A stretch of 33,689 bases of DNA from positions 1 through 33,689 of the IMG/VR virus record IMGVR_UViG_3300032516_001409. One strand, written 5' to 3'. The stretch comes from a virus. This document shows, piece by piece, positions 1 to 33,689 of this stretch (position 1 is its first letter; each line of letters opens with the position of its first letter). The notes below the pieces were generated by a model. It made no database searches and was not told the DNA's origin. It worked only from the letters and a program-made list of their open reading frames with translations. The position numbers and the translations under genes were made by a program.

Positions 1-127
1 AGGCAGTTAATTAAGAATTCGGATGAAAACCAAAAATAATTGCTTAAAACGAAAAATAAATTTAAAGTTTTCGGATGAAAAGACCGTTAAGCTAATTGTA
101 AGGGGAAAAAACGCAAAAGGAGATAAT

Positions 128-373
128 ATGATTAAGCTTACCACTGCAGCTAAAGATAACTACGGCCACAGTTATGAGACCACCTTGGTCCGTAAGGAGG
201 ATAAGCATATTATTATGTTCGATAGTGCTCCTGGCGGTTGGTGTGCAGAAGATCTGGCTAAGGAATATTTCCAAGATAAACTAGCATTGGACTTTGGTCA
301 AGGTTGGTATTGCACCAATATTCAAGATGTGTTGACAGAGATTCGTAGTATGATGGTTATGGTGATCAAATGA
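128..373 (+). CDS. Hypothetical protein, 81 aa
   Basis: I do not recognise this small protein. The frame stays open upstream to an ATG at 23, but I chose the ATG at 128 because a strong Shine-Dalgarno (AAAGGAGA, 116-123) lies just before it. The upstream residues are Lys/Asn-rich and look like translated AT-rich leader. The product is a small soluble protein without a signal peptide or membrane segment, with an aromatic, Gly-rich middle. Its stop overlaps the next start (ATGA at 370), so the two are probably translated together. Function unknown. Confidence 0.6.
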   Translation: MIKLTTAAKDNYGHSYETTLVRKEDKHIIMFDSAPGGWCAEDLAKEYFQDKLALDFGQGWYCTNIQDVLTEIRSMMVMVIK

Positions 374-579
374 TTATTGACGTATCACAATTTAAGAAGG
401 AAGATGGTTCATATGAGCTACCATCTTTCGATAGTAAGAATGGGTATCGAGATTCGACTAAGAGTAATATGCATCTATGGTCGATCGGTCGCTGCAAGTC
501 CACTGGTAAGATCTTTGGATCCTTCAGTGCCCACTACTTCCAGAACGAGGAATATGAATGTCTATACTACCACCAATGA
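370..579 (+). CDS. Hypothetical protein, 69 aa
   Basis: Not recognised. The gene begins in an ATGA overlap with the preceding gene and ends inside the first codons of the DNA ligase gene, so it sits in a tightly coupled three-gene run. The protein is small, soluble and rich in Ser, Tyr and charged residues; its second half has alternating hydrophobic and aromatic residues that suggest beta strands. No metal-binding motif or membrane segment is visible. A different frame in the same stretch is also open, but its product is less protein-like and lacks the coupled start. Confidence 0.55.
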   Translation: MIIDVSQFKKEDGSYELPSFDSKNGYRDSTKSNMHLWSIGRCKSTGKIFGSFSAHYFQNEEYECLYYHQ

Positions 580-2507
580 ATGAAGATCAGTTAGTCAAAC
601 TTATCAAGTACCACTCCTTTAAGTATTATGAGGGAGAGGTACAGATTACGGATGATGGGTTTGATAAGCTGATTGAGCAGCTACATACTATCAACCCTAA
701 TAACCCTATCCTTAGTGTACCAGGATGGGGGTATTGTTCATCTGAAGGTAAATTGAAGCATCTTGGATCCTCCCCAGTAGGATCTCTTGGTAAGACTAAG
801 TATCCTGAAGTACACCCACTATTTAGTAATTGTCTCATTACTCCTAAGTTCGATGGTCTATCTATCGTACTTTATGCGAATGATGGTAAACTTACTGCTC
901 TTACTCGAAACGATGGTAGTATGGGTAAGGATTGCACTAAGCAACTACTACATATCCTGGAGAAGAAGAGTCCTAGATCTCTAGAACGGCTACTAGCACT
1001 TAAAGGTACTATAGCTATCCGTGGTGAGGTACTACCAGATCCCAAGGATGGTGTAACCATTAAAGATATGGGTATCGTATCTCCCCGTAACTTCGCTGCA
1101 GGATTAATGAATCGTATTGAAGTAGCAGATGAGCTACAATACCTTTTATTCGTCCCTTACTTCGTACGTATTAATACTGAGCGTAAATACCAGAATCAGT
1201 TAGACATGCTATTGCATCTTATGGAACTGGGGTTCTATGGGTGTCCTTACCAGAATGCAATGAATGGCACTAACCCAGAAGAGCTAACTGAACTATATGA
1301 AGGTCTATCGAGTGAGTGGTTGATCGATGGTCTAGTTATCTCTCCCACCACAGATTACCAAGATCATATTGATTATAGTAAGTATGAGAAGGATGCAATA
1401 GCCTATAAGTTCCAGTCTGAGGTAGTTGATACAGTAGTTAAGCATGTTGATTGGGCTACAGGATCTTCTGGTAGGATTAATCCAACAGTAGTATTTGATA
1501 GTGTATTTATCTCTGGTGCTAATGTCAATCGTGCATCTGCATTTCATGCATCATTTGTAAAAGAGAAGGGTATTGGTACAGGTGCATGTATCCAGATTAC
1601 TCGTGCAAATGAAGTGATCCCACACATAGTAAGTGTATCTGAACCAGTCCATGCTTTACTACCTAGTAAGTGTCCATCGTGTGATGCTGAAGTAGAGTGG
1701 GATGGTTATTTCCTTATGTGTGCATCGGAGATGTGTCCTAGTAAGGCTATCTCATCTATCTACAAGCTATTCGAGGTATCTGGCATCCCTGAGAATCTGG
1801 GGTGGTCTACTATGAAGAAATACCTCAATACATTCCCAGTGAATATGGACTATACAAAGATCGATAATATTATTACCTACTTGATGCTATTCAATCAATT
1901 AGGAGAAAAGAATCTAGCTCATCGTACTAATGAGCTTCAGAAGAAATTCAATGATCACGCAGGTATGCTACTCTGGAAGATGGAGATGGCTGTTCAGAAT
2001 AAGCTATCTGAAGGGCTTACATACGAGAATTTCTGGTATGTACTCAATCTAGCTCAGCTAGGTCCATCCAATGCAGCTAAGATGAAGATGATTGATCCTG
2101 GTACTCTTGAATCTGTGGCTGGTCGTGATGCACTACGTAAGACTGGTGTATCTACCCCAGTGCTAGAGGCTATAAAGGAAAATAGTAAATACTGGAATGC
2201 ACTGTATAATATCGTTAAGGTAAGAGCACCATTACAGGATGTTACTAATAATATTGGTCTCAAGGTATGTGTTACTGGTGCAGTATCTATGACGAGATCT
2301 AAGTGGGGTAAGCTGTTACAGAAGTATGGGGTAGAGCTAGTAGGTAATGTAGGTAAGGATGTCAAATTCCTTATCTGCAATAACCCAGAAGAGGCTACTT
2401 CATCTAAGGCCAAGGCAGCTGAGGCTAAGGGTACTAAGGTAATTACTGAACTAGATCTTTATGTGTATCTGAAGAATGAACATGGTATTACAGTTGAGGG
2501 TACATAA
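558..2507 (+). CDS. ligA: NAD+-dependent DNA ligase with BRCT domain
   Basis: Seals nicks in duplex DNA using NAD+, for example at Okazaki fragment junctions. At 649 aa it is close to bacterial LigA length. Domains in order: an N-terminal Ia-like region; the adenylation domain with the nucleotide-accepting Lys97 in TPKFDGL; motifs IAIRGEV, SPRNFAAG, DGLVIS and AIAYKF; an OB fold with the GRINP and ANEVIPHIV signatures; a four-cysteine zinc finger beginning CPSC; a helix-hairpin-helix region; and a C-terminal BRCT domain (about 570-645) with VCVTGAVS. The ATG at 558 has a GAGG (547-550) at good spacing. A start at 576, in an ATGA overlap with the previous gene, is the alternative. Many phages carry ATP ligases instead, so a complete LigA with BRCT is worth noting. 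Confidence 0.96.
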   Translation: MSILPPMNEDQLVKLIKYHSFKYYEGEVQITDDGFDKLIEQLHTINPNNPILSVPGWGYCSSEGKLKHLGSSPVGSLGKTKYPEVHPLFSNCLITPKFDGLSIVLYANDGKLTALTRNDGSMGKDCTKQLLHILEKKSPRSLERLLALKGTIAIRGEVLPDPKDGVTIKDMGIVSPRNFAAGLMNRIEVADELQYLLFVPYFVRINTERKYQNQLDMLLHLMELGFYGCPYQNAMNGTNPEELTELYEGLSSEWLIDGLVISPTTDYQDHIDYSKYEKDAIAYKFQSEVVDTVVKHVDWATGSSGRINPTVVFDSVFISGANVNRASAFHASFVKEKGIGTGACIQITRANEVIPHIVSVSEPVHALLPSKCPSCDAEVEWDGYFLMCASEMCPSKAISSIYKLFEVSGIPENLGWSTMKKYLNTFPVNMDYTKIDNIITYLMLFNQLGEKNLAHRTNELQKKFNDHAGMLLWKMEMAVQNKLSEGLTYENFWYVLNLAQLGPSNAAKMKMIDPGTLESVAGRDALRKTGVSTPVLEAIKENSKYWNALYNIVKVRAPLQDVTNNIGLKVCVTGAVSMTRSKWGKLLQKYGVELVGNVGKDVKFLICNNPEEATSSKAKAAEAKGTKVITELDLYVYLKNEHGITVEGT

Positions 2508-2722
2508 TGCCTAAGATACAAGGAAGAGAGTTGACAGAATCAGATATTGGCAGTAATGTTACCTACAAACCTAACCATGCTAAGGATGATCCTAGTCAGT
2601 GGGAGCATGGTAAATTATCCAGTTTCAGGTATGAACAAGATAGAGTAGAGGGAGCTATATTCGTTAGGTTTAAAGGACCTAATGGAGAACGTTGTAATCC
2701 TGAGAACTTAGTATGGGGGTAG
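2507..2722 (+). CDS. Small conserved-type phage protein, 71 aa
   Basis: Starts in a TAATG overlap with the ligase stop, so it is probably coupled to it. The sequence resembles a widespread class of small phage proteins of unknown function, with a DIGxxVTY start, an EhGxLSSF middle and an FVRF...PENLVW end; the pattern suggests a small beta barrel. I recall this pattern from other phages but know no function. No catalytic residues are apparent. Confidence 0.7.
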   Translation: MPKIQGRELTESDIGSNVTYKPNHAKDDPSQWEHGKLSSFRYEQDRVEGAIFVRFKGPNGERCNPENLVWG

Positions 2723-2886
2723 CAGTGGAGCAGGAAATTAGCGAAGAGTACTTAAATATGATCAAGGCACGATTGGGGTCTATTGCACCATCTGTATATA
2801 ATAACCTACCTAACTCTGTCAAAAGGTTACTAGGAGAGGATCTGACTAGGTTGATTAAGCTAGCAGAGTCTACTATTGAAGCCTAG
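2713..2886 (+). CDS. Small hypothetical protein, 57 aa
   Basis: A short open frame overlapping the end of the previous gene by 10 bases and closing the ligase operon. It runs from ATG 2713 (in-frame GTG at 2725 as alternative) to TAG 2886. The predicted product is strongly amphipathic and helical (EEYLNMIKARLG, VKRLLGEDLTRLIKLAEST), typical of a small helical bundle or binding peptide. Overlapping layout and codon use like its neighbours support it; its function is unknown. The in-frame GTG at 2725 has no clear ribosome binding site, so the start is uncertain. Confidence 0.5.
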   Translation: MGVAVEQEISEEYLNMIKARLGSIAPSVYNNLPNSVKRLLGEDLTRLIKLAESTIEA

Positions 2887-2926
2887 CTTACCTATGGTGT
2901 AATAAATAGCTAGGAATGCACTAAAG

Positions 2927-2940
2927 TATAAGACGTTCTA
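2927..2940 (+). promoter_or_regulatory. ACGTTCTA-type promoter/operator motif, copy A
   Basis: The 14-mer TATAAGACGTTCTA is identical to copy D at 29803-29816. It lies in the gap between the ligase operon and the topoisomerase genes, oriented toward the latter. A TATAAG hexamer follows at 2944-2949 and could be a -10 element. Whether the core is bound by RNA polymerase or by a regulator cannot be told from sequence. Confidence 0.55.
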
Positions 2941-2972
2941 GTTTATAAGGTTCACACTTGTCCGGCGCTCTC

Positions 2973-3061
2973 TGGGGTGTAGGTTAATAAGTATTGGTTT
3001 GCGTCAGTACTGTAAAACTAAGTCACAACCCTTATGCGGGTAACCAATCCCGCCACCCCCA
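2973..3061 (+). other. tRNA-Tyr-like fold in the topoisomerase leader, probably degenerate
   Basis: An 89-nt stretch can be drawn as a class II tRNA. GGGGTG (2974-2979) pairs with CACCCC (3054-3059). GCGGG (3036-3040) pairs with CCCGC (3049-3053) and abuts the acceptor strand, as a T stem does. T8 and A9 follow the acceptor. CTGTAAA (3010-3016) reads as a Tyr anticodon loop with GTA at 3012-3014, flanked by AGT/ACT pairs. Defects: the T loop TAACCAAT has 8 nt and lacks TTCRA, the anticodon stem has a C-A mismatch and an effectively 8-nt loop, and no good D stem forms. It may be a decayed tRNA, a tRNA mimic or chance. Confidence 0.3.
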
Positions 3062-3079
3062 CTAACTCTGGCAGATAAC

Positions 3080-3094
3080 AGGTAATAGCATCAA
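3080..3094 (+). repeat. Leader repeat AGGTAATAGCWTCAA, copy 1
   Basis: AGGTAATAGCATCAA directly precedes the ATG of the topoisomerase B gene. A copy with one change lies at 7940-7954 before the dUTPase-like gene. The AGG may serve as a weak Shine-Dalgarno, but the conserved downstream part is not needed for that. Confidence 0.35.
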
Positions 3095-3095
3095 T

Positions 3096-4937
3096 ATGAC
3101 CTACAACAAAGACTCAATCAAGTCTTTGGACCCAATAGAGCATATACGTAGAAGACCTGGCGTATATCTTCCTGATATTGGGATCCAAGGACTTCACCAT
3201 CTTATTGAAGAAGTCATCAATAACTCAGTAGATGAGTTCTTGATGGGTCATGGTAAGCAGATTCAGATTACTGTGATCTATAATAAGATTGGTGACAAGA
3301 GTTCTTGTAAGATTTCAGTATCTGACCAAGGACGGGGTATCCCATTTGGTTATCGTGAAGATATGGGTATGGATGTAATTGAGGCCACCCTAACTAAAAC
3401 TATGACAGGTGGTAAGTTTGAAGCAGGTAACTACAACACCAGTTCAGGAATGAATGGTATTGGACTCAAGGCAGTTAATGCAATATCCAAAGATCTCACT
3501 GTTCTATCTACCAAGAGTAAGACAGCATGCTTAGCACATTTCGAGTGTGGTCAAAAGGTATCCATAAAGACATTCAGTTCTAATGGTGTAGATGGGACTA
3601 CTATCTCGTTTGTACCAGATGGTAGTATACTCGAGACTACTGAAGTAGATCTCAATATCCTAGTACCTCGCCTCAAGTATCTAGCCTCTATCCTACCAGG
3701 ACTTGAAATAAATCTTAGACTAGTAGATCGAGAGTACGATGGTAATCAGAGTATGGTCTTCAAGTATGATCAGCCTCTGGTTGACATACATGAAAACTTA
3801 GGTGAGCAACTATTCGGATACCGTCATGTAGATAAAGGTATCAATGTTGAACTAACATTCCACAAGACTACTGCTTCTAAGATCCTATCGTTTGTAAATA
3901 CTGTGCACACATACGATAACGGTTCACATGTTGATGCAATCTACGCTGCGTTAACCGACTCACTTAAAAGGTTAACGGGCAAGTTATTCACTAAGTATCA
4001 ACTATCTCAAGGTATGTCTCTTACTATCTCTGTGTTCCATCAGGATCCAGTATTCCGTGGTCAACACAAAGGTATGTTATCTGACTCTTCGGTTAAAAGG
4101 ATAGTCTATGACTCTGTCCTCCAGTCGATATACAAGAGTCTTCAATCAAATACACCATTCCTGAAGTATCTTGTTGAGCTCATGGATCAACAGGAGAAGT
4201 TACTCAGAGAGCTGGATATTCAGGATGCAATTAATACCGTCAAGAAGAGCGTAAAAGAGAATCGACTGCCAGCCAAGTTATCAGTTGCTCACAATTGTAC
4301 TCCCGAAACTAGAGAGCTGTTTATCGTTGAGGGGGACAGTGCCGCAGGGTCAGTTCGTAGAGCGTCTAATAAGAAGTTTCAAGAGGTACTACCTATAAGA
4401 GGTAAGATTATCAATGCTCACAAATCCGATTATGCCGATGTACTTGCTAACACTGATGCTGTTAATATATTCTTGGCTGTTGGCGCCATGGAGAAATCCA
4501 ACACAACCTTACGTACTAAAAATGTGTTCATACTTACTGATGCTGACGACGATGGTAAGCATATTGTGTCTCTGCTACTTAGTCTGTTCACAGTTGCCTT
4601 CCCCAGTTTCGTAAAGGACTTTAACCTGCATGTTGTATATCCTCCTCTTTTCTCTCTTGTATCTGGTGATCTGCGTATGTATGGTCATGATGGAAAAGAG
4701 CTCGTCAAGAAATTCAAGGCTAAGTACTCTAGACGAGCATATGAGATATACCGGAATAAGGGATTGGGAGAGATGGATGCCGGGGAGATGGTCGAAGTCA
4801 TCCACCCGGAGAAGAGGAAGATCGATAAAGTAGATCTCACTGATATGTCCACTATTGAGATGGATAAGATCATGGGAATCATGGGCGACGTTAGACGTTC
4901 TCTAATTACCGAATCAGAGGGTGAGAATAATGAGTAA
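3096..4937 (+). CDS. Type IIA DNA topoisomerase, ATPase/TOPRIM subunit (GyrB/ParE/gp39-like)
   Basis: The ATP-hydrolysing half of a two-subunit topoisomerase that passes one duplex through another to relieve supercoils or decatenate replicated phage DNA. It has a GHKL ATPase domain with the N box (EEVINNSVDE), DQGRGIP and a Gly-rich lid (SSGMNGIGLKAVNA); a transducer domain; and a TOPRIM domain with EGDSAAGS, LPIRGKIIN and the metal-binding DADDDGKH, closing with YRNKGLGEMD. At 613 aa it is ParE- or T4 gp39-sized and lacks the long insert of proteobacterial GyrB. The partner subunit lies immediately downstream. It is preceded by a roughly 155-nt leader carrying motif copy A and the tRNA-like fold. 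Confidence 0.95.
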   Translation: MTYNKDSIKSLDPIEHIRRRPGVYLPDIGIQGLHHLIEEVINNSVDEFLMGHGKQIQITVIYNKIGDKSSCKISVSDQGRGIPFGYREDMGMDVIEATLTKTMTGGKFEAGNYNTSSGMNGIGLKAVNAISKDLTVLSTKSKTACLAHFECGQKVSIKTFSSNGVDGTTISFVPDGSILETTEVDLNILVPRLKYLASILPGLEINLRLVDREYDGNQSMVFKYDQPLVDIHENLGEQLFGYRHVDKGINVELTFHKTTASKILSFVNTVHTYDNGSHVDAIYAALTDSLKRLTGKLFTKYQLSQGMSLTISVFHQDPVFRGQHKGMLSDSSVKRIVYDSVLQSIYKSLQSNTPFLKYLVELMDQQEKLLRELDIQDAINTVKKSVKENRLPAKLSVAHNCTPETRELFIVEGDSAAGSVRRASNKKFQEVLPIRGKIINAHKSDYADVLANTDAVNIFLAVGAMEKSNTTLRTKNVFILTDADDDGKHIVSLLLSLFTVAFPSFVKDFNLHVVYPPLFSLVSGDLRMYGHDGKELVKKFKAKYSRRAYEIYRNKGLGEMDAGEMVEVIHPEKRKIDKVDLTDMSTIEMDKIMGIMGDVRRSLITESEGENNE

Positions 4938-4972
4938 AGTCACAGCAGATAAGATAGCTAAGGAGGCGTTGA

Positions 4973-6661
4973 TTGCCATCAATTGAATCTGTCGCGAGAC
5001 AGTCACTCAAAGAGTATTCACAGTATGTAACTAGATCCAGAGTTCTACCACATCTAGATGTTAAGCCAGTACATCGTCGTATCCTATGGGCACTCCTACG
5101 TATGGGTGCTAGGACTAATAAAGGTCAATTCCGTAAGTGTGCTTCCATAGTGGGAGAGACACTGAAGTTTCACCCGCATGGAGATAAATCTGTTTATGAT
5201 GCACTCTGTACTCTCGTTCATACCCCCAATGCTCTCATTACTGGTCGAGGTAATTTTGGAAGTATTTATGCAGATCCTGCTGCAGCTGCTAGATATACCG
5301 AGGCGCGTACGTCAGCAATATTTGAGAATATTTTTGATGAGAGTATGCTACACATAGGTAACTTTACAGAGAGTTATGACCAGCAGGATAAAGAACCAGT
5401 ACTTATCCAGACTAAGATCCCTCTTGCCCCACTTATCGGTGTTTCTGGTATCGGTGTGGGTCTTACTACTAACCTTCCAGCTTTCTCAGTAGACTATGTA
5501 ATCAATAGAGTTAAGTTCGAACTCACGAAGATGAATGAAGTACTACCAGAATACGCATATGGTGGTAGTTTAGTAAATACTCGTGTGTTCCCTATTACTA
5601 GTATCAAGAAACTAGATGGCTTGGAATACCTACATATCAAGGGTCTGGCAGTAGGTACCAACATAGGTATCATTAACAGTAATCCATTATTACAAGAGAT
5701 GTTATCTGCTAAGGTTATTGATATCTTAGATGAATCTACAGTAGATGAAGTATCTATCTTAGTAAGAGCTCCTGTTCATATTCAGATGATGATCCTCAAC
5801 TCTTGCTCCAGGCCTATTATAGATGACTTCAAGTATTACTGGAAGAAATTGAAGAGAGATGGGTTCTATAAAGACTGGACAGAGGAGAGGTTGGCATATC
5901 TTACTCGCAAGAACTACTACGAGCAGTCTATTCATTGGAAAGACTCTCTGATGAGGATGGCACTTACAATACTCAGTAACGACAAGCACGTGGCTGAAGA
6001 GGCACCAAGAGTAGTTAATGACATCTTTGATCCTCGTATCAAGGAAGTACCTGAAGAGGCTATGGAATTCATAGGTACTAAAGAAGAGTTTCTATCTAAA
6101 TTGTTGTCTAAACCAATATCTGCAGTTAAGGAGAGTTCCTATGAAGAACCATTCATCGTCAGGGTAACTAAAGATAAAGCTATTGAACTGATGTTTGAAG
6201 ACCTAGAAACTATTGATGTCTCTCTGTTCTCCAAACCTAGTAGTGGTGGTAATGTTAATACAGCTAAGTATGATTCACCGTTTAAACGTCACATAGCGTT
6301 ACGTACAACAGGTATTGAAGTAAGATTCTTTCCTATTGCTCGTGTGATCAACTGGTATACAGAGAAAGATATTATTGTCTTGTATACCGATGGGTCTAGT
6401 GAAGTACTAGATCAGTACTTCTATGGGCCTAAAGAATCTACTGATGTGAAGAGGGTAGCAGGATTCACCTATTCTGGGGAAGATACAGTTGTAGTAACAG
6501 AGTCACGTAAACTACAAGTGTTAAACAGACTAGGACACATGAAAGAACCAATATTCTCAGCATTTCCAGCTAAGAAGATTCAGGTTGATGGTAAGGAATA
6601 CGAGGTACAAAGGGGATTATACTTCGACAAGATTGTATCTTGGAAAGTCCTCGCAACGTAA
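4973..6661 (+). CDS. Type IIA DNA topoisomerase, cleavage subunit (GyrA/ParC/gp52-like)
   Basis: The DNA-breaking half of the topoisomerase. The winged-helix region reads KPVHRRILWAL, then KFHPHGDKSVYDAL, GRGNFGS and AAAARYTEAR with the catalytic Tyr108 that bonds to the cut DNA end. At 562 aa it is longer than T4 gp52 but shorter than GyrA, with at most a reduced C-terminal wrapping domain. I start it at TTG 4973: an in-frame stop lies directly upstream and a near-perfect AGGAGG (4961-4966) sits 6 nt before the TTG. An 18-codon ATG frame (4930-4986) in another phase covers the ribosome binding site and could couple the two subunits. Confidence 0.94.
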   Translation: MPSIESVARQSLKEYSQYVTRSRVLPHLDVKPVHRRILWALLRMGARTNKGQFRKCASIVGETLKFHPHGDKSVYDALCTLVHTPNALITGRGNFGSIYADPAAAARYTEARTSAIFENIFDESMLHIGNFTESYDQQDKEPVLIQTKIPLAPLIGVSGIGVGLTTNLPAFSVDYVINRVKFELTKMNEVLPEYAYGGSLVNTRVFPITSIKKLDGLEYLHIKGLAVGTNIGIINSNPLLQEMLSAKVIDILDESTVDEVSILVRAPVHIQMMILNSCSRPIIDDFKYYWKKLKRDGFYKDWTEERLAYLTRKNYYEQSIHWKDSLMRMALTILSNDKHVAEEAPRVVNDIFDPRIKEVPEEAMEFIGTKEEFLSKLLSKPISAVKESSYEEPFIVRVTKDKAIELMFEDLETIDVSLFSKPSSGGNVNTAKYDSPFKRHIALRTTGIEVRFFPIARVINWYTEKDIIVLYTDGSSEVLDQYFYGPKESTDVKRVAGFTYSGEDTVVVTESRKLQVLNRLGHMKEPIFSAFPAKKIQVDGKEYEVQRGLYFDKIVSWKVLAT

Positions 6662-6678
6662 GAGAATGCTAGCCGGTT

Positions 6679-6696
6679 AATAACGTTCTAAAAGTA
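6679..6696 (+). promoter_or_regulatory. ACGTTCTA-type promoter/operator motif, copy B
   Basis: AATAACGTTCTAAAAGTA differs at one position from copy C at 19607-19624. It fills the 51-nt gap between the topoisomerase and SSB genes and points toward SSB, leaving a very short leader. This would give the highly needed SSB and the replication genes behind it their own promoter. Confidence 0.6.
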
Positions 6697-6712
6697 CAAA
6701 GGGGGGTCAAGG

Positions 6713-7645
6713 ATGATAGATACAGATTATGCAAAGAAGTTACTTGGGTTGCGGAATCAGAAGAGTAGTGATGGTCAGAGATCTGAACTAAGTTGGTATA
6801 AATTACCTAACGGTACAGAGGAAGTCTGTATTCGTGTTCTGCCTACCATGCCCAATGCCAGGATACCTGGTAAGATTATCCACAACCACTACAACATTCC
6901 TGATTTAACCAAGATGCTTTGCTTCAAGACACATGATATTGATTGCCCCCTTTGTAAACTACTGGATGAGTATAGTGGTCGTATGGATACCCAGGACTGG
7001 GAGTCTCGTGGGCGTTGTTACATGAACATCTTAGTTCTTCGTGATCCATCACAGAATCCAGTATTAGATCCTAAGAAACCAGTTATCTTTTCTGGGCCAG
7101 AATCTGTATTGTACTGGTTATTGGAGTATGCCATTGACCCACTTAAGGGTGATATTACTGATCCCCGTAAGGGCAATAATGTCTTTATGCATAGAGAGAC
7201 CGTAGGCGGTAAGATTGCGAAGAATCCAGCTCCAAATCCTGGACCTATCGCACCAACTGAAGCAGAAATTGAATCTATACTATCTAAGCGTACTGACTTT
7301 GAAGCTATCTGGCGTAAGCCCGATGATGTGTGGTCCAAGAAGATGTATGATGCCACAGCTAAGCTGAGGAATGTAATCGAAAATAGGATCATGAACCTGG
7401 GGTCTCCAGCTCCTAGTCAAGCTTCTCACACGTCTTCAGATCGGCCTTCCCCCGCGCCCAACGCCCAGGCTACAGCGGCTGGAGCAACGTCAGTACCGTC
7501 TCCGCAGGCCAATGTAAGCGGGAGGCCGTCCAACGCACCGGAATGCTTCAGTAGCAAGGCGGTTTATAATCCCAAAGAAAAGAAATGCGTTATGTGTGCA
7601 TTTGAGTATGCTTGTTCTGATGCTATCTCTAAGGCAGGTGCATGA
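6713..7645 (+). CDS. gp32-like single-stranded DNA-binding protein
   Basis: Coats single-stranded DNA at forks and recombination intermediates. The 310-aa protein begins with a short basic region, then an OB-fold core resembling T4 gp32: VCIRVLP, followed by HNHY...C70...C78PLC81, which matches the His/Cys zinc site of the gp32 family. After a helical part (about 180-230) comes a Pro/Ala/Ser-rich linker (231-277), then an unusual tail with Cys278, Cys292, Cys295 and Cys301. The DNA for the linker (about 7425-7555) is clearly more GC-rich than its surroundings. The acidic tail typical of gp32 is absent. The ATG is preceded by a G-rich ribosome binding site and by motif copy B. Confidence 0.82.
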   Translation: MIDTDYAKKLLGLRNQKSSDGQRSELSWYKLPNGTEEVCIRVLPTMPNARIPGKIIHNHYNIPDLTKMLCFKTHDIDCPLCKLLDEYSGRMDTQDWESRGRCYMNILVLRDPSQNPVLDPKKPVIFSGPESVLYWLLEYAIDPLKGDITDPRKGNNVFMHRETVGGKIAKNPAPNPGPIAPTEAEIESILSKRTDFEAIWRKPDDVWSKKMYDATAKLRNVIENRIMNLGSPAPSQASHTSSDRPSPAPNAQATAAGATSVPSPQANVSGRPSNAPECFSSKAVYNPKEKKCVMCAFEYACSDAISKAGA

Positions 7646-7935
7646 GATTATCCCTTAATGGAAGACGATTATCCATTGAGGTAGATAACATTGGTAATAA
7701 GCTGTGTTACGAATGCAATCAGTTAATAAGGGTAGGTGAATCTAAGATACAGATCACCCACCCTAAGAGATATGTAATATGCAGACGTTGTGGCATTAAG
7801 ATGATAGAATTAACCTGTATGGATTTGATAAAAGTATGTGCTGACCTAGTAAAAGAAGAAATCAATGGCTACGCCAACAGATCAGATGATTTTGCAGTAC
7901 ATCAAAAGATCCGTAAAGGTGCGAGCAAGGGATAA
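7642..7935 (+). CDS. Small zinc-finger protein, 97 aa
   Basis: Starts in an ATGA overlap with the SSB stop. Two CxxC pairs (C22YEC25 and CRRC about 24 residues later) flank a beta-rich segment, the layout of a treble-clef or zinc-ribbon domain. The C-terminal part is helical and ends in a basic stretch (KIRKGASKG). The name of the family is unknown to me. Coupling to SSB and basic charge suggest a nucleic-acid or replication-protein partner, but that is inference. Confidence 0.7.
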   Translation: MRLSLNGRRLSIEVDNIGNKLCYECNQLIRVGESKIQITHPKRYVICRRCGIKMIELTCMDLIKVCADLVKEEINGYANRSDDFAVHQKIRKGASKG

Positions 7936-7939
7936 TACT

Positions 7940-7954
7940 AGGTAATAGCTTCAA
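7940..7954 (+). repeat. Leader repeat AGGTAATAGCWTCAA, copy 2
   Basis: AGGTAATAGCTTCAA in the 35-nt gap before the dUTPase-like gene matches 14 of 15 positions of copy 1 at 3080-3094. Here a separate AAAGG (7961-7965) serves as ribosome binding site, so the repeat is not simply a Shine-Dalgarno. Confidence 0.35.
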
Positions 7955-7970
7955 GAAAACAAAGGTTTAT

Positions 7971-8321
7971 ATGCTTAAAGATATTTTTGAACTACAGGAT
8001 ACCCTCAATAAAAGATTTGAAGCCTCTCAGAAGGATATTACATCTCTAGGCGTTCAAGGACAGATGGAGTGGACTGATAAGTTTATGAAGGTGTTGATTG
8101 GTGAATGCTTTGAAGTACAGAAAGCATGTGGTTCTCGTTGGTGGAAAAGAGATAAAGATGTATTAGGTGTAGAACATGTAAAAGAAGAGCTAGTTGATTG
8201 CCTACACTTCCTAGTATCCGGTATGTTAGCTATGGGTATGACTGCTACTGAAGCACACGAAATATATTTATCAAAGAATAAAAATAACCATACCAGGAAG
8301 GACTGGAAGATAAATGAGTAA
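7971..8321 (+). CDS. Dimeric (all-alpha) dUTPase-like nucleotide pyrophosphohydrolase
   Basis: Probably hydrolyses dUTP, and possibly dTTP, to the monophosphate plus pyrophosphate. The 116-aa helical protein fits the all-alpha NTP-pyrophosphatase fold, closest to the dUTPase_2 type: an FELQDTLNKRF start, metal-ligand motif E45xxE48 (GECFEV), a tryptophan-rich SRWWKRD loop, the second metal motif E73xxD76 (EELVDCLHF), and YLSKNKNNHTRKDW, which matches the family's YxxKNxxNxxRxxxxY end. In a phage that appears to replace thymidine with modified uridine, such an enzyme would keep dUTP or dTTP out of DNA and supply dUMP to the hydroxymethylase. A MazG-type role is the alternative. Confidence 0.78.
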   Translation: MLKDIFELQDTLNKRFEASQKDITSLGVQGQMEWTDKFMKVLIGECFEVQKACGSRWWKRDKDVLGVEHVKEELVDCLHFLVSGMLAMGMTATEAHEIYLSKNKNNHTRKDWKINE

Positions 8322-8655
8322 ATATGAGTTAGTATTTATCAGTCCTACTGTAAAGGAGCCAAGTAGGAAAGAGATCTTTGAGATGCACCCTGATGTAGTC
8401 AATTTTATATCTGAGGAGTTTAAAGAGAACGAGAATGCATTCGTTATCTCTGAGGTTGATAAAGCATATGTCAATGCAAATGGTGTATTGTTCCTAAACC
8501 CAACTCAATTTATTAAGACCTTCGGTGAGTTTAAGTCAGCAATACTGGAGTACAAGAAGACAGGAGACCTAAAAACTCCGATATCTGGGTTTGTTAAACA
8601 ATTATCAGGAGCAAAGTATGGAAGTCAAGGAAAGTATAAAGAAACTAGCGAGTGA
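8314..8655 (+). CDS. Hypothetical protein, 113 aa
   Basis: Not recognised. The start overlaps the end of the dUTPase-like gene by 8 bases, and the end overlaps the recombinase gene start, so it is embedded in the replication operon. The product is soluble and mixed alpha/beta with many charged residues; no Cys/His cluster, P-loop or membrane segment is visible. The C-terminal GFVKQLSGAKYGSQGKYK is basic. Its position directly before the recombinase suggests a role in recombination or replication, nothing more specific. Confidence 0.6.
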   Translation: MSKYELVFISPTVKEPSRKEIFEMHPDVVNFISEEFKENENAFVISEVDKAYVNANGVLFLNPTQFIKTFGEFKSAILEYKKTGDLKTPISGFVKQLSGAKYGSQGKYKETSE

Positions 8656-10834
8656 ACTTGGTACAGTTAAGCTAGCCACAGATGAACTATCCTCCCAGTC
8701 TGATCATGTTTATAAGTTTGATTGCCCACCCATCGACATCCCATTGGGTGGTGGTATATATTCTGGTAAGATCTATGAGATCTTTGGTTGGGAGTCTAAC
8801 GGTAAATCTACCTTTGCACTTGAATGCACTAAAGCATTCGCCAAATACTGGAGAAGTAGAGGATTTAACGATTACGGTGTCTTGTGGGTTGAATCTGAGA
8901 ATGCACTAGATCGCCCACGTGCCCAGTATATGGGTTGTGAGATGGATGCATTCCTTACCCAAGAAGCAGATACTGTTGAAGACTGTGAGAAGATCGTCCT
9001 ATCTACTCTTGAGAAGGCTCAGAAGAGTAAGATGAAGTTATTCATCGTATGGGATACTCTAGCAGCTGCGCCCACTGCGAATGAGAAGAATAATCCAGGT
9101 CAGTGGTGTTTTACTGCTGATGCAAGAGTTAAGTGTCTAGATGGTAAAATAAGAACCATGAAAGAAATGCAAGAGGCATTTGACAAAGATGAAGATCTCT
9201 GGGTTTATTCATATGATGTAGGTACAAAGAGTGTAGTTCCAGGTAAGGTTAAATGGGCTGGAGTAACTAAGAGAGTTAATGAACTCTGTGAAGTTACATT
9301 TGACAACGGTGAGTCTGTAAGATGTACCCCAGATCATAGGTTTATGACTAGGGATGGTAAATACAAAGAGGCTAAAGATCTGGTCGATGGTGAATCATTA
9401 ATGCCTTTGTATTGGGAAGATGCTCCATGCAGTTGGATTAAGAATTGCACCAACTTATATGAGAAGATAACATCACCTGAAGAGGTGTTCACACACCAAA
9501 TGGTTATTAGAGATATCCCCAATGGGAGTCAGAGACACCACATAGACCACGACAGATACAACAATAATCCTGATAACCTTACTGTTATGGCTAAAGAGGA
9601 TCATGCAAGATACCATATATTAGAATACAATAAGACTGAAGAAAACAGGATGAGAACAGCTTTAAGAAATAAAGATCCTGAATTTATTAAGATGCTGGAT
9701 AAAACCTGGGCAGAGGGTAGGAAATCAGGGGTTGCTGAGTGGACAAAGAAGGCCCACCTTGAGAAAGAATTTGGCCATAAGAGCCAAGCTACCCAAGACT
9801 TGATTACTAGGAATAAGATTCTAAAAAGAGCTCACCAAGTTATACAGGAAGGTTTACCTAGAACACCTGAATCTTACTTCAATAAGTTGAAGAGGGTTAG
9901 AGGTTATTCAGTGAATTCTATCAATCGGTATTTCAATAATGACTGGAATAGTCTGTACAAAGAAGCAGAGACATTCAACCATTCTGTTAAATCTGTTAGG
10001 TTGTACAAGACCGAACCAACTGATATGTATGACATAACAGTACCAGGTTTCCACAACTTTGCCCTTGAATTACGGGGGTCTGCGGTCTTTGTTCATCAGA
10101 GCGGCGGCATGATGGAAAAGCCACGAGTCATCAAATCCTTCCTACGTAAGATCACTAACCTACTAGGTCAAACTGATTCTACGATGATCTTGGTTAACCA
10201 ACCATATGGTGGTCCACTCCAAGGTAAATTTCCGGAGACAGTCGGTGGTAATGGGATTAAGTTCCACGCATCACTCCGATTGATGTTGACTGCACGCACA
10301 CCTATTCATAGGTCATTACCTGATGGTAAGATTGTCCAGGATGGTATCTGGGTAGAAGGAGACCAAGCCAAGAATAAGATTATTGGTCTTAAGCAGAAAT
10401 TCACTATGTGTATGCTTAATGAGACCGGTATTGATAAGTTCCAAACAGTAGCTAACTTTCTTCAAGAGACAAAGATTAGTACTATTGCTGGTAGCTGGAA
10501 GAAGTTGTCAATTCCTGTTTCTCTGTATAAAGATGGTGAAGAAGAACCTAAGATGACTGAACTTTCTTATCAGAGTTACAGCAGCCTTAAGGAGAAGATT
10601 GATTCCCAATATCCACATGTGCATGATTGGATGAACTATCTAATCTATGATTACCACACTAAAATATCTCCTATCCTTAAGGTTAAGATTATCAAGGATG
10701 TGTGGGCATATGAAATGCAATTCTTTGGTAAAAAGAAGACAGTACTTACTGATAAAGAGCAGGACTTAGCTGAGTCTATGTACAAAGATATGGTTAGATC
10801 GGTAATTAAAGAAGAGACTGAAGTAGTGGTATAG
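8618..10834 (+). CDS. RecA/UvsX-like recombinase precursor containing an intein
   Basis: An ATP-dependent strand-exchange protein, interrupted by an intein. The frame opens earlier (TTG 8591), but ATG 8618 has AGGAG (8607-8611) at 6-nt spacing. In this 738-aa numbering, Walker A is GWESNGKST (57-65) and the Walker B strand is KLFIVWD. The intein spans residues 164-494. Joined exteins read ...NPGQW then SGGMMEKP... and total about 407 aa, near the size of T4 UvsX. The insertion falls after Walker B, in a conserved region close to the DNA-binding loops. After the intein come LVNQPYGG and a C-terminal acidic helix. It lies between the unknown 113-aa gene and the UvsW-like helicase, the expected recombination context. 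Confidence 0.88.
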   Translation: MEVKESIKKLASELGTVKLATDELSSQSDHVYKFDCPPIDIPLGGGIYSGKIYEIFGWESNGKSTFALECTKAFAKYWRSRGFNDYGVLWVESENALDRPRAQYMGCEMDAFLTQEADTVEDCEKIVLSTLEKAQKSKMKLFIVWDTLAAAPTANEKNNPGQWCFTADARVKCLDGKIRTMKEMQEAFDKDEDLWVYSYDVGTKSVVPGKVKWAGVTKRVNELCEVTFDNGESVRCTPDHRFMTRDGKYKEAKDLVDGESLMPLYWEDAPCSWIKNCTNLYEKITSPEEVFTHQMVIRDIPNGSQRHHIDHDRYNNNPDNLTVMAKEDHARYHILEYNKTEENRMRTALRNKDPEFIKMLDKTWAEGRKSGVAEWTKKAHLEKEFGHKSQATQDLITRNKILKRAHQVIQEGLPRTPESYFNKLKRVRGYSVNSINRYFNNDWNSLYKEAETFNHSVKSVRLYKTEPTDMYDITVPGFHNFALELRGSAVFVHQSGGMMEKPRVIKSFLRKITNLLGQTDSTMILVNQPYGGPLQGKFPETVGGNGIKFHASLRLMLTARTPIHRSLPDGKIVQDGIWVEGDQAKNKIIGLKQKFTMCMLNETGIDKFQTVANFLQETKISTIAGSWKKLSIPVSLYKDGEEEPKMTELSYQSYSSLKEKIDSQYPHVHDWMNYLIYDYHTKISPILKVKIIKDVWAYEMQFFGKKKTVLTDKEQDLAESMYKDMVRSVIKEETEVVV
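9107..10099 (+). mobile_element. Intein 1 (HNH homing endonuclease) in the recombinase
   Basis: 331-residue protein-splicing element. It begins at Cys (CFTADARVKCLDG), has the block B CTPDHRFM motif, an HNH endonuclease domain (RHHIDHDRYNNNPDNL, then a later His), and a C-terminal block DITVPGFHNFAL followed by VFVHQ, with Ser as the +1 residue. The last intein residue is Gln (CAG), where almost all inteins have Asn. Splicing residues Cys1, the block B His, the penultimate His and Ser+1 are all present. It is clearly related to the intein at 15129-15971. Boundaries follow from the intact recombinase sequence on either side. Confidence 0.9.
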
Positions 10835-10839
10835 GTCAA

Positions 10840-12339
10840 ATGAAGTGTAAGTATGAAGACCGTAAATTAATATTCTTAGAATATACTGAACCTGAATTTA
10901 ATCTAGTTAAGGCTAAACTGACCTGGGGAGGTGAGGATGGGAAGGAAGCGGAGACCCTAGTATTTGAAGGAGAAGATAAGAGATGGTTTACGTTCTATGG
11001 GTTAGTTAATGTGCTTAGGAAAGAATGTCGTATAGACATTCAAGTCCAAGATGCTCCTAGCGAAGATATTGATGATTGTGATATCTCCAAAGATATTCTA
11101 CCAGGAATAACCCTCTTCGAATTCCAAGTAATAGCTGCTCGTAAAGCTATAATGTTAAAAGAAGGTCTGTCTATCATACCTACTGGAGGTGGTAAGACCG
11201 AAGTAATCCTATCTGTGCTTCGATACTTATTCACCAACAATCGTATAAAGACTGCTCTCATTGTAGTGCCATCCGTTAGCTTGGCAGAACAGCTATGCCA
11301 ACGTGCTTATGATCGGGGATTTACTGGAGAAGAGATAGCTCCACTACATGGTAATGCCAGAAGAACTAATTCAAAGATAGTTGTAGGTGTGGTCAATTCT
11401 CTCAACCTAGCATTAAAGAGGGGAGATGAGACTGCATCATTTATAGCCGAGACAGATGCACTTATTTATGATGAGGCACATCACTGGTCAGCTACATCAT
11501 ATCTTACCATTACTTTAGTTGCTAAGAAGGCTAGGTATTGTCTTGGGTATTCTGGATCACCATTTAGGGAATCAAATATTCTGGATAATCCCAGTGATGC
11601 TCTTCTCTATGGAATTACAGGACGTGTGATATACACAATTGGTCATCGTAATATAAGAGATCTTGGTCTCATAGCTGAACCATATGTCTACTTCAAGCCT
11701 ATCGGTGGTATGTCCCTTAAGTACCAAGGACAGTACAATAAGATCTATGAGAGATTCATTGTAAAGAACCAACAAAGAAATGAATCTATTGTATATTATA
11801 CTAAGAAATTCGTAAGTCTCAAATTCTCTGTGCTAATTCTAGTCCAAAGGCTAGACCATGCTAGGATATTGATGGGTCATTTTAAGGGACTCAATGCTAT
11901 ATCTGTCTTTGGCGGTGGTAGTGGTCTGCAATATAATGAAGTAGGTCTTATTGAAGAAGTACCTATTGAGTATAACATATTTAGGCAGAATTTTGAAGCT
12001 GGTCTCTATGACATAGCTATTATGTCTCAAGTAGGTGACGAAGGCATAGATGTTCCATCCATTGGTGCAGTTATCTTAGCAGGTGGTGGTAAGAGTAGGA
12101 TTAAGAATCTACAGCGTATCGGTCGAGGACTCAGACGTAAGAAAATCTTAAATAGAGTTTATATATTAGATTTTCTTGATAAGGGTCATGTGTACATGAG
12201 GTCTCACTCCAAGAAGAGGTTAGCCCTATTTGAGGAGATTGAAGCTACCATTGATGATGATGAATACAGATTCATGAATACTATTATACAGCATTCACAA
12301 TTACTTGAATCAGTGAAAGAGGGTAACGATGGTAAATAA
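10840..12339 (+). CDS. SF2 DNA helicase, UvsW-like
   Basis: An ATP-driven helicase likely to process recombination intermediates and stalled forks, as T4 UvsW does. The 499-aa protein has an N-terminal substrate-binding region (1-85), then RecA-like domain 1 with a Q-like FEFQ, Walker A PTGGGKT (114-120), motif Ia VVPSVSLAEQ, the DEAH box (211-214) and motif III SGSPFR. Domain 2 carries VLILVQ, a GDEGIDVPS motif V and QRIGRGLRRK motif VI. Its ATG follows the recombinase stop by only 3 nt. A single ACGTTCTA occurs inside the gene (10990) and is probably chance. Confidence 0.92.
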   Translation: MKCKYEDRKLIFLEYTEPEFNLVKAKLTWGGEDGKEAETLVFEGEDKRWFTFYGLVNVLRKECRIDIQVQDAPSEDIDDCDISKDILPGITLFEFQVIAARKAIMLKEGLSIIPTGGGKTEVILSVLRYLFTNNRIKTALIVVPSVSLAEQLCQRAYDRGFTGEEIAPLHGNARRTNSKIVVGVVNSLNLALKRGDETASFIAETDALIYDEAHHWSATSYLTITLVAKKARYCLGYSGSPFRESNILDNPSDALLYGITGRVIYTIGHRNIRDLGLIAEPYVYFKPIGGMSLKYQGQYNKIYERFIVKNQQRNESIVYYTKKFVSLKFSVLILVQRLDHARILMGHFKGLNAISVFGGGSGLQYNEVGLIEEVPIEYNIFRQNFEAGLYDIAIMSQVGDEGIDVPSIGAVILAGGGKSRIKNLQRIGRGLRRKKILNRVYILDFLDKGHVYMRSHSKKRLALFEEIEATIDDDEYRFMNTIIQHSQLLESVKEGNDGK

Positions 12340-12553
12340 GAAATTAAATATTGAAATAGTTATATCTGATCTGCCTATGTACGGTGAGGGTTGGTACCAA
12401 GCCAATGCAAAAATACAAGGTAAAGAATACCAGAATTATGCTCGAACTCAAGGACGTGCTGTAGCGTTCTTATTAGAAGAAGTGGCATTGGTATTGAAAG
12501 ATAGGAATTATGAATTAAAGGTTGAAGATGAACTTACAGCAACAGTTAGGTAA
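12329..12553 (+). CDS. Hypothetical protein, 74 aa
   Basis: Not recognised. It overlaps the helicase end by 11 bases and the primase start by 26, with GAGGG before its ATG. The protein is small and acidic to neutral, with an alpha/beta pattern (beta strand, GEGWYQANAKIQG, then a long helix AFLLEEVALVLKD). This could be a small dsRBD-like or accessory fold, but I see no diagnostic motif. Location between helicase and primase suggests a replication accessory. Confidence 0.6.
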   Translation: MVNKKLNIEIVISDLPMYGEGWYQANAKIQGKEYQNYARTQGRAVAFLLEEVALVLKDRNYELKVEDELTATVR

Positions 12554-13415
12554 TCTAGATGTCATCCCACAAAGTAAGAAGGGTGAATATCTAACGTGTT
12601 GTCCATTCTGTGTCAAGAATGGTAAGACACCGGATGTAGATTATAAATTAGGTTTTAATGTCTATAAGAAGATCTACCATTGTTATCGATGTGGGTCAAA
12701 GGGATCTCTTAATGAGATGGAACAACTACTATACCTAGTTGACCACCATGTCCCAGAGGCCAGTGATCTTAGAAATAAGTTGAATGGGTTGTTTAATGGT
12801 AGAGATCATTCTGATAGTGATTCTATAGACCTAGATGAGCTGTCATGGCCCATTGATCCAGTTAATACTCCAATAGCATTTAACTATATGATCGATCGTG
12901 GCTTTACTCAGGGTGAGATGGGGTATTATAATATACGTGTTGGTAAAGAGGGTAAGTGGTCTGGCAGAGTTATCTTCCCATTCATCGAGAACTCTATTTG
13001 TCGTTACATAGTTGGTAGATCTATCAATGGGGCAACCCCACGATATGTGAATTCATCTGGTAGTAAGAGTTCTCTAGTGTATAATTATGATAATATTCAG
13101 AATTCCTGTATCATCTGTGAAGGTATTATCTCCTCAATTTCAGCAGAAAGAGCAACAGGAATACCATCGGTAGCATTACTCGGTAAGTCTATATCAAGAA
13201 TCCAAGCATCAAAGATTAGAACTAAATGTAAAGAAGTGTGGTTGTCTCTCGATGGTGACTGTAAGGATGGGGAGGTGGACAAAGTATTAGACGTTCTAAT
13301 TAAGTCTGGTCTGAGGGTATGGTCTGTAAGATTACCCCAAGATAAGGACCCAGATGATCTTAAGGAAGATTATCTAAACTATTTTAGTATGGCCAAGAGG
13401 GAAAGTCTGTTGTGA
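12528..13415 (+). CDS. DnaG-type primase
   Basis: Synthesises RNA primers at the fork. I start at ATG 12528, which has AAAGG (12517-12521) at 6-nt spacing; a TTG at 12522 is the alternative. The 295-aa product has an N-terminal CHC2-like zinc finger (C25, C28, C52, C55: CPFC and CYRC), a linker, and a TOPRIM core with CIICEGIISS (catalytic Glu) and LSLDGDCKDGE (metal-binding Asps), then PQDKDPDD. This is much shorter than bacterial DnaG because it lacks the C-terminal helicase-binding domain. The partner helicase is encoded two genes downstream. An ACGTTCTA at 13291 is inside the coding region. Confidence 0.9.
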   Translation: MNLQQQLGNLDVIPQSKKGEYLTCCPFCVKNGKTPDVDYKLGFNVYKKIYHCYRCGSKGSLNEMEQLLYLVDHHVPEASDLRNKLNGLFNGRDHSDSDSIDLDELSWPIDPVNTPIAFNYMIDRGFTQGEMGYYNIRVGKEGKWSGRVIFPFIENSICRYIVGRSINGATPRYVNSSGSKSSLVYNYDNIQNSCIICEGIISSISAERATGIPSVALLGKSISRIQASKIRTKCKEVWLSLDGDCKDGEVDKVLDVLIKSGLRVWSVRLPQDKDPDDLKEDYLNYFSMAKRESLL

Positions 13416-13558
13416 TTACCTTAGTATCATCTAAACCGGAGATACCTCCTATGATAAGTGAAAAAGAAGCTGCATTATTTTTATTCAGAGTTGTGCTATA
13501 CATACTTCGCCCTGATATCAAGGAGATCGAGCAAAGATCAAAAAAAGGTAGCATCTAA
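13412..13558 (+). CDS. Small hypothetical protein, 48 aa
   Basis: A short frame that fills the gap between primase and flap endonuclease. It opens with GTG 13412 in a GTGA overlap with the primase stop; ATG 13451, preceded by GGAG (13438-13441), would give 35 aa. It ends at TAA 13558, immediately before the TTG start of the next gene, so ribosomes could pass directly on. The product has one amphipathic hydrophobic helix (AALFLFRVVLYILRP) followed by a basic tail. Unknown function. Confidence 0.45.
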   Translation: MITLVSSKPEIPPMISEKEAALFLFRVVLYILRPDIKEIEQRSKKGSI

Positions 13559-14491
13559 TTGAATTATGTATTAGTTGACAGCAACTACCAGGTTAATAGG
13601 GCTATATTTAAGAATAACGATCTTAAGAATAGTAAGGGGGATCCTACAGGGGGTATTTATATATTCCTCCGTATGTTGTATAAGCTTTTAGAACGTGGTA
13701 ACCTCATCTGTGTTTTTGACGGTGGTCACTCTTCATTCAGAACTAATCTGTACCCCAACTATAAAAAGAGGGAAGAACGAGAAGAGACACCAGAAAATAA
13801 AGAACTAGATGATATCTTTTCATTCACATTCAGTAGGCTTAAATCATTACTTCCAAAGATGGATATTCCTGTAGTACAGATGTCTGGAGAAGAGGCTGAC
13901 GATATTATTTATCGATTAGCTGAATATCTTATAGGACAAGGTCATGCTGTTACTGTAGTCAGTGATGACAATGACTACCTCCAAATGGTTAATATTGGTG
14001 CTACTGTATTACGACCAATGAAAGATGAAGTATACCTGAAGAGTAGTTTTGAGCATCTTCGTGGATTTCCACCAGAATACTTTATCTATTATAAAGCTAT
14101 GATCGGTGATGGTTCTGACAATATCCCAGGTATTAAAGGTATTGGGGATGTTACTGCTAAGAAGATCATAGATCAGATGATTGTGTCAGGGCCTACTATA
14201 GAGTCTCTGCATAATGTGTCAGAGAAATCTACTTCATCCTGGGGGGTTAAGATTAAATCAGGTATGTCTATAATCAAACGTAATATTATGTTAATGGATT
14301 TAGCCAAATGTCCCCTCACCCTAGAGGATGTTAGTTACACTTACTTAGAAGCAGAAAAACACTCTGCTACTAATATTTCTTTCGTTAATGGGTTCTTTAA
14401 TGAGATGGAGTTCACATCTCTTAACCACTGGTTAGTACACCTTTCTATTAAAAATAAACAGGAATTCTGCAGCGTCCCCAACGTTCTCTAA
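13559..14491 (+). CDS. 5'-3' exonuclease / flap endonuclease
   Basis: Removes RNA primers and 5' flaps, like T5 D15, T4 RNase H and the Pol I N-terminal nuclease. The polymerase in this window lacks that domain, so this gene supplies it. The 310-aa protein shows the acidic metal ligands in order: YVLVDSN, CVFDGGHSSFR with YPNYKKREER, GEEADDII, VSDDNDYLQM, and the H3TH motif GDGSDNIPGIKGIGDVTAKKI. The start is TTG 13559: the family aligns from the first few residues and no in-frame ATG is near. The gene abuts the upstream small frame. Confidence 0.92.
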   Translation: MNYVLVDSNYQVNRAIFKNNDLKNSKGDPTGGIYIFLRMLYKLLERGNLICVFDGGHSSFRTNLYPNYKKREEREETPENKELDDIFSFTFSRLKSLLPKMDIPVVQMSGEEADDIIYRLAEYLIGQGHAVTVVSDDNDYLQMVNIGATVLRPMKDEVYLKSSFEHLRGFPPEYFIYYKAMIGDGSDNIPGIKGIGDVTAKKIIDQMIVSGPTIESLHNVSEKSTSSWGVKIKSGMSIIKRNIMLMDLAKCPLTLEDVSYTYLEAEKHSATNISFVNGFFNEMEFTSLNHWLVHLSIKNKQEFCSVPNVL

Positions 14492-14518
14492 TTAACCTTC
14501 ACCGTTGCATTTGGGGAC
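14474..14518 (+). promoter_or_regulatory. RNA hairpin overlapping the helicase ribosome binding site
   Basis: GTCCCC (14474-14479) pairs perfectly with GGGGAC (14513-14518), and AACG (14480-14483) pairs with CGTT (14503-14506). This makes a 10-bp hairpin with a 6-nt one-sided bulge and a 19-nt loop. The 3' strand includes the only G-rich ribosome-binding candidate (GGGG 14513-14516) for the TTG start at 14523, so the fold could limit helicase translation or make it depend on ribosomes finishing the upstream gene. Confidence 0.4.
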
Positions 14519-14522
14519 AACC

Positions 14523-16670
14523 TTGGATTTTGACATTCCTTTTCAGCGTGCTATCTTAAGATTATTACTCACCAATCTACGATTTGCTACCCACTATGGA
14601 ACATTAATTAAAGAAGAGTACTTCGAGACCCAATTCCTAAAGACTATATTTTCTCTCGGACTTAACTACATTCTTCAATATGAGAAAGAAGTGGATAGCT
14701 CCGAGATGACTACATTAGTAAGCGATTATACAGTTACTCGTGGTTGGTCTAAGGATATCTACCGAGAGATCAAGGATGAGATCAAGCAAGTATTTATGAC
14801 TCCTATCAAAAACGAGCAATTCGTAACTGATAGGTTTATTACTTTCTGTCGTAAGCAGGAGATGAAGAATGCATTGATCAAGTCTGTTGGCATTCTGGAG
14901 GAGGATGCAAACTACGACCAGATATTAAAGATGATTGATCAAGCTATGTCAGTTGGTTGTGACGGTAGTGATTCACTCACGTACAAAGATCTACTCAACC
15001 TACCAGAATTGTTCCGTCAGAAGTACAACCCAACTAAGCTAGTGAAGACAGGTTATCCTACTTACGATAAGTGCTTCATGGGTGGTCTAGCAGCTGGGGA
15101 GATTCATGTTATTCAGGCTCCACCTAAATGTTTTACTGGTGATACATTAGTTCAACTGTTGGATGGTAGTGAAATACCAATTTCGGATTTTGAGTTTAGA
15201 GAACCAACTTGGGTTATGTCATATGATACAACCACTAACAAAATTATACCAGCTCTGGCAAGATTCGGTGGCAAGAAACTATCGGGTAATGTGGTAGAGG
15301 TTGTATTAGACAACGGTTATAAGGTCAAGTGCACTTCTGATCATAGATGGTTGATGTCGGATGGTAACTACACAGAGGCTGGAAGGCTGCAACCAGATGA
15401 TAGTTTAATGGCTGTGTACTGGACACACACTAAAGGGGACCGTCCCAGAGTCAAGGCTACTAAAGAAGGTAGAGGTAATATGCTACAAGATCTTGTAGCA
15501 GAGCACTACCACCAAAGATCTATCGGTAGTGGTGAAGAAGTACACCACAGAGATTCAAACCCATATAATAACAACCCAAGTAATCTTGAAATTCTTTCTA
15601 AGGAAGATCACTCTAGGATACATGGGTACAATGAAGAACGTCTTAAGAAGATGTGGGAACAAGCAGCAGTAGCTAAGGCCAAACCAGAATTCAAAGAAAA
15701 GATGAAAATTATATTAACAGAACGTAATAGAACTGATAAAATGAGGGCATCTAGTGTTTTAAGGGCCCAGCATATGAGAGGTCTTAAAAAGAAACATCAT
15801 GAAGAAAGACTTGTTAGTCAGAATCATAAAGTAGTATCTGTTACCAAGGTTGGTAGAGAAATAGAAGTATTTGATATTGAAGTACCGGGTCCGAATAATT
15901 TTAGTATTGGCACAGGTTTAGGTACTTCTAGGAATGGAAGGAGTGTTAGATCAGGTGTATTTGTACACAATTCTGGTAAATCTACCTTGGCTTGTAATAT
16001 TGGTACTAATGCTCTACTTTATAACAAGACAGTGTACCACATTTCGTTAGAGATTAAGTCAGTTGATGTTATGGCTAAGTATGCAGTACGTATGACTAAC
16101 TTGACCTATGATGAATTGGTAAGCTGTTCTGACGTCGAGTATATTGAACGTATCGCTAAGTTCAATCAGTATAAGCCTAGGTTGTTCGTGAATTACTGGA
16201 CAGAGTTGACTGTATCTGCTCAGGTTATCCGTGGTTGGGTATCACGTACCAGATCTCAAACAGGATTCAATCCAGATCTTATCATAGTTGATTACGATGA
16301 TTGCCTATTACCAGTTCGTGGTTCTAGGGATGATATGTATAACGATGCTGGTGAGGTTTACTCTGATCTTATAGGTCTTGCTGACTACTTCAAGTGTCCT
16401 GTTGTTACTTTTGCTCAGCCTCGCAGAGAGGCTTGGGAGAAGGTAAATAACGATGAATTGATCCATTCTTATGATCTAGCCCACTCTGCTCGTAAAGCTC
16501 ATAAGACTTATTCAATCAGTAGTCTTAATTTTAAAGAAGGATCTAACGAAGGCATATTCTACATTGACCTAGCTCGACGTGGTGAGTCTGGTGTAAAGAT
16601 ACCTATAGTACGTGATCTCAGTCGTGGTATTATTCGTGAACGAGCCAATATTCATGCTGTGGGTGGTTAA
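14523..16670 (+). CDS. DnaB/gp41-like replicative helicase precursor containing an intein
   Basis: The ring helicase that unwinds DNA ahead of the polymerase. No ATG lies near the 5' end. I chose TTG 14523, with GGGG at 6-nt spacing; TTG 14505 or 14511 are alternatives. An N-terminal helical domain (1-150) is followed by GLAAGEIHVIQAPPK, the intein (residues 203-483), and then SGKSTLACNIG. Joined, these give the Walker A APPKSGKST. The C-terminal RecA-like core has HISLEI, Walker B LIIVDYDD, and the QPRREAW and ARRGESG segments of the family. The spliced product would be about 434 aa, close to T4 gp41. Its stop overlaps the polymerase start by one base. Confidence 0.9.
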   Translation: MDFDIPFQRAILRLLLTNLRFATHYGTLIKEEYFETQFLKTIFSLGLNYILQYEKEVDSSEMTTLVSDYTVTRGWSKDIYREIKDEIKQVFMTPIKNEQFVTDRFITFCRKQEMKNALIKSVGILEEDANYDQILKMIDQAMSVGCDGSDSLTYKDLLNLPELFRQKYNPTKLVKTGYPTYDKCFMGGLAAGEIHVIQAPPKCFTGDTLVQLLDGSEIPISDFEFREPTWVMSYDTTTNKIIPALARFGGKKLSGNVVEVVLDNGYKVKCTSDHRWLMSDGNYTEAGRLQPDDSLMAVYWTHTKGDRPRVKATKEGRGNMLQDLVAEHYHQRSIGSGEEVHHRDSNPYNNNPSNLEILSKEDHSRIHGYNEERLKKMWEQAAVAKAKPEFKEKMKIILTERNRTDKMRASSVLRAQHMRGLKKKHHEERLVSQNHKVVSVTKVGREIEVFDIEVPGPNNFSIGTGLGTSRNGRSVRSGVFVHNSGKSTLACNIGTNALLYNKTVYHISLEIKSVDVMAKYAVRMTNLTYDELVSCSDVEYIERIAKFNQYKPRLFVNYWTELTVSAQVIRGWVSRTRSQTGFNPDLIIVDYDDCLLPVRGSRDDMYNDAGEVYSDLIGLADYFKCPVVTFAQPRREAWEKVNNDELIHSYDLAHSARKAHKTYSISSLNFKEGSNEGIFYIDLARRGESGVKIPIVRDLSRGIIRERANIHAVGG
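15129..15971 (+). mobile_element. Intein 2 (HNH homing endonuclease) in the helicase P-loop
   Basis: 281-residue splicing element inserted between Lys and Ser of the Walker A loop, so the helicase cannot bind ATP until it is removed. It begins CFTGDTLVQLLDG, has block B CTSDHRWL, an HNH domain (EVHHRDSNPYNNNPSNL and a later His), and ends DIEVPGPNNFSI...VFVHN with Ser as +1. All canonical splicing residues are present, including the terminal Asn. The order of motifs and spacing match intein 1, which points to a common ancestor. A short Gly/Ser/Arg-rich insertion precedes its final block. Confidence 0.92.
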
Positions 16671-19591
16671 TGTTTGCAGGTTTTGATGTGTGTGAAGCTT
16701 GTGGGTTACATCGATTCTGCAAGAACCCCTTAATAAAAGGTAGGGGTAACCGTAGTCCTAAGGTTATACTCATTGGAGAATCTCCAGGATTTGATGACGA
16801 TACTGATGGGGTATCGTTTAGTGGTAAGGTGGGAGCTATCCTATCTTCTACTCTAGGTGAGTACGAGAAAGATTGCTACATTACCCATGCAGTTAAGTGC
16901 TTATCTGTAGCTGATCCAGTAACCAGAACTGGAATACGAGCACCGTCAGAGCTAGAGATTGACTATTGTAAGAAGATCCTAAATAAAGAATTGATGATGT
17001 TTGAAGAGGGTACTACTATCGTTACGATGGGTAACGTAGCTCTTACTTCTATTCTTGGTCCCCATCGTGGTATTATGAAAGAGCTAGGGGTGGCCCGTAA
17101 GGTAAATATCTTTGGTAAGATGTTTAAGCTTATCCCCAACTACCATCCTGCAGCTATGTTGCGTAACCCTCAATGGCAACCAGACTTCCAGCGTATTATG
17201 CATTCTGCATTTACTGGTAAGTTTAAGGAAGAGTCAGGTGCATTGATTAAGACTCTTAACTATGAAGAGTCAATGGAACAGATTCAGAGGGCTATGGACC
17301 TTTATCGAAAGGGGGATATTGGTTGGTCACTATTTGATATTGAAACTAATGCTTTCACTGCATGGAAAGGTAAGACGATCATGTATTCGATCGCCCATAA
17401 TGCAGATGACACAGCCTATTCTATTCCAGTATATATTAATAATGACTTTAAAATCAATAAAGAAGATGCAGTAGATCTGTTTCGTAAAAATGAGTACAGC
17501 AGATGGACTTATGAAAATGAAGACATAAAGGATACACCTGATTTTGGTATGTTAAGGGATGGGTTCATAGATCGTCTTTACAAAGAGATAGTAGATCAAT
17601 ATAGATTAGATTTCAATATTAGCCCACAACAATCAGTTAAATTGAACGCAGCTATTAAGGAATTCCTTCAAACAGTTCCTATTGCTGGTCACAATCTTAA
17701 GTTTGATTTGAAGTTTAAATACATAGAGGATAATCTAGATCTAAGTAGGGTACGTGTAGCTTACGATACTCTTATCATGGCCCACCAACTATATGGCCGT
17801 ACCCCTGGGGCATCTCTCAAGCTGAAGGATCTATGTCGTAAGTTATTCAATGTTCAAGAGGACTGGGAAGTATCAATACATGCATACCAAGCTAAGTTCA
17901 AGCGTGTAGACGATAGGCATTATGGTAATATCCCTACCAAGATCTTAGGTGACTATTCCGCTCTTGACTCCTACTACAATAAGATGTTAGTTAACCATCT
18001 TGATAGTTCAATGCATAATGATATGAAGTTCATTTGCAATGCTGTTACTTCAGCAACTATTCCATATGTTGAAGCAGAGTCTAAAGGCATTAAGATCGAT
18101 ACGGATATGTTATCCTATCTTGCCAATGCTTATAAAGACCACTTGGATAACCTACTCGGTAGGATGAAATCACTACCGGCAGTAAGTAAGTTTATTGACG
18201 ATATTGTTAAGCCTCAGATGATAGAACAGTCTAAGAAGACTAGAGGTAAATTCTATACAGAAGATCAATTTAAGGAAGATGCATTCTTACCTTCATCGGT
18301 GAAGAAAGTATCTACTATTATGTATGGGTCTGCCTATCTTGGACTTCCCAAATTAAGGGGATTCACTACTGATAAGGGTGATCCATCTACAAATAGTGCT
18401 ACTCTGGAGGAGATGATTAAGCACCCTGATATTACTCGAGAGGCTAGGGACTTCCTAGGTCTTATGATGTCATTCAGGACATTCAATACCCTCCTATCTA
18501 GATATATCTCTCCAGTACCTGAATCAATGATTGATGGTCTTTACAAGCACGAGTTCAACCTTACTGGAACTGTAACTGGCCGTATGTCTTCTGGTTTCCA
18601 CACTCTCCCACGAGAATCTGACATCAAGAGATTGTATACCTCTAGGTGGTTGGATGAAGGTGGGTTATTCCTCGCAGCAGATATGTCCCAATTAGAGATA
18701 CGTATTGGTGCATCTCTGTCCAAGGAATGGAATTTGATTGATGCTTACAAAGAAGGTATTGACATCCATACCAGGACAGCCTCTATTGTCTTTGATAAAT
18801 CAATGGATCAAGTAAAGTCAGATGAACGAACAATTGGTAAGACAGTTAACTTCGCCATCTTTTATGGTAAGGGTGCAGAGACATTAGCACAAGATATGAA
18901 GATGTCTGTCGAGAAAGCAAGATGGTTTATTGATTCATTCTTCAAGGGCAATCATGCTCTTAGTGATTGGATTGATAAGCAACATCAATTCGTACGTAAT
19001 CATGGTTATATTACCACACCATATGGTAGGTTAATTGCTATCCCTGAAGGGCTTTCTGAAGAACCAAGATTGATAGGTGATGCACTACGTAGATCCGTTA
19101 ACTTTCCAGTACAGTCTACTGCTTCAGATACGGTACTTATTGCATCTAATGAAATCTATTACGGCATGAAGAAGGATAACCTTAATTCTATTTTCTTAGG
19201 TTCTGTACATGACTCTGAGGAATTTGATATCTATCCTGGAGAACTACCTTCAATCATTCGTCGGGTTAAGGAAGAGAATGAAGTTAAGATAGTTGAAAGA
19301 TTTCCATGGATCCTATGCCCACTAGAGATGGACGTATCTCTTGGTGCTTCATGGGGTGGGGCTATTGAGTTCAACGTAAGGGAGTGCTCTGACAAACACC
19401 TAGTACTAACTAATGGTAAGTCACTTCGCAAAGATTTCAGGATGTTGGAATACATAGGTAGTAAATGCTACAACATAAAGGTAGAAGTAACCAATGTAAA
19501 AGAGCTAACTGATAAAGATTTTGCAGATGACTCCTTCGTTAGAGACACGGAAGAGTGGACTGCTGATGTTACAATAGAGTTGAATACCTAG
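16670..19591 (+). CDS. DNA polymerase I with N-terminal uracil-DNA-glycosylase-like domain
   Basis: The phage replicative polymerase, 973 aa. Residues 1-185 look like a family 4/5 UDG: C8xxC11, C77 and C100 as probable iron-sulfur ligands, GESPGFDDDTDG (36-47) and NYHPAAMLR with His159. Next comes a 3'-5' proofreading exonuclease (FDIETNAF with D223 and E225, AGHNLKFDLKF, YSALDSYY), then the family A polymerase with motif A DMSQLEIRI (Asp671), motif B K724...FAIFYG (Tyr732) and motif C SVHDSEEFD (Asp848). Motif C has Ser849 where Pol I enzymes have Glu. It lacks the 5' nuclease domain, which is a separate gene. SPO1, a phage with hydroxymethyluracil DNA, is known to me to have a similar UDG-polymerase fusion. 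Confidence 0.93.
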   Translation: MFAGFDVCEACGLHRFCKNPLIKGRGNRSPKVILIGESPGFDDDTDGVSFSGKVGAILSSTLGEYEKDCYITHAVKCLSVADPVTRTGIRAPSELEIDYCKKILNKELMMFEEGTTIVTMGNVALTSILGPHRGIMKELGVARKVNIFGKMFKLIPNYHPAAMLRNPQWQPDFQRIMHSAFTGKFKEESGALIKTLNYEESMEQIQRAMDLYRKGDIGWSLFDIETNAFTAWKGKTIMYSIAHNADDTAYSIPVYINNDFKINKEDAVDLFRKNEYSRWTYENEDIKDTPDFGMLRDGFIDRLYKEIVDQYRLDFNISPQQSVKLNAAIKEFLQTVPIAGHNLKFDLKFKYIEDNLDLSRVRVAYDTLIMAHQLYGRTPGASLKLKDLCRKLFNVQEDWEVSIHAYQAKFKRVDDRHYGNIPTKILGDYSALDSYYNKMLVNHLDSSMHNDMKFICNAVTSATIPYVEAESKGIKIDTDMLSYLANAYKDHLDNLLGRMKSLPAVSKFIDDIVKPQMIEQSKKTRGKFYTEDQFKEDAFLPSSVKKVSTIMYGSAYLGLPKLRGFTTDKGDPSTNSATLEEMIKHPDITREARDFLGLMMSFRTFNTLLSRYISPVPESMIDGLYKHEFNLTGTVTGRMSSGFHTLPRESDIKRLYTSRWLDEGGLFLAADMSQLEIRIGASLSKEWNLIDAYKEGIDIHTRTASIVFDKSMDQVKSDERTIGKTVNFAIFYGKGAETLAQDMKMSVEKARWFIDSFFKGNHALSDWIDKQHQFVRNHGYITTPYGRLIAIPEGLSEEPRLIGDALRRSVNFPVQSTASDTVLIASNEIYYGMKKDNLNSIFLGSVHDSEEFDIYPGELPSIIRRVKEENEVKIVERFPWILCPLEMDVSLGASWGGAIEFNVRECSDKHLVLTNGKSLRKDFRMLEYIGSKCYNIKVEVTNVKELTDKDFADDSFVRDTEEWTADVTIELNT

Positions 19592-19606
19592 GAACTGTAC
19601 AACTTG

Positions 19607-19624
19607 AATAACGTTCTATAAGTA
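19607..19624 (+). promoter_or_regulatory. ACGTTCTA-type promoter/operator motif, copy C
   Basis: AATAACGTTCTATAAGTA differs at one position from copy B. It sits 16 nt after the polymerase stop and points toward the sigma-like gene and the modification operon, with a leader of about 120 nt. The rest of this 154-nt gap is AT-rich with homopolymer runs and shows no convincing terminator. Confidence 0.6.
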
Positions 19625-19745
19625 AGCAATTCTTGGGCCATGATTAAAATTATTTTTGTCGCAAGAAAAAAAGATGTTGCCTTTTTGGTGTTTTTGGGCA
19701 ATAATTAATGTCCTCGCTGAGCTGTGACTGTTGTAAAGGATGCAG

Positions 19746-20393
19746 ATGATAACATCGCAAGAGTTGAATCTATTACAGAAAGTTGTTAAAAGAGTTGCTA
19801 GTAGGTGGAGAGATAACTCTTGTTATACTGTAGAAGACATTGAGAGTCAGTTCTGGGTTAAGATATTAGAAGTACACCCGATCCTTAAAACACTTGAGAC
19901 TGATGAAGATCTTGAGTTTATGGCCAGGAGGATTCTCAAGAATTACCTCAGTGATATAGTTCGATTCCATAAAAGACGACCTGATACAAGTATATATAGC
20001 TTATATGACAACTTCCAAGAAGTAGTTGAGAGTGCTTTTGCAGAAGTATCTCTCAGCTTTACCACAGAATCTTCAACGGGTTACCAATCAATAGCAGTCA
20101 GTCAGCTCAAAGAGATCCTAGTCGATTGGGCACAGGATGAAAAGCCAAAGATCCAACGATATATTAATGAAGTAATCTCCCCTTCTGCAGAGATATTAGA
20201 ATCCTGGAGGGAGAGAATTGCTAGTACTCGTAATGCCCCATCAAGATCCAGATTAAATAATAAAGATTACATACCCCCTACAGTCCTGGCTAAATTACTA
20301 GGTATACACCACAAAGAGCTGTATGAGTTTATGTGGAGACTGAAGGTATACTTAGAGCGTATGGGATATAACCTATCCGTTACGTTAGCATGA
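19746..20393 (+). CDS. Sigma-factor-like transcription protein
   Basis: Probably a phage sigma factor that redirects host RNA polymerase. The 215-aa product resembles a small sigma-70/ECF protein. Residues 1-80 fit region 2 (VVKRVASRWRD, YTVEDIESQFWVKILE, FMARRILKNYLSDIVRFHKRR). The middle is a variable linker, and the C-terminus has a region 4-like helix-turn-helix (PPTVLAKLLGIHHKELYEFMWRLKVYL). An ATG at 19740 lies too close to the AAGG; ATG 19746 has AAGG (19736-19739) at 6-nt spacing. It is the first gene behind motif copy C, so it could control or be controlled through that motif. A non-sigma DNA-binding protein is the alternative. Confidence 0.68.
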   Translation: MITSQELNLLQKVVKRVASRWRDNSCYTVEDIESQFWVKILEVHPILKTLETDEDLEFMARRILKNYLSDIVRFHKRRPDTSIYSLYDNFQEVVESAFAEVSLSFTTESSTGYQSIAVSQLKEILVDWAQDEKPKIQRYINEVISPSAEILESWRERIASTRNAPSRSRLNNKDYIPPTVLAKLLGIHHKELYEFMWRLKVYLERMGYNLSVTLA

Positions 20394-20400
20394 GGATTTT

Positions 20401-21216
20401 ATGGATTATAAGAATCTCAAAAATGTAACATTTGGAATGGAGTTAGAATTTTCAGACTGTGATAGAAATACACAGCTACCTGAAGGTCTTACTTGGGATA
20501 ATCGTGAGCAGGATATCATCAATAGTGACTGCAGAGCTATCAACCCTACTAGCAAAACATACACTATTGGTGGTGAAATCAACACTGTCCCAGGTAGTAT
20601 TGAAGATCAAGTTAGGCTATTCAAGACTGCTATTAGAATCCTACCATCTGCCACTGTAACTTTCCGTTCTCACTTACACTTACATATTAGATTCGATGGG
20701 ATTCGTGAGGATGTAAATCTTCAGAAAAGGGTCCTTACCTATATTCAAAATAATATTACTACTGTCATGAATCATAACTTTACCCCAACAAAGGTGCGTG
20801 GAATGACGACCTCAGGTTGGAGGTATGTTAGGGCAGACAGGACTAGGATGCAGGATTGGAAGTATGACCTCTGCATGAAAGCGAATAGCCCTAAAGAGTT
20901 CTACGATGCACACCAGATGGTCAAGGATGGTACTATCCTACCCCAGACCACTAAGAGGTATTGTCTTAACTTATTCTCACTTAAAAAGCACGGCACTATA
21001 GAGTACCGTGGTCTTTACATGACTATGAATCCAGAGTCTGTATATGACTCATTGGTATTCTTTGCAGACTTCATGAGTGAAGCTGTGGGTGACCAAAGAC
21101 CTATATGTGATGCTGTAGATCTAGGATCTTACTTATTCCCACTGGAAATACCATACCATCATGAGCAGCAACTCGGGTGGGAGAAGACAAATACTAAGAG
21201 TGGTTCAGATGCGTAA
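20401..21216 (+). CDS. Putative amidoligase 1 (glutamine-synthetase-like fold)
   Basis: Likely an ATP-dependent enzyme that joins a carboxylate to an amine. The 271-aa protein shows the amidoligase signatures: FGMELEF (Glu14, Glu16), GGEINT (Glu59), SHLHLHI with His91, His93 and His95, and the C-terminal RYCLNLFSLKKHGTIEYRGL (Glu201, Arg203), which supply metal and nucleotide ligands in this superfamily. It is paralogous to the next gene: both share MQ(D/N)WKY, C-M-x-A, VKDG and RYC-x-N blocks. The sigma-like gene ends 7 nt upstream. In this operon it may act on modified DNA bases or on small molecules that feed the modification; that is inference. Confidence 0.75.
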   Translation: MDYKNLKNVTFGMELEFSDCDRNTQLPEGLTWDNREQDIINSDCRAINPTSKTYTIGGEINTVPGSIEDQVRLFKTAIRILPSATVTFRSHLHLHIRFDGIREDVNLQKRVLTYIQNNITTVMNHNFTPTKVRGMTTSGWRYVRADRTRMQDWKYDLCMKANSPKEFYDAHQMVKDGTILPQTTKRYCLNLFSLKKHGTIEYRGLYMTMNPESVYDSLVFFADFMSEAVGDQRPICDAVDLGSYLFPLEIPYHHEQQLGWEKTNTKSGSDA

Positions 21217-22060
21217 TTACACATTTGGTAGCGAGCTAGAACTAGGAAACATCGATACTAGGTTGGGTCCTCCACCCAGGTGTCACTTTACAGGTGATCC
21301 AGATGTCTGTAATATGAACCCACATGCTGCAGCTGATCCAGAAAAGAAAGATTATCACCTAGGATCTGAAGTTAATACAGATGCCCACGATTCTATTAGT
21401 TCTATTATGGATACAATAAATGGTGTATTTCACCATTACCGTAGCTCCCCTCCAGTAGTTAACCATAGATGTGTCCTTCATCTCCATATTGGGTACAAAG
21501 ATTTACCTAATAACCTAGAAGACCTCAAGAAGATCTTGTCTTATACCGATGACAATGGTATGTGGTATATTAATAACCACTGGAAATACACTATCCCAAG
21601 TGATGTCGATTCTCACACTCGTAAATTCTTGTCTTTTGATTGTATCACTATGCAGAATTGGAAATATCAGTTCTGCATGAATGCTACCACCACAGATGAC
21701 TTTAGAAGAAGTCATGCTAAGGTCAAGGACGGAAGGGTAATATTTCCTACCATGCGTCGCTATTGTGTTAATATGTACCCTATCTTTAAGCACGCAGCTA
21801 TCGAGTTTAGGTGGTTCTTCCCCACAACTGATCTCACTCAGATTGAATCCGCATTCCAATTTATTACTCGTTACATGGACCAAGCCCTAGGTGATCGTAT
21901 TCCAGTATCTGAGTGGGTGGGTAAGTATAACCTACCCAAAGAGGTACCATTTGATCATAAGCTGGAGAAGGCGTGGCGGCTAACCAACTACAAGTTTAAT
22001 AGTAGGAAGATTGCTAATAGTAATCGAGAGAAGATCATTAATGGCGAGATCCAACTATAA
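21209..22060 (+). CDS. Putative amidoligase 2
   Basis: A second amidoligase-type protein, next to and overlapping the first. I start it at ATG 21209 (MRNYTFGSELELG), which aligns with the N-terminus of amidoligase 1; the open frame extends back to 21161 inside that gene. Motifs: FGSELEL (Glu9, Glu11), LGSEVNT (Glu54), LHLHIG (His91, His93) and RYCVNMYPIFKHAAIEFRWF (Glu199, Arg201), with conserved MQNWKY and VKDG. The 283-aa product has diverged strongly from its neighbour, including a Cys/Pro-rich stretch at 20-40, so the duplication is not recent and the two probably have different substrates. Confidence 0.75.
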   Translation: MRNYTFGSELELGNIDTRLGPPPRCHFTGDPDVCNMNPHAAADPEKKDYHLGSEVNTDAHDSISSIMDTINGVFHHYRSSPPVVNHRCVLHLHIGYKDLPNNLEDLKKILSYTDDNGMWYINNHWKYTIPSDVDSHTRKFLSFDCITMQNWKYQFCMNATTTDDFRRSHAKVKDGRVIFPTMRRYCVNMYPIFKHAAIEFRWFFPTTDLTQIESAFQFITRYMDQALGDRIPVSEWVGKYNLPKEVPFDHKLEKAWRLTNYKFNSRKIANSNREKIINGEIQL

Positions 22061-22069
22061 GAGTATCAT

Positions 22070-22777
22070 ATGTGTGGTGTAGTAGGGGTTAGTAGTAAAT
22101 ATGATTCTAATAACCAAATAGTATTAAGCAATATTCATAACCTTATCCTTGAATCACAAATTAGAGGTAGACACTCAACAGGAGTGTCTTTTATATTAGA
22201 TGGTAAGATTAAGACTATTATTGAGCCACTAAGAGCATCTGATTTTTTGAAGAAGCATTGGGAAGAAATCAGATCAGATCTTGGTGATAGAGATATCTAC
22301 CTAATAGGACACACCAGATACTGTACGAGTGGGTTCGAATACAACCAGCCTATTTATGATGATTATTTTAGTGTTTGTGTTAACGGAGTTATTACTCAAG
22401 CAGACCCTGAAAAGTGGTATGACCTATTCCATGTCAAGACTTATAATAGGAATGATGCGGTTATAGTATTAGATAGAGTAAGAAATAACCTAAGCCCATT
22501 AGATATTAAGAGTAGCAATCATGTGTCTCTAGCTGCTATGGTACTACACAAAGGTGGGACTATTAAGGCAATGAGAAATGATTCACGTCCTCTCTATTAC
22601 TACAATTATGACAAAACTACTTATTTTGCTTCTACTGTATCCATCTTCCAGAGAGCTATGGGTATTACTCCTAAATTTACCCACCCAAACACTGAGTATT
22701 TAATTAGAGACGGTGTAACAGAAATAGTAGATATGAGAGACAACGTTAACGAACTGCAGATTAACTATGCAAAATAA
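22070..22777 (+). CDS. Stand-alone class II glutamine amidotransferase domain
   Basis: Hydrolyses glutamine to release ammonia for a partner synthetase. The 235-aa protein begins MCGVVG, so after Met removal Cys2 is the N-terminal nucleophile of an Ntn hydrolase. Further family motifs are RGRHSTG (33-39), GHTRYCTSG (80-88, Gln-binding Arg), and VNGVI (oxyanion-hole Asn-Gly, 105-106). It is a lone glutaminase domain, like the N-terminal part of GlmS or PurF with no synthetase half, so the acceptor must be another protein. The flanking amidoligases are the obvious partners. It overlaps the AADT gene by 11 bases. Confidence 0.85.
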   Translation: MCGVVGVSSKYDSNNQIVLSNIHNLILESQIRGRHSTGVSFILDGKIKTIIEPLRASDFLKKHWEEIRSDLGDRDIYLIGHTRYCTSGFEYNQPIYDDYFSVCVNGVITQADPEKWYDLFHVKTYNRNDAVIVLDRVRNNLSPLDIKSSNHVSLAAMVLHKGGTIKAMRNDSRPLYYYNYDKTTYFASTVSIFQRAMGITPKFTHPNTEYLIRDGVTEIVDMRDNVNELQINYAK

Positions 22778-23813
22778 ACTTGATTTTAGGCTTGCCGAAA
22801 ACCGTAGGGAAGGTTACATAAGATGGACCGTGTGGTCTGCTCGTACAACTGATGCTGATCCATCTATTGAGATGATGAAGTATATCTTCGATCGTCAAGA
22901 GCTCAATATAGAGCAAAGATTCTGGTTGTGTTTCTTGTATGCCAATACTTACCAACTCCCTATGGCATATACGATGTATAATGAATTCCCAGATTATATT
23001 AATGTAGATCAAGATAGACTGGAATGGTGGAACAATGATAACTACAAGAATCTGAGATACCAGTCTGATATGAAATGGGTCAAGGGTAAGTTACCTATTC
23101 TGTATGAATCTTATCGCAAGAATGTAGGTCCCAATCAAAAGGAATTCTTCGATAAAGTGTGCTCATCCCCAGACCCATATGATAACTACCAGACTTTACG
23201 TATTCTTATCACTAACCACTTTAAGCATATGGGTAGATATACCGCTTTCTTTTATCAACAGGTGCTGAAGCATTGTTGTGGTCTCAATATTGATGCTCCT
23301 ACTCTACTCCTTGGTGAGTATGGAAGTGAGTCACATACTAATGGTGCATGTTATGCATCTAACAAAGAAAATTGGTTGACTTCTTATTATGAAGAGGGTA
23401 AAACTAAGAAGATAAAGAGAGATGTGACATATACTACAGATATGAAGCAATACCTAGAAGATTTCAGCTCTGGTGTTCTTAAGGAGATACATGAAAGATA
23501 CCCTGATACTATTGGCTGCGTGGATAATTTTATCCTTGAGACAACTTATTGCTCCTTCAAGAAACTCTTCAGAAGACGTCAAGGCAGATATTTAGGTAGC
23601 TATTTAGACAGACAGGCTGAGGATATCAAGTCTGTCGAGAATTTATTTGATAAGGTAGATTGGGACATATGTTGGGACTACCGTAAAGAGAAACTACATG
23701 AGTTCACTACAAAAGATAGAGGATTTACTGATAGTGTTAAGTGTCAATGGTTCTTAGACACTGGAGACTTCCCAGGTCTGGGAATATATGATGATTTAAG
23801 GAATGGGGGTTAG
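22767..23813 (+). CDS. Amino acid:DNA transferase (AADT; aGPT-Pplase type)
   Basis: Predicted to attach an amino acid to the activated 5-methylene group of a phosphorylated hmdU in DNA, the committing step of thymidine hypermodification. The 348-aa helical protein carries blocks I recognise from the family: SIEMMKYIFDR, LNIEQRFWLCFLYANTY, MAYTMYNEFPDY, DQDRLEWWNNDNYKNLRYQSD and KGKLPILYESYRK. It belongs to the alpha-glutamyl/putrescinyl-thymine pyrophosphorylase group defined computationally and tied to DNA modification in phages such as ViI and M6. The start overlaps the glutaminase stop. The transferred amino acid cannot be read from sequence. Confidence 0.82.
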   Translation: MQNKLDFRLAENRREGYIRWTVWSARTTDADPSIEMMKYIFDRQELNIEQRFWLCFLYANTYQLPMAYTMYNEFPDYINVDQDRLEWWNNDNYKNLRYQSDMKWVKGKLPILYESYRKNVGPNQKEFFDKVCSSPDPYDNYQTLRILITNHFKHMGRYTAFFYQQVLKHCCGLNIDAPTLLLGEYGSESHTNGACYASNKENWLTSYYEEGKTKKIKRDVTYTTDMKQYLEDFSSGVLKEIHERYPDTIGCVDNFILETTYCSFKKLFRRRQGRYLGSYLDRQAEDIKSVENLFDKVDWDICWDYRKEKLHEFTTKDRGFTDSVKCQWFLDTGDFPGLGIYDDLRNGG

Positions 23814-23814
23814 T

Positions 23815-24183
23815 ATGCTAGAGATTCGTGTAAATAAAGAGCCAACTGGTCTATTCGCTGGTATTTATGCAGGTAAGGAATACAAACCAGGGGATACGAT
23901 CACAGATCTAAGTGTTGGTGATGAGAAGAAAGAGCGTGACTTTAGAACTATTGAGTTGGACCACGCACATATTGATCACCCAATCGGGAGATTTCTGAAC
24001 CACAGTTGTGATCCTACTGCTTTTGTTGATCGTAAACTTAATCTTCTTAGAGCCAATAAAGATATCCAAATTGGTGACATGATTACGTTTGACTACTCAA
24101 TAAATGAGTCCGTTATTGCAGCACCTTTTGAATGTAGGTGTGGTAGTACTAATTGTAGGAATTATATCTCGAGGGATAAATGA
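23815..24183 (+). CDS. SET-domain protein with post-SET motif
   Basis: A putative S-adenosylmethionine-dependent methyltransferase, by family usually acting on protein lysines. The 122-aa product is a minimal SET domain: TGLFAGIYAGKEYKPGD at the start, the pseudoknot segment HPIGRFLNHSCDPT (62-68 holding NHSCDPT), GDMITFDY (87-94), and a post-SET zinc-binding ECRCGSTNCR (107-114). I chose ATG 23815 rather than 23803 because a GGGGG lies 4-9 nt before it while AAGGA nearly touches the earlier ATG. It sits between the AADT and the opine-dehydrogenase-like gene. Its substrate could be a phage or host protein, or a modified base. Confidence 0.88.
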   Translation: MLEIRVNKEPTGLFAGIYAGKEYKPGDTITDLSVGDEKKERDFRTIELDHAHIDHPIGRFLNHSCDPTAFVDRKLNLLRANKDIQIGDMITFDYSINESVIAAPFECRCGSTNCRNYISRDK

Positions 24184-25172
24184 AAGTAACAATCTGTGGT
24201 CTTGGTCATGCCACACATGCATTAGTACCCCTACTTTGTAGTAAGGGGCATGAAATTCATGTTCTTACTCGTAGGGACAATGGTATAGCTGATCGCAAGA
24301 AGTTAGACATAACTACCAATACTGGTCTAAGTGGAAGTTGTACTATTTCTAGTGATCCTGCTACTATTAAATACTCTGATGTTATTGTGATGCCTGTCCC
24401 ATCTGATACGTATGATAGCTATCTGGAGAAGATGGCTCCTCATATCCAGTTGGGTCAATCACTTGTTATAACACCAGGTCAGGGTAGGTTTTACCGTTAT
24501 GCTCAGAAGCATATTGATGGGTATACCTTAGCTAATATTAACATCTCTTATGTTTCACCTATGCCAGTCAATTGTCGTACAGTTGAAGAGGGTAAGTCTG
24601 TAGATGTTAAAGCATACAAGAAGAATTTCTTCGTTACTTGTGAAGGTAACTATATTGACCTTGAGCTAATAAGGGATCTATTTGATGCTAAGAATATCAC
24701 TTATCAGAAAGGTGGTTCAACCTTAGCCAATCTTATGCCAATTAACCCAGTTATTCACACTGCACGTCTGTACAACCTATTCAAGGACACTGATGTAATT
24801 AGAGAGAATCCTCTGTTTTACGAACAGATGAGTGAATCAGATATAGAGCTGATGCACACTATACAGAGAGAGTTAGGTCGGATAGGTTGTGCATATAAGG
24901 TGGTAATACCAGATCTATTCGAATTCCTAGCTAAGTTTGTATACGAGACAGACTATTCTAATATGCATGAATTCTTTACTCAATATTCTGCTTATAAGGG
25001 ATTCAGAAGTCCAGTCAAACCTGTAAGATTTGGGTATTCTCTGGATAAGAGTAGTCGTTATATAGGTGAGGATGTTGAGTTAGGTCTTAAGGTGTACCAA
25101 GAGTATGCAAGAGATAGGGATGTGAAGACTCCAGTTATTGACATGATCGTAGATAGGTTGCTTAGCCTATGA
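24180..25172 (+). CDS. Opine (octopine/nopaline) dehydrogenase-like NAD(P)-dependent enzyme
   Basis: Family members reductively join an amino group to the carbonyl of a 2-keto acid using NAD(P)H, forming a secondary amine (opine). The 330-aa protein has an N-terminal Rossmann fold (MKVTICGLGHATHALVPLL) and VIVMPVPSDTY, then the C-terminal domain with NPVIHTARLYN, containing the catalytic His-like position, the YEQMSESDIELMHTIQRELGRIG helix, and a SRYIGEDVELGL...TPVIDMIVD end that resembles the opine dehydrogenases closely. It overlaps the SET gene by ATGA-type coupling. In this operon its amine substrate could be the one made on DNA by AADT and the decarboxylase. Another NAD-dependent 2-hydroxyacid or glycerol-phosphate dehydrogenase is less likely. 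Confidence 0.75.
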   Translation: MKVTICGLGHATHALVPLLCSKGHEIHVLTRRDNGIADRKKLDITTNTGLSGSCTISSDPATIKYSDVIVMPVPSDTYDSYLEKMAPHIQLGQSLVITPGQGRFYRYAQKHIDGYTLANINISYVSPMPVNCRTVEEGKSVDVKAYKKNFFVTCEGNYIDLELIRDLFDAKNITYQKGGSTLANLMPINPVIHTARLYNLFKDTDVIRENPLFYEQMSESDIELMHTIQRELGRIGCAYKVVIPDLFEFLAKFVYETDYSNMHEFFTQYSAYKGFRSPVKPVRFGYSLDKSSRYIGEDVELGLKVYQEYARDRDVKTPVIDMIVDRLLSL

Positions 25173-25354
25173 GTTATGAGGAATGGCTAAAACAACAAGA
25201 TATTAAATCTTGGGACCTTAAGTTTAGAGCTAAGGTAGGTAATGCTCGTAGGTTTGGTATGGTGTGCCCACACTGTGGTTTGAGTAGTAAGGGCATCGGT
25301 GCCATGAAAAGACACCACTTTAATAACTGTAGGAGTCAAAATGCGTCTATCTGA
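25169..25354 (+). CDS. Small C2HC-type zinc-finger protein, 61 aa
   Basis: Coupled by ATGA overlap to the dehydrogenase gene. The C-terminal half carries CPHCGLSSKGIGAMKRHHFNNC, a Cys-x2-Cys...His-x...Cys finger often seen in phage proteins and homing endonucleases that read DNA. The N-terminal half is a short charged helix. Alone it is probably a small DNA- or protein-binding adaptor. No nuclease motif is present, so it is not a complete homing enzyme. Confidence 0.65.
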   Translation: MSYEEWLKQQDIKSWDLKFRAKVGNARRFGMVCPHCGLSSKGIGAMKRHHFNNCRSQNASI

Positions 25355-26399
25355 ATCTGATATTAAAGATCTATTAGATGGAAGCACTTTTGGCATTGAA
25401 TTGGAGATTGCTAACTGCAATGCTACAGTTGAGTTGCCAGTGGGGAATACATTCTGTACCAAAGAAGGTAGTGTAATAAATAAAAACAGAGTAGGTAATG
25501 ATCCTCTTAGAGAATACAATCATATTGGTTGTGAGATCCAGGTTAAGCCACACAATACTGAGGAAGAGCTACTCAAGTATGTGTTATATCTGTTGCATCT
25601 TACCCAGTGTGAAGAGATAAGAGACCCCAACACATTTCATAGCCACATAAAGATACCTAAGCTACTTCTGGATGAGAATGTTGGCATACTTAGGCACATC
25701 ATAAACTACTCCAATAAATGGAATAGTAAGCTGATGCCACTTATCTCTCACCTACCTCCTATGGATCTGATTATGAATCAGAAGTACCATAGTCCGGAAC
25801 AGGCAGCTATGTTCAAGAGGGCATACAAGGATAAGTACCGGTCACGACACTCTATTCTTCCTGAGTCTTCAATTGCTAGGATCAATAACCCAGAGATCAA
25901 GACAAGAGCTGCATTGATTAATGCTATGGCTCCTGCTAAGAAGAATGGTTCTCCATCTTGGTTCGTACTACCTCGTAATGCTGTCAACTTCCGTAAGATG
26001 AGAGATGGTGATATTGGTACGATCGAAGTAAGATGTTTCAGTGGTAGTTCTGATCCTGAGGTAATTCGTAATATTATTGAATTCCCTAGACTATACGTTA
26101 CAGCTGCCCTACTAGATATTGATCCTATCCCAGTCTTCAAGGATAAGAAGTGGCCTGGGTATTATGGCTGGACGATGGAGACTAATGAAGAGTCTATGCG
26201 TTGGATCAAGACCGATCATGACAAAGTAGACCGTAAGCTCATCATACCAGCTATTAAAGAGATGTTGATTAACAGAGAGATTACTCTGGGAAGTCTAGGG
26301 TACCCAGAGACGTTCTGGAATAGGCAACTAGGCGATAAATTATATTACGAATTACTGAACTATAGTAAGGAGGTGGGCATTGAAGGGTATAGGAGTTGA
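25341..26399 (+). CDS. Putative amidoligase 3
   Basis: A third amidoligase-type protein, longer (352 aa) and more distant than the first two. It has STFGIELEI (Glu20, Glu22), HIGCEIQ (Glu65), NTFHSHIKI (His100, His102), a central basic region that could bind DNA or a nucleotide (FKRAYKDKYRSRH), AVNFRKMRDGDIGTIEVRCF with the conserved Glu and Arg, and a C-terminal helical extension. AGGAG precedes its ATG at good spacing. It lies just upstream of the PLP decarboxylase, which it overlaps by 20 bases. Three different amidoligases in one operon suggest sequential or alternative amide-forming steps. Confidence 0.72.
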   Translation: MRLSESDIKDLLDGSTFGIELEIANCNATVELPVGNTFCTKEGSVINKNRVGNDPLREYNHIGCEIQVKPHNTEEELLKYVLYLLHLTQCEEIRDPNTFHSHIKIPKLLLDENVGILRHIINYSNKWNSKLMPLISHLPPMDLIMNQKYHSPEQAAMFKRAYKDKYRSRHSILPESSIARINNPEIKTRAALINAMAPAKKNGSPSWFVLPRNAVNFRKMRDGDIGTIEVRCFSGSSDPEVIRNIIEFPRLYVTAALLDIDPIPVFKDKKWPGYYGWTMETNEESMRWIKTDHDKVDRKLIIPAIKEMLINREITLGSLGYPETFWNRQLGDKLYYELLNYSKEVGIEGYRS

Positions 26400-27669
26400 T
26401 CCTAAGACTATTCTTGAAGATCTGACCTCTATCAAGAAAGACGATATCAATTGGAAATCTGGTAGGTGTTTTGGTTATGTGTATAACCCAGGTGAAGTAG
26501 GCCTTAAGTTAATTGAGGACTCATTCATCAAGTATATGTCTGATACTGTACTAGATGTGAAAGCATTCCCTAGCTCCAAGATACTGGAGCATGAACTCAA
26601 TGGTATTGCTATTGAGATCTTAGGTGGCGATCAAACTGATTCTGGTTCATGCTTTACTACTGGAGGGACTGAGTCTATATTTCTATCTGTGCTAGCCCAC
26701 AGGGAGTGGGCCAAGAAGACTAAGAATATTACTGAACCTAATATAGTTATTCCTGATACGATTCACCCTGCCTTCAATAAAGCATGTTTCTATCTAGGTA
26801 TTAAGCCCATTGTAGTTGCTGCTGGTCCAGACTTTAGAGCAGACCACAAGAAGATGGAATATTACATAGATGATAATACTATAATGATAGCTGGTTCTGC
26901 ACCTTCTTATGGGGTAGGTCAGATTGACCCTCTGTGGGAGTTAGGTTGTATTGCTGAAGATTTAAAGATTGGATTTGTTATTGATGCGTGTGTCGGTGGT
27001 GGTATTATCCCATTCATGAAGAGTGGCCCAGAGTTGTCTTTTAAGATACCTGGGGTAACAGCCATTACTCTCGATTGGCATAAATGGTACATGAGCATCA
27101 AGGGTTCTTCCTCGGTAGTGTACCGAGATAAGTCTATGTTGGACTATCAGTGTTTTGTTCATTCAGCTTGGATGGGGTATTCAATTGTCAACCCTTCTGT
27201 AACATCAACTAGGTCCACCGGTCATATTGCTGCCACAGTAGCTATTATTAAATACTTTGGCTTGAATGGTTACCGTAAGATCACAGATGAGATCATGTAT
27301 GAGGCAGATAAGATTAAGAATTATCTGTCCTCATGCGAAGTACTAGAGCTCATTGGTGAGCCAGAGTTGAACGTATTTGCATTCTCCTCCTCTAGTGAGG
27401 AAGTAAATATCTTCACTCTACAAGAGGTGCTCAAGAATAAAGGGTGGTTCATCCAACCTCAGCTTGGTTATGGTGATATGCCACCATCTTGTCATATCTC
27501 TGTTAACTACAGTAATGTGGGTATGATTAATGAGTTCATCATAGATCTGGATAGAGTTCTTAAGGCCGGATTACTTAGTAGTAAGACTGAATTAGATATG
27601 CTAAGTGATATGCCTATAAAGAAACGTGATAAGATACTTAAATCAGAACGCATTGAGGGCAGTCTATGA
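26380..27669 (+). CDS. PLP-dependent amino acid decarboxylase (sphingosine-1-phosphate-lyase-like)
   Basis: Group II PLP decarboxylase or lyase. The 429-aa protein shows FTTGGTESIFLSVLAHREWA (PLP phosphate site), DTIHPAF with PLP-stacking His129, FVIDACVGGGIIPF with Asp202, and DWHKWYMSIKGSS with the PLP lysine at 235. It most resembles sphingosine-1-phosphate lyase and archaeal tyrosine decarboxylases. In phage ViI-type thymidine hypermodification a PLP enzyme removes CO2 from the DNA-attached amino acid, leaving an aminoalkyl group; the position between amidoligase 3 and the DNA kinase fits that. The start is TTG 26380, supported by AGGAGG (26368-26373) 6 nt upstream and no nearby ATG. Confidence 0.88.
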   Translation: MKGIGVDPKTILEDLTSIKKDDINWKSGRCFGYVYNPGEVGLKLIEDSFIKYMSDTVLDVKAFPSSKILEHELNGIAIEILGGDQTDSGSCFTTGGTESIFLSVLAHREWAKKTKNITEPNIVIPDTIHPAFNKACFYLGIKPIVVAAGPDFRADHKKMEYYIDDNTIMIAGSAPSYGVGQIDPLWELGCIAEDLKIGFVIDACVGGGIIPFMKSGPELSFKIPGVTAITLDWHKWYMSIKGSSSVVYRDKSMLDYQCFVHSAWMGYSIVNPSVTSTRSTGHIAATVAIIKYFGLNGYRKITDEIMYEADKIKNYLSSCEVLELIGEPELNVFAFSSSSEEVNIFTLQEVLKNKGWFIQPQLGYGDMPPSCHISVNYSNVGMINEFIIDLDRVLKAGLLSSKTELDMLSDMPIKKRDKILKSERIEGSL

Positions 27670-28520
27670 GTTCGTACATTATGCTGAAGGGAACATCAGG
27701 GACGGGAAAGGGCACCCGTATCTCCCAACTACAGATGTTTTTTAAACACATTGGTCTGAAGCATGAGATGCATTGGGTTGATGATACCACTAAGATAGTA
27801 CCAGTGTGCCTTGTATTCCCTGAAGTGAATATGGCTTTCTTGGGTAAGTGGGTTAAATCTCAATATTCTAAGTTATGGTCTTGGACCTCTCTTGATTACA
27901 TCCATGCTAGATTCCAATTCCAATACACCCCAGGATTTATTACTGAGTACAAGAACTACAATCTAGTAGCTGAAGGTTATCCCATGACTCTTGGATCCTG
28001 CTATAGATTCAAGCATATACATGAGACCTTTGGATTTACCAAACAATTCTATCAGTACTACCACTATGACCTACACAAAAAAGAGAATACCAAAGAACAA
28101 AATGATGAATGCTTCGAGCAACTCCAGGGTAGGATGATGGAGCGTAGTGGTCATAGAATCAAGGGATCTTGTTGGGGTAGTAACTGGGGTGCATATGCAG
28201 AATATGAAACCCACCAGAAGGAACATGATGAAGATCCAAGAGGGGTTGAACTTAAACTATCCCGCCATCGTTACGATGATGACATTAATGTTTTTGGTGC
28301 TAGTATTCTACCATTTATTGGCCGTCCGGATTTGGTTGAAGCATTCCATAAGTATTGTTTAGAGAATAATACTCTACGGAAGATGGGTGACAATCAAGTA
28401 CATAATGAGTTCGTGATAGAAACTCTTAATGCCCCTAAAGTACCAAATAAAGTTATACCCAATATTGGCTGTGACCCTAAGCCGAAAGTAGGTGAAGATG
28501 CTATCGACAGTAGAGCCTAA
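27666..28520 (+). CDS. P-loop kinase, probable 5-hydroxymethyl-dU DNA kinase
   Basis: Predicted to phosphorylate the 5-hydroxymethyl group of hmdU within DNA, making a leaving group for the AADT. The 284-aa protein starts with a strand and the P-loop GTSGTGKGT (9-17, Lys15), followed by aromatic-rich sequence (KLWSWTSLDYIHARFQFQ), an AEGYPMTLGS segment in a Walker B-like position, and a C-terminal Pro/Lys-rich tail. It overlaps the next gene, which encodes the helical domain of the same enzyme family, and both neighbours upstream are modification genes. A nucleotide kinase acting on free hmdUMP is the main alternative, but the dNMP kinase at 29844 already fits that role. Confidence 0.75.
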   Translation: MSSYIMLKGTSGTGKGTRISQLQMFFKHIGLKHEMHWVDDTTKIVPVCLVFPEVNMAFLGKWVKSQYSKLWSWTSLDYIHARFQFQYTPGFITEYKNYNLVAEGYPMTLGSCYRFKHIHETFGFTKQFYQYYHYDLHKKENTKEQNDECFEQLQGRMMERSGHRIKGSCWGSNWGAYAEYETHQKEHDEDPRGVELKLSRHRYDDDINVFGASILPFIGRPDLVEAFHKYCLENNTLRKMGDNQVHNEFVIETLNAPKVPNKVIPNIGCDPKPKVGEDAIDSRA

Positions 28521-29481
28521 CAAGGAGCGTATACTTAAATTCTTTGAATTTATCTATGATAGACATATGATGTGGTATAAAAGAACAATCCTTAAAGAAC
28601 CACACCCATGGTCTAATGATCCTATCCTTAATGATTATAAATCCTGCAATGTGTACAGAGAACTGGATAAAGGGACTGTATACATTATAGACGAATTGAA
28701 GGATAATAAAGACTGGAATAATGTCCTATTCAACTTGGTGTTCTATAGATTCTTTAATAAGTATGGATTTTTTGAGAATATATTAGATGGTACTCTGGCG
28801 GATTACAAATCTTTTGACCTACTATACTATGAACACTTGTTAGACTATAGGATAATAGAGAAGACTAGCTTATTCAACTCTGCTTATTTGGTCTGCCAAG
28901 TACCAGTAAATCCAGATTATCGCAAGAGTGATAAACATATCCAAGTCTTATTTTCTCTTCTGGACCTCAGAGATAGGATTCAAGCTGGTTATATAGCTAA
29001 ACTATATGCTTGTGAAACTGCATATGACACATTCGCTAAAATTAAAGAACTAAAATTAGTAGGTGGTTTTCTAGCCATGCAACTATATGCTGATCTGTCT
29101 TATCTTAAGTTGATAAGTTTTACTGAGAATGATTATGTTGAGATTGGCCCAGGTGCTATTGATAGCCTAGAGTTCATGTTTGGAAATACTAAGTATAGTA
29201 AGCAACTGGATCGGTGTAAAGATCTAAGAGATATGCAACCAGAGATGTTTGAAGAGTTATACAAGACTACTGGGAAGAATTGGAAGAGTATAGCCTACAC
29301 TGGCCCCACAAGTAATGCACCTTATCTATCCCTGATGAATCTACAGAATTCAATGTGTGAATGGCGTAAATATAGAAATCTACTACAATCAAGTAAAGAC
29401 CCAACTTACAGGTGTAAGAAGAGGTATTATGTGGTTGACCCAACTAGGAGTGCTTATGAGTCCGGAAGTGAGAGTATTTAA
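28498..29481 (+). CDS. 5-hmdU DNA kinase helical-domain protein (aGPT-Pplase type)
   Basis: An all-helical protein matching the helical domain found with 5-hmdU DNA kinases and alpha-glutamyl/putrescinyl-thymine pyrophosphorylases. The key block is RTILKEPHPWSNDPILNDYK followed by SCNVYRELDKGT, preceded by KERILKFFEFIYDRH; this PW-x-DPIL-x-x-(Y/F)...NVYRE pattern is diagnostic to me. It is encoded separately from its likely kinase partner but overlaps that gene by 23 bases, so the two may form a complex. I chose ATG 28498 over GTG 28492 because of AGG spacing. The 327-aa product could instead be a second transferase with a different amino acid preference. Confidence 0.78.
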   Translation: MLSTVEPNKERILKFFEFIYDRHMMWYKRTILKEPHPWSNDPILNDYKSCNVYRELDKGTVYIIDELKDNKDWNNVLFNLVFYRFFNKYGFFENILDGTLADYKSFDLLYYEHLLDYRIIEKTSLFNSAYLVCQVPVNPDYRKSDKHIQVLFSLLDLRDRIQAGYIAKLYACETAYDTFAKIKELKLVGGFLAMQLYADLSYLKLISFTENDYVEIGPGAIDSLEFMFGNTKYSKQLDRCKDLRDMQPEMFEELYKTTGKNWKSIAYTGPTSNAPYLSLMNLQNSMCEWRKYRNLLQSSKDPTYRCKKRYYVVDPTRSAYESGSESI

Positions 29482-29788
29482 GATGTTGGCTGGCCCTGAT
29501 ATCGTCGCAACTGTGCAGGATGAATCAGGAATTGTACGTGAACCAATGTACATGATTATCCAACAGCATGGTAATAATCAGAGCATCACCTTGGCTCCAG
29601 TCATGAATCATAGTGATCAGAAAGAGCAATTTGGTATGCTTAATATAGGTCTTTGTGTATTAGTATACCCAGCTGCTAAGAAACTAGCTGATGGTTATAA
29701 TGCTGAAGTTGAGAAGATGAGAGTAGGTAGGTCTGGTCTTATTCTTCCAAGTAGTTCTATTCCAAACCTTGGGCCGATCAACTCCTAA
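29456..29788 (+). CDS. Small Sm-like-fold phage protein, 110 aa
   Basis: Starts at ATG 29456 with AGGAG (29446-29450) at 5-nt spacing; the frame is open further upstream inside the previous gene. The pattern (VRVFKMLAGPDIVATVQDESG, PMYMIIQQ, SITLAPVMNHSDQ, GLCVLVYPAAKKLADGYNAEV) matches a family of small phage proteins common in T4-like and marine phages that I associate with an Sm/Hfq-like beta barrel. No experimental role is known to me. It ends the operon just before motif copy D. Confidence 0.65.
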   Translation: MSPEVRVFKMLAGPDIVATVQDESGIVREPMYMIIQQHGNNQSITLAPVMNHSDQKEQFGMLNIGLCVLVYPAAKKLADGYNAEVEKMRVGRSGLILPSSSIPNLGPINS

Positions 29789-29828
29789 GGAATTTGACAA
29801 GCTATAAGACGTTCTATAATCAAATTCC
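29789..29828 (+). promoter_or_regulatory. Motif copy D inside a 9-bp inverted repeat; strong promoter candidate
   Basis: GGAATTTGA (29789-29797) and TCAAATTCC (29820-29828) are a perfect inverted repeat. Between them lies TATAAGACGTTCTA (29803-29816), identical to copy A. The region also holds a consensus -35 TTGACA (29794-29799) and -10 TATAAT (29815-29820) with a short 15-bp spacer, directed at the dNMP kinase. The inner sequence has partial dyad symmetry (TATA, ACGT, TATA). The site could be a host-type promoter with a built-in operator, or in RNA a hairpin ending the upstream operon. Confidence 0.6.
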
Positions 29829-29843
29829 GAGTTGGGGCATACT

Positions 29844-30473
29844 ATGGGTAAACCATTATTAGTTATTTTAGAGTCACCTGATGGGTTGGGTAAGACAACT
29901 CAATCTAAGATATTGTCTGAAAAGTACCAAGCTAAGCTTATCATCCAACCTTCAGCTGAGAACTCCCTAGGGTTTCTACGTAATGAGGTGAAGAATAATC
30001 CTCTATACAATCCATCATTCCGTCAAGCACTTCATACAATGTCCCATATCGTTGACGCATTCAATTATCTTGATGGTTCTTGCAATGTAGTTATGGATAG
30101 ATCTTTTATATCTACCTATGTTTATGGGCAAGTGACACACCTAGAAGAGTTTGAGAACGATATCCTTCTCAGAGTACACCAAGAAGTATATCGATCATTC
30201 GCTTCAAAATACAAGACTATTTATGTGTTTCTAGACGCCAATGGTAAGTATAAAGAGGGTAACACTGATCAGTTCGAAGGGACATTCAACTGGGGTCATC
30301 TAAGAGATGCATATGTTTCTTTCTTCGCTGGTGTAGCTAATAGTGGAAATCCTCTTCTCACCGAAGACGAAGTTATTATATCTGTTAACGTACATAGCAA
30401 AAGTATAAAAGAAGTCTCTACTGAGATTGATTTCTTAATTAGTAGACACATGAAGGATAGTCATGCCACATAA
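29844..30473 (+). CDS. Thymidylate-kinase-like dNMP kinase
   Basis: Phosphorylates a pyrimidine deoxynucleotide, here probably hmdUMP to hmdUDP. The 209-aa protein is thymidylate-kinase sized and has ESPDGLGKTTQS (P-loop), the DRSFISTYVYGQV motif (DR...S...Y of dTMP kinases) and a YVFLDANG strand. I start at ATG 29844, with GGGG 7 nt upstream; TTG 29832 is in frame but lacks a ribosome binding site. It is the first gene after motif copy D and overlaps the hydroxymethylase gene by 11 bases, so the two enzymes that would make the unusual nucleotide are co-translated. Confidence 0.85.
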   Translation: MGKPLLVILESPDGLGKTTQSKILSEKYQAKLIIQPSAENSLGFLRNEVKNNPLYNPSFRQALHTMSHIVDAFNYLDGSCNVVMDRSFISTYVYGQVTHLEEFENDILLRVHQEVYRSFASKYKTIYVFLDANGKYKEGNTDQFEGTFNWGHLRDAYVSFFAGVANSGNPLLTEDEVIISVNVHSKSIKEVSTEIDFLISRHMKDSHAT

Positions 30474-31572
30474 AGATATTAATGTTTATGACAATTTGAA
30501 TGAGATGGTATTTGATACATGTGATCATGTAATCAGAGATGGTGAGGTTGTTACATCTCGTAATGGTAGTAGCAGAGAGATCTGTGATTACAATGCGATC
30601 TTAACTAATCCTCGCAACCGTCATCTATACCTACATGGTCGTAAGTCTAATATCTTTGCAACAATAGGTGAAACTCTCTGGGTTATGGCTGGGGTAGATA
30701 CTCTAGACCCATTAATGAAATTCCTTATCCCAAGATCTGTTGATTTCTCTGATGATGGTGGTAGTACTTGGCGTGCAGCATATGGTGCTCGTCTGTGGGC
30801 TAATGGTCAGATTGACCACGTAGTTAGATCTCTTTGGGACGACCTTAATAGCCGTCAGGCTGTGATGACTATTTGGGATCCTAGTAAGGATACTCTAGAG
30901 TCAATGAAGGGTGAGAAGACCAAAGACCGACCTTGTTCCAATTGGTTAGGCTTCCAGGTACGTAATAATAAACTAAATCTTAAGCTTCAAATGAGATCCA
31001 ATGATGTCATCTGGGGTTTAAGTCATATTAATGTATTCGAATTTACATTTCTCCAAGAGATCATCTGTGAGATGATTAGGTTGAAGCATCCACTTATTGG
31101 TCTTGGGTCTTACACCCATGCTGCATTATCTATGCATGTGTATGACCCTGGGACAATTACCCAGGCAGTGGATATTGTTAAGAGTAAAGAGAATCGTGAC
31201 TTTCTTTTTACTACTCCTAGTAGAAACATGAAGCTGGGTAGTATTGACCCAGATACTGTTCAATCCTTCTTTCATGAACTGTATGATTCCATGTGTCACC
31301 TTATTGACCCAGGATATGATCTCTTCCCACGCAGAGAATTACTTGATATCTTCATGCAGTTCAAGGTTCCTATAGAAGATAACCAGTTATTTGATTATTG
31401 TAGAGTACTTGAGTACTTTATCCTTGAAAAGAAGGGTATTTGGATCCCACTCAAGAGTATTATGAGTTTGTGGTTGAGTCTTAGTGAGGACCTCAAGATT
31501 GCTGTGTCCCACAATGGCTTTACTCCTAAGAGATGGTTGGAGGCTATTGGTGGACACATTAAGGAAAAATAG
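30463..31572 (+). CDS. Thymidylate synthase homologue, probable dUMP hydroxymethylase
   Basis: Predicted to add a hydroxymethyl group to dUMP from methylene-tetrahydrofolate. The 369-aa protein has YGARLW, the catalytic Cys158 in RPCSNWLGFQVR, MRSND (178-181) and GLSHINVFEFTFL. Asn190 aligns with Asn177 of E. coli thymidylate synthase, which selects uracil over cytosine; dCMP hydroxymethylases have Asp there. The residue after the catalytic Cys is Ser instead of the usual His, and there is a C-terminal extension of about 100 residues beyond ordinary thymidylate synthase. With the DNA kinase and AADT nearby, hydroxymethylation is more likely than methylation, though a plain thymidylate synthase cannot be excluded. 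Confidence 0.85.
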   Translation: MPHKDINVYDNLNEMVFDTCDHVIRDGEVVTSRNGSSREICDYNAILTNPRNRHLYLHGRKSNIFATIGETLWVMAGVDTLDPLMKFLIPRSVDFSDDGGSTWRAAYGARLWANGQIDHVVRSLWDDLNSRQAVMTIWDPSKDTLESMKGEKTKDRPCSNWLGFQVRNNKLNLKLQMRSNDVIWGLSHINVFEFTFLQEIICEMIRLKHPLIGLGSYTHAALSMHVYDPGTITQAVDIVKSKENRDFLFTTPSRNMKLGSIDPDTVQSFFHELYDSMCHLIDPGYDLFPRRELLDIFMQFKVPIEDNQLFDYCRVLEYFILEKKGIWIPLKSIMSLWLSLSEDLKIAVSHNGFTPKRWLEAIGGHIKEK

Positions 31573-31759
31573 TTGGGGTTCAGATAATCAGAAGTTTATA
31601 CTCCCCAAGACTGTAAATGACCCAGGTATAGAGAAGTTTCCAGTAAGATTAGTAAAACTGACTACTGGACTTATATTTGCCACAGTTGTAGTTCCATTTG
31701 GTTTTGCTTTTCTATGCTATCGGAATAATGAGTGGTTCTGGGAGGTCGGCAGGAAATGA
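31550..31759 (+). CDS. Small single-pass membrane protein, 69 aa
   Basis: Begins at GTG 31550 with GGAGG (31539-31543) at 6-nt spacing, overlapping the end of the hydroxymethylase gene; the frame is open further upstream but without a ribosome binding site. A Lys-rich N-terminal half is followed by one hydrophobic segment (LTTGLIFATVVVPFGFAFL, about 41-59) and a short aromatic, charged tail. It could be a holin, a spanin-like or another inner-membrane phage protein. Nothing in the sequence decides between these. Confidence 0.6.
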   Translation: MDTLRKNSWGSDNQKFILPKTVNDPGIEKFPVRLVKLTTGLIFATVVVPFGFAFLCYRNNEWFWEVGRK

Positions 31760-32076
31760 GTTTGTCAGAATACATTAATCATATTAATAGCCTCATAGAT
31801 ATGGAAATGAATGAGGCTAAGAAGCTTGAGTCTCCCAAGTTAGACCAACTATTGCAATATGTTGGCATTGACTGGGTACCAGATGATATCTATTTCAATC
31901 GCACTAACATCATGTTTACAGATCGTGAAGAGTATGATAAGCTAAAAGAGTTCTGTAAACAATGTGCTGATATTCTTAAGTTGGAGCTAGTAGAGTTTAA
32001 TCAGGCATGTTTTATAGTTAACTATGTTAATTGTGAACAGCTTACCAATATGTTTGAAGGTGAGTTCAATGGTTGA
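31756..32076 (+). CDS. Hypothetical protein, 106 aa
   Basis: Not recognised. It starts at ATG 31756 in an ATGA overlap with the membrane-protein gene; the frame extends to 31732 without a good ribosome binding site. The protein is acidic, soluble and mostly helical at its N-terminus (EYINHINSLIDMEMNEAKKLES), with a later mixed alpha/beta part (FTDREEYDKLKEFCKQCADILKLE, QACFIVNYV). No known motif. The next gene overlaps its stop. Confidence 0.6.
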   Translation: MSLSEYINHINSLIDMEMNEAKKLESPKLDQLLQYVGIDWVPDDIYFNRTNIMFTDREEYDKLKEFCKQCADILKLELVEFNQACFIVNYVNCEQLTNMFEGEFNG

Positions 32077-32275
32077 AGAGATAAAAGTACCTACTAAGAT
32101 AATTAGGAATCAAGATGGTACTATGTATGCAACTATTGAGTCTATAATACAGACTCTTGACTTACTAGCTATTCATTGTACCAAGTTGGATTTCATGATA
32201 GGAGACCAAGTAGCAGAATGTATTACTTCAGTTGCTGAGGGTTACCGTCAGTTAATAGTAGGAGGTTCTAAATGA
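32069..32275 (+). CDS. Hypothetical protein, 68 aa
   Basis: Not recognised. I start at ATG 32069, with GAAGG (32056-32060) upstream, overlapping the previous stop by 8 bases; the frame is open to 32024. The product has a short N-terminal beta hairpin (KIIRNQDGTMYATIES) and a long helix through DLLAIHCTKLDFMIGDQVAEC. It ends in ATGA overlap with the following gene. Function unknown. Confidence 0.55.
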   Translation: MVEEIKVPTKIIRNQDGTMYATIESIIQTLDLLAIHCTKLDFMIGDQVAECITSVAEGYRQLIVGGSK

Positions 32276-32742
32276 GTCAGATCCGAATGAATCTAGTAGA
32301 TTGTACTAATATCAATGATGTTAAGGTAGGTGATCGTCTAGAGGGCACACATAAACTCAGAAGATACGAAGCTGAAGTTACTAAAGTGCACAAATCAAAA
32401 CGTAAGGACTTAGAGATCCAGAGAATCATGAATACTTTAGACAAGGATATGCCTAATGAAGAGAAAGCTAAGATTGTTAACGAGCAATTGAAGGAATTCC
32501 CTGAAGAGGTGCTGGATAGAGATACCGTTATGGGGTTTGGTCACTCTAAACCCACATTGATTATGAGGTTTAAACATATTGGTCCTAATCGCAGTCAACG
32601 TCGGAAGGCCAAGGTAAGTTCAAAGAAGGTGGCCAAGGCACTCGCCAAGAGACAAGGTGCTGAGGCAGGGAAAACACCTGTTATAACGGCTGCAAGCGAC
32701 CAGGCGGGGGAGCGGGCTGGGGGTGATTCTTTTGTTGCCTAG
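32272..32742 (+). CDS. Hypothetical basic protein with disordered tail, 156 aa
   Basis: Not recognised. Residues 1-95 look folded, with a small beta-rich start (VGDRLEGTHKLRRYEAEVTKV) and a charged helix (PNEEKAKIVNEQLKEFPEEVL). Residues 105-135 are very basic (NRSQRRKAKVSSKKVAKALAKRQ), suggesting nucleic-acid or ribosome contact. The last 25 residues are Ala/Gly-rich and encoded by unusually GC-rich DNA (about 32640-32740), unlike the rest of the gene. AGGAGG precedes the ATG. Function unknown. Confidence 0.6.
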   Translation: MSQIRMNLVDCTNINDVKVGDRLEGTHKLRRYEAEVTKVHKSKRKDLEIQRIMNTLDKDMPNEEKAKIVNEQLKEFPEEVLDRDTVMGFGHSKPTLIMRFKHIGPNRSQRRKAKVSSKKVAKALAKRQGAEAGKTPVITAASDQAGERAGGDSFVA

Positions 32743-32769
32743 TGTTGGTGTTATGGGCTCTGTGGGGGG

Positions 32770-33012
32770 TTGATAGCAGTGTCTGGAGTTGAACTTAAAA
32801 ATAGCTTATTTTATAAGCTAGGTGATGTATCTACTTGCTTAAGACCTTCATATTATGAAGCATATTGTACATCTTATATCTGTTGTCCAAGTACTCGTAC
32901 ATCTCAAGGTACTCTTAAGGTAAATATACACAAGTGTACTGTTGACTGCCCGGATTGTAGTAGTGTGTTATACTGGAAAGCAATATATAAAGGGGGACGT
33001 ATCCGTGATTAA
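32770..33012 (+). CDS. Cys-rich small protein, probable zinc binding, 80 aa
   Basis: Not recognised. It has several Cys residues in the pattern YCTSYICC...HKCTVDCPDC, a likely zinc ribbon or knuckle. No ATG start exists: TTG 32770 touches its G-rich ribosome binding site, and GTG 32779, spaced about 9 nt after GGGGGG, may be the real start (77 aa). The C-terminus is short and basic and overlaps the next gene by 8 bases. Confidence 0.5.
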   Translation: MIAVSGVELKNSLFYKLGDVSTCLRPSYYEAYCTSYICCPSTRTSQGTLKVNIHKCTVDCPDCSSVLYWKAIYKGGRIRD

Positions 33013-33337
33013 AAAGGGTGACTGGTTACTCGGCGAGAATAATGATGACATTTTTGACCAAGATAAGATTACTAGTTACTTTGTGGCGGGGGTGAATGGG
33101 GATGGTGAACAAGAAGTTGTTCTAGATTATATTACTTGGGACCAAGCTATAGCTATAATCAACCACCATCAACATTATGTGTCATTGAGTATTGACAATT
33201 GGTTGAGTGGGGCACCAGAAGATACAGAGGTGGCTGAAGAAGATGAAGAAACCTCTGAAGATAACCCTGTTGAGTTATCTTTAGAGGAGTGTGATCTTCA
33301 TAGGCCTGTTGAAGAAGAACTTAAACCTGGCTACTAA
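33005..33337 (+). CDS. Hypothetical protein with acidic tail, 110 aa
   Basis: Not recognised. I start at GTG 33005, 8 nt after AGGGGG; the frame is open back to 32942 inside the previous gene. Residues 1-65 form a small folded part (VIKKGDWLLGENNDD, YFVAGVNGDGEQEVVLDYITWDQA). The last 45 are strongly acidic (EDTEVAEEDEETSEDNPVE), possibly a protein-binding or DNA-mimicking tail. Its 3' end overlaps the 3' end of the oppositely oriented hydrolase gene by 17 bases, which closes the rightward gene block. Confidence 0.55.
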   Translation: MIKKGDWLLGENNDDIFDQDKITSYFVAGVNGDGEQEVVLDYITWDQAIAIINHHQHYVSLSIDNWLSGAPEDTEVAEEDEETSEDNPVELSLEECDLHRPVEEELKPGY

Positions 33338-33689
33338 CTCTCCTGAACCCTAAGATATGTGCTGCATCATAGGGTGCAATACATACCTTATTTCCCTGAT
33401 TACCGCCCAGGACATTGACATACTCCTTACGGCTATCTGCATAACTTATAAAGATAGCCACATGACCTTGCCAAGAATCCTTTGCTACTCGCCAGAATAC
33501 TACGATATCCCCAGTCTGGGGTTCAGTAACAGGATTTCCCCACTTCAACCAATTCCTAGCGGAATATGCCTTATCAGGGATAGCACCACCTGATCTGGTT
33601 ACACAGGTGGCTACAAAGATACCACACCAATTGTCTTTATCTGAATTAAAGGGGTAGCCTAGGTCTTTTGACATCTGGACGATCTTAGG
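33321..33689 (-). CDS. Peptidoglycan hydrolase (NlpC/P60- or CHAP-like, TIGR02594 type), 5' end outside the window
   Basis: Probably an endolysin or tail-associated lysin that cuts peptidoglycan peptides. The visible part has the catalytic Cys in DNWCGIFVATCVTRSG, a SARNWLKWG block, the PQTGDIVVFWR strand, the catalytic His in GHVAIFISY, and the third active-site residue in NVLGGNQGN. These match the small TIGR02594-type Cys/His hydrolases. An internal ATG is at 33674, but the frame continues open to the window edge and family members have more sequence before the catalytic Cys, so the true start lies beyond 33689. It is the only leftward gene and marks a module boundary. Confidence 0.8.
   Translation of the reverse strand, partial: PKIVQMSKDLGYPFNSDKDNWCGIFVATCVTRSGGAIPDKAYSARNWLKWGNPVTEPQTGDIVVFWRVAKDSWQGHVAIFISYADSRKEYVNVLGGNQGNKVCIAPYDAAHILGFRRVSSQV

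Follow-up and report, generated by a model that had tools for sequence, protein, structure and literature searches.

The window analysed here is the whole stretch of 33,689 nucleotides of the IMG/VR virus record IMGVR_UViG_3300032516_001409, for which no close DNA relatives were found among named phages. Positions 20401-31572 are occupied by a run of genes, all on the same (+) strand, in which neighbouring genes overlap or sit no more than 43 bp apart and in which a full hmdU-hypermodification core is combined with a class II glutamine amidotransferase (GATase), three amidoligases, a SET-domain protein, an opine dehydrogenase (ODH) and a PLP enzyme. A sister operon, L240 (IMGVR_UViG_3300050821_008578), has ten genes in common with the window at 26-47% identity. 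The features are as follows.

16670..19591, + strand: replicative DNA polymerase A with an N-terminal uracil-DNA-glycosylase-like domain (PF03167 and PF00476), given for context
20401..21216, + strand: aml1, predicted GCS/YbdK-fold amidoligase (motifs common to aml2, AlphaFold model, L240 ortholog)
21161..22060, + strand: aml2, amidoligase, sister of aml1 (Amidoligase_2, L240 ortholog, tree)
22070..22777, + strand: stand-alone class II (Ntn) GATase with a PurF/GlmS-type glutaminase domain (GATase_6, PurF profile, PDB matches, residues)
22767..23813, + strand: AADT of the GATase-linked clade, predicted DNA-base transferase (PF18724, AlphaFold model, clade tree)
23803..24183, + strand: small SET-domain protein with post-SET cysteines (PF00856, 1e-7; L240 ortholog, 38%)
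24180..25172, + strand: opine (octopine) dehydrogenase, window-specific (PF02317, PDB 3c7a)
25169..25354, + strand: short zinc-finger-like protein of 61 aa, window-specific at that place (translation)
25341..26399, + strand: aml3, divergent third amidoligase of the window-specific block (homology to aml1/aml2 and to the enzymes of Simon and Vibrio 2.275)
26380..27669, + strand: PLP enzyme of the group II decarboxylase/sphingosine-1-phosphate-lyase family, window-specific (PF00282, PDB 3mad)
27666..28520, + strand: 5-hmdU DNA kinase, HMUD2 (PF18747, 2.9e-29)
28492..29481, + strand: HMUDK_hel protein (PF18723, 2.2e-53)
29357..29788, + strand: small conserved protein (PHROG match, phrog_527), whose real start probably lies downstream of 29357
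29832..30473, + strand: dTMP-kinase-like (d)NMP kinase (PF02223, 1.3e-7; TIGR00041 below its cut-off; 47% to L240)
30463..31572, + strand: thymidylate-synthase (TS) homologue, predicted dUMP hydroxymethylase (PF00303, PHROG; 42% to L240)

The fusion of a uracil-DNA-glycosylase-like domain to DNA polymerase A is also present in related phages.

Profile and sequence matches place a TS-family pyrimidine hydroxymethylase homologue, the hmdU DNA kinase, HMUDK_hel and an AADT together in the run; the TS homologue is matched by PF00303 (3.5e-14) and by the PHROG thymidylate synthase (2e-72), with the CMP 5-hydroxymethylase MilA as its best solved relative. The initial annotation had named an extended thymidine hypermodification operon, and all of its genes are present on the + strand, with their families confirmed by profile, PHROG or structure matches. 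The run almost certainly converts thymine of the phage DNA into an elaborate hypermodified base. The genes that L240 has in common with it are those for the GATase, aml1, aml2, SET, AADT, HMUD2, HMUDK_hel, the small protein, the kinase and TS, whereas L240 carries a GNAT and a MazG-like gene where the window has ODH, zinc finger, aml3 and PLP enzyme, and its gene order differs.

The GATase (GATase_6, 8e-4; PurF profile, 1.3e-5) has PurF and GlmS as its nearest PDB relatives, and Cys2, R32-G33, H81-x-R83-Y84, N105-G106 and N128-D129 are conserved in its alignment, which includes the Cys after Met, the glutamine-holding Arg and Asp and the Asn-Gly oxyanion hole of class II enzymes. The adjacent AADT (PF18724, 4.5e-11) gave an AlphaFold model (pLDDT 93) that matches the PaMx11 5-PmdU glycinyltransferase (8z2n). 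The ETxxCxxxK motif is common to this AADT and to AADT2, and the one strict difference of the clade is Q99 instead of D, a single replacement that is not in itself evidence of a different nucleophile. A scan with a single AADT protein as the query returned no relatives, and searches with alignments as queries succeeded, identifying 456 relatives in IMG/VR.

In the window the GATase directly adjoins the AADT (22070-23813), and the same arrangement was found in 51 of 51 clusters of the window's AADT clade that had 3 kb or more of upstream sequence, as against 0 of 16 other AADT1 clusters, where the clade was delimited by a cut-off score of 200 chosen after a gap of 234 versus 167 had been seen and several of the A6 seeds came from loci in which a GATase had already been seen. 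Because the GATase label needs just two changes on the AADT tree, this count reflects long retention in one lineage and not repeated gain. The GATase-linked clade was seen here only in uncultured phages. No GATase fused to an AADT or an amidoligase was found among the clusters compared. It should also be noted that a GATase conserved as a neighbour might work with some other enzyme or with a ligase of the host.

Among the three amidoligases, aml2 is the sole one to reach the Pfam Amidoligase_2 cut-off (22.4 versus 22 bits), and aml1 has no Pfam match by itself; this profile is matched by 23 of 46 members of the family. Both aml1 and aml3 align with aml2, and the invariant GxExE, GGE, HxH, R and ExR motifs occur in all three. 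The AlphaFold model of aml1 (pLDDT 91.7) resembles YbdK, gamma-glutamylcysteine synthetase (GCS) and glutamine synthetase, a fold of carboxylate-amine ligases. All three can be assigned by motif to the GCS-fold amidoligases, the fold itself being predicted from a model of aml1 only. We considered and rejected the idea that they are recent duplicates: aml1 and aml2 form a sister pair, each with its own L240 ortholog (43% and 41% identity, respectively), and aml3, whose branch is very long, falls on the opposite side of the tree.

That the amidoligases belong to a thymidine modification operon is borne out by their recurrence beside AADT, HMUDK_hel and TS genes in many unrelated viral contigs. 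HMUDK_hel or AADT is carried by 22 of the 33 contigs found by amidoligase alone, and since the background of HMUDK_hel is about 0.75% of phage records, this co-occurrence exceeds chance. The same recurrence, for the amidoligases and the SET gene alike, speaks against a reading in which these proteins modify other proteins, such as phage or host DNA-binding proteins, and not the base. SET domains normally methylate protein lysines, and amidoligases of the superfamily are predicted, as far as the title of the work indicates, to modify peptides or proteins (Iyer et al., 2009, title via PMC7824862); we nevertheless consider protein modification very improbable.

The amidoligases also appear in cassettes of the AADT2 plus flavoprotein/radical-SAM type. 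In one of these, L102, the AADT2 matches the PaMx11 5-PmdU glycinyltransferase (1e-85) and the DAO matches the PaMx11 flavin-dependent lyase (4e-54), which places the L102 amidoligase downstream of an aminoalkyl base. Their recurrence in cassettes with a PaMx11-like AADT and flavoprotein suggests, by homology, that the amidoligases probably cap an aminomethyl base. The GATase is missing from 16 of 16 such amidoligase cassettes, and an amidoligase is absent from 28 of the 51 GATase-AADT clusters; in L017 and similar loci the genes for GATase, GNAT and AADT are so tightly packed that there is no space for one. Because each occurs without the other, a GATase-amidoligase partnership was rejected as the main reading.

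These distributions bear directly on the route put forward in the initial annotation, in which the AADT adds an amino acid for the PLP enzyme to decarboxylate, the ODH couples a 2-oxo acid to the resulting amine, and the GATase and amidoligases amidate the carboxylate. No enzyme class is missing and the sequence of steps makes chemical sense; class II GATases and amidoligases are paired elsewhere, both terms occurring in LUZ24-like phages, and Lee and colleagues are said to have reported in 2021 that ViI-type AADTs take amino acids. However, the GATase follows the AADT and not the amidoligases in both directions, amidoligases are found in cassettes where an amine is already produced, and L240 has neither PLP enzyme nor ODH yet keeps the GATase, aml1, aml2 and AADT. 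Therefore this order of chemistry is only partly supported and, as a whole, unlikely: the operon with its extra enzymes stands, and comparison across IMG/VR argues against a GATase acting as the nitrogen source for carboxylate amidation, as it strictly tracks one AADT clade independently of the amidoligases. A match between core set and known route is likewise not supported as stated: none of the cultured phages searched has the GATase-linked clade to which the AADT belongs, and the PLP enzyme differs from that of ViI or M6.

Alternatively, the AADT of this clade may still use an amino acid, with the GATase altering that amino acid (for example, to an amide via a host ligase) or transferring a gamma-glutamyl group to a DNA amine. 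The AADT has the fold and the catalytic motif of a glycinyltransferase, and both the family name and the known members denote amino acid transferases. Nevertheless, the 28 clusters without a phage amidoligase and the closeness of the GATase to the ammonia-channelling PurF/GlmS glutaminases make this alternative doubtful.

The reading that we prefer, to which we give slightly less than an even chance as a whole, starts from ammonia. By homology, the TS homologue would form hmdUMP, the kinase-like enzyme and polymerase would incorporate hmdU into DNA, and the HMUD2 kinase, with HMUDK_hel, would phosphorylate its hydroxymethyl group. The GATase would free ammonia from glutamine and pass it to the adjacent AADT, which would swap the (pyro)phosphate for ammonia, as PurF does on PRPP, to give 5-aminomethyl-dU, unless nitrogen is delivered in an equivalent way. 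With ATP, aml1 and aml2 would then couple a carboxylic acid (in all likelihood an amino acid) to the aminomethyl group. Most relatives would complete the amine side chain with an amidoligase and/or GNAT. In this phage, where the GNAT is absent, the ODH would reductively add a 2-oxo acid, introducing a new carboxylate, and the rest of the ODH/zinc finger/aml3/PLP block would bring about further amide extension and decarboxylation or cleavage. Gene content and order, the catalytic residues and the strict tie of the GATase to the AADT are observed, and the transferase and ligase chemistry, like that of hmdU and the kinase, follows from homology. We infer the use of ammonia as nucleophile, of the amine as amidoligase acceptor, and of DNA as substrate of the ODH and PLP enzyme.

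The ODH has the Rossmann and Octopine_DH helical domains of opine dehydrogenases (PF02317, 1.6e-22; PDB 3c7a, 1e-18), and its His193, Arg293 and Asp298 align with H212, R324 and D329, catalytic residues whose roles come from octopine dehydrogenase. The PLP enzyme (PF00282, 6e-17) is closest among solved structures to sphingosine-1-phosphate lyase (3mad, 8e-62) and also to MfnA, its nearest profile, which it matches at 1.4e-58 but below the cut-off of that profile; no relative was found in Ackermannviridae or M6 phages at 1e-4, and both findings set it apart from the enzyme known from ViI and M6. Neither PF02317 nor PF00282 was matched in the other virus records searched (50 plus 15-18; for ODH, 0 of 65), a search that, as a control, detects the window's ODH and two bacterial ones. 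No ODH relatives were found in phages and IMG/VR, and in 34 bacterial loci with relatives, the best being L129 (Desulfocapsaceae, 30%), none stood near an AADT, GATase or amidoligase. The initial annotation proposed that the extra genes should co-occur with AADT elsewhere. Because the ODH lies inside the run yet was found beside an AADT nowhere else, this holds for the GATase, amidoligases and SET, but not for the ODH and PLP enzyme, for which there was no second case.

The four-gene block, which sits between SET and HMUDK, is therefore unique to the window, and it may be cargo that serves to produce a small, free molecule, whether an opine-like precursor, a metabolite or an anti-host compound, and leaves DNA untouched. 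This explanation, which covers the block only and is compatible with our preferred reading of the core, is a real possibility, although we lean against it. Opine dehydrogenases normally act on free amino acids, the block is missing from every other hypermodification locus checked, and the ODH relatives are bacterial. However, the block genes lie within the run with overlaps of 4-20 bp, one of them (aml3) belongs to the operon's amidoligase family, and the GNAT, the likely finishing enzyme of L240, is lacking from the operon that carries the block. Action of the ODH and PLP enzyme on DNA is plausible, as judged from one locus.

More broadly, and quite tentatively, we suggest that the large AADT clade is a glutamine-dependent DNA-base aminating enzyme, fed by a separate class II GATase, which would produce 5-aminomethyl-pyrimidines from TS-derived hmU and TET-derived hydroxymethylated bases for acylation by amidoligases and, in this phage, conversion by the ODH to an opine-like carboxyalkyl-amine. 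If true, the latter would be a kind of DNA base without precedent, and the chemistry that phages apply to DNA bases would grow by the transfer of ammonia, by acylation with ATP and, possibly, by reductive coupling of the opine type. An amine-first route was not found described for cultured phages, and a GATase beside AADT may have been noticed earlier, above all in TET phages. The proposed route predicts products for the widespread uncultured phage group represented by the AADT relatives in IMG/VR. If glutamine-derived ammonia ends on the base, these enzymes could be used to equip DNA with primary amines and with groups joined through amides.

Finally, the run can be compared with several related systems. 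PaMx11/M6 (Mesyanzhinovviridae) have an hmdU synthase homologue, DNA kinase, HMUDK_hel and an AADT of the same fold, the glycinyltransferase (8z2m/8z2n), together with a flavin-dependent lyase (8z2o/8z79) and radical SAM, and some cassettes of this kind also carry an amidoligase (L102, L110 and phage Simon). The M6/PaMx11-type route, which pairs an AADT2 glycinyltransferase with a radical SAM enzyme or a flavin lyase, does not apply to the window, as it has neither of the latter two; its GATase stands beside a different AADT clade, and it has three amidoligases, ODH, PLP enzyme and SET beyond that set. Salmonella phage ViI and other Ackermannviridae, whose base is 5-(2-aminoethoxy)methyl-dU, share the HMUD2 kinase, HMUDK_hel, a TS homologue (34% identity) and the AADT1 family (25-27%), but have no GATase, amidoligase or ODH beside the AADT, and no relative of the window's PLP enzyme was found in them; conversely, the ViI-clade AADT and PLP decarboxylase of the ViI-type (5-NeOmdU) route are absent from the window. 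The uncultured TET-phage cassettes (L011-L031, L164-L237), ordered TET/JBP-GATase-(amidoligase)-(GNAT)-AADT-P-loop kinase, have the same GATase-AADT pair and often an amidoligase, but the hydroxymethyl group presumably comes from a TET oxygenase acting on a methylated base and not from a TS homologue. Synechococcus phage S-B43, with CmoX/CmoY, likewise forms an ATP-dependent amide bond on a phage DNA base, CmoY ligating glycine to a carboxyl base, but there it is cytosine that bears the carboxyl, and the ligase is homologous to asparagine synthetase rather than being a GCS-fold amidoligase (PMC12783734). The proposed model is PurF (amidophosphoribosyltransferase), in which ammonia from a coupled class II glutaminase displaces pyrophosphate; it is a single polypeptide acting on a sugar, whereas in the window two proteins would be coupled on a DNA base.

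Comparison of the 33,689-bp viral fragment, an IMG/VR record, with 50,697 phage records gave no close relative. From 20401 to 31572 all genes lie on one strand, and adjacent genes overlap or are separated by at most 43 bp. The setting is as follows.

Features of the window
558-6661: phage genes for an NAD-dependent DNA ligase and for both subunits of gyrase, B and A
8591-10834 and 14505-16670: a pair of inteins that contain HNH endonuclease domains, one inserted in a RecA homologue and the other in a replication-region gene
16670-19591: family-A DNA polymerase whose N terminus carries a UDG-superfamily domain with a Cys-rich start
19740-20393: weakly sigma-factor-like gene (phrog_354) 5' of the operon, kept in the sister phage (L240, 695-1375)
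20401-31572: operon with a thymidylate synthase (TS) homologue (nearest solved protein, the CMP 5-hydroxymethylase MilA), dTMP-kinase-like enzyme, hmdU DNA kinase (HMUD2), kinase helical-domain protein (HMUDK_hel), AADT, SET, opine dehydrogenase (ODH), Pyridoxal_deC, class II glutamine amidotransferase (GATase) and amidoligase (aml1-aml3) families

The UDG-polymerase fusion is also present in four other phages with T-hypermodification genes (L091, L093, L094 and L109), where its role is perhaps to tell dU from hmdU.

A 78 kb contig, L240, carries orthologs of the operon genes.

Identity of L240 orthologs to window proteins
aml1 43%, aml2 41%, GATase 36%, AADT 42%, SET 38%
HMUD2 35%, HMUDK_hel 39%, small protein 26%, kinase 47%, TS 42%

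L240 additionally carries a ligase, the ortholog of the window DNA ligase, within its modification operon, and part of the UDG-polymerase. A GNAT gene lies 5' of SET in L240 and HMUD2 comes immediately after AADT, whereas the window lacks GNAT and has ODH, a zinc-finger protein, aml3 and a PLP enzyme between SET and HMUD2. This comparison identifies SET, aml1 and aml2 as conserved members of the operon.

The GATase belongs with AADT. It is closest to the glutaminase domains found in PurF and GlmS, and alignment shows that Cys2, the Arg and Asp residues for glutamine binding, and the Asn-Gly pair are all retained. A refined scan found 456 AADT relatives, 80 of which were retrieved and clustered at 90% identity. 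With a clade score cut set after a gap in the scores was seen, several A6 scan seeds taken from GATase-bearing loci, and only clade clusters with at least 3 kb upstream counted, GATase adjoins AADT in 51/51 clusters of the window's clade and in 0/16 of the remaining AADT1 clusters. The GATase label changes only twice on the AADT tree, so the link reflects retention rather than repeated gain. The clade spans both TET/JBP (PF12851) and TS cassettes; cultured phages hold no close members (best identities, 26-29%), and two with AADT1 outside the clade, Cygsa01 and Montesquieu, lack GATase, as expected. In Montesquieu, a Glutamicibacter actinophage usable for comparison, a PLP gene of ACC-deaminase type adjoins the 3' end of AADT (L239, 7989-9925). 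The window AADT is modelled (pLDDT 93) with a glycinyltransferase fold; hhalign shows AADT1 to be homologous to AADT2 (6e-10), ETxxCxxxK is common to both, and the sole strict clade difference is position 99, Q versus D.

The amidoligases are part of base modification. Aml1 and aml3 have no Pfam match of their own, yet share invariant GxExE, GGE, HxH and ExR motifs with aml2; Amidoligase_2 matches half of the family, and structural matches to the model of aml1 are YbdK, gamma-glutamylcysteine synthetase and glutamine synthetase. The co-occurrence of AADT and amidoligase genes across phages, proposed as a check in the initial annotation, is borne out: 22 of 33 contigs retrieved by amidoligase alignment alone carry HMUDK_hel or AADT, against an HMUDK_hel baseline of 380/50,697 phage records. 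These contigs are of two kinds, one (including phage Simon) in which AADT2 is paired with either a DAO flavoprotein or a radical SAM protein and GATase is absent, the other with AADT1 and GATase and without DAO or radical SAM. In L102, of the first kind, AADT2 matches the solved glycinyltransferase of Pseudomonas phage PaMx11 (1e-85) and DAO the solved flavin-dependent lyase (4e-54). This route should give an aminomethyl base, as in the PaMx11 pathway, which would place the amidoligase where an amine is at hand. GNAT genes, whose products would acylate an amine, occur in the same cassettes.

From these patterns we infer that GATase and AADT, as two separate proteins, would together aminate phosphorylated hmdU in the manner of PurF to give 5-aminomethyl-dU, and that amidoligases would then cap the amine by ATP-dependent ligation of an acid. 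Amine formation by GATase and AADT alone would explain the 28/51 GATase-AADT clusters without amidoligase, among them L017 with tightly packed, end-to-end GAT-GNAT-AADT; amine formation by flavin lyases or radical SAM enzymes would explain amidoligases without GATase; and action of both GNAT and amidoligase on the amine would explain their shared cassettes.

Two further loci show other neighbours. A GATase-AADT-amidoligase operon in L104 includes, at 12498-16381, a tandem array of five paralogues with weak similarity to TET-associated glycosyltransferase, which suggests that the same side chain, or one close to it, is glycosylated. In Vibrio phage 2.275.O (L007, 9872-14132), an amidoligase of the window's family adjoins 7-deazaguanine genes and an Ntn-hydrolase gene, so members of this family may have a part in modifying guanine as well.

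The ODH block (ODH, zinc finger, aml3 and PLP enzyme) is a lineage-specific change, as it sets the window apart from L240 and, for ODH and the PLP enzyme, from the other virus records searched. ODH, whose co-occurrence with AADT was part of the same proposed check, was found in 0/65 other virus records, and a PF00282 enzyme in 0/68. ODH relatives are bacterial; in the window ODH, His193, Arg293 and Asp298 align with the catalytic residues H212, R324 and D329 of octopine dehydrogenase. The PLP enzyme is nearest to sphingosine-1-phosphate lyase and matches the MfnA profile below the cut-off, so the decarboxylase label is not certain. The block may take the place of the finishing step. Most simply, it would give the same amine a different cap, such as an N-carboxyalkyl (opine-like) group, on which aml3 and the PLP enzyme would act further. 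Synthesis of a free metabolite rather than a DNA cap is nearly as likely.

The pathway class of the operon is already known. In the literature covered, no paper was found that ties opine dehydrogenase to phage DNA modification; Iyer et al. 2013 and Lee et al. 2021, the two papers closest to the subject, may mention GATase or amidoligase neighbours. For an amide bond on a base in phage DNA, one experimental precedent was found, CmoY, in which both ligase and base differ from those of the window (PMC12783734).
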